A DNA stretch of 64,000 nt from Aquilaria yunnanensis (Eukaryota > Streptophyta > Magnoliopsida > Malvales > Thymelaeaceae). Both the position numbers and the translations under genes were made by a program. Position 1 is the first letter of the stretch. Every line of letters begins with the position of its first letter. The stretch spans positions 11,100,501 through 11,164,500 of the forward strand of contig CM077599.1 of NCBI GenBank assembly GCA_039654915.1. The letters run 5' to 3'. The notes under the pieces are model-generated. The model searched no databases and was not told where the DNA came from. It saw only the letters and a list, made by a program, of their open reading frames with translations. Below, piece after piece: positions 1 through 64,000 of this stretch.

Positions 1-740
1 ATCCACGTGGTCGATTTAGAAAAATATTGTTTTGGAAATATTATTTTCTATATATAAAATTATATATATGGTATATATAGATTTTATAAATGTTTTTCTA
101 AATTGTTTAGAGTCCGAATAAACTTGAAGAGACGTGCACATATTTAATTCCGTATTGACAGTACCACAACTTGGATGTGGTTGGTCTAGTCCGGATTATG
201 TGCAACAATATTGGACGGTGAACGGAATAGAATAAAATGGGTACTTGTGAATTGTCTCTGAAATCCTGGGAGATTTTACAAGGTCGTATAATATGTTGTA
301 CTGACTTGTAAACAATAAATTAGTGAAGGACTAATTTGACAGGATTAAGAGATCCCAAGGGTCCCACGCCACATTCTAAACTCTACCCGGTCAAACTTCT
401 AAAAGAAGTTGTACTTTAGCTTATGAGAGAAGCTATGTACTTAACTTCTGAGATAAGTTGTACTTTAGCTTCCAAGAGAAGCTATTGTACTATTTGCCTA
501 TAAAAGGAGTGGTTGTGTATTATTGAAATGAGATGGATTATGGAAACAGAAACAAAGAAACAATAATAGCACAAACACTCATATAGTGCAACCGGAAGAG
601 AAGGAATTCGAGCGTGTTAAGCTTGGAGAATTCTGCATTTGTGGAATTTCGAAAACAAGGTACCCGTGTGATTATTTCTGCAATCCGATCCTGGTGTACG
701 CTAAGTTAATAGCTTGAAACTCGTTCGGATTCCCAACAGA
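1..740 (+). mobile_element. Probable LTR end (3' LTR or solo LTR), left side outside window
   Basis: The stretch has the organisation of an LTR promoter. Short repeated blocks containing TGTACTTTAGCTT and variants lie at about 400-485, a TATAAAAG box is at 499-506, and about 235 bp follow before a CCCAACA end near 738. There is no primer-binding site after it, so it would be a 3' or solo LTR. The left boundary and target duplication are outside the window, so this rests on promoter-like layout only. Confidence 0.35.
499..506 (+). promoter_or_regulatory. TATA box of the probable LTR
   Basis: TATAAAAG follows a set of short direct repeats that resemble U3 enhancer blocks. It would drive transcription rightwards into the following 230 bp. 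Confidence 0.4.
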
Positions 741-1079
741 ACAAATGTCAACTTTTTGCATATTTATTAATGAATGTATGACACTTCAATAACGATTAGG
801 GGGCATTTCCATTAACTAACGAGCCGGGTAAGATAGTTAGGCCTAAAAAAAAAGATATGTTTAGTTACACTGGAAAAAGATTTACTCCTTTAGGCTAATG
901 CAAGTTAGTATTTATGTTTTCCTCTATTTCTATCATCCTTTCTTTGGAAAATTGGAAGGTTGAATCTCAATTTCCATTCATTAACAATCAAGTATTTTTA
1001 AATATTTTGTGTCAAAGATTCCATGAGTGTTATGAATCCTCAATTAGGCTACATCATGAATGGACTCATGGTTTATAAA
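741..1079. other. AT-rich spacer, no gene seen
   Basis: I see no coding potential or clear repeat structure between the LTR-like end and the LINE remnant. Confidence 0.5.
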
Positions 1080-2090
1080 TCCTCAATTAACATCGCAGAG
1101 AGCTAGACCTTTCACTCCAGTTGGCCTCAGAGGCACTACCTTCCTCATAGAGTTTTCATAATATCCAAGGAATAAAGGAGGAGGTCCGAGAGTTAGAAGC
1201 AAGACAGGAGATCATGTGGAGACAGAGGTCAAGGGTTGAGCAATTAAAGGAAGGGAACAAAAACACGACTTTCTTTCATGCTTATGCATCTTCAAGGAAA
1301 CATTTGAGCTCGATCAGTTGACTCTAGGACATTCACGGCAATTGGGTGGAAAAGAAGTTAGAGATGTTAGAGGTCATCAGGCAATATTTTTTAGGGTTTA
1401 TTTCAGTTATTGAGTCTATCCTCTTGTGATTTAAGGGGGTCCTTCAGGCGGTTCCTTCAGTTATTCGCCTACATATGAAGTTGACCCAATGAGCTCCCTA
1501 TTTAAAGTAAGAGATGAAGGCTGGCATGCAGGAAATAAGGCCTACAAATGGCACCTGCTTAGATGGTCTTCCTGCTTTATTTTATCATAAATTCTGGGGC
1601 CAGGTATGTGGTTGCATTATTCCTTTCTACTTGGATATTCTAAATGGTGCAAGATCAGTAAAAGAGATAAACTAAACTTCTATTGTGCTCATTCCCAGTG
1701 TCTAACATGAAGAATATGACCTAGTTGTGGCCTATTAGCTTGTGTAATGTTCTAAAGAAACTTATCACTAAGACAGTTGCAACCAAGATTGGTAAAGTCC
1801 TCCTTATTGTGACATACAAGTGAAGTATATTTCTACAAGGGTGCTTGATAACTTATAATATTTTTATAACCTATGAGTTAATGTATGTCCTCAAGAACAA
1901 GCATTATAGGAGATAAGGGTTTTGCGCCTTGAAGTTAAACATGCCCAAGGCTTATGATCGGATTGAATGGTGCTTCTTGAAGCATATCATGAGGCAGCTG
2001 GGGTTTAGTCAGAAACTTATTCGTATATTGTTGAATGTGTCTTTACAGTATCTTTTAGGGTCTCCATGAAAAGTTCTTTGTAAGAATCTT

Positions 2091-2276
2091 TTGTCCCGTA
2101 ACGGGGCTTATGGTAAGAGAGTCCTCTTTCCCTCTATTTTATTTATTCTCAGTGCTTATGGTCTGTCTTATTTGCTATGTGAGGATCTGCAAGAGTTGTC
2201 TAGTCTGAAAGCTAGCAAGAGTGGGCCTCAGGTTTTTCATCTCTTGTTTGGTAACAACAGCTTGGTCTTTTGTTGA
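2091..2276 (+). pseudogene. Reverse-transcriptase palm fragment with FADD changed to FGNN
   Basis: This frame of the LINE ends in HLLFGNNSLVFC and then a stop. In plant LINEs the same place normally reads HLLFADDSLxFC, where the two aspartates bind the catalytic metals. Both are asparagine here (codons at 2253-2258), so the polymerase would be inactive even without the surrounding stops. The same frame continues past the stop with recognisable LINE sequence to about 2440. Confidence 0.75.
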
Positions 2277-3814
2277 GTTTCTCGGGCAGATCATCTTAGT
2301 TGCAACATATATATGTTGAAGTACCATGAAAAAGCGTCCTGCCAAATGATCAATTTCGATGAATCAGGGCTTTTCTTTAGTAAGAATACATCGAACCACC
2401 ATAAGGCAGAACTTCGTAATGTTTTTAGGGTGAAAATTTTGAAAAGTGTTAAAAATATCTATTTTTGTTGATATATAATAGTGGGACGAAAAAAGAAACA
2501 TGCATTTTCCTTCCTCAAAGACCAAATCTTAAAACTAGTTCATGGATGGGAAAACAGGAAGTTCTCCAAGGTGGGCAAGGAGACACTTACCAAAGTAGTT
2601 ACATGGTTAGTTTTAATTTATTGCATGAGCGTGTTCAAGTTGAACACTAGTGTTTGTGTGAAAGTCCAAGAGATGTTGAACAAGTTCTAGTAGCGGCATG
2701 GAAATTGTTAGGGGGCATTTGCTGGGCTAGCTGGGACATGCTTTCTTTTTTAAAGGAAAAAGGTGGTATAGGCTTCCAAGGCATAGCCAAGTTTTACTTG
2801 GCCATGTTGGCCAAACAGGAGTAATGGCTTCTTACAAACCCAGCCTCTTTGTGCAAATTGTACCCTTAAAGCTAAATATTTTTTTCTGCTGCACATTCTT
2901 AGAGGCGGTTAGGGGCAAAAACACATCTTTTGCATGGCAAAGTATTATAGCCAATTTCAAGGTCCTCCAGGAATGAGTGAGATGGCAGATTGGAGATGGA
3001 GTGTCTACAGAGATTTGGGATTCTTGGATCCTAAAACTGAGGTACTTCAGGCCGAAGGAAGTCCTGTCTTAGGTCCCTGCGGATGGCACTGTATACTTCT
3101 CGTTTGATCAAAACCAAAGTGACGGGACTTGTCTCTTCTTGCATATAGGCTGGATCCAAGTGAAGTGGCAGAGGTTTTGAAGATTCCTGTGTTGCCGAGT
3201 GTAAGGGTGGACTTGATGACCTAGCACTTTTGTAGCAATAGCGTCGACAAGATGAAGAATGGGTATGAGCACCTAATGGCAGGCAGGAACATGGGCTTTT
3301 TAGAGTCAGCTTCCACAAAGGTTTAATTTGTAGTTTAGGGTGTGGCATTCCCTTGTGATGAATAGGGTGAAAGTGTTAGACATGCTATTATGCAAGAATT
3401 GCTCCCCACCCAGGAGAATTTGAGCATGAAGAAGATGACATATGATGTTCGGTGCCTTTTATGTTTAGGAGGTGTGAAGATGAGCTTGCATATGACCCGG
3501 GAGTTTCCAGTAGCGAAGGGGTTTGGCATGAGCTTCAGTTGGCCTCCATTGGTCTTGCTCTGGGGGAATGCGGTGATGGAATGGCTTGGTTATGTTAATG
3601 GTTTGATCCTAGCTTCCCCATGGGATCAAATCTTGGTGGCAATCTGCATTTTGTAGAATCACTAAAATAAAATCATCCATGGGGATTTGGTTGGCTTGGC
3701 CAAAACATTGGCTTGACTAGTCCCACTTTACATAAGCAAACTTTCAGCTATACCGGACCAATCCATAAGTTCTCCAAGGGAGGAGGCATGGAGAAAGCTG
3801 AATGCATAGTGGGT

Positions 3815-4281
3815 AAAGGTAAATTTGGATTGGGCAATTGGTTTGAATGGGTGGTTAGGCTTGGGAGTTGTTGTTCATGACTCTCAGGAGGGTGCTTCGG
3901 GCAGCTCTAGCAATCCACAAAAAGGAGTCGCTTGATGCTTTCTTTGCAGAGAGCTTAACGGTGTGAGAAGCCTTGTAGCTATGCAAGAACCTAGGTATCA
4001 ACAATGTGGTTGTTGAATCGGATGCTAGTATAGTAATTGATGTATTGTGAGGGTCATAGCTGGTTAGATCAGAGGTGGCAAGCTGCTTGTTGGATGCTAA
4101 GTCCTTCCTACTCAAGATGGAAAGGTGGAGTCTTCGGTATTGGCATCGTGAAGCTAATTTGTTAGCTCGTCTCCTAGCTCAGAAGAGGATTGCTATTTAT
4201 AATCTTCATTTTTGGACAGATAGCTTCCCAACGGATATCATTTTTATTGCTTCTCATGGAGCAGAACTTGTAATCAGCTGA
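3815..4281 (+). pseudogene. RNase H-like (RVT_3) domain remnant of the LINE
   Basis: The C-terminal RNase H-like domain of plant LINE ORF2 is visible in pieces. LDWAIGLNGWLGLGVVVHDS starts near 3825 and corresponds to the first strand with the catalytic Asp. After frame changes, residues WSLRYWHREANLLARLLAQK at 4120-4185 match the late helix with the usual RExNxxAxxLA pattern. The reading frame ends at 4281. Between these parts there are stops and shifts, so it is a pseudogene. Confidence 0.7.
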
Positions 4282-4300
4282 TTGGTTATAAGAGTTTTTA

Positions 4301-5156
4301 TTCTTCAAAAAAATTCAAAACGTGAAAACTTAACTTTATTAATTATATGAAATGTCATTACTTGGTTGTTATTTTATGTCAAAAAAAATTTATATTTGTA
4401 TTCATTGAGTGGCTTGAACGAAAAAAAAAACAGTTAATAAACTGAGTTTAGCGCAACATTTAAAAATACATGTGTCCTAACTTTAATGTTAAAGCTTAAA
4501 AATTTCAAGTTCTCACAACCGTATTAAACAACTAAAACCAATCCATGAAGATTTAGGAGGGCCAAAGTATGTTCACACTTCATGCAAGTGATCTGGGCGC
4601 TTATTTACCATGCTGCCTCTTCCTTTCTTTTTTTTTTTTTTAGTTATTCCTAGCTTTATAGTGCACTATTAGTCCTTTAACTTTGTCAATTTACATGAGT
4701 TGCTCCCCTGACATCGAATCATTATAAAATAATCCTCCAACTTTGTAAAAAGGTTCGAGCATACACAAGACACAAATTTAAAAGTTTGTTTAATAATTTG
4801 ATTGTAGTTTTGGGGCCACAATGTCATATTTGTGATAATCCACAGGCCAAAATGCATTTACGCTTTTCTGTGGTAGCATGGTTAGGACAAGCTGGCCATT
4901 GAAGTATTTTTACAGGCAAGTGATACTAATTGTGATAAATTCTTGTTTGTGACTGGTGTATACACTGCGAAGCTCGGAATATCTTGGAAAGTTGGTCTGA
5001 GAAGTGCCAACATGGGAGTGCCACTGCCCGGTTTGATCCACCGGCTCCCAGATTTTCCTTTTTTTTTTTACCTTTCTTTTTTCATACATTGCTATTTTTC
5101 CCTACTGTTTCACAATTTTTTTATGTAACATTACTAATAAAAGAATAAATAATTAC
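4301..5156. other. AT-rich spacer with one arm of a TIR element
   Basis: No gene is seen. At about 4655-4760 a block contains CACTATTAGTCCTTTAACTTTG and later ACATGAGTTG. It resembles the terminal arms of the fold-back element at 16308-18332, so it is probably a solitary arm of a related element. The last 40 bases before 5157 are a degenerate CTAATAAAAGAATAAATAA repeat, into which the CACTA element inserted. Confidence 0.45.
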
Positions 5157-5171
5157 CACTACTAAAAAAAC
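5157..5171 (+). repeat. CACTA left terminal inverted repeat
   Basis: CACTACTAAAAAAAC pairs with the reverse complement of 14415-14429, with one mismatch at the tenth base. TAC precedes it and also follows the right end. Confidence 0.92.
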
Positions 5172-5177
5172 CTCTTT

Positions 5178-6085
5178 TTCCAACTGCCAAAACCGTTGGA
5201 ATTAAGAAAAAATATTTTCCAACTGCCCAGCAGTTGGAAATTGTGGAAATTATATATATATATATATAACTTCCAACGGCTTGAACCGTTGGAACATGGG
5301 TCAAGTAATAGGTAAATTAATGGATTTTCCATGCAATTTGGATTTATTTTAGTTCCAACGGCTTTAGCCGTTGGAAAATGAAGAAATTATGCATATATAT
5401 TACTTCCAACGGCTTATGCCGTTGGAAAATGGGTAAATTAATGCATTTTTTCTGCGAAATTTGTATTTATTAAAGTTCCAACGGCTTTAGCCGTTGGAAA
5501 ATGAAGAAATTATTTATATATATTACTTCCAACAGCTTAGGCCATTGGAAAATGTGTAATTTTATTGATTTTTTCAGGGAAATTATATATATGACTTCCA
5601 ACGGCTGATGCCGTTGGAAAATGGGCCAAATAATAGGTAAATTAATGGATTTTCCATGCAATTTGGATTTATTTTAGTTCCAACGGCTTTAGCCGTTGGA
5701 AAATGAAGAAATTATGCATATATATTACTTCCAACGGCTTATGCCGTTGGAAAACGGGTAAATTAATGCATTTTTTCTGCAAAATTTGTATTTATTAAAG
5801 TTCCAACGGCTTTAGCCGTTGGAAAATGAAGGAATTATTTATATAGTTTTCTGCAGAATTTGGATTTATTACACTTCCAACGGCTTAAGCCGTTGGAAAA
5901 TAAAATTGTTTGTGTTTCTTTTTTCCAACGGCTATAATAGTTGGAAAATTAAGTTATGCAATTTGTATTTTGAAAGTTTTCCAACGGCTGAGACCGTTGG
6001 AAATAGAAAGGCAAATTTTTTTTGCCTTTAATGAAACGGTGCGTTTAGGGATTAGGGTTTCCAACGGCCATAGCCGTTGGAAAAA
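5178..6085. repeat. CACTA left subterminal palindromic repeats
   Basis: About fifteen copies of a short palindrome of the form TTCCAACGGCTTTAGCCGTT-GGAA are spaced 30-80 bp apart. Variants differ in the middle (TTATGCC, TTAAGCC, TGATGCC). In En/Spm the subterminal motifs bind the small transposase protein and define the ends for cutting. Here each motif is itself self-complementary, so it could bind a dimer or form a hairpin. A larger period is also present: 5280-5540 and 5620-5840 are near-duplicates of each other. Confidence 0.85.
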
Positions 6086-6099
6086 AAGTTTTTAAATCT

Positions 6100-6275
6100 G
6101 CCCCCCCCCAGCGCGAGGCGTCTTCTCCAGCGAGCCTGAAATTCGCTCTCTCTCTCCAAACTTCTCTCTTCATCACAGAACACACACATTCACGTTTTGG
6201 TTCCGATTTTACCGTGAAACAGCTTCGTCTAGCTCAGTATTACTTGGATCTGGTGCCATTTTGGGAGATCTGAAG
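6100..6275 (+). other. Likely first (5' UTR) exon and promoter-proximal region of the CACTA transposase transcript
   Basis: A GC- and CT-richer stretch (CTCTCTCTCTCC near 6150) sits just inside the left subterminal repeats and ends AAG^GTTTGT at 6275/6276, a good splice donor. The AT-rich 2 kb that follows would be the first intron, ending before the transposase at about 8200. This arrangement is usual for CACTA elements. It is inference from composition and splice consensus. Confidence 0.45.
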
Positions 6276-8235
6276 GTTTGTTGCGTTTTATTTCCAATTT
6301 CGTTTAAATTTTTAAACCAATAAATACGCATAATCCGAAATTTTAGTTGTTTATTTGGTTTGAAATATATGCAATATCTGTGATTTTGTGTTGTTGATGG
6401 TTGGCTGTGAATTTTTTAGGTTACCCATTGGAAATATATACAATTGGAAATATATACAATTGGAAATTTATGTGTATTTTGTTACAACTTTTTTTTTATT
6501 TTCATGATGAATTAAAAAATATGAAATTATTAGTGTTAATTGAATTGTTTAGGTACTATATTTATGTGTGAAGTTAGTTAAGATAATTAAAGTTAGTAAA
6601 TTATTATTTAAACGTAACTTGTTTAGTTACTAAAGTTATGTATGAAATTAGTTATTATATTTCAAAATATGAAATAATTTTGATTTTAATAAAGTGTTTA
6701 GGTAGTATAATTATCTCTCAAATTAGTTGGAATAATTAAAAATATTAAATAAATAGTTTAAAGTACATAGTTTAGGTAGTATATTTTACGTTTGAAATTA
6801 GTTTTTATGGGTTTGTTTAGGTAGTACTTTTATGTGTAAAAGTAGTTAGTATATTTACAAAATAAATTTTAATTACTAAGTAATTAAATATTTACAAATA
6901 TAAAATTCTTTGTTTTCTGTAAATGGTTTACGAAATATTTTTAAATATATTTCCAAGTAGAAAATAAAATTGTTTTTCGTAAATTGTTTACGTATTTTTT
7001 TTAAAAATTGTTTAGTTAGTATATTTATGTCTCAAGTTAGTTAGTATATTTAAAAATAATAATTAATGGTGGGATGTAAATTATTTAGGTAGTATATTTA
7101 TGTGTCAAACGTAGTTTGTATATTTAAGAACAGAAAATAATTAGTTGGATGTTAATTTTATGTAATTAGTATATTTGTGTGTTAAATTATTTAGTATATT
7201 TCAAAAATACCAATGGATTTGGTTTGAAGTCAATTGTTTGGGTAATATATTTTTATGCCACGTACAATGGTTAATTGGAATTTTGAGCACAATGTTTTCA
7301 TAATTGGCATTAATATAAATTTGTAGAGTATTTCTAGTGAGTTAATTTTATTTGATTAAGTTTGACCTTGAATAATAATATATGTCAATATTAATAATAT
7401 TAGTAATCATTTGTAATACTTGTAAGAATAAATATGGGATTATGAATGTATAGTAGTATTGTCATAGTACGTAAGAATAATTTTAATAAATATTAAGTAT
7501 TGTTATTTCTGATCTACCAAATCATTTATGAGTAATATCAATTATAATAATATTAATAGGAATAATAATAATATAATTTCTAGTATTTGGAACAATAAAT
7601 AACTTTTCTAACATGAGTAGTAAATTTCTAGTAATAGAAATACTATTACTACTATTGGGAATCTGTATGCCAATAATAAATCCAAGAAGACAAATAATAC
7701 TTTTAACTACCATTAATCACAGAAGAAGGATAATAATAATAATAATAGTAGTAATAATAATAATTATAATTTATTAAAATAAGAATAAGAAGAAGAATAA
7801 TAAGAAGAATATTATTAATAATATAAATAATAATATTTGTATATTGAAATAGTACTAATAGTAATAGTAATAATAATAATAATAAGTATTATTATTTTTT
7901 CCAACGGCTATGGCCTTGTATAGTAATAATGACATGGAATACTGTTTTAAAACAATATTATTTAAACTGTCATTATTATACTGTCATTATTTAAAACTGT
8001 AGTTGGATGTATGAGCATGGAACGTAGTAATTACTTAATAGTAAAAACTTATTATCCAACTAATATATACAAACTTATTTAAATACTTATTTTAAACTTA
8101 TTATCCAACTACAGTTTTAAATAATAATGACAGTTTTAAAAAACTTAGTAATTACAGTTTCTGTATTTTAAATGACATGGTTTAGATTAACTAAAAAAAT
8201 AAATCTATTGGTAGGACTCCATGGAACGTAGTTGG
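6276..8235 (+). other. AT-rich intron-like region with degenerate tandem repeats
   Basis: Between the presumed 5' exon and the transposase there is no gene. About 6540-7240 repeats a TTAGGTAGTATATTTATGTG unit and variants with a period of roughly 60 bp. 7520-7890 is rich in AAT trinucleotide runs. One isolated copy of the subterminal motif (TTCCAACGGCTATGGCC) lies at about 7900, far from the ends. 7960-8240 contains short inverted and direct repeats of ATTATCCAACTACAGTTT. Confidence 0.55.
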
Positions 8236-11200
8236 ATGTATAGTAGTCGGTATTTACCGGGTCGAGTTGGGTACACAGAGGAGTGGGAGACAGGGATTTA
8301 GCAGTTTGTTACATTCGCCTGTAGTAACCCAGCTCACATGGATGGAGACAAAATACATTGCCCGTGTAAGAGGTGTAAAAATTTTAGGTTTAAGTATTGT
8401 GATGACGTGCGAGTGCATCTATACAAAGTGGGTTTCATGCCTCATTACACCAACTGGACAGTTCATGGGGAGGCCTTTACAGAGCCTCCGCAGCAGCCGT
8501 TTCATAATTCTGATGTGTATGAGCAGTCTGAGTACAGTTCAAATATAAACCCATATGCTCAAATGATATTTGATGCAGCGGGTCCGAGTATGCATCAGAA
8601 TTCCACTGAACAGGATCAACAACCTAATGAAGGGTTTAGAAAATTTTCTGAGTTACTGGACTCCGCTAGTACACCTCTTTGGGATGGATGTAAGAAGCAT
8701 TCTGAACTTTCTGCTGCAGTTCGGTTGTTAAACCTAAAAGCAGAATATCATATACCAAGAGGGTGTTATGATGGTATTGCAGCGTTGATGAAAGAGACGC
8801 AGCCAAGTGACAGCAAGATGCCATCGAATTGGTATGAGACGAAGAAATTAGTTTCACAACTAGGTCTTGCCCATCTTAAAATTGATGCTTGTGTAAACGA
8901 CTGTATGTTGTTTTGGAATACTGATGAAGATGCTTCAGAATGCAAGTTTTGTGGTGAATCTCAGTTTAAGCCGAGATCAAATGGGCGAGGTAAGGATAGA
9001 GCAAGGAAGACCATGCACTATTTACCGCTCACTCCACGCCTTCAGCGACTATATGCTTCACTCTCAACTGCAGAGCACATGCGGTGGCACAGTGAGCATC
9101 GATCTGACCCAAATGTTTTAAAACATCCTTCAGATGCAGAAGCATGGAAACATTTTGATTCCACGTACCCGTGGTTTGCGGCGGAGGCCCGAAATGTTCG
9201 CCTTGGAGTTTGTTATGATGGGTTTACGCCTTTCGGGTACTTAGGTAAACAATACTCATGTTGGCCTGTCATTGTAACTCCCTATAATTTGCCTCCGTGG
9301 ATGTGTATGAAGAAGCCATATATGTTTTTGACTGCATTGATACCTGGCCCTCGGAGTCCACGTCAGAATATTGATGTCTATTTACAACCACTTATTCATG
9401 AATTGAAGCAGCTATGGGAGGATGGGGTCGAAACATGGGATGTTTCACTGAAACAAAATTTTCAGCTCCGCACTTCGGTTTTGTGGACCATAAATGACTT
9501 CCCGGCATATGGGATGTTGTCCGGATGGATGACTCATGGGAGGTTATCGTGCCCTATTTGCATGGAGTATAGTAAAGCTTTCCAACTTCAGCATGGAAGG
9601 AAAACGTCATTCTTCGATTGTCATCGACAATTTCTAGAGTTGGATCACCCATACAGAAGGAACAGAGTCTCCTTTAAGAGAGGAAAAGTTGAGAAATCGT
9701 TGCCTCCTGAGCGTTTACCACCAGCAGCAATATTTGAACGTATCGCACATTTGTGTTCTGTAGTTTGCAATGGACAGGTTGTAACCATACTAGGTTATGG
9801 CAGAACCCATAATTGGACAAAACGAAGTATTTTCTGAGAGCTACCGTATTGGAAGACTAACTTGATCCGCCATAATTTGGATGTTATGCATATAGAGAAG
9901 AATGTGTTTGACAATATATGGAATACAGTGATGGATGTGACCAATAAAACTAAGGACAACGTGAAGGCTCGTAAAGACCTTGAGATTCTCTGCAGTCGAT
10001 CAGAGCTACATTTAATTCCTCAGGGTGACAGCCGAGCAGTTAAACCTAAAGCCACATTTGCACTAAACAGAGAGCACAGAACTGATGTGCTTACTTGGGT
10101 TAAATCACTTAGACTCCCAGACGGGTATGCATCGAACCTTGCAAGGTGTGTTGACAGTAATGTAAGTCAAATGTCGGGTATGAAAAGCCATGACTATCAT
10201 GTAATGATGCAGAGACTCCTCCCAATTGCACTTGAAGCAATGCCTGATAATATATGGAAACCATTGACCGAGTTAAGCCAATTCTTCCGAGATTTATGCT
10301 CCCCAGAGTTAGATGTGAATCACATGGTCGAGTTGGAAGCAAATATACCTGTCATACTTTGTAAGTTGGAAAGAATTTTCCCACCGGCTTTTTTCGACTC
10401 GATGGAACATTTACCGGTTCACCTACCTTACGAAGCAAGAGTTGGAGGCCCCGTTCAATATAGGTGGATGTACAAGTTTGAGCGTTGTATGCATGACCTC
10501 AAAATGAAGGTTTCAAATAAGGCTCATGTAGAGGGTTCAATTTGTGAAGCATATCTAATTGAGGAGACCTCTACATTTTGCTCTCACTACTTTGAATCCC
10601 ATATCCCGCATATGGCTACTCGAGTACCTCGTAATGATGATGGCGGTGAAGGACCATTTGATGAATCGGGGTGGTCTATATTTAGATACCCGGGTCGACC
10701 ATATGGGGCATCAAGGTATCGCTATCTTGATGACAATGAATTGAGGGTTGCAGCTGCATATGTGTTACTAAATTGTAAGGAGGTAAAGCCGTACCTCGAG
10801 TAAGTGAAACAATACCCATTGCTAAATACTTGAGTGTTTCTCTGAAACAAAACTTTTCTTCTTTTCTACTAAACTCATCCAGTTTATGCACAATCGTCTT
10901 GTTATGCCATCTTATAGTTTGTTCGTTGATGAGGTGCGCATGCATGCACCCAATATACAGATGGCAGACCTGGATGTCTACATTGAGAATAACTTTGAGA
11001 CATGGCTTAGAAACTATGTAAGTTACTTACACTTCCAATTACCCATATTTTGATAAATAAACAAAATACATATTTATATTATGACTTTCTGAAACTAGGT
11101 GAATGATGTAAGGAACACTATCACGGACCGCTTCGTGTGGGATGTTGCATGCGGGCCATCTCGTCGTGTTGAGAGTTGGCCTGTTTACTTCATAAATGGG

Positions 11201-11878
11201 TACAAGTTCCACATTAGCGACTGGGGTCGCGACAAAGCAACATTTAACAGTGGAGTATGTATTAGGACTTCAGGATCAAGTGAGGTTGAATGTGATTTTT
11301 ATGGGGTGTTAGAAGAAATTATCCAACTGGAATATCCTGGGTGGCCACATAAAAAAGCAGTATTGTTTAAGTGTGCTTGGTTTGACCCTACTCCAAATCG
11401 TGGCATTCGGGTTCACCAACAATATGGGATAGTTGAGGTTCGTGATGGTCGTCGATATGGGAAGTTTGACCCGTTCATTCTTGCATCCCAAGCTGATCAA
11501 GTTTACTACACCCATTATCCCACGAAGTCACGTGACAAAACGGGTTGGTTGGCAGTGTTGAAAATCAAACCTAGACGCATTGTTCATAATAATGTAGCTG
11601 ATGTCGAAGATGCATATCAGGAAGAATTGCAGGACGGTGTGAACAGGTCTCCCATAATTATGGATGACCCAATTGACAATTTAGCTGAAACAGGTGAATG
11701 GGAAGCTGTGGAGGAAGACATGGCATTGAGGGATAAAACTTTGGGAGATGACGATTTCTCTGACAATGATGACGAGTCCCTTGAAGGAAGTGACGATGAA
11801 AATGATTTTGAATCAGGGGATACTGATAGTGGCGAATCAGAGAAATCAAATTCAGATGAACTTGGAAACTCAGAATAA
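8236..11878 (+). pseudogene. CACTA TNP2-type transposase, interrupted by two nonsense codons
   Basis: This is the large DDE transposase of CACTA elements, which cuts the ends. The likely start ATG is 8236 (MYSSRYLPGRVGYTEEWETGI). A TAG at 8299-8301 follows, and the same frame continues with QFVTFACSNPAHMDGDKIHCPCKRCKN, the transposase-associated N-terminal domain with its Cys motif. The Transposase_21 region runs to about 10800 and is stopped once by TGA at 9835-9837, where relatives have Trp (IF-stop-ELPYW). The frame resumes with LIRHNLDVMHIEKNVFDN, and a DUF4218-like region follows. A small exon is at 10883-11017. The last exon, 11099-11878, holds a DUF4216-like region (FINGYKFHISDWG) and an acidic tail. 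The intron after about 10799 has a donor that looks one base short. Confidence 0.9.
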
Positions 11879-12058
11879 TGTAAACGTGCATATGTTATTG
11901 TATTATGTAATGTTCTCGTTTACTAATTAACTTTTAATATATATGTAAACAGCAACTGAAACTTCAACTTGAAGCCTACAATATGATTGAGCAAGTTTTA
12001 TTTCAATGTTTGAATGTACTTTATGTAAACTTTTGTATGGGATTTCATAATAATGTAG

Positions 12059-13705
12059 ATGCCACCTAAAGGAGATGCGACATATACACGTCGCCCAGGG
12101 AAAGGGCTATTTCAGCAAATGAAAGAAGTTTTAGCAGAACCAATAGCTAGACATGATCGAGCAGGCCAATCGGACTCCCATCATTCGGATGCACAGCCAT
12201 CAACAGAACAAACACCTGTTCATCAGCCTCACCCTCCCAGAGGTGGTATTCGCATTGGTCCTACACGTGGTAGTGGTAGTCGGTATACCCCGACCCCTGT
12301 AGTGTCACCGGATGGTGGGAGTTCAGCTCGTCAGTCCGCGGTATCCCAACCCCCGCAGCAGGGTCGTTTACGGATAGTACCTCACGGGAACACGTAAGTA
12401 ATGCACCTGCTTGTACCAAATTAATTTATTAAACATCTAGTATCTGAAGTCGCAGTAAGACTAATTTCATGAATTCTGTGAAACATCCACTGCATGTAGC
12501 TTCCTTCCATCACGAGCAACAAGGTTGGTCACTAGATGCTTCACCACACACTTCAGGGGACATCATGACTGGACGAGCGTGAGTCCAGCAGATATTCAGG
12601 CGTGGTGGCGTGTATTTGAGGTTAGATGCTTGTTATAACTATTTCGCCTTTATCATCTATGTTGGAATTTATAGATCCGCTATATAGTTTTTATAAATAT
12701 TAACGTGCAGGGATTATGTGAGTGGGATCCAGCCCACCATAATGAGGTCTACCGCGTCTGGCATATGTTGGCGGCTAGTCATTACCGATATACGCTGGGG
12801 GACATCCGCCGTGAAAAGAATCCGGAGAAACGGTGAGCAAGGGCATCTTTTATGACCGACGCGCAGTATGCAGAAATGGAAGCATGGTGGGTTACCGCGG
12901 AGTTTAACGAGCGATCGGCAAAGGGCAAGACTATGCGAGCTTCATCATCGGAGGCATCTAACTCCACAGGTGCATGCAGTGCTACATATGCAGGAGGTTC
13001 GGTTTCCATTACTGAACACCGAGAACGAATGGTAAAATATTTTTATAATCTTTTACACATAATTCAAGTAACTTTATTTGGAGAATCAATTAATGTGACT
13101 ACGTTTCAAATGTAGCGTGATAAAGATCCGGAGAAGAGGGACCCAGGATTGTTCAAGGTGATGCAGCAAACTCATAAGAAAAAGAGCGGGGATTACGTTA
13201 ACAGGCGGACTGAAGAAGTTGCGGTAACTAATTGTTACATAATGCTTAAGTATAATTTCTGATCTTGTTACTAATAAATTTTCTGTACTCTTATATGCAG
13301 GCAATAGTAGCTGCTGAGATCGAGGAAGCAACGCAGCAAACGGATGATTCAGGTGGCGCACCTGACATAGATGAGGTTGCGATCATAAGTGCCGCTGCTG
13401 GGGGCAGGAAGAAAGGGCGTGTATTTGGCCTTGGATCAGAACAACATGTCGTGCCTGGACGACGACGACCAGGGCTTACTCATGCAGGACATGTTGATGT
13501 GATGCAGACTCCGGAGTTCGCTGAACAAGTACAGCGAGTCGTAGCGGAGCAAACTGCACAGCAAGCTTCACATTATGAGCGGAAGCTAGAACGTCTGAAG
13601 TGGAGACAACGAGCTGAGCTGGAGTACATATGCAATTCAATTAGCATTCCCCCGCCCGCACCACCTGCAGATGATGATGATGACTCGGGATCAGATGACG
13701 CATAG
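12059..13705 (+). pseudogene. Ptta/En/Spm-type second CACTA protein (Transposase_24-like), one nonsense codon
   Basis: Five exons fit GT-AG rules and keep one frame: 12059-12393, 12500-12620, 12711-13031, 13116-13223 and 13301-13705. The joined product would be 429 residues. It starts MPPKGDATYTRRPGKG with a Pro/Gly-rich region, then TRCFTTHFRGHHDWTSVSP, GLCEWDPAHHNEVYRVWHML, SFMTDAQYAEMEAWW, and GRKKGRVFGLGSEQ near the end, followed by a coiled, acidic tail. This order matches the plant Ptta/En/Spm family (PF03004), the partner protein that binds the subterminal motifs. A TGA at 12834-12836, in exon 3 where KRWARASF would be expected, breaks the frame. Confidence 0.82.
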
Positions 13706-14047
13706 ATCAGGTATATCATGCTTCAGTCATGTATTTATTAACAAACATTCACTTAGTCGGATTATGAAAGCATGTAATTTAAACTCTACTGGAGCTCATG
13801 TGGATTTAGTAGTAAATTTCCAACTTGACTTAGTAATTTTAATTCTGTATGTTTGTTTTAACAAACGTTCACTTAGCAATTTTAATTTATGAAATTTTGT
13901 GAGTTTTAAAAATTGACTACAAACGATATCAGTATCGACAGTATACGAGGTTACCGTAGTAAACAAAAAATTCGATTGGAAATGGACAGTATAGCGATAA
14001 ATAATATAAATGAAAAAATAATTTGAAGTTAAAGATAAAATATGAAA
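13706..14047 (+). other. 3' region of the CACTA gene, no further gene
   Basis: AT-rich sequence between the stop of the second CACTA gene and the right subterminal repeats. A repeated AACAAACATTCACTTAG / AACAAACGTTCACTTAG motif occurs at about 13740 and 13860. I see nothing else. Confidence 0.5.
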
Positions 14048-14410
14048 AAATTTCCAACTGCCTGGGCAGTTGGAAATGTTTCCAATGGCTTAAAAAATTT
14101 CCAACTGTCTAGTATATTTAAGCAGTTGGAAAATTTTCCAACTGCCTTAATTTCCAACTGCTGGCGCAAATTTTCCAACTGCCAAGGCAGTTGGAAAAGC
14201 AAAAAATAAAAAAAATTAATAAAGCCGTTGGAAAATTCTCCAACTGCTTCATTTCCAACGGCTGACAGTTGGAAGTTCCAACTGCTCACTTCAGGGCAGT
14301 TGGAAAATTAACTTCCAACGAATGATTTTCCAACGGACTATTTTCCAACTGCCTGCCGTTGGAAACTGTCCATTTCCAACGGTTGGCAGTTGGAAAAGGC
14401 AGTTGGAAAA
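14048..14410. repeat. CACTA right subterminal repeats
   Basis: At least a dozen copies of TTCCAACTGCC / GGCAGTTGGAA and TTCCAACGG / CCGTTGGAA in both orientations lie within 360 bp of the right end. The right side mostly uses CAACTGCC, while the left side uses CAACGGC, so the two ends carry related but different motif versions. Confidence 0.82.
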
Positions 14411-14414
14411 TCTA

Positions 14415-14429
14415 TTTTTGTTAGTAGTG
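14415..14429 (-). repeat. CACTA right terminal inverted repeat
   Basis: TTTTTGTTAGTAGTG is the inverted match to the left end and is followed by the TAC target duplication at 14430-14432. Confidence 0.92.
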
Positions 14430-14432
14430 TAC

Positions 14433-15300
14433 TGGTAAAAGAACAAATAATTACTATAAAAAAAACAACTAATTTCTCCAAAAAAAAATTAGGAATTGAT
14501 TTAAGAACAAACAACTGCTAGTAAAAGAATATAAAGTTGAGTCAAAAGAACAAAAATAAACTAATATAAAAAATAACTAATAATAAAAGAACAAATAAGT
14601 ACCATTAAAAGAACAAATAGTTTTTCTTAAAAAATAACCATAAATTGATAAAAGAATAAACAACTGCTCATAAAAGAATATAAAGATAAGTCAAACGAAT
14701 AAATAACAACTAATAGCAGAATCGCTAGTTTATCTAAAGAAATAACTACTACTAAACGAACAACTAGCTCCTTAAAAAAACAATTAAGAACTTCCAGAAA
14801 CAATAAATATCTAGTAATAAACAAACAACTACTAATAAAAAAATAATTAGTTTTTTTTAAAAGAATGAGCAAAAACTTAAAAGATTAGAAAGTTGAGTCA
14901 AATGACTAAATATCTATTGATAAAATATTAACTAGTTTATCTAAAAAAAGAAGCAGAAGTTAATAAAAAAAAACAAACAAGATCATGATTTTTTAGTGTT
15001 GGTTGCTTGATTTCTTATTTTTTTTATAACTTTCTTCTATAAATTTCAAACTTCTTTTACGACATATCAGAGGGGAAAAAAACAAAAATCAAAGAAAAAA
15101 ACTAAAACAAAGCAAACAATTGAAATCAAAGCAAACTAACGAAACATGAGAATATATAATTAAATGTAAGCAAAATAAAAAAAATATAGTGTAAGAAAAA
15201 AAATAGAAATTTTTTTTAAAGGAGCAATATAAAAGTGTAAAAAGGAGTTGCTGCTTGACGAAAATAGAAAAAGGAGAAAAGAAAATGCAAAAGGTAGAGG
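14433..15300. repeat. A-rich degenerate tandem repeats
   Basis: Variants of TAAAAGAACAAATAACTA recur from 14433 to about 14960. They match the sequence just left of the CACTA element (about 5130-5153), so the transposon landed inside this repeat. The rest to 15300 is low-complexity A-rich DNA without genes. Confidence 0.55.
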
Positions 15301-15822
15301 TTAGAAAAACATATAGGATTTTTGTAGACTAGTAGTGTGATTGATTGATCTATAAGAATTATGGACAAACTATCAGAATCTATATTATATGATGATGAAT
15401 TATGATATAAGTCATGTTTACATAATTAGTAGTAGTCCATCTGTTTTGCAAAGTTTGCCCTCTTTACTATTTATAATAATTAATTTATCATTTTCTTTCT
15501 TTCAAAATTTCTTATGCAAATGTAAACCTTTTATATGAAAATAGTACTTTAAAGACTCTAGTTTATAAATATATTTTTTAATTTTTTTTTAAATATAAAT
15601 TAATATGAATATATTTAAGTCAAACTGTAATAAAAAAATGATAAAAGATCAACCTTTATAAAACAAATGGAGCATTTAACAATTAAAGGGAATCAAAAGA
15701 AGCGACCACTTTTATCTTTCTATATATTCTTCCCTCATCCACTTGCAATGATACTTCAAAATATCCAAAAATAAAATTATAATTCTATGAATTGAAGGGT
15801 TGATTGAGGATAAATAGCACCA
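15301..15822. other. AT-rich intergenic, no gene seen
   Basis: No coding pattern, RNA gene or clear repeat is recognised here. Confidence 0.5.
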
Positions 15823-16307
15823 ATGGTCCCAAACCTTTAATTTCTGTTATAAATCAACCTCTTGCTTCATTTTATTGTAAATTGGTCATAAACCTTTATA
15901 ATTCATTTCATATTACCCTAGCTCTAAGTAGACACAAAAACTCGATTTACAGAAAAGAAAAACTGATAATTTAAATTGTTCATTAACTATGAGAAAATTG
16001 TAGCATAGTTTCAATTTATTGGAAGATAACTACTGCACAGTTTGAATTCGTTAATTTTCTGAATTATTTGAAATAAAGTTTTTTAAATTTAATTTAAATT
16101 GTTTAGTAACTCTTTTTCCATAAATTCAAATTGTGCTATAATTTGCTAACAATTAATTGATAATTTAAACTATCAGTTTTTTTTCTATAAATTGAGCTCC
16201 TATGCTTGTCTAGGGTTAGGGACTAATATGTAATTAACTATAAAGATATTGAACTAATTTTCAACAAAATGAAGGTTAGGGATTGATTTACAATGGGAAT
16301 TAAAGAT
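15823..16307. mobile_element. Small inverted-repeat (MITE-like) element
   Basis: The left arm (CCAATGGTCCCAAACCTTTA..., about 15823-15915) matches the inverted sequence at about 16220-16307, including the shared stretches around ATAAATCAACCTC and TTCATTTT. The right end is cut short exactly where the 2-kb fold-back element at 16308 begins, so the larger element probably inserted into it or next to it. Confidence 0.55.
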
Positions 16308-18332
16308 GGCCTAAATGCACCATTAGTCCTCCAACTTAATCAACTCACATGAGTTGGTCCTTTACCTTTGACTTAGTTTCACTTAGTCCTCAAATTTTGC
16401 AGAATTATGCAACTTAGTCCTTAAACTTTTTAAATAGTGAGACTTAGTCCTTCAACTGTTAGGACAAACTACAACTTTATGTCCTAACTACCAATCTTTC
16501 AACAAAATAACTCTTATTTTTAGGAACTTCCATTATTACCAAACTCATGGGTTAACAAAATTTGCTAAATCAATAAACACATAATTAACTAATCAAATAA
16601 CTTACAAAATGATAATTAATAAAATTATATACAATAATTTAAAAATTTTCTAATTATTTAATTATTTATATTTTGCTTTTTTTTTTTAGAAACTACTTTG
16701 CTTGATTTATTGGAAAGCAAAAAAATTATCTTTTATGTACTCCATTATTATGTTGATCAATTATTTTTTTGAAATATTTTTTTCACCGTTTTTTAAAATG
16801 TGCAATATTAGGGAGTTATGAATTTAGAGATCATTTTGGAAGAGTTTTTTTTAAGTAGATTTAGTTTTCAAATAATTTTCCAAATTAATCTTTTTGGTAT
16901 CATTATTTTATGATTTAGAATTAGTATATCATATCATCTTAAAACTAATTTATCTCTTACAATTCTCATGCTAATGAAGATGGTACTATAATTTCTTTGG
17001 CTTTTTATCATTTTTTTAAAAGAAAAAATTTAAAAATAAATAGCAAAATTTACCAACTTTTATATAGGTATTAGCTAAAACTCTTATACTGAGTCTTTGA
17101 ACTTTTTTATTCTACAAAAAATTGCCATATAAACCATAAAAAAAGTAACATAAAAATATGTCTTTTTTACAAAAAACAACAGTAACAAAAAAAATTGTAA
17201 TTTCAGACTTATAGTATGTATAATTTAAAAGAAAGAAGTCTTATAATTACTAATATGAAATTATCATTGATTCTCTAGAACTAGCTTAATGGATGGATTT
17301 CACTTAATTAGAATGTTGACTATTTGTTTTTTCTTTTGATGGATTCAAAATAGAAAGCCAAAAAATCTATTTTTTATTTTCTCCACCTTTACTTTGGTCA
17401 TTTATTTTTCCTATATAATTTATTAATTTTTTACTAATATAAATTCCCCATTATTAGCAATTTTTCCACACAAAAAAAAAAATCTAACCTTTAACTTTGG
17501 GATGATTTTTCCCTTATCTTCCTCAGTTTTTCTTTACTTTCTTTATTTTGTCAATTTCTTGCATATTAATAGCTTCTTTTGTTTAATTTAAATCTTTTGC
17601 TCAAATATAAATACTAGTTGGAATCCATCAAAAGAAAAAAAAATTCAGTATTCTAATTAAATGGAATCTATCCATTAAGCTGGTTCTAGAGATTTGATGC
17701 TAATTTCATATTAGTAATTATTAGATTTCTTTCTTTTAAATTATACATACTATTAGTAATTGTTTGAAAAAAAAATCTACTTAAAAAGCCTGTTCCAAAA
17801 TTAATCTCTAAATTCATAACTCTATAATATAATACATTTTATATGAAAAAAAAGTAAGAAAAAATACCTAGAGAAAAATAATTGATCAACATAATAGTGG
17901 AATGCATAAAAAATGATTTTTTGCTTTCCAATTAATCAACCAAAGTACTTTCTAAAAAATAAGAAAAATATAAATTATTAAATAATTATAAATTTTTTAA
18001 ATTATTGTATATTATTTTTTTGAATTATCATTTTATAAGTTATTTAATTAGCTAATTATGCATTTAACAACTTGGTAAAGTTTATTAACCTATGAGTTTG
18101 GTGATAATGGAAGTTTCTAAATAGAAGGGTCATTTTGCTGAAAGATTGAAAGTTAGGGCTTAAAGTTTTAGTTTGTCCTGACAGCGAAATGATTAAGTCA
18201 CACCATTTAATAAGTTTGAGGACAAAATCGCACGATTTTGTAGAGTTTGAGGACTAAGTCATACTGATTCAAAGTTAAGGGACCAAATCGTGTGAGTTGG
18301 AAAAGTTAGAGGACTAATGGTGCATTTTGGCC
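16308..18332. mobile_element. 2-kb fold-back DNA element with very long inverted arms
   Basis: The ends are GGCCTAAATGCACCATTAG at 16308 and the inverted form CTAATGGTGCATTTTGGCC ending at 18332. The inverted match continues inward for most of the element: 16560-16680 pairs with about 17930-18100, and the block around ATTACTAATATGAAATTATC at 17250 pairs with 17690-17720. Arms are about 0.7-1 kb around a short centre near 17400-17600. No transposase is seen. I could not find a target duplication, so superfamily is uncertain (Mutator-like fold-back is one option). Confidence 0.7.
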
Positions 18333-18334
18333 TT

Positions 18335-18690
18335 TTCATTCTTTCATTCTTTCCGCCGAACTATCTAGAAAAAGCATTAAAAGTCACGATCAGCGCCGCA
18401 CCACAAAAAATTCAAACCAGAAGAAGAGAGATGTGTGGCGTCACCATCCATCCCGAGAAACTCTTTTCCAAGTCCAACTCCGTTTATCGCAAAAACGTCA
18501 TCAGGTTAGTGGGTGATTGATCGATAAACCATCGGGCCCCAGACGCAGATAATTGGATGAGGGAGAGTTGGAGGGAGATGGGCCCACCGGTCCAGTCCAG
18601 AGACGGAGCGGCCACACCACAGCTGTGAGCCAGTTGCGTTTCGCCCTGTCCTGCCAGACAGCTAATAAACTGGATAAACTGCACGATTGG
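18335..18690 (+). other. Short GC-richer stretch with an exon-like ORF, unrecognised
   Basis: An ATG at 18431 opens MCGVTIHPEKLFSKSNSVYRKNV and runs into a GTTAGT splice-donor-like site at 18505. Codon use and GC content are more gene-like than the surroundings. No downstream exon can be recognised, so this may be the 5' end of a broken gene or a captured fragment. I do not recognise the peptide. Confidence 0.25.
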
Positions 18691-18965
18691 TCCCAAATCT
18701 AGAATTATCATATCAAATCAGTTCTCAACCTCTTTTTTGTTTCATATTGGTCTCCAATCTTTATAAAACATTGTAGATCTGTTGTTAGTCTCGCATAAAA
18801 TATAATTTATAGAGAATAAAAACTCATAATTCAAATAATTCATCATTGTATAAATTTATTAAGGCTAATAATCAGTATGCAACAAAGTTGGGATCAACAT
18901 ACAATGAAAAGGAGATTAAGGATCAATCTACAACTTAATTATAGCTTGGAACCAATGATGAACTT
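18690..18965. mobile_element. Small MITE-like inverted repeat
   Basis: GATTGGTCCCAAATCT at the left and the inverted TAGCTTGGAACCAATG at the right enclose imperfect inverted arms (CAATCTTTATAAAACATTG... against ...AAGGATCAATCTACAACTT). The ends resemble those of the MITE at 15823, so the two are related. Confidence 0.5.
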
Positions 18966-18989
18966 CACCCAAGAAAAAGCACTCTAGTG

Positions 18990-19904
18990 AGGGTGAAATT
19001 CAAATTTGGTCCCTTAACTTTTAAGTTTGTCCTAAATTGGTCTCTTAACTCTAAAAGTGCATATTAAAATCTTCTAACTCATCTAGCTTGCTTTATTTTA
19101 GTCTATACTATCAGTTTTGACGTTATTTCGCATGAAACTTACTACATGGCAGTTTGCTACCCCCATGATGGGTACCAAACTATCACACGGATGACTTTAG
19201 TAGAATAACAAGAAACTACAAATAAAAAGGACACAAACAAATAATCATAAGAACTTAAATTGTAAATTTCCTAAAAATTATCTTCTCCCTTGGCCTTAGT
19301 TTCTAGTAGATGGCAATTAAGCCTTCCTATTCTTTCCTTCAATTCCAGCAAATAGTGGTTCTAGCAGCACCGAGTTAAATCACATTTGAAATCCATAATA
19401 AGAAGAACATATGGTTTGCATGAATTCAGCTGTTGCCAAGTGAAATCATCGGACTCATGACGAAGAATGCAAATGGATTGGCTTGATTTGATTCTGAAGC
19501 TCCCTTTCTACCATTGCAATAGCCCCATGGTTTGAGGACTCAATTTCACTTGGATTGGTTTGATTTTTAGTCCGAAACAAATCTAGGTTTGTGAAGTTGT
19601 TCATGAACTTTAATATTGATTTTTAAAATTAAATGTTGTGTATGCAAAATTGTTAAAATTGAATGGTTTCTCTTTGTCTAGCTATTTTTGGTGAGCAAAA
19701 CCTCTTTGATTTCCTCTCCATTTGATGATGTTCAACTAGAAGCATCAGGGAGAAAATTGTGATCATCGCAATTCTTGGGAAAGCCGCCAAATTGGAGATG
19801 GCTGCTGCAGCAATAGCTGGCTATGAAGGCTAGAAAAAGATGACGCATGAAGGGGATAGAATGATAAATATGATTTGGGAAAATTTACAATTTAAGTTTG
19901 TATG

Positions 19905-19939
<35 letters not shown>

Positions 19940-20380
19940 GAGTTAATTTTAACTAAAAGTTTCTTGTTCTTATACTATAGTCATCCATGTGGCAGTTAAG
20001 GACCCACCATGGGGTGGCAAGTTCCGTTTGAAATAACACTTAAAGTGATGGTAATGATAGGGACTAAAATAGGACACACTAGATGGGTTAGGGGTCTTTG
20101 GGTAAAATTTAAATTTAGTCCCTTAACTATTTGGTCTATTTGGTTTGTTCTAAAACAGTCTCCTATATCTAAAAGTGACAGATAAGACTCAAATTGAACA
20201 TGTTTCTTAAGTTAGCAGACCTTAATAGTCACTTTAGAGTTATGGGACTACTTTAGGATAAAATGAATAGTTAAGGGACTAAATTTGGATTTTACACGAC
20301 TTTAATAGGTACTTTTATAGTTAAGGGACTAATTTAGGAACAACCGAAAAATTATGGGACGAAATTCAGATTTCACGCAA
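18990..20380. mobile_element. Cluster of inverted-repeat elements (TTAAGGGAC ends)
   Basis: The left arm at 18990-19230 (AAATTTGGTCCCTTAACTTT, then AACTCATCTAGCTTG and ACATGGCAGTTTGC) pairs in inverted order with 19950-20110 (CATCCATGTGGCAGTT, ACACTAGATGGGTTAGG). Further inverted copies of AGTTAAGGGACTAAATTT are at about 20270 and 20322, so at least two related elements are nested or adjacent. A TTA trinucleotide run lies inside at 19905-19939. No coding capacity is seen. Confidence 0.55.
19905..19939. repeat. TTA/ATT microsatellite
   Basis: About eleven uninterrupted ATT units inside the inverted-repeat cluster. Confidence 0.9.
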
Positions 20381-22753
20381 TCCAATGATCGAACTGAACG
20401 AGAAAGTATGAAAACGCCCCCCGGGGGATGATGGGGATGCGGAGAAAACGACGAGAGTTTACAATTATGTAGTATTCTTTTTGGCATGGGTATTTGCTGG
20501 CTGGCTGGCAAGCTTTGCTAGCGTACGTGCGCTATGTGTTCCAGCTCACGCCGTGTCATCTGCTCCCACGTACATACCCAATTTAGGACTTTATCCCGAG
20601 CCAGTATCCTCTGTTCCACTCCTTTCGTGCTCTCCCCTCATCATCCCCATCCAATTACTTGAATAACATATTTCTAGGAAGTAATTAGTTTTTCTTTAAA
20701 AAGTATAAAGTAATTAATTTTTTATGAATTGTTTCCTTATAGCTGAAAAAAAATGAAAAATACTTAATTCTTATACAATAATAATTCAAAATTGTTTTTA
20801 AATTTTTTTCACAATATAAAATTTTAAATTGATGTACAATTTAAACTAAATAATCACTATATATAGAAACAAATACTATAAACATTATCTAGAAATCTAA
20901 AACCATAAAATATTACTCCTTGTTTTATTATCACACTTCATGGATTTATGGCTTTTAAGACAACTTCATGGGCTTGGCTAAAGTTACAATTACCTTTTTT
21001 TTTTTTTTTTTCTGTACTATCATATGTTCTCCTAGACCAATACGCTAAACTATTCCCTCATGTGGTTTCTGGTAGCCGCTGCCCAGAAGTATTTTATGCA
21101 TCCTCACGTTTGGTTGGGAAGTTCTCAGAGGTTGTCCTCTTTGTTGCCGTCGGTGCTCTTCAACAAAGACCTATGTTGTTTTTTTGAATGAACCGGTTCT
21201 GGTCCAAAATCCTGGGAATATTGAGAACTCCTATTTTCGTTCACTCGTCCTTTTTGTGAATCTTTGTCCTTTTTTTTTTTTTTTCTTGTTTCACTTCCAA
21301 ATTTTGTGCTCACAAGTTCCATTACATTTTCTAGGAGGTTTCAACACTTTGCAATTGTTCCTGATTTCAAAATTTGGGTCACTTTACCTACGATTAACTG
21401 AGGCTTAAAGGATTAGAAGGTTTCATTACTTTGCAATTGTTATTGATTCCAAATTCTGGGTTTCATTTTCTTTGTAAATAACAAGTTTCAAGTTTGTGAG
21501 CGAGATTGGGAAGAGGTTCACATGACTGATAGAGGATTGGGGATAAGCTTGTTGCTGTTCTTTTGTTTGATTTTGATGAACTGGGGTGGCTGTAATTTTG
21601 ATGAACTTTAGGACTAAAAACCATAACACAGAAACCATACTTTTGAAACTGAATTTGGGACCACGTTAACCCATCCCATTAACTCCAGCCGAACAGGAAT
21701 GATTAAATCATGGTATGGTAACTGGAGCTGGGACTGGCTATTTAATCACTTTAGTTGCAGTATATTAACCAATAAACTGCCATAAAAGGCAGAGGAGAAA
21801 AGAGCTGCGCTTCCTTGTTGCGGAAGGAATTAAGATCGATTACAATCAAGATTGTGTCTGTTGTTTCTCTTTCTTTGTTTCTTTTTTTTTCCCCCCCTTT
21901 TTTGTAAGGGAAAAACTCATATCCAATTTTGACGATCTTGACCAAATCCAAAATGGTCAGGGAATTGAATTTTCCCCTTTTAAGCGTAACCCAGCCAGGA
22001 TTCCCCCACAGAGGAAAAAAAAAAGCACAATTACTTGGTCACACCTGGAAAACAAGCAAACACGCTAATAGCCCACCATAGTCATGGTTGTAACGAATTG
22101 ACTTCAGTGTTTTGCTTTAAATAACCTGCTTATTCAAATTCTGGATCGATAAGAGAACATATACTTTTGTGGGAATAAGTAATATACTCGTCTCGGAAAA
22201 TCTGGCTCGGCTTTGTGGGCTTAATCGAAGCCTCCATTTTTTTCAAGCCAACAAAGCTTACGCAATCTTAATTTTTTTCTTAAGAAAGAAATGCCCTTAG
22301 GTAAACGAGTTTTAAAGTTTGATTAATTGTTTTCCTGAGTACGCAGTCTTATTAAGAATTTCTATTGGCTTGGTTAAGATTTAAGAACAATGGTCATTCA
22401 GACTCAATCCATGACTAAAGTGGGTAAACTGGTTAGAGTAAAACAACAGTTGCTGTTTGGGCCACAGCAAAGAACTTTAGTGGGTTATTGATTCTCTCTC
22501 TCTCTCTCTCTCATTTTCTTTTTTTACTTGTTTGCCCTTAAATAAGTGTTCATTATTTGGATAAAATTGAATAATTTGGATTAAATAAAATGGTTCAGTT
22601 ATTTGGTTATTTGAATTAAATTGGATTAAAACTAAAATTCTTATTTAATTATCAGATAATTATTTATTCGTAAGCTTAAAACTGAATAAATTAAATGAAC
22701 TAAAAAATAATACATATTTTGTAATTATACATGTCAACCCTATATATATAAGG
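20381..22753. other. Intergenic region, no gene recognised
   Basis: Short ORFs exist but none has family features or splice-supported extension. 20400-20660 is GC-richer, with CCCCCCGGGGG at 20416 and several ACGT cores (20523, 20570). It could be an old promoter or gene fragment. A CT microsatellite lies at 22493-22513. 20950-21700 contains poly-T runs and two related copies of a TTTCAACACTTTGCAATTG / TTTCATTACTTTGCAATTG block at about 21340 and 21420. Confidence 0.45.
22493..22513. repeat. CT microsatellite
   Basis: About ten CT units. Confidence 0.85.
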
Positions 22754-22860
22754 CCATTGTTGTTTAATTTTTTACTATATTTTATAAATTAACCCTTAAC
22801 TTTAGATAGAAAATGGAATATTATTAATTTTTATCATATTTTTTAAGTTATGTATTTTTT
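22754..22860 (+). repeat. 107-bp direct repeat, left copy
   Basis: The sequence from CCATTGTTGTTTAATTTT to TTATGTATTTTTT is repeated without visible change at 23447-23553. It abuts the left edge of the inverted LTR fragment. Confidence 0.9.
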
Positions 22861-22863
22861 ATC

Positions 22864-23446
22864 CATCAAAACGAAGCTCTAAGTTTTTTTTCTCATTTTT
22901 TCTGTGTTCAGCACAAAATTTGGGGGGCTATTTATAGAGGAAGTTTAGCTGAACTGTTGATGGATAAATTAATAAAAAATTTCAAACTTATCTATTAAAT
23001 TGGTAAAATGACAATTTTAGTCCTTTACGTCTCTCAGCCTCTGGATAAGTTCCTGAAGCTTCTGATTTTGACAATTTTGTCGTTTTCTGTCAATTTGAGC
23101 CAAAAACGTCGGCAGGCTCAAAATTTTATGTGACAAACTACCAAATGCTCCTGGAACTTTTAGAATTTGTCAATTTTTTCCGAAACTTCTCAATTTTGTC
23201 ATTTTTACCTCAAACTTTTAATTTTTTGTCATTTTTTTCATGAAATTTTATTTTATTTCAAACATACACATATTCACACATATATCATTTTAAATCAAAT
23301 TTTCACAAAACAAAAATATATTTTAAACTAATTAAATTTTTTTTTAATAATAATAGTAATATATATATTTTTTTTTTAAATTAATTTTTTTTTAATAAAT
23401 TTTTTTTCAAAATTTTAAAACACCCGGACGAAATTGGGTGTCAACA
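22864..23446 (-). mobile_element. Inverted, truncated LTR fragment of the large gypsy-type family
   Basis: Read on the minus strand it begins TGTTGACACCCAATTTCG at 23446 and follows the first roughly 580 bases of the LTRs at 39765 and 54605, including CTATAAATAGCCCCCC and GTGCTGAACACAG. It stops a few tens of bases past the presumed start of R. The rest of the LTR and all internal sequence are absent. It is flanked flush on both sides by a 107-bp direct repeat, far longer than the 5-bp duplication expected for an integrase. Confidence 0.85.
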
Positions 23447-23553
23447 CCATTGTTGTTTAATTTTTTACTATATTTTATAAATTAACCCTTAACTTTAGAT
23501 AGAAAATGGAATATTATTAATTTTTATCATATTTTTTAAGTTATGTATTTTTT
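23447..23553 (+). repeat. 107-bp direct repeat, right copy
   Basis: Starts immediately after the LTR terminus at 23446 and is identical by eye to 22754-22860. Confidence 0.9.
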
Positions 23554-23987
23554 TTAAGTACCATGTGTTCAGCTCTAATAAAAAAAATTAAATTATAAAA
23601 ATGAATAAATTAAATTATAATTTGGATGATTCATATCAAATCTGGTTAATTTATATCAAATTTATAAAAATCAAAAATAAATAAAATTATTTCATTGAGA
23701 TCAATTCTAAACTGATACGACCAAATGGACACCCGTGCCATAAAAGTTCCCAAAAAAGCACCAATAGGAAAAGCCGAGCTCATATTTGGGGGATAGGACT
23801 GGCCGCCGCGGATTTCCGCCTTCTTCCATGTCTGTCCTCTGCAAGACCCAGCTATATTACAGCCTGTTCTGTACCGTCTTTCCTTCCCTCTTAGCGTTCA
23901 TTACCAGCCATGTTCCGTGCCACTTGAAGTCGACCGCTCTTTATCACCCTGCTTCACAAGCCCTGAGAAAAGCGTCGACAATTAGCG
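23554..23987 (+). promoter_or_regulatory. Promoter and 5' UTR region of the DUF1005 gene
   Basis: The AT-rich part to about 23700 is followed by a GC-richer leader from 23740 up to the ATG at 23988. An upstream ORF of 79 codons starts at 23786 and overlaps the main start, so it could lower translation if it lies in the mRNA. No clear TATA box is seen. Confidence 0.4.
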
Positions 23988-25437
23988 ATGGATCCTTGTA
24001 CTTTTGTTCGGATCCTAGTTGGTAACGTAGGCGTCAAGTTTCCAGCACCTGCCAAGGCCTCGCCGTCGAGAATCAATCCCTCGACTTCTCAGTTCTCCTG
24101 CAAGATCAAGCTTAAGGATAAGGACTTTCCTCAACAAATCGCTGCCGTCCCCGTGGTCCAGCACGAGGAAATCAACAACTCTGTTGTTGCTTCTTTCAGC
24201 CTGAGCAAATCCCAGATCGAGAAAATCGTCTCCAAGAGCAATAGCCCTTGCTTGAAGATCGATGTTTACGTCCACCCAGATTCTAGTTCATGCGTTTTCC
24301 AGTCAGGGAAGTTGCTCGGAAAAGTTTCGGTCCCATTGGATCTGAGGGCGGCGGAGTCTAAAGCGTTGATTGTTCACAACGGATGGGTTGCTCTCGGTGA
24401 CGACCGAAGCAAGAAAAACGGTTCCTCTGCCCACCTCTCTCTCACCGTCCGGGCTGAACCAGACCCGAGATTCGTTTTTCAGTTCGGCGGCGAGCCCGAG
24501 TGTAGCCCTCAAGTTTTCCAGGTCCAGGGGAGTGTTAAACAGGCTGTTTTTACCTGCAAATTCAGCTTCAGAAATTCCAGTGATCGCAACATAAGATCAA
24601 GGTGAGAAAATTAGTCCACTCGATTTTTTTCAATTGGTTTAGGTGATTTCTATAGAAAATGCGGGACTAACTGCTGCTTTTTTGTGCAGTGCATCGATTT
24701 CGGAGACGAGCACATCGAGAAATTGGCTACCTAGTTTCAAATCGGATCGAGATCAGGTATCGAGAGAGCGAAAAGGGTGGTCGATTACAATCCACGATCT
24801 ATCCGGTTCGCCCGTGGCAATGGCGTCGATGGTAACCCCGTTCGTCCAGTCCCCTGGGTCGGATCGGGTCAGTCGCAACAACCCGGGAGCGTGGCTAATC
24901 CTCCGTCCAGATTGCAACACTTGGAAGCCTTGGGGCCGCCTCGAAGCCTGGCGGGAGCAAGGCAGCTCGGAGGCTGTGGGTTACCGATTTGACGTATTCC
25001 ACGACGACGTGGAGACGACAAGCGTCGCAAACTCCGCCGTGAGCACGAAACATGGCGGTAAGTTCTCCATCGATCTGACGACTAAGTTACCAGGCACCCC
25101 GCTGATCAGCCCGCAGAGCAGCGGGGATTTCGGATCAGGGTCGAGGAACAGCTCGAGGCCAGGTTCGGGGTCCGGTTCGGACTTCAGCTTCGGGTCGGCG
25201 GCTCCGCATTGGAATACTTGGTGCAAGGGGTTCGTGATGTCGTCGACGGTGGAAGGGGCGGGCGAGGCGAGCAAACCGGAAGTGGAGGTGGGGGTGAGAT
25301 ACGTGAGTTGCAAGGAGGACGCAGCAGCGTACGTGGCGCTGGCGGCGGCAATGGATCTGAGCATGGATGCTTGCACGCTGTTTTCACAGAAGCTGAGGAA
25401 GGAGCTGAGGCAGCAGGCACAGAAGTTTGTCGTTTAG
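23988..25437 (+). CDS. DUF1005 family protein (two exons)
   Basis: The exons are 23988-24601 and 24690-25437. The intron has GTGAGA at its start and TTTGTGCAG at its end, and the join restores one frame of 453 residues. The start MDPCTFVRILVGNVGVKFPAPAK fits the family, whose members begin MDPCxFVR. The N-terminal half resembles a C2-like beta-rich region: CKIKLKDKDFP, FSLSKSQIEKI and LGKVSVPLDL come in order. Conserved blocks in exon 2 include GWSITIHDLSGSPVAMASMVTPFV, PGAWLILRP, TWKPWGRLEAWRE and YRFDVF. The C-terminus has a low-complexity Ser/Gly linker (GSGSRNSSRPGSGSGSDFSFGS) before a conserved tail containing ACTLFSQKLRKELR. Its GC content is higher than the surroundings. The biochemical role of this plant family is not established. 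It is an intact gene with no related neighbour. Confidence 0.87.
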
Positions 25438-26183
25438 TGTGGAGTGGGTGTGTCGTTTTAGGTCTTTTGATCAAACCGATGAGTAGGAATTGATTGGTTT
25501 TTTTCGGTAGATAACTTCTTTTAGGCGGCAACAGCTTCTCTTTCGTTTCGCTGGATTTCTTTTCTTTTTATGTACAGCCAAGATTGAGAACCATACAGTG
25601 CGGCTTTCATTTTTCTTCTGAAATTCATTGATTACTATTAATCACACATCGTTTTCTTTCGTGTATCTAGAATTTATATCCCTACGCTTTGCCTGGTGTT
25701 CTTGAAAAAAAAAATTGAAATCTGAAGATTACGAAATTCATTTACTCTCTTTTATTATCAAATTAATGTAGGATAATTAGAGTTTGATTGCCAGCTAACC
25801 ATTTCTTTTACTAGGTGCCTCATGACTCATGAGAAAAAGTAAACAAGTTATACATCACCAAAAGCATGAACTTTTTGTCGTCCATCAAAAAAGAAAAAAG
25901 AACAATTTTTGGTTTGCTTCAATAAGCATGCAATATATAGTATGAAATACAATAATCGAGCCAACTTCTTATTATTGGATACATAGAACGGGATAATCTT
26001 AATATTGTAGGTGCACTTTTGGGATAATTAACTTGAAGTTGGTGGTGTCTTATTGGTGCATTTTTTTGAGATACAAAAATATGTAAAGATAATGCTCTAA
26101 TGGTAAATTAATGGGGGTGCAAAGAGAGTCATTTTCTATTTTATTTTGTTATGGGTTTCCACATTTTCTATTTATTTAAAAAA
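25438..26183. other. 3' UTR and intergenic spacer
   Basis: About 200 bp after the stop at 25437 are probably 3' UTR. The rest is AT-rich spacer without coding or RNA features. Confidence 0.45.
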
Positions 26184-27615
26184 GGCCTAAAGCCATTTTT
26201 AACCCTTCAACTTAAATGACTTGGACACTTAACCCCCTTAACATTAACTCGGTCCAACTCAGCTCCTAAACTTACAAAAACCGAACACTTTAGCCCTTTT
26301 GGCTCTTGTGCATTTCACGTGATCTATTTAGTCCAAATGCCGCTCGCTATCATTTGTTCCTTCTACCTCTGTTGTTCAGGAATCAAATCAAAACACTCTT
26401 AAGAAATTTCACGTTCTCTTTCTCCTCCTTTGTTCCTAATGCAAAACCGCCACTAGAAAACCATCACCATCTACCTAGGGAGCTCCAATCTTCATCTAGT
26501 TGTCCGATCCAGTTTAGGCTAGTGGTAGCACCTTTGCATCGGAGGAAAAGCCGGTGATTGGGTTAGAAACTGGTGGTTTTGAATTGAGATTAATTTCTTG
26601 TTCTAATGTTCATCGTCTCAAAGAAAGAGTTGGCGAATGAGCGGAGGGTGAAAGCGGTGGTGGAGAGAGCTTTCGAGGATCTTGCAAGCGGGTGGCAGTG
26701 GAAATTAATCAAGCAGGAAGACACCATTTCTTTTCTATTTTATTCTTTTTTTTTTTCAGAAAATGGTTCTAATTAGTGGCGGTGAAGATAAGGAACTTGA
26801 TAAAAATGCTATAGGTGTCTCTTTTTTATTGATTTAAGTTCCATATAAACAACTTACAAGTGATATCATTCGTAAATCAGGGCTTGCCCTCTTCTCTGAT
26901 TGCTCCTATTTTATTCTTTTCCTTCATGAATCAGTTCTTACCTCTACTCGATTTGTTTCTCTGTCACCGCCGAGGCTCTATGCCATTGAATTTATCTATT
27001 CAACCGCCACCGCTTTCTCTCCCAAAAAATTCAAACAACGAGAAGAATTAGAACTAGGAATTATCTTATTCTTTATCGAATTCTCTCAGCTTCACTCCAT
27101 CTCACCTATTTGTCTTCGGTCGGATTCATGGCGTCAAAATAAAAGTGACTTAGGCGATGATGATTTGGACGAGAGCGAGGGATCAATCTAAAGGCCTACA
27201 GACAAAACATCCATGAAGACCTGATGGATTTATTCCACAAGATACAAACAAAAGGCCTCACTAATAGTGCATTCAAGATGTTTGATGAATTGACCCTTGG
27301 AGCCATGAGCTCTTTAAGTAGATTGAGGATGAAGGCGATGCACTATGTGGTGACTCACACTACTGTGATCGAGGCCTACGCCACTGTGGGTAAGGCCAAG
27401 GAACTGAGGACCAGGCGTTTTGCCTTGATTCATGAAGAGTAGAGGTAAGAAACAAACAACGTTTGGGGAAAGAGGTCACGTGATATGCACATAGGCTAAA
27501 ACGAGGCAAAGTGTCCCACTTTGGTAAGTTGAAGGGGTGAGTTAGACTAATTCCAAGTTTAGGGGGCTAAATGTCTGGGTCATCAAAGTTTAAGGGTCAA
27601 AAGTGGCAATAGGCC
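26184..27615. mobile_element. 1.4-kb inverted-repeat element carrying gene fragments (Pack-type)
   Basis: The ends are GGCCTAAAGCCATTTTTAAC at 26184 and, inverted, GTGGCAATAGGCC ending at 27615. The inverted match extends through the blocks around AACCCTTCAACTT and ACTTAACCCCC (right arm about 27500-27615). A perfect 8-bp direct repeat TTAAAAAA flanks it (26176-26183 and 27616-27623), although the A-run makes this weaker than it looks. The interior is GC-richer and holds pieces that resemble host coding sequence, including a PPR-like fragment near 27220-27440. No transposase is present. Confidence 0.72.
27180..27442 (+). pseudogene. PPR-like gene fragment inside the inverted-repeat element
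   Basis: The translation from about 27224 reads LMDLFHKIQTKGLTNSAFKMFDEL, and later VVTHTTVIEAYATVGKAKEL. This resembles a pentatricopeptide repeat (FDEL...G, then VVTYTTxIxAYxxxGKxxEA). There is only one or two repeat lengths, no start context, no organelle signal, and the frame stops at 27442. It is best read as an exon piece captured by the surrounding element. Confidence 0.45.
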
Positions 27616-27623
27616 TTAAAAAA

Positions 27624-29280
27624 TAAATAAACCAACTTGTAGGATGAGCCTAGAAAAACGTCTGTTCTAATTCTTTGTCCTCTTAAATAGAGACGTAACC
27701 AGGGTGTGTGCATATTTTTCGGTTACCGTTCACTCTATTGAAGTTTAGGAAACTTATAATTACCGCCTGAGATTTGCCTTAATTTATAGTTTGTCCCATT
27801 TTATTTTTAAAAGCTTACACGTTGTCTCATATTTTCTTTACACTGTTCAATAACAACTTCTAAAATTGTAATTTAAATCATACAATAGTTATCTTCCAAT
27901 AATTTCAATCTCTCTAATATTTTTTTTTAGTTAACAGACGTTATAAATTATCAGTTTTTTGTTTCTATAAATATATTTTTCTTCTTGTAAATACATATAA
28001 GTATTTTTTTATAGTCAGTTAGCTATAAAAAAATATCAAAAATCTTGAAATTTCTGAAACATTAATATTAGCCAGTTTAAGTTAGGATTTTAAAAGTTGT
28101 TGTCAGACATTATAAAACAACGAAGGTGTAAAGTGTAGGTTTCTAAAAATAGAGAGGACAAAGTATAGATTAGCCCAAACCACATGGAGAGTTTTTGTAA
28201 TTTTCTCACTAAAGTTTCTGATTTGGGTCGGACATTAAAAAAAGCATAAAATCCACCAAAGTCCATCATTAATTTTATAATTTACAAACAAGTACCCAAC
28301 TTTAAAATTATTACAATTTTATATCATATTAACTACCACTAACAAATAATTTTAAAAAATCTAGGGGTGGCGGAAGCCCCTTCCCGCCCCCATATAGTTC
28401 CATCCCTGCTCTTAAAGATGTCCGCATACAACGCAACCTTCTGTAAATAATAATAATAATAATAATGCTATAATTTATAATATAAAAAAAAAAAAGAAAA
28501 TAGTAGATTTTCAAATCTGAATAATGTAAATATAGTTATCATAAGACCTTATGGAAGAAACAGTAAGTAACCCTTATTATTTTATGAAACATGATGGATC
28601 CATCTAGTAGAAGAAAACGACGTCACAAGTTTAGAAAAGTTGTCATGAGTCAAAAACAATTTTTAAATTGTTAATTTTTTTGTCTAATTAAAGCTTATCT
28701 TGACTATTAATTAATAAATCATTCAAAGTTCTAGTGGAGTATTATAAGAGTACGGTCGGCTTCATATGTATGAGATCAAATGTAGGAATATTAGATATGA
28801 TTGAATCATCTAAACCAATAACCTGACCTTATGTCTAAAAAATTAAACTCACCTGAGAATAATCCTGCTAAGTATGAATGTTATGGCCGAAAAAAATAGT
28901 AATAAATAAATAGAGGTAAAAACAGCTTTCGAATATGAAATAGGGAATTAATTAAGATGGGAAAAAGATGCAATAATATAGAAGATGCATCCATGAAAGG
29001 CGTTTTCCCTATGTTACAAGCAAGACAAGAATGGTATTGGCATGTCAACGGCTGTTGCTGTTGTAAGTAATGCCTGGTCTTTTGAATTGAATTTAATGTG
29101 CGTGGTGTGGTGGTATTAATTAATTTGTCCTTCAATCTGGCTTTTCCCTACCCCTCAAAACGGTTGCTTCCTTCCTCCTACTTTCTTTCCTTTTCACTTC
29201 CCACCCTGTGCCTGGCATTGCCAACAAAAACTTGGCCACCTAAATTAAAGGCTTAGCAACCACGAAAATAAGATGGTTTC
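27624..29280. other. AT-rich intergenic, no gene seen
   Basis: No reading frame with family features is present. An AAT microsatellite lies at 28447-28466, and a GC-rich CCCCTTCCCGCCCCC patch at about 28377-28391. Much of 27700-28160 looks like a degenerate TIR-type element: TTTGTCCCATTTTATTT at 27790 faces GGACAAAGTATAGATTAG near 28155. Confidence 0.4.
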
Positions 29281-29603
29281 AGGAAACAAAGCAACAAGTT
29301 AAAAACTGACGAGACTCATATCCTTCACTGCACCAACTTAAAACATGATCCGAAGATCTGAGAAGCAGAACCCATATGTATCTCTGGAAATTAAAAATGA
29401 ATTAATGAAAATTTGGAAGCCAGAATAAGACATTATTGCTATAATCCATACAGATGAAGGCTTTCTACCAGCCATGCTAGTTGGCTGCTTTTGCTTCAGA
29501 TGTCTTAGAAGTATTCTATAGGCATAATAGTACGTTTCGGAACTAGCTAGAATTCATTCTGGAGATGTATCAAGATGACGCTGAGTGAGATGAGATTGGG
29601 TTC

Positions 29604-31040
29604 TTAGGAAGACAAACTTCCTTCTGCTGCATTAGTGTTAATGTTTTCCCCTTGTGTTCTAGCCTCTTCCAAGGTTCCCTTATCCACCTCGCTTGCATCC
29701 TTCTCTTCCTGGATTAAGTCAGCATCAGATGCAGATGAGGAGTCACCTTGCCCTTCATCTGCAGTAACACTTGTCGTCTTGGTCCACTTTTCTGCCTGGC
29801 CAGCTGCTACAGCAGATGCAATATTTTCACCAAAGCTTCCCTCTACAAAAGTTGACTTCATTTTTTGAGTCTCATCCCAGTTTGGTTGTTCTCCAGTGTC
29901 GGTTCCACTGCCCGAATTATTATCAATTACATCGTAGATTCTGGAAGTAGCATCCGACCGGCTGCTGCTAGAACTCGAGAGACTGGCCTGCTCCACATCG
30001 ATAGTCTGTTGGTTGGAATTGGATTCCTCTTGAGTCATTGTGCTAGTTTCTCTGGTATTTTGTGCTTGAATCAAGTTAGACAAGTCTTGTGTTTCATGTT
30101 GCAGTGAAACACTAGAGCCAGCATTCGCTTCCACTGTTTCATTGTTTGTTTCTGTACTCAATTCAGTTGAGCTGTTGCTTGCTTCTTCATCGGTTTCTAG
30201 TTCTACCACCTCTGTAGCATTTGGAAGTGATCCTTTATCAGAGTTGGATGATCCACTCCCTTGATCAGTTTCAGTTGAAGCTGTCATAATAAAAAGGGAG
30301 CCATTACTTTCCTCTGCACTCTTTGGATGGCTCTCCTGCTCCAATGTGTTTGTTCTTAAGTCATCACTGAAGTTTTCTTCCTGCAATCTCTCTGCTACGG
30401 TCCCAGTATCAAGGGCCACAGCACTGGAAGCATCATCCACAGAGTAATGTCCCTCCCTCGCCCAACGAATATTTCTGTCCTCTCCATTATTACTCTGACT
30501 ACTAGTGGAATTCTTGCTTTCATCTTTTTGAGTCCCTTTCTCCATGAAACCCAGAGGACGATCAGCTTCTTCTGCTGTTGCCTTCTCACGCTGATGCTCA
30601 TCTATCTTGTATCCAGCATCTGTACCACTGTTTTCAGCCTCTTTACTACTACTATCTTCTCCCCTGTTGAGGTCAAATTCATGCTTAGTTTCCTCTTGCA
30701 GCAGCACCACATTGCGCTTGCTTGCTTCTTCTTCTTGCTTACCCTCTTCTTGTTGGCCAATGTGTTTGTTTTCAACCTCAGCTTCCTCAAGTTTATCACT
30801 GTTGGATCCTTGCTGAACATAAGGAAGGTCCTTCCTCCCTAAGTTTGGAGTCACATAATCGGTTTGAGCCTTTGCCACCAGTTTTGGTTCCATCTCATCA
30901 AATTCCTTGGTCTTCTCGTGCGAGTGCTTAAAATGGCAGACCAACAAAAAGCAAGCCCCGAGCAACACAGAAATCTTGAGGACATGCTTGACCTTAACAC
31001 CTGCAGATCTTGCATTCCTAGCAGGAGGTTTCCTGTACAT
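29604..31040 (-). CDS. Membrane-anchored acidic, Ser/Glu-rich protein (plant family of unknown function)
   Basis: The ORF has no intron in the coding part and gives 478 residues from the ATG at 31040 (MYRKPPARNARSAGVKVKHV). The open frame extends 30 codons further upstream but without an ATG. The N-terminus is basic, followed by one hydrophobic segment at about residues 19-35 (HVLKISVLLGACFLLVC), then FKHSHEKTKEFDE. This HVLKI...KHSHxKxKEFDE signature is shared by a plant family often labelled only as dentin-sialophosphoprotein-like because of its composition. The rest is strongly acidic and low-complexity, with Glu/Gln-rich stretches and many Ser/Asn/Thr, probably disordered. A single-pass anchor with a long acidic tail is inferred. 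Function is unknown. Confidence 0.8.
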   Translation of the reverse strand: MYRKPPARNARSAGVKVKHVLKISVLLGACFLLVCHFKHSHEKTKEFDEMEPKLVAKAQTDYVTPNLGRKDLPYVQQGSNSDKLEEAEVENKHIGQQEEGKQEEEASKRNVVLLQEETKHEFDLNRGEDSSSKEAENSGTDAGYKIDEHQREKATAEEADRPLGFMEKGTQKDESKNSTSSQSNNGEDRNIRWAREGHYSVDDASSAVALDTGTVAERLQEENFSDDLRTNTLEQESHPKSAEESNGSLFIMTASTETDQGSGSSNSDKGSLPNATEVVELETDEEASNSSTELSTETNNETVEANAGSSVSLQHETQDLSNLIQAQNTRETSTMTQEESNSNQQTIDVEQASLSSSSSSRSDATSRIYDVIDNNSGSGTDTGEQPNWDETQKMKSTFVEGSFGENIASAVAAGQAEKWTKTTSVTADEGQGDSSSASDADLIQEEKDASEVDKGTLEEARTQGENINTNAAEGSLSS

Positions 31041-31131
31041 CCTTGAGTGGCAAACTGAACAGTCTCCTACTCCTTCCTCCTTATGTATGACAAGTGAGTT
31101 AGAGCTCCTACAGAATTGGCCTGCTAACAAA

Positions 31132-31143
31132 TTAACTAGCCAT
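31132..31143 (-). promoter_or_regulatory. Minimal upstream ORF in the leader of the acidic-protein gene
   Basis: On the minus strand an ATG at 31143 reads Met-Ala-Ser-stop, ending at 31132. That is about 90 nt before the main ATG at 31040. If in the mRNA it would require reinitiation or leaky scanning. Confidence 0.4.
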
Positions 31144-31179
31144 CGGAGAAATCAACCCAGAAAGAATTAAAATCCAACT

Positions 31180-31350
31180 GTACGTTCTTGTTAAAATTCG
31201 TCCTCAAACAAACATAAATCTGGAAAGAGACGATTCAGAAATAGCGAAATTACCTGGACAACGGAAGAGTTGAGCAGTGCAGAGAGTTGCAAGAGACAAG
31301 GGAAGTAGTTGCATGTAGCAGTCTAGCAGAGGTAGAGACTGAAGCGAATT
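31180..31350 (-). other. Probable 5' UTR exon and intron of the acidic-protein gene
   Basis: On the minus strand a leader exon near 31330-31256 ends CCAG^GTAATTTC, and an acceptor-like CAG lies near 31180. A 5' UTR intron of about 75 bp is plausible. This rests on splice consensus alone. Confidence 0.35.
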
Positions 31351-31359
31351 ATAAGCGAG

Positions 31360-31705
31360 GGCGGTCGAGTTTTAGTCCTAAGGCTATTAAAAATGTTTCA
31401 TTTTAGTCCAAAATTTATTAAAAATATTTCATTTTGGTCCCCATTTTATGCAATATGTTAACTTAAGGTATTTGTTTGATACAAACTTTTTAGATCATAA
31501 TTTAAACTATACAATAATTATCTTACAATAAATTTAATTTATATAATAATTTTTTATAGTTACTGGAAATTTTAAATCACTTTTTTTTCCTCTATATAAA
31601 TTGAACTCATTTCATTCAGGAAGAAAAAACTACTAATTTAAATTATTTATTTACTATTAAAAGATATTAAACTGTTTAAATTTACTATTAAACAATTACC
31701 AAATA
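31360..31705. other. AT-rich spacer; start of duplicated segment A
   Basis: From about 31580 the sequence (AAATTTTAAATCAC...CTATATAAATTGAACTCATTTC) matches the region split by the LTR element at 39725-39764 and 60445 onward. No gene is present. Confidence 0.55.
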
Positions 31706-32535
31706 CTCCCTCCATCCCACGTTTTTAGCAATATTTCTATTTGGCATGCAAGCCAAGGCAAGCTACTATTTGCCTCTTCTTTCTATTTTTGCCCTTCCTC
31801 TCTTCCTCTTTCCACCTGTTAATGTCTGTTTTTGCCACTGTCGAACCTCATTTGCCCAGCTTGCTCGCCAAATCTCCTTGACGGACCTCTGATTCCCATT
31901 GCTTCGTCGCCTACTTCCCTAACCTTGGCTAAACCTAAATTTCCACCGACTAGAGCCATTCTTGATCTGTAGCCTCCTCGTCTATCATCCTCATCTCGAA
32001 TCGTCCGCCGTCCTTGAATCTTGGTGTCGATTAGTCCCCATCTCAATTGATCTTGCCTTTGATCCATTGATGCGTCACATCATCCTCATCAATTTGTCAA
32101 ATTGTCGCATTGATCAACCGTCGAAATACGAAATCATGTTGATTACAATTCTCAGCCTAAATGCCTTTGATTTTAGCCTCCATCCCTCCTCAACCTGTCG
32201 CAGTGACTCATCTCGATCCCCTACCTCGAACTCGATCTATCAATTTTGATCTAGTGATGGCGAAAGGATGATGGCAACTGGACAAAGGATGGACGACGGC
32301 AGAAATGGAGGCAGACAAGCGATGGCGGAGGTGGAGATGGCTAAACCAATCAATCAAATTGGGTGAAGACAAGGAGAGGAACGGGTGTTTGAAATGAAAT
32401 TGGAAAGTGATAGTAAATGTGAAATGAAGGTAAAAATGTAATTTTGTACTCTAAAATTTGCCAAAAAGAAAAATGGTGCAAAGAATTTGGAACGACAAAA
32501 AAAAATATAGTACAAAGAATGTTGGACAAAAAGAG
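31706..32535. mobile_element. 830-bp Stowaway/Tc1-mariner-like element with captured GC-rich interior
   Basis: The left end CTCCCTCCATCCCAC follows TA (31704-31705), and the right end ...GGACAAAAAGAG is followed by TA (32536-32537). The duplicated copy B has an uninterrupted ACCAAATATTTAAAT at 60541-60555, with a single TA at 60546-60547, which is the empty site. CTCCCTCC ends and TA duplication fit the Tc1/mariner (Stowaway) superfamily. The size is large for a MITE, and 31800-32350 is GC-richer than the surroundings, as if host sequence had been picked up. No transposase is seen. Confidence 0.85.
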
Positions 32536-32948
32536 TATTTAAATTAGAATTTCAAATTTATGTTAGACAATTATTTTGAGTTAATAAATTTTATCTGGTG
32601 ATGAACTAAAATAAAACAATTTTAATAAGCTTAGAAGTAAAACAAAACACTTAATAGATCAAGAACTTGAACAAAAGGTTATTTGGAGTTATTCAATACG
32701 AATTTAATTGAACTTTACGTCTTTTCCAATGTTCGTATTCACAGACACGAAAATCACACTAAGGTTTGATAATGGTTTGATAGTGCAATAAAATAGATGG
32801 AATTGATTTCGGTGAAAAAAAAAAAAAGTGGAATGGACCATTTGATATGAATTTTACGACCTCCAATTACAAATTAAGAAAAGGACAATACAAATAAAAC
32901 ACTAATGAATTAAATGGAGAGATTCCATTAACTACTTCTTCTGCATCA

Positions 32949-33035
32949 CAATAAATCATGATGTAAAAAAGATAAATAAATCATGACAAGAGCCGATATT
33001 CCATCAGGGATAAAACTCATGGTACACATGGAATG
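32949..33035 (+). repeat. 85-bp direct repeat, left copy (segment A)
   Basis: AATAAATCATGATGTAAAAA through CATCAGGGATAAAACTCATG recurs at 34014-34100. The pair encloses about 1 kb. Copy B has the same pair at about 61020-61100 and 63135-63215. Confidence 0.75.
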
Positions 33036-34013
33036 ATCTCCTACCGTTCATGCACCCTAGCGTAAAAATTTAAAATTATCCTGGTTACAATCTCACAATT
33101 CAAGCCGTATCCCTCCTTATCTTCATCTCAACTCCTCTCGCTCGCTTCTCATCGCCTATTCGTATCTGTCTGACATGCCGCCGCCGCAAGAAATTTGTCT
33201 CCGTCGTTCAATTTCGTCCTATGACGCGTTCTCCGGCATCTCCGGCCACAAGCGATGCCAAATCGAGGAGGAATAGCCGATGGGAAGCCCTTTATGCCAT
33301 CGCGTCCCATTCCCGATCCGCTACCATCCAACATTCCCCGTATTCCTCAGCCCATCTGAAAGCTGTCTTGGTCGCCGGAATTGGAGCCCAAGCCGCCGCC
33401 CCCTCGTTTCGTCATCCCATTGTCTATTCGAAGAAGCTCCGGCCACAGTTTCGCGTTGTTTCGCTGGAAATGTGATTTTCAGAATTTTTTGGGCTAATTT
33501 GATTTCAGCCCTCAATTTCCGTCCTTTTACCTAATTTTACCCCAACTTTGTTTATAAGCTAAAATTTTTAATCATAGGTACACATGTAAAAAATAATGTG
33601 AAAGAAGTTATGAAATTATTTACAAACTAAATAATATTTCAGTAATAGTTTTAAAATCTTATTTCTACATGTGTCACATGTTCTATACATATCCATTACT
33701 TGCTTTATACATTGATTTTTATACATATCTGTCATTCAATTTGTATTATTTTTTATAGGAGTTTAAACCCATATATATTATTGAAAACATATATGTGATT
33801 TCATTTGTACATATGTTACACACTATTTATATATAGATCATTCACTTTTTTATATATCGAGTTTGTATATATTTAGTATTTGGTTTGTACATATCTCTAT
33901 TTTCAGGGAATATAGAATTTGATGCATTCACACTTATTTTATACTATAAAAGATAGTATTGAAATATAAATATTTACAAGCATAAGAGGTATGGTGCATA
34001 TTAGATTTATCCT
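33036..34013 (+). other. Unrecognised 1-kb segment between direct repeats, GC-rich in part
   Basis: 33170-33470 is GC-rich and exon-like, with overlapping short ORFs (for example MTRSPASPATSDAKSRRNSRWEA from 33221). The same stretch in copy B (62270-62540) has diverged with stops, so no protein is conserved between the two copies. I do not recognise a family. The rest is AT-rich. Confidence 0.4.
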
Positions 34014-34100
34014 AATAAATCATGATGTAAAAAAGATAAATAAATCATGACAAGAGCCATTATTCCATCAGGGATAAGACCCATGCTACGAGTGTTTATT
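34014..34100 (+). repeat. 85-bp direct repeat, right copy (segment A)
   Basis: Partner of 32949-33035. Confidence 0.75.
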
Positions 34101-34650
34101 TGCCCTAAGGGCTAAGACTATCCATTGAAGTGTCAACATATACTTTACATAACAATATTGTGATCAGTATTAAAATTTGAAATAGTTTATAGATAGTTGA
34201 AATCATAATTTTGTGTTATTTCTAATGTTAATTGCTAAATAGTTGAATTGCATTTGCCTATTCAGTTTTTCCCCTTTTTTTCAAATTTTTTCTCAAACAA
34301 AAGTTCTATATATATTAGTGTTTGATTAATCAATAATAAATTTTTAAGTCCATGCAAACCGCAACTTTACTCCCATTAATGGGTCTCAAAGCTCCATTTA
34401 ACATTAACACTAGTAATTAGTATTAAACTTTTGAAAAAATTATCTAAAAGTAGCTTTTATTTTTTAATTTTAACAATTTCATTTTCACTGTTAATAAATT
34501 ATCTAAAATTCTACCATTAATCATAAAAATTGTTCCTAAATATAGCCCAATTCAATCCACAAATAAGTATGAGTGGTTGAATGGTGTTGAATTAGCTCAA
34601 AATATGAAAGTTGGGCTCATTCCACCCAGGCAGGCTCTAGGTATCCAATA

Positions 34651-36800
34651 GGGTAGATGAAGCGAAGGATGTACATTGCCAACTTAGTCTTCATCTTGAA
34701 GCATCATAAGCTAATTGCAATGAAAGTCTCTAATAAATGTGTAGCTTCAACTTTGGGTCTAATCACAAAACAAACATGCAATGTAAGGGTAACACTATAA
34801 TACAGTTGATTTTGAATACTAAAAAAGAAACCAACTAAACATGAACAAAACCATTTTTTTTTTTAATAAAAGATGTTTCATTCAATTTAAAAGTAAGTCA
34901 AATGACATCTTACAAACCAATAACAACATAAAATTCTAAGAGATAACAAAAACATAAAACTAGCCGCAAAAAAGTTACTCATTTCTTTGACCTCGAATGA
35001 AAGAAAGAAAATCAGATCAAGCCGAATCTTCCAGATAAGCCAAAATAAATTTGGAGTACAAAACTTACAGATAAATGGAACAAAACTCAAACCAAACCAA
35101 CAATAACTAAATAGTACAAGAACCAATTAGGTATCAAAAGCTTGAATAAGACTATTTATGAAAATAAAAAAAGTACCTATAAAGCATTAAAAAAATAAAA
35201 AATAACTTTATTCTATATAATCGTCTTCATATTTGTTACCAAATGTGGGGACACTCTAATAAAGGTGAAATTTCAACGAACTTAAGAGAAAATATATATT
35301 TATTATTATTACCTGTCTTCAATTAAAGATCTATTATATAAGACCATCAAATCACTCTTAAACACTAAAATTTGAAGAATATAACATTTATCATGAAATC
35401 CGATAGATAACATTGAATAAGGTTAGTTAAGTAATAAAAAAATTGAAAGAGAACTAACTAGAACCTAACCAAAATTGCTGGATCTGGCTGGAAACGACGA
35501 AGAAGGATTTGAGAGATAACAGAAAGGAATGAGTTAGAGGAGATAAAACCAAATTTGTTGAGATTTGATCGCATTGGGCTCAGTTTAATTGGTTTGTTAG
35601 CACACCCTTAAATTGCACATCAATATGTGATATTGTGGACACCATTTTTATGAAATTCGAGGACGACTGGAATTTTCTGTTTTGTAACTAGTTTGGGTTA
35701 TTAATTGGTACTACCTTTGGCTTTGTTCCAGTGTCTTTCAGTCATATACTATTCATAATAATTAATCTATAGTTTGATTTATCTACAATATTTTATGTTT
35801 ATAAATAGTAAATGAAAGTTTGCAATTTTCAAATCTAATTTTTTTTTATTTTTTGAAAAATTATAATATAAAAAATTCAAGTCAAATATTTTAAGTAAAA
35901 AAGGAATATATTTGCATTAATCTGGGACATGGGAGTATAAACTTACGGTAAAGGGTATGAACTAAAAAATGATATAATATGAATTACTGACTGCCTCCAA
36001 CTTTCTTTGAATCATTTACTACTATTTTAAACCATTCAATATCTTTGCAGTATTTTATATTGAATAGAATATTTTTCAACCCCTAAAACTAGAATTTCAA
36101 TATTTATTTTTCTTTTTATATCTCTTAAACAATTTCTTTTACTAATTTATGTGTTATTTGCAAATGGAACAAACAAGAGAATATAGCACATGAAATTAAG
36201 TCTCGTAAGGGTGCCTTCGCCGCCATGCTAAACATAAGGCTTCCTCTACTACTGGATCGCTTATCGAGGCTGGATTTGTTGCCATCTCTTTAATTCCCAA
36301 CGTTAAAGTTAGTTCCTATGTTATAATGAGTTATTTAATATATTATGGTTAATTTTATTATTTTTTCACTTAACTTACATACTAATTGAAATTCTACAAT
36401 TTAAGAAGTTTAAAAAGTATTTTTAAAATATTTTTTTATAAAAAAATTATTTTTATTGATTTTTTCAAGTTGGATATGGAAAAATTAAATAAAAAGTTAC
36501 TTACTTTCTAAAACATTTTTTTCCAAGTTATTATCATGTAAATAGAGTATTAGGTTTTAAACCTAAGCATTCACATATAGTTTCAACCTCTTTTCTGAGT
36601 CTTAATTTCCATTAGAATTAATGAAAAACAGTTATATGTTACTTGCATGAATTCAAAGCTAATTAATAAGGACATAGCATACTAACTCATTAACTAATTT
36701 AAACAATCTTAATTATAAATATTTAGCTAGCAGTTTTTGTCCTCTTAAATAAATTCTAATAGCTAGGCAAGATGGAGTTAATGTTGGAGATGAAGAGCCA
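34651..36800. other. AT-rich intergenic, no gene seen
   Basis: Apart from a short GC-richer patch at 36195-36290 (GTGCCTTCGCCGCCATGC...), which has no recognisable family, nothing coding is seen. Confidence 0.45.
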
Positions 36801-36813
36801 GAATACACTAGCC

Positions 36814-36821
36814 ATATAAAA
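36814..36821 (+). promoter_or_regulatory. Possible TATA box of the XTH gene
   Basis: ATATAAAAACC lies about 220 bp before the ATG at 37040. It is the best TATA-like match in the upstream region, but spacing implies a long leader. Confidence 0.35.
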
Positions 36822-37039
36822 ACCATGAAAACTCAAAACAAAGGCTAAATAAACTAAACCCTTCTAACGTTCTTATAGCTAGCCTCTATTATTCTTCTCT
36901 TGCTTCCTTCAAAGGATATACTTGCTTATGAAGAAGACTTTGTCTCTCAATTTCACCATTCAATGCAAACTTATTTATAGCTAACCTAGCTTGCCTCTTC
37001 CCATTAAATTCACCTTTGATCTTGAACAATTCCATAACA

Positions 37040-38243
37040 ATGTACACCCATTTTAAAATCATCTGTAGGCCTTTCATCTTCTTCCTTCTTGTGAATCTGT
37101 TCCAATTCTCAAAAGCTTATGTTGTGTCCACTGGAGATTTCAACAAGGATTTCTATGTCATATGGTCACCCGACCATATTACTACCTCTGCTGATGGCAG
37201 GGAAAGAAGCTTGAAGCTTGACCAACAATCTGGTGTGTGTAATTGAACAATTTTATACATATAATACTAATAAATAAATACATTTTTCCTGTCTAAAGAA
37301 TTTGGTCAAAGTTTCCTTTTTTTTTTTTTCTCTTTATATGTTATTATTTGATGAAGGGTCCGGCTTTGCATCAAATCAAAAGTTTCTATTTGGAAAACTT
37401 GACATGAAAATCAAGCTTGTACCTGGGAATTCTGCAGGGACAGTAGTGGCTTATTATGTAAGAAAGTTATTCTTTTTGTTTGAAAAATAAAAAGGAATTT
37501 TATTCATTTTGTTTAATATGTATATATGGCTCATTTTCTAAAATAAATTAAAAATGCAGCTAATATCATCAAATGGGCCTGATAGAGATGAGATAGATTT
37601 TGAATTCCTGGGCAGAGGACCAGGAGAACTTTATATCCTTCAAACAAATGTTTTTGTCAATGGGAATGGCAATCGTGAAGAAAGAATCGCTTTATGGTTT
37701 GATCCAACTAGCCAATTCCACACATATTCCATTTTATGGACTATTCATCAACTTGTGTATGTTACTTAATTTCAAAAACATCATTACTTAACACATTTTG
37801 ATTAGAAAAACTAAATGATATCATGTGTAAATTTCACTTTTATTTTCAGGTTCCTAGTGGACTCTATACCGATTAGAGTATACAAGAACAACCCAGGATT
37901 GCCATTTCCTATGTCCCAACCTTTAAATATAAAAGCTACATTATGGAATGGTGAGAGCTGGGCAACACGTGGAGGCCATGAGAAAATCAATTGGACTGAG
38001 GGCCCTTTCATAGCTTCATTTAGCGATTACAAGATTGATGCATGTGTCTCTAGCAACCCTGCATCTTGTAGGGCAAAGAGCCCTATCAATTGGTGGAATT
38101 ATGGTAGGTTTAGTACCTTAACATTTGCACAACGGAGGTGGTACAAATGGGTGAGGGCGCACCATATAGTTTATGACTATTGCCGAGATTCTAAGAGGTT
38201 CTCAACCAACCTTCCAAAGGAGTGCTCACTTCCCAAGTTTTGA
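37040..38243 (+). CDS. XTH: Xyloglucan endotransglucosylase/hydrolase (GH16)
   Basis: The enzyme cuts and rejoins xyloglucan in the cell wall. Four exons fit: 37040-37232, 37357-37457, 37560-37756 and 37850-38243, all with GT-AG introns and giving 294 residues, normal for the family. The ATG at 37040 is chosen because it opens a signal peptide of about 26 residues ([20 protein letters not shown]...). The GH16 active-site motif DEIDFEFLG spans residues 108-116, with the three acidic residues E109, D111 and E113. Downstream are [46 protein letters not shown] and [13 protein letters not shown]. The C-terminal XET_C region has [13 protein letters not shown], then LPKECS, with the paired cysteines expected. 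No defect is seen. It is intact and unrelated to its neighbours. Confidence 0.95.
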
Positions 38244-39764
38244 TGGAAGAAAAATGGCATCTGTTTTCCAATGTTTTCTAACTTGAAGTTTGGTTTTGAA
38301 CTAAATAAGTTAGATATTATCATAAGGTTAAAAATGGAATTATATTGAGGTGCTAGCTGAATAGACAAAGAAAATAAAAAAAAAAAATATTTGAGGCTTA
38401 TTTATTCCACAAAATATTAATTTTCACTGAAAATTTTTTAGATCTTGTCTACAAATGCTGATAAGAACTCCAAAACTAGAAATGCTTGAGCTTGGTTTGA
38501 GACACTAGTTGATCATAAAAAACAATAAAGAAAGAAAAAAAAAAGGACTATCTTATTCCTCCCATTGAGTATTTTCGTATTTGTCACTCAAAACCTTTGA
38601 TCTTATCTATGAGAGAATTCCAAGCTTTTGAAAACAAAATTCTAATAACAATACTAATATGATTTGCGACTTAGAAATAGACAAACTTATTGAGAGACAA
38701 TATATAGTGTTTTTTTTTTATTTTAGCAGGAAAAGCATCAAGACAAATAACAATGCTTTGTCTGGACTTAATTTATAAGGTGAGAGAAGATAAAGTTGGG
38801 GATAAATTGTTTCCTCACTATGTGAAAAAAAAGTAAAAGAAGGAAATGGAAGATTAATTGGCCACCCTCTCCTTTTATTTCATTTTATCCAAACAAATAA
38901 GTCACCAAAACTATCTCTTCTTTCCTCTTCCCTATTAATCCAAATAGGTAAGAGCCTAATAATTTAAGAGCTCATAGTATTTCTCATTATTAAGATTTGT
39001 CTTTCATCATTTTTAGTTGTTGTCTTGACCATTCAGCATGCGTAGCAAGCAAATGTCGAAGGCCATGAGCCAACTAACTTTTGGTAAAGCGTTAACACTT
39101 ATATTTATTAAATGGGCCTACCATGGGTGATGATTTCATTGAAAGTCATATCATTTCAAACAAGACAATGAGAGTAACTAGTCTTATTAGTCGTTCAAAT
39201 GAATCAACACTCTATTAGGCTATAAAAGATTAGCGGTCAAAGTTTTCAAGATAAATTATTTTTTCTTCATTATTTTTCCTAATATATTCTAAGCACAAAA
39301 AAAAAAAAAAAAAAAAGCTCAATGATTAGAAAAATTTGTGGGAACGTGGATATATCAAACAAAAAGAAAGGAGAAGGTTTCCTCTCATATGTACGAGAGA
39401 TTAAGAGGGAAATGTAAGTTGAATTTTGGAAGTTGAATTTCGAATCTCATATGAGAACTGTAATGTTTTAATTACTTGATCAAGGTTGGCTTGTTAAAAG
39501 AATAAAAGATAAATGACAATATAAAAAATCTGTTTCTTTATTTTTTAAAAAAGAAAATAAAGTTTCCCTTATTCTATCAGCAACATTTTAACATTTGGTT
39601 GGATTCAAAATAAATTACGTAATATTATCCCTCTAATATTTTATTTTATATTTTTTCCTGATATATTTTTTTATAAGCTAAAACATCTTTACAAGTATAT
39701 TAATATATAAGATATTAAGATATAAAATTTTAAATTATTTTGGTTCCTCTCTATATATTGAACT
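38244..39764. other. AT-rich spacer up to the large LTR element; last 40 bp belong to duplicated segment B
   Basis: No gene is recognised. Poly-A runs occur (39297-39316). From about 39725 the sequence matches 31580 onward, so the left flank of segment B is only a short piece before the LTR element interrupts it. Confidence 0.5.
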
Positions 39765-40268
39765 TGTTGACACCCAATTTCGTCCGGGTGTTTTAAAATT
39801 TTGAAAAAAATTTTATTAAAAAAAATTAATTTAAAAAAAATATATTACTATTATTATTAAAAAAAAATTTAATTAGTTTAAAATATATTTTTGTTTTGTG
39901 AAAATTTGATTTAAAATGATATATGTGTGAATATGTGTATGTTTGAAATAAAATAAAATTTCATGAAAAAAATGACAAAAAATTAAAAGTTTGAGGTAAA
40001 AATGACAAAATTGAGAAGTTTTCGGAAAAAATTGACAAATTCTAAAAGTTCCAGGAGCATTTGGTAGTTTGTCACATAAAATTTTGAGCCTGCCGACGTT
40101 TTTGGCTCAAATTGACAGAAAACGACAAAATTGTCAAAATCAGAAGCTTCAGGAACTTATCCTGAGGCTGAGAGACGTAAAGGACTAAAATTGTCATTTT
40201 ACCAATTTAAGAGATAAGTTTGAAATTTTTTATTAATTTATCCATCAACAGTTCAGCTAAACTTCCTC

Positions 40269-40276
40269 TATAAATA
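40269..40276 (+). promoter_or_regulatory. TATA box of the 5' outer LTR
   Basis: CTCTATAAATAGCCCCCC is conserved in all LTR copies in the window (53771, 55109, 58369, and inverted near 22930). The conserved GTGCTGAACACA about 25 bp later probably marks the start of the RNA. Confidence 0.7.
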
Positions 40277-40889
40277 GCCCCCCAAATTTTGTGCTGAACA
40301 CACAAAAAAATAGACAGAAAGCTTAGAGCTCCGTTTTAGAAAAAATAAAAATTACAGACTTAGTCCCTGGCCCTCTTTCCTTTTCCCAGAAAGTCCCAAA
40401 AGTTTCTATTCTGACGTATAGACTATCTTCTTCCTCCGTTTTTTTTTCTGTTTCTTCCTTCTCCTTCGCTGCCCGTCGCTCCACGCCGTCCCGCCGCCGC
40501 TCATCGCTCCCCCACGCTGCCGTCGCGCCGTCCCCACCTGCCCCTGGCCGCGCTGCCGCCCCGCCGCCAGCTGCCTCTCCTTCCCCCCCTGCGCGCGCGT
40601 CTGTTTCTCACGTTCCCAGCAAAATTCAAAATTAAAACTAAAGGGTACAACCCTTGTTTTGTCCTCTATTTTTTTTATTTCTTTCACTTTGGTCACTAAC
40701 CTTTTATTTTGTTCTTGCAGAATTAATTCCTAACTATTTTAATTTTTACTTGTTTTACTTATTTGTTATTATTACTAACCCTTTTTTTTTGTTATTAACT
40801 TACTAACAACTAACTTTTAATATTATTATTGTTACTAACCTTTTAATTTTTGCATTATTACTAACTTTTATAATTGTTGTTAACAATTA

Positions 40890-41240
40890 ATTAACTTTTT
40901 ATTATTTTTGTTAATTAATTAATTAACTTGGCTAACTTTTATTGTTGTTAATTAATTAATTTAATTAACTTGGCTAACTTTTATTGTTGTTAATTAATTA
41001 ATTTAATTAACTTGACTAACTTTTTATTATTGTTGTTAATTAATTAATTTAATTAACTTGACTAACTTTTTATTATTGTTGTTAATTAATTAATTTAATT
41101 AGCTTGACTAACTTTTTATTATTGTTGTTAATCAATTAATTTAATTAACTTGACTAACTTTTTATTATTATTGTTAATCAATTAATTTAATTAAACTTGG
41201 CTAATTTTTATTATTGTTGTTAATTAATTTAATTAACTTT
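40890..41240 (+). repeat. AT-rich tandem repeat inside the LTR
   Basis: About nine units of 40-44 bp of the form GTTAATTAATTAATTTAATT followed by AACTTGACTAACTTTTTATTATT. The right outer LTR has the same array at 58990-59340, and the inner LTR has a differing version at about 55570-55970. Confidence 0.85.
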
Positions 41241-41494
41241 GCTAACCTTTATTATTATTTATTTTTAAAGTGGATGGCCAAAAAGCCCCACTTTATTATT
41301 ATTAATTTTCCTTTATATAATTTTTTTTAATTTAATTCACCTTTACCCTTACTTAAATAAATAAATGAAAATTAAAAGAAGATTATTTTTTAAGCCTAAT
41401 AAAAATAATTTTTTAAAAAGCCAATTATTTTTATTTTTCTTTTATAAATTGAATAATTATTTAAATAATAAATAACTTTCACTAAAAAAAAACT

Positions 41495-41740
41495 AAAAGA
41501 AAGATAAGAAAAAGATAAGAAAGATAAGAAAAAGATAAAAAAAGAAAAGAAAGAAAGAAAAGAAAGAAAAGAAAGAAAAGAAAAAGAAAAGATAAAAAAA
41601 GAAAAGAAAGAAAGAAAAGAAAGAAAAGAAAAAGAAAAGAAAAGAAAAGAAAGAAAAGAAAGGAAAAATAAAACTAAAAGAAAGATAAAATCAAAAAGAA
41701 AGAAAAGAAAGAAAGAAAAGAAAGAAAAGAAAAGAAAGTG
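41495..41740 (+). repeat. GA-rich microsatellite-like run in the LTR
   Basis: Mixed AAAGA and AAGAAAAG units. The right outer LTR repeats it at 59595-59840. The inner LTR has only a short form near 56395-56450. Confidence 0.85.
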
Positions 41741-42347
41741 TAAAGAATAAAAAATAAATTTTTTAGATTATTAATAAATCTAAAAACAAAAGACTTACAA
41801 ATTAGTAATAATAAATTCCATAAAAATAATAATTATATAACTAACAATTAATTAAAGTAATTTCCATATCCGGATGATCCAGCAGGATTTACGGTTTGGA
41901 AAATATCAAACTTTCAAAATAAATAAATTAAATAAAAAGATAAAAATCCATATTTTTACGATATGGATTAAAATTTTCACCAAGTTCCGTGTCCAAATGA
42001 CTCGGCAGAGTCCATGGTTCGGAATAAAAATCTTCCGTGTCCAAATGACTCGGCAGAGTCCATGGTTCGGAAGTATAAAATTCTATACAAATTAATTACC
42101 AAAAATCCACATCCGATTAATTCAGTTAAAAATTCTAGATTGAAAATTAACTGAAATTTATTTAAAAGCAAAGCGAAACAAAATTAAAATCAACTAAGGT
42201 GCCAATTTTTGGGCGTTTTAACAAAGTTGTTTTAACGTAACCGTACTCCCGAACCCCCGAACTCTCGTAGACCAATATTTAAGGTGACCAATCGACCTAG
42301 GTAAACTGATTGGTGGCGACTCCCGAAAACCCGACGTTGCCACAGCT

Positions 42348-42365
42348 TGGCGACTCCACTGGGGA
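42348..42365 (-). promoter_or_regulatory. Primer-binding site complementary to tRNA-Arg
   Basis: TGGCGACTCCACTGGGGA begins three bases after the LTR end. It is the complement of a tRNA 3' end (acceptor stem, discriminator G and CCA) that I recognise as plant tRNA-Arg(ACG). A second, longer match lies at 57067-57105. Confidence 0.82.
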
Positions 42366-44099
42366 AGCGACGTTAGTGAGTCGAGCCTACAAGTTGATTT
42401 GTTTTGATTTGCTTTGCTTATGTTTATGTGGATTTATATGTTATATTTACTTAGGTAAACATGCATTATGCATTCACAATATGAAGTTCCATACCCGAGC
42501 TTCTTCAAAGCGAACACGTTCTTTCTAAGCGGAATTGGTGTTGTTGTCCTTGAGAGGCCATGGTCTCCAAGCCTTCACCGGTTTCAAAGTAGCAAAGTAG
42601 TGTATTGCCTTCTGAGACGGTTAGTCTTTGCATGGGCCCACGAAAAGCTACGACTCGAATTAATCCATTCCTTACATAAACCCTAGAGGGTAAGGAATCG
42701 GGCTGTCACTATAATTTAGTGACGGGATTCGGGAACTATCCCTTGCCTTTTTGATAAGCCACCTTATGCATATAGAACTCCCCACTTAACCATAGAACTG
42801 ACCATAGAATTTCTACCATTTTACCAACGCCATAAGCATATCCTTGTTATGCTGTGTTGTTACTCTACACTTTTCTTCGTATGGTTTTAACTTGTTTATC
42901 CATAATACTTCATGAGTTATTAATTGCTATTTAACTTATTAATAACCTTATCTTTCTTTTGTTATACTTCTGTTTTGTGCAATTTTCTTCATGCATCAAA
43001 ACCACGCATCAAACTATAATAACTTTTGGTCTTTCTAATGACAACTAGAAGTCTTAAGTTCCATGATAATGGATAATCAAACTCACTCATTGCATGCATG
43101 CATCCATTGCATCAATCACATACACATAGAAGTTAATAAAATGAATCTTACTTTAAAAGGGTAAAATTGGATCTCAACATCGATATTCAACTCGGCTCCA
43201 AACAAGACTAATGGCAGAACAAACCAAAGGACGTCTCATAGATATAGAGTCCAAGATAGAAAATATGGCCGGAGCAATTCCCTCCTCATTACACCAAAAA
43301 ATGAAATTCATTTTTGAAGGAAAGTTAATCACAGTCTTTGCTGAATAAGGCATTCTGCTATCATCTATATCAATAGTAGCAAAGGCCAAGTGACCTTCTC
43401 TTTCAAGTTGGTGTGACCCAAATGTCAAATATAACTGAAAATTGTGTGGCACTGAAACTCAAGGTCCAACAGTTGGCCGAGTTTAAGTTGCTAGGCTCGA
43501 TGTGATTGGTAATTGAAAGTGAAGATTTTGAGCTGGAATTACATTAATTTTGGAAGGGCTCCAAGTCAGATCTGACCTAACAGTTCGCACACATTTTTGA
43601 ATGACAGGGAATCCTTTGAATAAACTTGTATCTTTGATAGCTTGCCAAAGTAATCTAATAGTAAAAATCTCCTAGATTTAGTCCAGAATCTAGGTTATAG
43701 TCTTTGTTAAATGGGCACCTGGTATTCTTTTTCTTGGTACAACAAAAAGATGTAATGTGTGCATTCTACCACTTTTTACTAAAATTCCAATTTTACATCC
43801 ACATATTCTACCACTTTCTACCAAATATTTCATTTTTCTTACATCTATCTCTCACTCCTTTCCATTATACTATCCATTATTGCTATCATACTTTGCTTTC
43901 TAAATGATACTACTCGTGGGTGAAAATAAAAAGTTAAGGGAAATTTGATAGTAATGATCTTGAAAGTGCTGCCAAATCTAGTAAGAAGGATTTCATATGT
44001 TGCACCTCAACCCTAAAAAAGAATTCACAGTGGTTATCAACATCCTTGCAAGAAGTTTGGGGTTAGTTTCCAAACAAGGTAGCTCTCATATTAAATGAC

Positions 44100-44630
44100 T
44101 TCAGTGGCTTCCCAATTCTCATAAATGCTCAAAAAAAAAAAAAAAAAAAAAGGTTCTCAGTTTTCCGCAACACAAACTCCGAAAAGAAAAAGTTCATCCC
44201 TTCCATAAAAAAGCCATTAAAGGGAAAATCAAAAAAAAAAAGAGAGACTGAGAAGCAAATAAAGCCACTTGAGTCATCTCACTTCAAGAGGGCTATGATC
44301 TCGGTTCTCCATAACACAAACTCCAAAAAAAAAAAAGGGAAAAAGTTCATCCCTTCCATCAAAAAGCCAACAAGGGAAAATTCAAAACAAAAAAAAAAGA
44401 GAGACTGAGAGCAAACACAAGCAAGTAAGGCCACTTGAATCATCTCATTTCAAGAAGGCTATGATCTCGGTTCTCTGTAACAAAAACTCCGAAAAGGAAA
44501 AAGTTCATCCCTTCCATCAAAAAGCCAACAAGGGAAAATTCAAAACCAAAAAGAACTGAGAACAAGCACGAGCAAGCAAGGCCACTTGAGTCATCTCACT
44601 TCAAGAAAGTTATCAAATATGTCATCACCA
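44100..44630 (+). repeat. About 150-bp tandem repeats
   Basis: Three to four imperfect copies sharing AAAAAGTTCATCCCTTCCAT, AAAAAGCCAACAAGGGAAAA and GCCACTTGAGTCATCTCACT. Confidence 0.8.
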
Positions 44631-44989
44631 TAGCTCACACAAAAAAAAAAAGGAACAAAAAAAAAAAAACAAAAAAAAAACAAAATAAAAAAAAACAAAA
44701 CAGAAAAAAAGAAAGGGAAACAAAAACAAAAACAAAAAAAAAAAAGAAAGGAAAAAAAGGGCTCAAACTAGAGCAAAAGAAAAAAAAAGAAAACAAGTGA
44801 GCTATGGATTCTAAACTGAAAACCTGCGAAGGCGGTCTAGAAGACAAAAGCAACTTTCAAGCCAAGCATACATAAAGACCACGATAGTTGGGGGGCAACA
44901 GATGAGGTTTAACTTTCTGGAAAGAGTGGCAAGTTTGAGGTCATCACTATTGAGTTTTTCATCATAATCAAATTTGCTCACGAGTAGTA

Positions 44990-45440
44990 TTAAAAGACCC
45001 TTCTTTCAAACCACTTAAACTTAACTTTCCTCAGACTTATCATCCTCATTCAGCTAAAAGACTATCATTGTGAAACATGTTTCTACCTTATTTAATACTG
45101 CTCACGAGTAGTATTAAAAGACCATTCTTTCACACCACTTAAACTTAACTTTCCTCAGACCTAACATCCTCATTCAGTCAAAAGACTATCATTGTGAATC
45201 ATGTTTCTACCTTATTTAATGCTGCTCATGAGTAGTATTAAAAGACCCTTTTTTCACACCACTCAAACTTAACTTTACTTAGACCTAATATTTACCTCTT
45301 AATATTATTCTCATTCAGCTAAAAGACTGCCACAAAAAAAAAAACATTCAAACTTAACTTTCCTCACATCTAACATTTACCTCTCGATATCATACTCAGT
45401 CAGTTAAAAGGCTATTATTGTAAATCATGTTTCTACCTTA
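44990..45440 (+). repeat. About 120-bp tandem repeats
   Basis: Four imperfect copies sharing GAGTAGTATTAAAAGACC, ACTTAACTTTCCTCAGAC and CATGTTTCTACCTTATTTAA. Confidence 0.8.
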
Positions 45441-46334
45441 TTGCCTTGCACAGTTTATGTCTTCGAGTTGGAAAGGGAAGAATGGCAGGATATTTTAATT
45501 AAAAACAAAGACCGTAAATTACTTTGTCAAGCTTTGCAAATTGATGAAAGTTTTTCTTTAAGGCCAAACCATTATTCATTAATGTATGTAGACTTAAAAG
45601 TGAGGACATAGCTTGAGTCTTTCTTTAATAAGATGTGGTTCTTGTAAGAGAAATTTACGATCAAGTGCCATCACAAAGGTCTAGAAATGCTCGACCTTCT
45701 GTTAAATCAAAGGCGAGATGATATCTCTTTCCACATAAACACCATATTCAGGGGGGCAAAGTAGTCTCTACGAAGCGTAAGAGGAGTACCACCAACAAAG
45801 AAGTTCAATAGACAAGGGGGCAAGTCTTATGGATCAAAACATGAGTTCAAGGAAGAGCAATCATTCAGATTATAACATGGGAATAAGTAAGTGTCGGCAC
45901 GGTCACAAGAAAAGGGGCAAAGCAGACATTGAAAGTAAAGCCTTTGATGGTATCAAATCCATGACAATGGATGAGTACCCGAAAGAGATATAAATTATGA
46001 GGCGGGCCAACTTTAAAGAAATTGAGGCCAAAATTCAAAGAACAAGTCAAAGAAAGAGGATTTTGAAAAGAGTTGGGCTTTTGAGGCAGCGAACAAAAGC
46101 TGGAAAGCATAAAGAGATTCAATGATAGTCCAAGAAGCCATCACAAAGAGGATCCAGTAAAACAAAGACATAAAGAATTAGATCCATACAAAAAAAAAAA
46201 GCCATTAGTTACACATGCTCTGCATTCATGCATTTCATATCATGCATACATAGCCTTTACATAACAAGGACCAAACGGGAAGCACATCCACGGCACAGCT
46301 ACAACAATATAAGCTGAGATCTCAATGTCATCAG

Positions 46335-46760
46335 CTCTTACCAATCTATCACTGGATACACAGCTAATATGCGGGACCAACCCGCATCAGGAATTCAAGA
46401 ATAAAGTAGACAATATTGTCAAAAGCTTGGCTACCGATTCAATAATCGAGGCTACACCTGGAAGGATCGGATTGACGCCAGCTAGTAGTATCCAAGATAA
46501 GAGATAGCTATAGCCAAGGATAAGGCAGATATAAAAAAAAATATAAAGTAGACAATATTGTCAAAAGCCTGGCAATTGATTCAATAATCGAGGCTACACC
46601 TGGAAGGACAGGATTGATGCCAGCTTAGCAGCATCCAAGATAAGAGATAGTCAAAGATAAGGCAGACATCAAGAAATATTGTCGTTGAAAATTTGTCAAA
46701 AAGCGGGCAATGGATTTAATAATCGAGGACTGGATCGACGTCAGCTCGATGGAATATAAA
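46335..46760 (+). repeat. About 140-bp tandem repeats upstream of the first cargo gene
   Basis: Three imperfect copies sharing AGTAGACAATATTGTCAAAAGC, TTCAATAATCGAGGCTACACC, and CAGCTTAGCAGCATCCAAGA or close variants. The third copy is the most diverged. Confidence 0.75.
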
Positions 46761-46906
46761 AAATATCTATCACATCAAAATGAAGTAGGATCCACTTTTC
46801 CGGTTAAACGGCGGATACGGTACTCCGTGACTCTCAAGTCGGTTCTCTCAGTTGCCCATAATAACTGATTCCTTCACCCCTTCTTTCTTTTACTTCCTCC
46901 TAGAAA

Positions 46907-47455
46907 ATGGATCCTACTTTTTCCGCCTTGCGAAAGTATTTCCCTTCTCTCCCAATGAACATTCTCAAAAAGATCTACCAAGTTCGCTGTGAACGATTAA
47001 GAGTTCTGATGCACAAAGGAATCCCTGAAGATGTGCGGTGGTTAATCGAAGCCAAGGTTCGTTTGGCAGGTGAAATCCCAGAGGCATTTGTGTCTTACAT
47101 GCCTGGTATAGGCAAAAGCTCTTATGCCAAAAAGCGAAGAGCGAAAAGATTACAAGTCTGCCATAAATGTGGTAGGTGGACTTGTAATACTAAATGTCGT
47201 TCTTTAGGAATGATCTCTGATAATCGAGAAGATAAAATACGATTCATTAAGAATGGCCTGAGTAAGGACTCGTTGGATGATATCCAATTGACTCTTGAGA
47301 CGCATTCTTGTGGATCCGTGCAACATGAACTTCTTGGTTTATGGAGCATTTTTCATGAAGAACGAGAACGATACAGTCCCGAGAATCTGACTGTAAACGA
47401 CCCTGTTTGCCAGCTTGTAAGAAAACTGGATGGCAAGCAAATCCTCGACTCATAG
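46907..47455 (+). CDS. Cysteine-rich basic protein, cargo cassette 1 (unknown family, zinc-finger-like)
   Basis: The ATG at 46907 opens 182 residues (MDPTFSALRKYFPSLPMNIL). A basic stretch KKRRAKR at residues 75-81 sits just before C-x2-C-x4-C-x3-C at 85-97 (CHKCGRWTCNTKC), a likely zinc-binding knuckle. The rest is predicted helical. Two more copies follow at 47744 and 48509, so this is a tandem family. The layout, a basic patch directly before a compact Cys motif, recalls the small cysteine-rich nucleic-acid-binding proteins of some plant RNA viruses (carlavirus type). That resemblance is from memory and weak, and the N-terminal 70 residues look unrelated. Nucleic-acid binding is inferred. 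The frame is intact and intronless. Confidence 0.72.
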   Translation: MDPTFSALRKYFPSLPMNILKKIYQVRCERLRVLMHKGIPEDVRWLIEAKVRLAGEIPEAFVSYMPGIGKSSYAKKRRAKRLQVCHKCGRWTCNTKCRSLGMISDNREDKIRFIKNGLSKDSLDDIQLTLETHSCGSVQHELLGLWSIFHEERERYSPENLTVNDPVCQLVRKLDGKQILDS

Positions 47456-47616
47456 AAGCCGTTAACGCCGTTACTGGACGTAAAGCCAGTGGAAGATGTG
47501 AGCCACAGTCACAATTATTGTACATACGATTTGTCATATTTGAAAAATTTGCATTACCTTTGGACAATAATGTACTTGTTCCTGTAAGCGTAATTAACAC
47601 GTTATCCTTTCATCGC

Positions 47617-47623
47617 TATAAAT
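47617..47623 (+). promoter_or_regulatory. TATA block upstream of cassette 2
   Basis: CTATAAAT follows TTATCCTTTCATCG, and the ATG is 127 bp downstream. The same block precedes cassette 3 and the LOG gene. Confidence 0.5.
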
Positions 47624-47743
47624 GCGTGTTCTTCTTTCCGGTTAAGTAGCGGATGCAATACTCTCTGACTCTCATAATCGGTTATTTCAGTTTCCTACAA
47701 TAACTGATTTCTTCATCTCTTCTCTCAAATTCTTCTTTTATCA

Positions 47744-48292
47744 ATGGATTCTACTCTTTCCGCCATGCGAAAATACTTTCCTTCCATCCCAATAAATGTT
47801 CTTAAAATGATTTACCAAGCTAGATGTGAAAGGATTAGAGTCTTTATGCACAAAGGCATTCCTGACAATGTGCGGTGGCTAATTGAAGCTAAGGTTCGTT
47901 CAGCTGGTGAAGTTCCAGAAGCGTTCTTTCCCCGTATGCCCGGCCTTGGTAAAAGCGCTTATGCCAAAAAGCGAAGAGCAAAAAGGCTAGGTGTCTGTCA
48001 TAAATGTGGACGATGTAATTGTAATACTAAATGTCGCTCTTTAGGATACATCTCCAGAAATCATGAAGATAAAAGAAAATTCATCAAGAATGGCCTGCGT
48101 AAGGAATCTTTGGATGATATCCTATTAACTTTTGAAACACATTCTTGTGAAATAGTGCAATGGGAAATTATGGATTTATGGTGGACTTTCTGTAAAGAAC
48201 AGGATCGTTACAGTCTTGGAAATCTAACTTTTAATGACCCTGTTTGCCAGTTTGTGAGAAAACTGGATGGGAAGCAAATCCCCGACTTATAG
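47744..48292 (+). CDS. Cysteine-rich basic protein, cargo cassette 2
   Basis: A second 182-residue intact copy (MDSTLSAMRKYFPSIPINVL). It aligns with cassette 1 without gaps. The basic stretch KKRRAKR and the Cys motif CHKCGRCNCNTKC are kept, with an extra Cys inside the motif. The leader before it (TCCGGTTAAGTAGCGGATGC...) is a diverged copy of the leader before cassette 1 (TCCGGTTAAACGGCGGATAC at 46799), so whole cassettes with promoter and leader were duplicated. Many substitutions separate the copies but both frames stay open and the Cys and basic residues are kept, which suggests selection on the protein. Function unknown; nucleic-acid binding is inferred. Confidence 0.72.
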   Translation: MDSTLSAMRKYFPSIPINVLKMIYQARCERIRVFMHKGIPDNVRWLIEAKVRSAGEVPEAFFPRMPGLGKSAYAKKRRAKRLGVCHKCGRCNCNTKCRSLGYISRNHEDKRKFIKNGLRKESLDDILLTFETHSCEIVQWEIMDLWWTFCKEQDRYSLGNLTFNDPVCQFVRKLDGKQIPDL

Positions 48293-48442
48293 AAGACATT
48301 GAAGCCGTTACTAGACATAAACTAGTGGAAGATGAGAGTCACAGTCATGATTCCTGTACATATAAGCTGTCATTTGTCTTTTCTTTTGACAATAATGTAC
48401 TTGCTTCTGTAAGTGTAATTAACGCATTATCCCTTTCATCAC

Positions 48443-48450
48443 TATAAATA
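48443..48450 (+). promoter_or_regulatory. TATA block upstream of cassette 3
   Basis: CTATAAATATG follows TTATCCCTTTCATCA, 66 bp before the ATG at 48509. Confidence 0.5.
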
Positions 48451-48508
48451 TGTGTTAGTTATTTTCGTTTCCTACAATCACTAATTTCTTTCTTTGCCTC
48501 CTTCATCA

Positions 48509-49057
48509 ATGGAGTCTTCTCTTTCCGCCCTATGAAAGTATTTTCCTTCCTTCCCAATAAATGTTCTTAAAAAGATTTATCAAGCTAGATGTGAACGATT
48601 CAGAGTATTTATGCACAAAGGCATTCCTGATAATGTGCGGTGGCTAATTGAAGCTAAGGTTCGTTCAGCTGGTAAAGTTCCAGAAGCGTTCTTTCCCCGT
48701 ATGCCCGGCTTTGGTAAAAGCGCTTATGCCAAAAAAAGAAGAGCAAAGAGGCTAGGCGTTTGTCATAATTGTGGATGGTGGATTTGCGGCAATAAATGTC
48801 GTTCTCCAGGAGTGATCACCAGAAATCGTAATGATAGAATAAGATTCATTAAGAATGGCTTGCGTAAGGAATCTCTAGAAGATATTCGAGAGGTTCTTAA
48901 AGCGCATTCTTGCGGAATAGTGCAATTTGAGGTTGTTGGATTATGGATAATTTTCCAAAAAGAACGAGATCGTTACAGTCTTGGGAATCTGACCCTAAAC
49001 GACCCTGTTTGCCAGTTTATGAGAAAGCTAGATAAGATGCAAATCACCGATTCATAG
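48509..49057 (+). pseudogene. Cysteine-rich basic protein, cargo cassette 3, stop at codon 9
   Basis: The third copy starts MESSLSAL and then hits TGA at 48533-48535, where copies 1 and 2 have CGA (Arg). This is a C-to-T change in a CpG. The frame otherwise stays open to 49057 with the same full length. An internal ATG at 48611 could give 148 residues that still hold the basic KKRRAKR stretch and the Cys motif CHNCGWWICGNKC. It is either a recent pseudogene or a shortened version. The open frame after the stop implies that the stop is recent. Confidence 0.75.
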
Positions 49058-49064
49058 AAAGCAT

Positions 49065-49560
49065 TGAAGCCATTACTGGACGCAAAGCCAGTGGAAGACG
49101 ATAATCAAAGTCACGATTACTGTACGTGCTAGCTGTCGCTTTTGAAATTTTCCTCCCCTTTTGGTAATAATGTATCCACTCCTAACGTGAACCAAAGTCA
49201 CGATTACTTTACGTACTAGCTGTCGCTTTTGAAATTTTCCTCCCCTTTCAGCGATAATGTATCCACTCCTGACATGAGCCATAGTTACGATTACTGTACG
49301 TGCTAGCTGTCGCTTTTGAAATTTTCCTCCCCTTTGGCAATAATGTACCCACTCCTGACACGGACTACTGTATATAGCTGCCACTTTTGAAATTTTCCTT
49401 CCCTTCCAACAATCACGTACCTACTCCTGACGTAAGCTACAGTAGTGACTACTGTACATGCTAGCAGCTATTTTGAAAATTTTCCTCCTCTTTTAACGAT
49501 AGTGTACCCATACCTGACCAGAGTCATACTCGTGACTACTGTGTATAGCTGGCAATAATG
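49065..49560 (+). repeat. Tandem repeats between cassette 3 and the LOG gene
   Basis: Five to six imperfect units of about 85-110 bp share GATTACTGTACGTGCTAGCTG, TTTTGAAATTTTCCTCCCCT and AATAATGTATCCACTCCTGAC. A related sequence follows cassettes 1 and 2 once each, so the repeat is an amplified form of the 3' flank of a cassette. Confidence 0.85.
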
Positions 49561-49604
49561 TATCCACTCTTGAAAATAAAATTATTGCCTTATCTCTTCA
49601 TCTC

Positions 49605-49612
49605 TATAAATA
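49605..49612 (+). promoter_or_regulatory. TATA block upstream of the LOG gene
   Basis: CTATAAATATA follows TTATCTCTTCATCT, 40 bp before the ATG at 49645. It leaves only about 10 nt of leader if transcription starts 30 bp downstream. An ATG at 49558 in the same frame lies upstream of this TATA and is therefore not favoured as the start. Confidence 0.5.
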
Positions 49613-49644
49613 TATCCTCTTTTCTCACAAGGATAAGGATAGGA

Positions 49645-50268
49645 ATGGAGAAAACCCCAACTCGTAAATCCCGAAGTATTTGTGTATTTTCTGGGGCTTT
49701 TCCTGGAAAAGATGAAGAGTATTTAAAGGCAGCCAACCATTTGGGTAGAGTATTAGCTGAGCGAAAAATACATTTAGTTTATGGAGGAGGTAGTGTCGGA
49801 TTAATGGGAGGTGTAGCATCAGCAGCATCTTTAGGAGGAAGTCAAGTTTTGGGCATCATCCCTGGACCTTTGAAATTTGTTTCTGGGGGCACGATTGGAG
49901 AAGAATTAGTGGTTAAAAATTTGCAAAAGCGTGTGTTACAAATGCTTTTAAATGCTGATGCTTTTATCGCTATACCAGGTGGTTTTGGCACATTGGGAGA
50001 AGTCTTTCAAATTGCTTCCATGGCCCAACTTAATAAGAAACCCATTGGGCTTTTAAATGTTAACAATTTCTTTACAAGTCTGATAGCTTTTATGGATTAT
50101 GCTATGCAGAAGAATTTCATATCAAGAGTGACACGGCGAATCATAATATCCGCAACAACTGCTGAAGAATTACTAGATAAAATACAAGCTTTTGTTCCTG
50201 AACCAGATCCAGCAATGATTCAGATAGACTGGACACGACAGTCTTTCCCGACCAGTTCACTCCCATAA
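49645..50268 (+). CDS. LOG: LOG-type cytokinin riboside 5'-monophosphate phosphoribohydrolase, carried by the LTR element
   Basis: LOG enzymes release free, active cytokinin bases from their riboside monophosphates in the cytosol. The 207-residue protein from the ATG at 49645 (MEKTPTRKSRSICVFSG) is the normal length. Family motifs are intact: GGGSVGLMG at residues 47-55, the conserved Arg at 96 (NLQKRVLQM), and PGGFGTLGE at 111-119 with the final Glu. It is clearly diverged from the plant LOGs I remember (IASMAQLNKKPIGLLN in place of the usual ITWAQ...KPVGLLN). Plant LOG genes have several introns and this has none, so it was probably captured as cDNA or came from another source. It lies within the LTR element, downstream of the three cysteine-rich cassettes, and has a similar TATA block. 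The frame is undamaged. Confidence 0.9.
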   Translation: MEKTPTRKSRSICVFSGAFPGKDEEYLKAANHLGRVLAERKIHLVYGGGSVGLMGGVASAASLGGSQVLGIIPGPLKFVSGGTIGEELVVKNLQKRVLQMLLNADAFIAIPGGFGTLGEVFQIASMAQLNKKPIGLLNVNNFFTSLIAFMDYAMQKNFISRVTRRIIISATTAEELLDKIQAFVPEPDPAMIQIDWTRQSFPTSSLP

Positions 50269-50810
50269 TGGTCCTCTACTCACCCTGTTGAAGTATTGTG
50301 GAAGAAAGAAGCGATCTGATCCGTTTTTCTTGTCCTTTAGTTTTATTATCAGCATTTTCTTTCGCGTTTCAGTTTTTCCTTTTAGGGAATTTCTTTTTTT
50401 TTATAATATAGTTTCGTCAAGGCTGATATTAAAACCATAGGACAATGCCTTTAGGTTGGAATGGCTGAGTAAAGAGTAATTTTTGTTACTCTTGAGACGC
50501 ATCCTATTAGGTCTACTAGGCATAACATTTTGGGGTAGTTAAGCTTTAACCTTATTCGGATGACATATCTCACAAGGGAATCTATATTTACTGAAGAAAA
50601 TATTAGATGAACCTTGAATATTGATTCCAAACATCCGTTCCCTTTACATAATTTGTCAGTGTTATTGTCATCATCAAGATTCACTCGTTTTATCGAAGCC
50701 TAATTCTTTGCGCTCGCCTATTATGAAAATTCACACTTTCAAAGAAAATTATTACAATTTCAATTGCTTTCATATAAATTTCGCTCGAGGTCCTAAGGAA
50801 AGCTCCTTAG
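50269..50810 (+). other. LOG 3' flank, no further gene
   Basis: AT-rich sequence between the LOG stop and the start of the tandem array. A CTCGAGG-type start of the repeat appears near 50785. No ORF with features is seen. Confidence 0.5.
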
Positions 50811-52905
50811 CCTCAAAATCAATTTTCATCATCGGGGTTTTAAGGATGGAACCTTTGCCTCGAAAACAATCAATTTTCATCATCGGGGTTTTAAGGATGG
50901 AACCTTTGCCTCGAAAATAATCAATTTTCATCATCGGGGTTTTAAGGATGGAACCTTTGCCTCGAAAAGAATCAATTTTCATCATCGGGGTTTTAAGGAT
51001 GGAACCTTTGCCTCGAAAATAATCAATTTTCATCATCGGGGTATTAAGGATGGAACCTTTGCCTCGAAAACAATCAATCAATCAATCCGAGGTTTTAAGG
51101 ATGGAACCTTTGCCTCGAGATCAATCAATCAATTCGAGGTTTTAAGGATGGAACCTTTGCCTCGAGATCAATCAATCAATTCGAGGTTTTAAGGATGGAG
51201 CCTTTACCTCGACATCAATCAATCAATTCGAGGTTTTAAGGATGGAACCTTTACCTTGAAATCAATCAATCAATCCGAGGTTTTAAGGATGGAACCTTTG
51301 CCTCGAGATCAATCATCATCGAGGTTTTAAGGATGGAACCTTTACCTCGACATCAATCAATCAATCCGAGGTTTTAAGGATGGAACCTTTGCCTCGAAAA
51401 CAATCAATTTTCATCATCAGGGTTTTAAGGATGGAACCTTTGCCTCGAAAACAATCAATTTTCATCATCGGGGTTTTAAGGATGGAACCTTTGCCTCGAA
51501 AATAATCAATTTTCATCATCGGGGTTTTAAGGATGGAACCTTTGCCTCGAAAATAATCAATTTTCATCATCGGGGTTTTAAGGATGGAACCTTTGCCTCG
51601 AAAACAATCAATTTTCATCGGGGTTTTAAGGATGGAACCTTTGCCTCGAAAATAATCAATTTTCATCATCGGGGTTTTAAGGATGGAACCTTTGCCTCGA
51701 AAACAATCAATTTTCATCATCGGGGTTTTAAGGATGGAAGCTTTGCCTCGAAAATAATCAATTTTCATCATCGGGGTTTTAAGGATGGAACCTTTGCCTC
51801 GAAAATAATCAATTTTCATCATCGGGGTTTTAAGGATGGAACCTTTGCCTCGAAGATAATCAATTTTCATCATCGGGGTTTTAAGGATGGAACCTTTGCC
51901 TTGAAAACAATCAATTTTCATCATCAGGGTTTTAAGGATGGAACCTTTGCCTCGAAAAGAATCAATTTTCATCATCGGGGTTTTAAGGATGGAACCTTTG
52001 CCTCGAAAAGAATCAATTTTCATCGCCGGGGTTTTAAGGATGGAACCTTTGCCTCGAAAACAATCAATTTTCATCAATCCGAGGTTTTAAGGATAGAACC
52101 TTTGCCTCGAAATCAATCAATCAATCCGAGGTTTTAAGGATGAAACCTTTGCCTCGAGATCAATCAATCAATCCGAGGTTTTAAGGATAGAACCTTTGCC
52201 TCGAGATCAATCAATCAATCCGAGGTTTTAAGGATAGAACCTTTGCCTCGAGATCAATCAATCAATCCGGGGTTTTAAGGATGAAACCTTTGCCTCGAGA
52301 TCAATCAATCAATCCGAGGTTTTAAGGATAGAACCTTTGCCTCGAGATCAATCAATCAATCCGGGGTTTTAAGGATGGAACCTTTGCCTCGAGATCAATT
52401 ATCAATCCGAGGTTTTAAGGATGGAACCTTTACCTCGACATCAATCAATCATCGGGGTTTTAAGGATGGAACCTTTGCCTCGAAATCAATCAATCAATCC
52501 AAGGTTTTAAGGATGGAACCTTTACCTTGACATCAATCAATCAATCCGAGGTTTTAAGGATGGAACCTTTGCCTCGAGATCAATCAATCGTCGAGCTTTT
52601 AAGGATGGAACCTTTGCCTCGACATCAATCAATCAATCCGGGGTTTTAAGGATGGAACCTTTGCCTCGAGATCAATCAATCAATCCGAGGTTTTAAGGAT
52701 AGAACCTTTGCCTCGAGATCAATCAATCAATCCGAGGTTTTAAGGATAGAACCTTTGCCTCGAGATCAATCAATCAATCCGGGGTTTTAAGGATGGAACC
52801 TTTGCCTCGAGATCAATCAATCAATCCGAGGTTTTAAGGATAGAACCTTTGCCTCGAGATCAATCAATTAATCCGAGGTTTTAAGGATGGAACCTTTGCC
52901 TCGAA
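50811..52905 (+). repeat. Tandem array of 51-bp and 47-bp units (about 43 copies)
   Basis: All units share GAGGTTTTAAGGATGGAACC followed by TTTGCCTCGA. Two linker types alternate in blocks. AAAACAATCAATTTTCATCAT gives 51-bp units (50811-51060 and about 51385-52075). ATCAATCAATCAATC gives 47-bp units (51060-51385 and 52075-52905). CGAGG and CCTCG at the ends of each core are complementary, so each unit can fold. Tandem repeats in this position are known from Tat-lineage elements and can seed satellites. Confidence 0.95.
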
Positions 52906-53155
52906 AACAAATAATCAATCAATCAGTCCATCTTACAACGATAGGAGCTTTCCTATCGTTAGAGGTTCTAAGGACATTTCCTTAACCTAAAACAAACAAT
53001 CAATCCATCAGTCCATCTTACAACGATAGGAGCTTTCCTATCGTTAGAGGTTCTAAGGACCTTTCCTTAACCTCAAACAAATAATCAATCAATCAGTCCA
53101 TCTTACAACAATAGGAGCTTTCCTATCGTTAGAGGTTTTAAGGACCTTTCCTTAA
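52906..53155 (+). repeat. Three 88-bp hairpin repeats before the polypurine tract
   Basis: Three near-identical units share TCCATCTTACAACGATAGGAG, CTTTCCTATCGTTAGAGG and TCTAAGGACCTTTCCTTAACC. ACGATAGGAGCTTTCCTATCGT is a palindrome with a short loop. The same three-unit block recurs at 54250-54490 and 57505-57755, each time before an LTR. Confidence 0.9.
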
Positions 53156-53249
53156 ACCTTACTGTTTGGGCGGCGAGAACATTCTCAATGCCTACCTAAG
53201 CCGGACGAAATTTGGTAACGACTTTGCATACATCATGTCCCATGAAGCA

Positions 53250-53265
53250 GGCAAAGGGGGGCAGC
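53250..53265 (+). promoter_or_regulatory. Polypurine tract before inner LTR copy 2
   Basis: GGCAAAGGGGGGCAGC ends directly at the LTR start, TGTTGACACC (53266). The same tract lies before the LTRs at 54605 (GGCAAACGGGGGCAGC) and 57865 (GCAAAGGGGGGCAGC). Confidence 0.8.
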
Positions 53266-54060
53266 TGTTGACACCCAATTTCGTCCGGGTGTTTTAAAAT
53301 TTTGAAAAAAATTTTATTAAAAAAAATTAATTTAAAAAAAAAAAATATATTACTATTATTATTAAAAAAAATTTAATTAGTTTAAAATATATTTTTGTTT
53401 TGTGAAAATTTGATTTAAAATGATATATGTGTGAATATGTGTGTGTTTGAAATAAAATAAAATTTCATGAAAAAATGACAAAAAATTAAAAGTTTGAGGT
53501 AAAAATGACAAAATTGAGAAGTTTCGGAAAAAATTGACAAATTCTAAAAGTTCCAGGAGCATTTGGTAGTTTGTCACATAAAATTTTGAGCCTGCCGACG
53601 TTTTTGGCTCCAATTGACAGAAAACGACAAAATTGTCAAAATCAGAAGCTTCAGGAACTTATCCAGAGGCTGAGAGACGTAAAGGACTAAAATTGTCATT
53701 TTACCAATTTAAAAGATAAGTTTGAAATTTTTTATTAATTTATCCATCAACAGTTCAGCTAAACTTCCTCTATAAATAGCCCCCCAAATTTTGTGCTGAA
53801 CACAGAGAAAAATAGAAAGAAAAGCTTAGAGCTCCGTTTTTTTAAAATAGAAAAAATTACAGCCTTAGTCCCTAGCTCTCCTTCCTTTCCTCAGAAAATC
53901 TCAAAACTTTTCATTTTGACGATTAAGCCATCTTCTTCCCCCCGTCGCGCGCCCTCTGTTTCCATTTCTCAGAATTCAGAATTTAAAATCAAGGGTACAA
54001 CTCTCATTTAATCCTTCATCTTTTCAATTTCTTTCACTTTGGTTACTAACTTTGTATTTT
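53266..54060 (+). repeat. Inner LTR copy 2, truncated to its first 795 bp
   Basis: Starts TGTTGACACCC and follows the inner LTR at 54605-55398 almost base for base (offset 1338-1339), with TATA at 53771. It breaks at TTGTATTTTAAATCC and is followed by a short unrelated junction and a perfect hairpin at 54100-54142. It belongs to a different subtype from the outer LTRs: for example, it lacks their GC-rich block. Confidence 0.9.
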
Positions 54061-54099
54061 AAATCCGGGTTTCTTTGGTTTCTTTGGTTTCTTTCACGT

Positions 54100-54142
54100 A
54101 AAGGTTCCATCCTTTGTGCTGAACACAAAGGATGGAACCTTT
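54100..54142. repeat. Perfect 19-bp hairpin at a rearrangement junction
   Basis: AAAGGTTCCATCCTTTGTG (54100-54118), loop CTGAA, then CACAAAGGATGGAACCTTT (54124-54142). The left arm is the array core in inverted orientation, joined to GTGCTGAACACA from the LTR. It marks where the truncated LTR joins a second copy of the 3' region. Confidence 0.9.
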
Positions 54143-54604
54143 GCCTCGAGATCAATCAATCAATCCGAGGTTTTAAGGATAGAACCTTTGCCTCGAGATC
54201 AATCAATTAATCCGAGGTTTTAAGGATGGAACCTTTGCCTCGAAAACAAATAATCAATCAATCAGTCCATCTTACAACGATAGGAGCTTTCCTATCGTTA
54301 GAGGTTCTAAGGACATTTCCTTAACCTAAAACAAACAATCAATCCATCAGTCCATCTTACAACGATAGGAGCTTTCCTATCGTTAGAGGTTCTAAGGACC
54401 TTTCCTTAACCTCAAACAAATAATCAATCAATCAGTCCATCTTACAACAATAGGAGCTTTCCTATCGTTAGAGGTTTTAAGGACCTTTCCTTAAACCTTA
54501 CTGTTTGGGCGGCGAGAACATTCTCAATGCCTACCTAAGCCGGACGAAATTTGGTAACGACTTTGCATACATCATGTCCCATGAAGCAGGCAAACGGGGG
54601 CAGC
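54143..54604 (+). repeat. Second copy of 3' internal region (array end, hairpin repeats, polypurine tract)
   Basis: Repeats 52806-53265 almost exactly: about two array units, three 88-bp hairpin units, then the conserved TACTGTTTGGGCGGCGAGAA region and polypurine tract. Together with 54605-55398 it forms a tandem duplication of about 1.3 kb. Confidence 0.9.
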
Positions 54605-57063
54605 TGTTGACACCCAATTTCGTCCGGGTGTTTTAAAATTTTGAAAAAAATTTTATTAAAAAAAATTAATTTAAAAAAAAAAATATATTACTATTATTAT
54701 TAAAAAAAATTTAATTAGTTTAAAATATATTTTTGTTTTGTGAAAATTTGATTTAAAATGATATATGTGTGAATATGTGTGTGTTTGAAATAAAATAAAA
54801 TTTCATGAAAAAATGACAAAAAATTAAAAGTTTGAGGTAAAAATGACAAAATTGAGAAGTTTCGGAAAAAATTGACAAATTCTAAAAGTTCCAGGAGCAT
54901 TTGGTAGTTTGTCACATAAAATTTTGAGCCTGCCGACGTTTTTGGCTCCAATTGACAGAAAACGACAAAATTGTCAAAATCAGAAGCTTCAGGAACTTAT
55001 CCAGAGGCTGAGAGACGTAAAGGACTAAAATTGTCATTTTACCAATTTAAAAGATAAGTTTGAAATTTTTTATTAATTTATCCATCAACAGTTCAGCTAA
55101 ACTTCCTCTATAAATAGCCCCCCAAATTTTGTGCTGAACACAGAGAAAAATAGAAAGAAAAGCTTAGAGCTCCGTTTTTTTAAAATAGAAAAAATTACAG
55201 CCTTAGTCCCTAGCTCTCCTTCCTTTCCTCAGAAAATCTCAAAACTTTTCATTTTGACGATTAAGCCATCTTCTTCCCCCCGTCGCGCGCCCTCTGTTTC
55301 CATTTCTCAGAATTCAAAATTTAAAATCAAGGGTACAACTCTCATTTAATCCTTCATCTTTTCAATTTCTTTCACTTTGGTTACTAACTTTGTATTTTAT
55401 TCTTGCAGAATTAATTACTAACCCTTTTAATTTTTACTTGTTTGTTTATTATTTGTTTATTACTAACCCCTTTTTTTATTGTTGTTATTAACTTACTAAC
55501 AACTAACTTTTAATACTATTATTGTTACTAACCTTTTAATTTTTGCATTATTACTAACTTTTATAATTGTTGTTAATTAATTAATTTAATTAACTTGGCT
55601 AACTTTTATTATTGTTGTTAATTAATTAATTTAATTAACTTGGCTAGCTTTTTATTATTGTTGTTAATTAATTAATTTAATTAATTTGGCTAACTTTTTA
55701 TTTATTGTTGTTAATTAATTTAATTAACTTGGCTAGCTTTTTATTATTGTTGTTAATTAATTAATTTAATTAATTTGGCTAACTTTTTATTATTGTTGTT
55801 AATTAATTAATTTAATTAACTTGGCTAACTTTTTACTGTTGTTAATTAATTAATTTAATTAACTTGGCTAACTTTTTATTATTGTTGTTAATTAATTAAT
55901 TTAATTAACTTGACTAACTTTTTATTATTATTGTTTAACAATTAATTTAATTAACTTTGCTAACATTTATTATTATTTTTAAAGTGGATGGCCAAAAAGC
56001 CCCACTTTATTATTATTAATTTTTTTTTCTTTATATAATTTTTTTATTTAATTCACCTTTACCCTTTACTAATTAATAAATAAATGAAAATTAAAAGAAG
56101 ATTATTTTGTAATTAATTATTAAGGCTAATAAAAATCATTTTTAAAAAAAGCCAATTATTTTTATTTTTATATACATGTTTTTAATTCTTTAAAGATAAC
56201 AAAAAGTTAAAATTAATTTTAATAGTTATTTTTATCCAGTAAAAATAATAAAAAATAAAAATAAAACCTGTTTAAAAAAAATACATGAAAATTAAGACTT
56301 TATATTTTACTGATTTATTTAAAATATAACTTTTAAATCCACTAAAATAATAAATATTTTTCATTAAACAAGAAAACAAAAAGAAAACTAAAACAAGATA
56401 AGAAAAAGATAAGAAAGACAAGAAAAAGAAAAGAAAAGAAAATAAAAAATAAAAATTTTTTTATCTAAAAATTCTATAACAAAAAGAATTACGAATTAGT
56501 AATTAAACTAATAATTAATTCCATAAAAATAAGAATTAAATAATTAACTATAAATTAAATCAACTTACATATCCGGATGATCCGTCAGGATCTGCGGTTT
56601 AAAAAAAATATCACCCTTTTAATTAAATAAATTAAATAAAAAAAAAAGATAAAAATCCATATTTACAATATGGATTAAATTATTTAAAAGTTCACCAAAT
56701 TCCGTGTCCAAATGACTCGGCAGAGTCCATGGTTCGGAATCAAAAATCTTCCGTGTCCAAATGACTCGGCAGAGTCCATGGTTCGGAAGTATAAAATTTC
56801 ATACAAATTAATTAATTTAAAAATCCACATTTCGACTAATCCAGTTAAAATTTCTAATTTTGAAAATTAACTGAGAATTATTTAAAAGCAAAGCAAAACA
56901 AAATTAAAATCAACTAAGGTGCCAATTTTTGGGCGTTTGAACAAAGTTGTTTTAACGTAACCGTACTCCCGATCCCCGAACTCTCGCAGACCAATTTTAA
57001 GGTGACCAATCGACCTAGGTAAACTGATTGGTGGCGACTCCCGAAAGCTGCGACGTTGCCACA
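54605..57063 (+). repeat. Inner LTR copy 3, full length (2459 bp), different subtype
   Basis: Runs from TGTTGACACCC to GACGTTGCCACA. Compared with the outer LTRs it lacks the GC-rich block (outer 40430-40610), has a different version of the AT-rich tandem array, and a much shorter GA run. TATA is at 55109. It is followed directly by the extended tRNA-like match, not by the normal leader. Confidence 0.93.
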
Positions 57064-57066
57064 GCT

Positions 57067-57105
57067 TGGCGACTCCACTGGGGATCGAACCCAGAATCTC
57101 TGGTT
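57067..57105 (-). promoter_or_regulatory. Extended primer-binding site: about 39 nt complementary to the 3' half of a tRNA-Arg
   Basis: The normal 18-nt site TGGCGACTCCACTGGGGA continues with TCGAACCCAGAATCTCTGGT. On the minus strand this reads as the 3' side of a tRNA anticodon stem, variable loop, a T arm (CTGGG-TTCGATC-CCCAG) with the GGTTCGATCC B box, the 3' acceptor strand and CCA. It matches plant tRNA-Arg(ACG) as I remember it. At GGTT it switches into the tandem array. In the complete 5' end at 42348 only 18 nt are present. Confidence 0.85.
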
Positions 57106-57504
57106 TTAAGGATGGAACCTTTGCCTCGAGATCAATTATCAATCCGAGGTTTTAAGGATGGAACCTTTGCCTCGACATCAATCAATCAATTCGAGGTTTT
57201 CAGGATGGAACCTTTGCCTCGAGATCAATCAATCAATCCGAGGTTTTAAGGATAGAACCTTTGCCTCGAGATCAATCAATCAATCCGGGGTTTTAAGGAT
57301 GAAACCTTTGCCTCGAGATCAATTATCAATCCGAGGTTTTAAGGATGGAACCTTTGCCTCGACATCAATCAATCAATTCGAGGTTTTAAGGATGGAACCT
57401 TTGCCTCGACATCAATCAATCAATCCGGGGTTTTAAGGATGGAACCTTTGCCTCGAGATCAATCAATCAATCCGAGGTTTTAAGGATGGAACCTTTGCCT
57501 CGAA
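57104..57504 (+). repeat. Third block of the 47-bp array (about 8 units)
   Basis: The same GAGGTTTTAAGGATGGAACC cores with ATCAATCAATCAATC linkers. It starts abruptly inside the tRNA-like match. Confidence 0.92.
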
Positions 57505-57864
57505 AACAAATAATCAATCAATCAGTCCATCTTACAACGATAGGAGCTTTCCTATCGTTAGAGGTTCTAAGGACATTTCCTTAACCTAAAACAAACAATC
57601 AATCCATCAGTCCATCTTACAACGATAGGAGCTTTCCTATCGTTAGAGGTTCTAAGGACCTTTCCTTAACCTCAAACAAATAATCAATCAATCAGTCCAT
57701 CTTACAACAATAGGAGCTTTCCTATCGTTAGAGGTTTTAAGGACCTTTCCTTAAACCTTACTGTTTGGGCGGCGAGAACATTCTCAATGCCTACCTAAGC
57801 CGGACGAAATTTGGTAACGACTTTGCATACATCATGTCCCATGAAGCATGCAAAGGGGGGCAGC
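57505..57864 (+). repeat. Third copy of hairpin repeats, 3' region and polypurine tract
   Basis: Three 88-bp hairpin units, the GGGCGGCGAGAACATTCTC region and GCAAAGGGGGGCAGC directly before the right outer LTR. Confidence 0.9.
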
Positions 57865-60444
57865 TGTTGACACCCAATTTCGTCCGGGTGTTTTAAAATT
57901 TTGAAAAAAATTTTATTAAAAAAAATTAATTTAAAAAAAATATATTACTATTATTATTAAAAAAAAATTTAATTAGTTTAAAATATATTTTTGTTTTGTG
58001 AAAATTTGATTTAAAATGATATATGTGTGAATATGTGTATGTTTGAAATAAAATAAAATTTCATGAAAAAAATGACAAAAAATTAAAAGTTTGAGGTAAA
58101 AATGACAAAATTGAGAAGTTTTCGGAAAAAATTGACAAATTCTAAAAGTTCCAGGAGCATTTGGTAGTTTGTCACATAAAATTTTGAGCCTGCCGACGTT
58201 TTTGGCTCAAATTGACAGAAAACGACAAAATTGTCAAAATCAGAAGCTTCAGGAACTTATCCTGAGGCTGAGAGACGTAAAGGACTAAAATTGTCATTTT
58301 ACCAATTTAAGAGATAAGTTTGAAATTTTTTATTAATTTATCCATCAACAGTTCAGCTAAACTTCCTCTATAAATAGCCCCCCAAATTTTGTGCTGAACA
58401 CACAAAAAAATAGACAGAAAGCTTAGAGCTCCGTTTTAGAAAAAATAAAAATTACAGACTTAGTCCCTGGCCCTCTTTCCTTTTCCCAGAAAGTCCCAAA
58501 AGTTTCTATTCTGACGTATAGACTATCTTCTTCCTCCGTTTTTTTTTCTGTTTCTTCCTTCTCCTTCGCTGCCCGTCGCTCCACGCCGTCCCGCCGCCGC
58601 TCATCGCTCCCCCACGCTGCCGTCGCGCCGTCCCCACCTGCCCCTGGCCGCGCTGCCGCCCCGCCGCCAGCTGCCTCTCCTTCCCCCCCTGCGCGCGCGT
58701 CTGTTTCTCACGTTCCCAGCAAAATTCAAAATTAAAACTAAAGGGTACAACCCTTGTTTTGTCCTCTATTTTTTTTATTTCTTTCACTTTGGTCACTAAC
58801 CTTTTATTTTGTTCTTGCAGAATTAATTCCTAACTATTTTAATTTTTACTTGTTTTACTTATTTGTTATTATTACTAACCCTTTTTTTTTGTTATTAACT
58901 TACTAACAACTAACTTTTAATATTATTATTGTTACTAACCTTTTAATTTTTGCATTATTACTAACTTTTATAATTGTTGTTAACAATTAATTAACTTTTT
59001 ATTATTTTTGTTAATTAATTAATTAACTTGGCTAACTTTTATTGTTGTTAATTAATTAATTTAATTAACTTGGCTAACTTTTATTGTTGTTAATTAATTA
59101 ATTTAATTAACTTGACTAACTTTTTATTATTGTTGTTAATTAATTAATTTAATTAACTTGACTAACTTTTTATTATTGTTGTTAATTAATTAATTTAATT
59201 AGCTTGACTAACTTTTTATTATTGTTGTTAATCAATTAATTTAATTAACTTGACTAACTTTTTATTATTATTGTTAATCAATTAATTTAATTAAACTTGG
59301 CTAATTTTTATTATTGTTGTTAATTAATTTAATTAACTTTGCTAACCTTTATTATTATTTATTTTTAAAGTGGATGGCCAAAAAGCCCCACTTTATTATT
59401 ATTAATTTTCCTTTATATAATTTTTTTTAATTTAATTCACCTTTACCCTTACTTAAATAAATAAATGAAAATTAAAAGAAGATTATTTTTTAAGCCTAAT
59501 AAAAATAATTTTTTAAAAAGCCAATTATTTTTATTTTTCTTTTATAAATTGAATAATTATTTAAATAATAAATAACTTTCACTAAAAAAAAACTAAAAGA
59601 AAGATAAGAAAAAGATAAGAAAGATAAGAAAAAGATAAAAAAAGAAAAGAAAGAAAGAAAAGAAAGAAAAGAAAGAAAAGAAAAAGAAAAGATAAAAAAA
59701 GAAAAGAAAGAAAGAAAAGAAAGAAAAGAAAAAGAAAAGAAAAGAAAAGAAAGAAAAGAAAGGAAAAATAAAACTAAAAGAAAGATAAAATCAAAAAGAA
59801 AGAAAAGAAAGAAAGAAAAGAAAGAAAAGAAAAGAAAGTGTAAAGAATAAAAAATAAATTTTTTAGATTATTAATAAATCTAAAAACAAAAGACTTACAA
59901 ATTAGTAATAATAAATTCCATAAAAATAATAATTATATAACTAACAATTAATTAAAGTAATTTCCATATCCGGATGATCCAGCAGGATTTACGGTTTGGA
60001 AAATATCAAACTTTCAAAATAAATAAATTAAATAAAAAGATAAAAATCCATATTTTTACGATATGGATTAAAATTTTCACCAAGTTCCGTGTCCAAATGA
60101 CTCGGCAGAGTCCATGGTTCGGAATAAAAATCTTCCGTGTCCAAATGACTCGGCAGAGTCCATGGTTCGGAAGTATAAAATTCTATACAAATTAATTACC
60201 AAAAATCCACATCCGATTAATTCAGTTAAAAATTCTAGATTGAAAATTAACTGAAATTTATTTAAAAGCAAAGCGAAACAAAATTAAAATCAACTAAGGT
60301 GCCAATTTTTGGGCGTTTTAACAAAGTTGTTTTAACGTAACCGTACTCCCGAACCCCCGAACTCTCGTAGACCAATATTTAAGGTGACCAATCGACCTAG
60401 GTAAACTGATTGGTGGCGACTCCCGAAAACCCGACGTTGCCACA
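57865..60444 (+). repeat. Outer 3' LTR (2580 bp)
   Basis: Matches 39765-42344 at a constant offset of 18,100 without a difference in the stretches I compared. It ends GTTGCCACA and is followed by the GAACT target duplication. Confidence 0.95.
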
Positions 60445-61191
60445 GAACTCATTTCATTCAAGAAGAAAAAGCTACTAATTTAAATTATTTATTTACTATT
60501 TAAAAATATTAAACCGTTTAAATTTACTGTAAGACAATTACCAAATATTTAAATCAGAATTTTAAATTTATGTCAAATAATTATTTTGAGTTAACAAATT
60601 TTATTTGGTGATAGACCAAAACAAAACAATTTTAATAGATGTAGGACCAAAACAAGACACTTAACATATCAAAAACTAAAATGAAATAATAATTAAAGAT
60701 TAGAGATCATTTATACAATTTATTCAAGAACCAAACGTACATTTGATTTAAGGTTATTTGGAGTTATTCAATACGAATTTAATTGAACTTTTCGTCTTTT
60801 CCGCTGTTCGTATTCGCAGACACGAAAATCACACTAAGGTTTGATAATGGTTTGATAATGCAATAAAATAGATGGAATGGATTTCGGGAAAAAAAAAAGA
60901 TGGAATGGACCATTTGATATGGATTTTACGACCTCCAATTACAAATTAAGAAAAGGACTATACAAATAAAACACTAATGAATTAAATGGAGAGATTCCAT
61001 TAACTACTTCTTCAGCATCACAATAAATCATGATGTTAAAAGATAAATAAATCATGACAAGAGCCGATATTCCATCAGGGATAAAACTCATGGTGCACAT
61101 GGAATGATCTGCTACCTTTCATGCACCCTAGCGTAAAAATTTAAAATTATTCTTGTTAAAATCTCACAATTCAAGTCATATCTCTCCTTAT

Positions 61192-62182
61192 TAGAGTATT
61201 CGGTGAATTGTTCGGCCGGAGTTCGTTTATATTCGTTTATTTAATTAAACGAACGAATACGAACAGAATTTTCTATTTGATTAGTTAAACGAATTAACAT
61301 GAATAAGGTCTCATTTGTTCATTTACGTTCATAAATCGTTCGATTATTGTTTGTTTATGTTTATTTATTCATTTGTTCGTTTATGCTTATTTGTTTATTT
61401 ATTTATATGTTAGCTATGCATTTATTATTATATATATTTTATATATCATAAATTTTTATCAATGTCCACCTACTTCACATACACACATGATTATGCCTAG
61501 CCCCAATCTCCCCAAAATTAATCTATTATCTTTGTTTCCCCAAACATAATCAGTCATTTCTCTCACAGTGTGAACTTATTGCAGCACCAAGCCAAGTCTC
61601 ATAGCTCTAACCCATAATCTCTCCCACCATTGCCTATTGCCCTGTTAACCATTGCTAGACTCGCTCCAATTCAGATTGGTGGTAGCTATCAGCTTTAATT
61701 GTTCGTGTTCGTATTTGATGGCAGGGGTTAGGCCCCGCCAACCATGTGGGCGGACCAGCGTGGTAGTATTGTCCCTTTTGACGCATTAATGGGCGGCCTT
61801 GTTCAGCCTTGAACCCAAGACCTCAGGGATTTACACTCCTCAGAGGGAGTCGCGTCTAACCATCAGGCTTTTGATGGCGGAGGGTTAGGCCTCGGCCGAC
61901 CAGCGTGGTAGTATTGTCCCTTTTGGAGCATTAATGGGCGGCCTTGTTCAGCCTGATGGTTAGACGCGACTCCCCCTGAGGAGTGTAAATCTCTGAGGTC
62001 TTGGGTTCAAGGCTGAACAAGACCGCCCATTAATACGCCAAAAGGGACAATACTACCACGCTGGTCCGCCCACGTGGTCGGCGGGGCCTAACCCCTGCCA
62101 TCAGTGTTCATGTTTGTTAAAACTTAAATGAATGAACATGAACATAGCATGTTCATGTTCGTTCGGTTCATGTACAGCCCTA
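61192..62182. mobile_element. 991-bp hAT-like non-autonomous element
   Basis: A perfect 8-bp duplication CTCCTTAT flanks it (61184-61191 and 62183-62190). Copy A has one CTCCTTAT at the same place (about 33113-33120), the empty site. The right end reads, inverted, TAGGGCTGTACATGAACCGA, and the left end is TAGAGTATTCGGTGAATTG. Both continue into AACGAAC/GTTCGTT-rich sequence. The 8-bp duplication and TAGGGCTGT end fit hAT. There is no transposase. A nested hairpin unit lies at 61717-62103. Confidence 0.88.
61717..62103. repeat. Inverted-repeat unit of about 152-bp arms with a third partial copy (tRNA/SINE-like features)
   Basis: 61717-61868 and the reverse complement of 61951-62103 are about 95 percent identical by eye. 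Between them, 61872-61950 is a partial direct copy of the first arm. The right arm contains TGATGGTTAGACGCGACTCC and GTCTTGGGTTCAAGGCTG at 61953-62014, spaced roughly like the A and B boxes of a tRNA or SINE promoter. The B box is imperfect. It is nested in the hAT-like element. Confidence 0.7.
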
Positions 62183-63710
62183 CTCCTTATCTTCATCTCA
62201 ACTCCTTTCGCTTACTTTTCATCGCCTATTTGTATTCGTCTAACATGCTGCCGCCACAAGAAGTTTGTCTTTGTCGCTCAATTTCATCCCATGACACGTT
62301 ATCCCACATCTCCAGCCACAAGCAATGCTAAATCAAAGAGGAATAACCAATGAGAAGCCCTTTATGCTATCACATCCCATTCCTGATCCGCTACCATCCA
62401 ACATTCTCAGTCTCCGTCAGCTTATTTGAAAGCTATCTTGGCCGACGGAGTTGGAGCCTAAGCCGCCGCCCCTCATTTCATCATCCCATTATCTAATCAA
62501 AGAAACTCTTGCCACAGTTTCGTGTTGTTTTGCTGGAGATGTGATTTTCAGAATTTTTTGGGCTAATATGATTTCAACCCTCAATTTTTCTCCTTTTACC
62601 TAATTTTACCCCAACTTTGTTTATGAGCTAAACTTTTTAATCATAGCATAGGTACACATGTAAAAAATAATGTGAAAGAAGTTACGAAATTATTTATAGA
62701 CTAAATAATATTTTAGTAATAATTTTGAAATCTTATTCCTACATATGTCACATATTTTGTACATATCCATCACTTACTTTATACATTGAGTTTCATACAT
62801 ATCTGTCATACGATTTATACATAACTATAATTTTGACATGAAGCAGGATGTAACACGTTCATACTTGTTTTTTATAGGAGGTTAAACCTATATATACTAC
62901 TGAAAATATATATATGATTTCGTTTATACATATGTCACACATTATTTATATAGATCTCTCAACTTTTTGTAGATCAAGTTTGTACATATCTAGTATTTGG
63001 TTTGTACATATCTCCACTTTTTAGGGGACAAAGGATTTGATGTGTTTACCTTTATTTTATACTATGAAAGATAGTATTGAAATATAAATATATACAACCA
63101 TAAGGGGTATGGTGCACATTATATTTACCCTAATAAATCATGATGTAAAAAAGATAAATAAATCATGACAAGAGCCATAATTCCATGAGGGATAAGACTC
63201 ATGGTACGCATGTTTATTTGCCCTAAGGGCTAAGACTATCCATTGAAGTGTTAAACCATATACTTTACATAATAATATATGTGATCAGTATCAAGATTTG
63301 AAATAATTTATAAATAGTTGAAATCATAATTTTTTTTATTTCTAATGTTAATTGCTGAACAGTTGAATTGCATTTGTCTATTCAGTTTTTTTTTCCCTTT
63401 TTTTCAAGTTTTTTTCTCAAACAAAAGTGCTATATATATTAGTATTTGATTAATCAGTGATAAATTTTTAAGTCCACACAAACCACAACTTTACTCCCAT
63501 TAATGGGTCTCAAGGCTTTGTTTAACATTAACATTAGTAATTAGTATTAGACTTTTGAAAAAATTATCTCAAAATAGTTTTTATTTTTTGAACTTTAAAC
63601 TTTAGCAGCTTCATCTTCACTGTTAATAAATTATTTAAAATTCTAATATTAATCATAAAAACTATTTCCAAATAGAACCCAATTCAATCCACAAATAAGT
63701 ATGAGTGCCG

Positions 63711-64000
63711 AATGGAGGTTGGGGGCGGTGGGGGAGGGAGGAGGCTGAGCCTAGTGGTAGGGGGATTTTTTTATTTTTTATTATTTTTCTTCTTTCATAT
63801 TTTTATTTTTTATTATTTTTCTTCCTTATCACATCATCACCATCAACTAATTATTACGCTACTATGGCAAATTGCCCACGTTGGCATGCCACGTGGCTAA
63901 TTCCGTCAATTTTAACACTTTTCGTCCATCAAATGTCTAAAATGGAACAAAAAATTAAGGTTGAAAATATCTCATGTAAGATTTTGATGTTATAGTCTAA
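63711..64000. other. Sequence beyond the duplication, no gene recognised
   Basis: Here copy B and copy A part company. A G-rich GGGGGCGGTGGGGGAGGGAGG run (63720-63740) opens a short ORF with no family features, followed by T-rich sequence. Confidence 0.4.

Follow-up and report, generated by a model that had tools for sequence, protein, structure and literature searches.

Two Athila-like elements similar to LOGL4 were reportedly described by Steinbauerova and colleagues in 2011. This earlier report of a LOG-type domain in elements (Steinbauerova et al. 2011, Genetica) is cited in PMC9289625, whose relevant section records a YgdH/LOG domain in Gypsy consensuses of Citrus sinensis and C. clementina and, with the filter off, of Populus trichocarpa; it also notes a G-patch domain in Gypsy elements. 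LOG cargo as such is already known, and the novelty of the present family is partial. The suggestion in the first-pass annotation of the locus that such cargo might be undescribed is not supported, given the Citrus and poplar elements (PMC9289625). In the portion of PMC6317226 that concerns domain order, an additional RNase H between RNase H and integrase (RH-aRH-INT) is the feature by which two clades of Tat elements, Ogre and Retand, are recognized. For the cysteine-rich proteins (CRPs) of carlaviruses, PMC12172455 describes, in the part relevant here, a basic motif resembling a nuclear localization signal (NLS) together with a zinc-finger Cys cluster; these proteins are commonly silencing suppressors, and CVB p12 is a transcription factor that induces hyperplasia. 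How transposable elements of plants capture genes, in LTR retrotransposons by template switching, has been reviewed (PMC13317346, in the relevant part). No report of carlavirus-like nucleic-acid-binding protein (NABP) genes in LTR retrotransposons was found in the open-licence literature searched.

The window is the whole stretch of Aquilaria yunnanensis DNA that was analyzed, 64,000 nucleotides in length. It contains a complete LTR retrotransposon of 20,680 bp (39765-60444), inside which the LOG gene lies (Table 1). Matching LTRs, a target duplication, a putative primer site and a purine tract were all found. The primer-binding site is presumably of the tRNA-Arg type, and the same or a nearly identical stretch follows the 5' LTR in eight of ten other copies of the family; it was not seen there in the remaining two. 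The ORF, the Pfam and PDB matches and the LTRs agree with the first-pass description of an intact, intronless LOG frame with its motifs inside an LTR retrotransposon. The recent movement proposed from identical outer LTRs was likewise borne out: the two LTRs agree at all 2580 bp, and GAACT flanks the element at either end. LOG is one gene of a larger cassette, whose three NABP-like ORFs the first-pass annotation did not mention.

Table 1. Features of the LOG-carrying element (positions in the window).
Feature	Position	Strand	Basis or remark
Target-site duplication GAACT, left	39760..39764	.	Flank comparison
5' LTR, 2580 bp	39765..42344	+	100% identical to 57865-60444
Putative primer-binding site TGGCGACTCCACTGGGGA	42348..42365	+	Just after 5' LTR
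Leader and remnant region, no pol	42366..46906	+	Translated search; Pfam scan of internal frames
N1, carlavirus-NABP-like ORF, 182 aa, open	46907..47455	+	PF05515 4e-7, PF01623 2.5e-5
N2, carlavirus-NABP-like ORF, 182 aa, open	47744..48292	+	PF01623 3e-6, PF05515 5e-6
N3, carlavirus-NABP-like ORF; here codon 9 is an in-frame stop	48509..49057	+	PF05515, PF01623
Spacer with ~87-bp tandem repeats; TATAAATA box at 49605-49612	49058..49644	+	Between N3 and LOG
LOG-family ORF, 207 aa, open, intronless	49645..50268	+	Pfam, TIGR00730 and PDB matches
Tandem repeats of ~47-51 bp, longer repeats at end	50786..53159	+	3' of LOG
Internal partial LTR copy, older type	53266..54061	+	LTR comparison
Internal LTR copy, older type	54605..57084	+	Resembles LTRs of some other family copies
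Purine tract AAAGGGGGG	57852..57860	+	Before 3' LTR
3' LTR, 2580 bp	57865..60444	+	100% identical to 39765-42344
Target-site duplication GAACT, right	60445..60449	.	Flank comparison

Little of the coding region for transposition was detected in the window element. Of gag, a translated search based on the frame of another copy, L015, recovered a trace of 22 residues (43172-43237); the corresponding search with the pol frame of copy L021 found no pol, and nine other internal frames gave zero Pfam matches. Copies of the internal tail lie between the two older LTR copies, all of them inside the identical outer LTRs, and the window element seems to be a composite that was transposed as one unit.

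The insertion has a mixed neighborhood. At 8302-13702 lies a transposon of the CACTA type, in which Pfam recognized tnp2, DUF4218, DUF4216 and, weakly, Transposase_24. A DUF1005 gene split over two exons or frames is found at 23967-25434, with an inverted LTR fragment of the present family (22844-23446) just upstream of it. An exon at 37815-38240, some 1.5 kb upstream of the element, belongs to a gene resembling xyloglucan endotransglycosylase and encodes its C-terminal domain.

The family is abundant. When the 842-Mb assembly was searched with the LOG protein, the best 150 of 3659 loose candidates were scored, the window's own match included, and all 150 among the matches listed were free of stops. 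With an Arabidopsis LOG query, 146 of the 150 listed matches were stop-free; the two lists overlap by at least one place, and neither gives copy numbers or unbiased fractions. The matches to the Arabidopsis query were nearly full-length (about 576 bp), lay in a single frame and were 45-48% identical; we regard them as element copies (L005 is among them) and not as chromosomal LOG genes of the host. LOG matches were spread over contigs C1 to C8. This spread, the target-site duplication with matching LTRs, and the Pfam and PDB matches argue against an assembly artefact or a chance ORF, for which no support was found beyond the repeat-rich region. The likelihood of either is negligible, and both were dropped on these grounds.

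Ten other copies from the LOG list were each examined as two 10-kb stretches. NABP-like genes, spacer, LOG and 3' repeats followed one another in identical order in all ten, the NABP-like genes numbering three in eight copies, two in one and four in one (L021). Downstream LTR matches were found in nine of the ten, and the two ends of the tenth match each other. In copy L014 (C4:45.6 Mb), one family member is apparently nested in the first NABP-like gene of another.

A sample independent of LOG was drawn with LTR-end and leader DNA, a search in which the best 40 of 3809 candidates were scored; five copies were taken from the 39 other leader matches listed. All five carry NABP-like genes and LOG. 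The LOG frame is open in L049 and L051 and broken in the other three, L052 being frame-shifted near its end and L050 and L053 having two stops each. In a search for copies with and without the gene, as proposed in the first-pass annotation, LOG was present in 5/5 copies from the leader search.

Translated search detected pol in one of the ten other copies only, L021, in which RVT_1, RT_RNaseH, RVT_3 and rve are followed downstream by LOG and its four NABP-like genes. A G-patch frame adjoins pol in this copy (L021:8954-10000). A full-length frame match to gag was found in L015 and L025, and shorter gag traces in the seven remaining copies. Because the pol of L021 runs from reverse transcriptase (RT) through two successive RNase H domains to integrase, we assign the family to the Tat lineage of Ty3/gypsy, Ogre/Retand type; aRH between RH and INT was found in this one family copy. 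Identity within LTR pairs, compared over part or nearly the whole of their length in nine of the ten other copies, was 100, 100, 100, 99.96, 99.8, 99.7, 99.7, 98.8 and 96.7%; the copy comprising L021/L022 was left out, as its 5' LTR lies beyond the stretch examined.

We consider the window element to be a young, gag-pol-less copy of an amplified Tat-lineage family with a conserved cassette that would act for transposition, and give this whole account a probability of roughly 55%. The cassette consists, in sense orientation, of two to four NABP-like genes followed by an intronless LOG, and precedes the 3' LTR; where pol is present, in a single copy, the cassette stands between the two. Copies that have lost gag and pol would move with the enzymes of complete relatives. 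Against the full account stand the shortfall against NF058542, the low identity to plant and bacterial LOGs, the modest NABP match with its poor fold model, the deletion in the 207-residue LOG and the substitutions in copies that share it, the three broken frames among five leader-sampled copies, and the equal split of shared and private LOG variants.

The LOG-family protein of the window, which would have 236 aa if the alternative in-frame start at 49558 were used, matched PF03641 (Lysine_decarbox) with an E value of 8e-27 and 94.4 bits (Pfam cut-off, 27) and passed the cut-off of TIGR00730 (136.7 bits against 96.35). The SLOG cluster profile PF18306 likewise matched in Pfam. With NF058542, from a library for bacterial and archaeal annotation, it scored 81.9 bits, well below the equivalog cut-off of 300. 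Its closest solved structures are Arabidopsis At2g37210 (E, 4e-48) and At5g11950 (E, 4e-43). In an alignment, three forms of the retrotransposon LOG shared 44-46% identity with these two plant LOGs and 39-45% with two bacterial ones, and for this reason we regard them as a divergent LOG lineage. In a tree of seven sequences, the retrotransposon LOG grouped with the two plant LOGs (support 92/92). This placement was not relied on, as plants and bacteria were represented by two references each and the retrotransposon branch is long. A scan of viral contigs with LOG found no relatives.

The window protein keeps the motifs GGGSVGLMG and PGGFGTLGE, and also the Arg in KRVLQM, which we take to be the catalytic Arg. 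PGGxGTxxE and this Arg are retained in the window copy and the main subfamily, whereas four of the 33 copies compared have lost one or the other (P111S in three, R96H in one). Two residues, Leu-His in the main subfamily, are missing from the window LOG and present in all four solved LOGs aligned; in another loop, two residues are absent from all three retrotransposon forms aligned. The 207-residue form occurs in 5 of the 33 copies. Besides the window copy, three of these read SGGFGTLGE and one has His for Arg, leaving the window copy as the only one of the five with both the motif Pro and the Arg. Because of the two missing residues and these substitutions in its relatives, the 207-residue subfamily may be losing activity, and the open frame in the window need not mean an active enzyme. 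From its sequence, the main subfamily is the better candidate for an active LOG.

These features also bear on whether the LOG-like enzyme might serve the element through another nucleotide reaction, such as the splitting of AMP-like compounds or the binding of a nucleotide signal, and not through cytokinin. Identity of about 45% or less to plant and bacterial LOGs, the score below the NF058542 cut-off, the residues missing from all three forms with two more missing in the window, and the PF18306 match would fit such an activity. Against it, the main subfamily keeps GGGSVGLMG, PGGxGTxxE and the Arg, and the best solved relatives are plant LOGs. We consider another reaction rather unlikely.

The three NABP-like proteins of the window each score above the Pfam cut-offs for PF05515 and PF01623, covering 85-106 of the 227 positions of the PF05515 profile. 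Eleven family proteins were aligned, of which the window contributed two and three other copies the remaining nine; every one matched both profiles at E values up to 0.1, and the best value, 2e-7, is modest. Their layout is a basic stretch followed by a Cys cluster, C-x2-C-x4-C-x3-C, which is a putative zinc finger. The Cys columns are invariant in this alignment, and the basic, NLS-like columns invariant or nearly so. An AlphaFold model, made for the three window proteins only, had a pLDDT of 45.8 and was too poor to use, and a profile search of the PDB at E values up to 0.1 found no relative. The NABP assignment therefore rests on the profile matches and the motif layout. No relative was found in viral contigs scanned with N2 and the NABP alignment. 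The family also suggests that genes have passed, in one direction or the other, between retrotransposons and RNA viruses of plants.

Between two subfamilies of LOG, the window copy, the main form, C8_61.7 and L049 on one side and L051, L052 and L053 on the other, the dN/dS was 0.19-0.30 at a dS of 0.24-0.37 (12 pairs, two of these copies having broken frames). The ratio of L050 to the others was 0.17-0.34. The LOG of L050 (L050:1677-2306) is mosaic-like, its first part following one subfamily and its later part the other, and looks like the product of recombination between them. The recent pair L052 and L053 differs by six nonsynonymous changes and one synonymous change, which is near neutral. 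A dN/dS of 0.071 among 33 copies, all open, was set aside as biased because all copies but that of the window were picked by protein score. In the same 33 copies, the ratio of nonsynonymous to synonymous variants was 7:26 for shared and 7:26 for private variants. Damaged copies may have been filtered out by the protein search, which could explain the equal split, but the split lends no support to the shared/private pattern of N3 described below.

On the question raised by the first-pass annotation, whether LOG in other copies is a degraded fragment with a dN/dS near 1, the answer was divided: the ratios between subfamilies lie well below this value, and three of the five leader-sampled frames are broken. 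A decayed-fragment reading of the window gene itself was considered and dropped.

N3 played no part in the choice of copies, and its dN/dS was 0.205 (30 copies). Where readable, it was intact in 26 of 32 copies and broken in 6. Variants shared by at least two copies were mainly synonymous (7 nonsynonymous to 18 synonymous) and private variants mainly nonsynonymous (39 to 20; Fisher P = 0.0018). Among the NABP paralogs of the window, dN/dS was 0.21, 0.22 and 0.36 at a dS of 0.42-0.87. Both gene types are under constraint, LOG between subfamilies and the NABP-like genes between paralogs, and many single insertions decay. The pattern suggests that selection acts on the transposing lineages.

A passive origin, in which LOG and the virus-like genes were acquired by template switching and hitch-hike without function, has precedent in the gene capture known for plant elements (PMC13317346, in the relevant part). 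It would account for the many broken copies of N3 and of the leader-sampled LOG and for the neutral-looking L052/L053 pair. It is unlikely, given the dN/dS between LOG subfamilies and between NABP paralogs, the mainly synonymous shared variants of N3, and the presence of NABP-like genes and LOG in all 15 other copies examined for both, even where pol was not found. The very many stop-free copies among the matches listed could instead indicate a benefit to the host, which would keep LOG copies for their cytokinin or use the NABP-like proteins to decoy viruses. This is very unlikely: nearly identical LTRs, private damage, and constraint on shared and not on private N3 changes indicate selection for transposition and not for retention at single loci.

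The preferred reading, a cassette acting for transposition, would involve expression of its genes from their own promoters. TATAAATA lies 40 or 48 nt upstream of LOG in 38/38 copies, at 40 nt before the ATG in the window. It also lies 63-68 nt before N3 in all 22 copies in which the start pattern was found (38 searched), at 66 nt in the window. N2 of the window has TATAAA 127 nt upstream, whereas N1 has nothing but a TATAAA at a distance of 152 nt. The arrangement is compatible with separate transcripts for LOG and the NABP-like genes from predicted promoters but is no proof of them. Tandem repeats of about 87 bp precede LOG at 49098-49516, and one of them holds TGACGTAAG, presumably an as-1-like promoter motif.

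Upon derepression of the element, LOG and at least two NABP-like genes would be transcribed from their own TATA promoters. The basic, Cys-rich proteins would act as nucleic-acid binders that either weaken RNA silencing or change transcription in the host, a role proposed from the functions of carlavirus CRPs and CVB p12 given in the relevant part of PMC12172455. LOG would release active cytokinin, and cells that keep dividing would yield more heritable copies of the element. More specifically, and only tentatively, the cassette could be a two-part kit for host manipulation, with a virus-type suppressor and/or transcription factor and a cytokinin enzyme, each with its own promoters and kept by selection. 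Such a kit would blunt silencing and push division, gag-pol-less copies that keep it would spread better, and the element would resemble a gall-inducing virus that stays in the genome. Extra genes are common in plant LTR retrotransposons and mostly without known use. Here they are recognizable and their likely activities can be assayed, making their use to the element testable through cytokinin release and through nucleic-acid binding or silencing suppression. As a caution, what is annotated as a LOG gene in a plant genome may belong to a transposon.

The closest described systems share some features with the present family. The Citrus and Populus Gypsy elements likewise have a LOG-family gene as an additional ORF, whereas the relevant section of PMC9289625 mentions no NABP-like genes; those consensuses were found through RT, whereas the present family has pol in one of ten other copies. 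Ogre/Retand elements, as treated in the relevant part of PMC6317226, share the RT-RH-aRH-INT order seen in L021 and the presence of additional ORFs. Their eORF proteins are described there as highly divergent, with no conserved features, whereas the extra ORFs of the present family match known families. The carlavirus NABP/CRP families (PF05515, PF01623) resemble the present proteins in profile match and in a basic stretch followed by a Cys cluster. The present proteins differ in having 182 aa, in occurring in two to four tandem copies, in their location in a retrotransposon, and in their Cys spacing of C-x2-C-x4-C-x3-C. AlkB is also present in plant viruses. The AlkB Gypsy elements of Phalaenopsis likewise carry an enzyme gene as an extra ORF. 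According to the relevant section of PMC9289625, the AlkB protein is an RNA demethylase active in vitro, whereas the present cargo is, from its sequence, a putative LOG accompanied by NABP-like genes.
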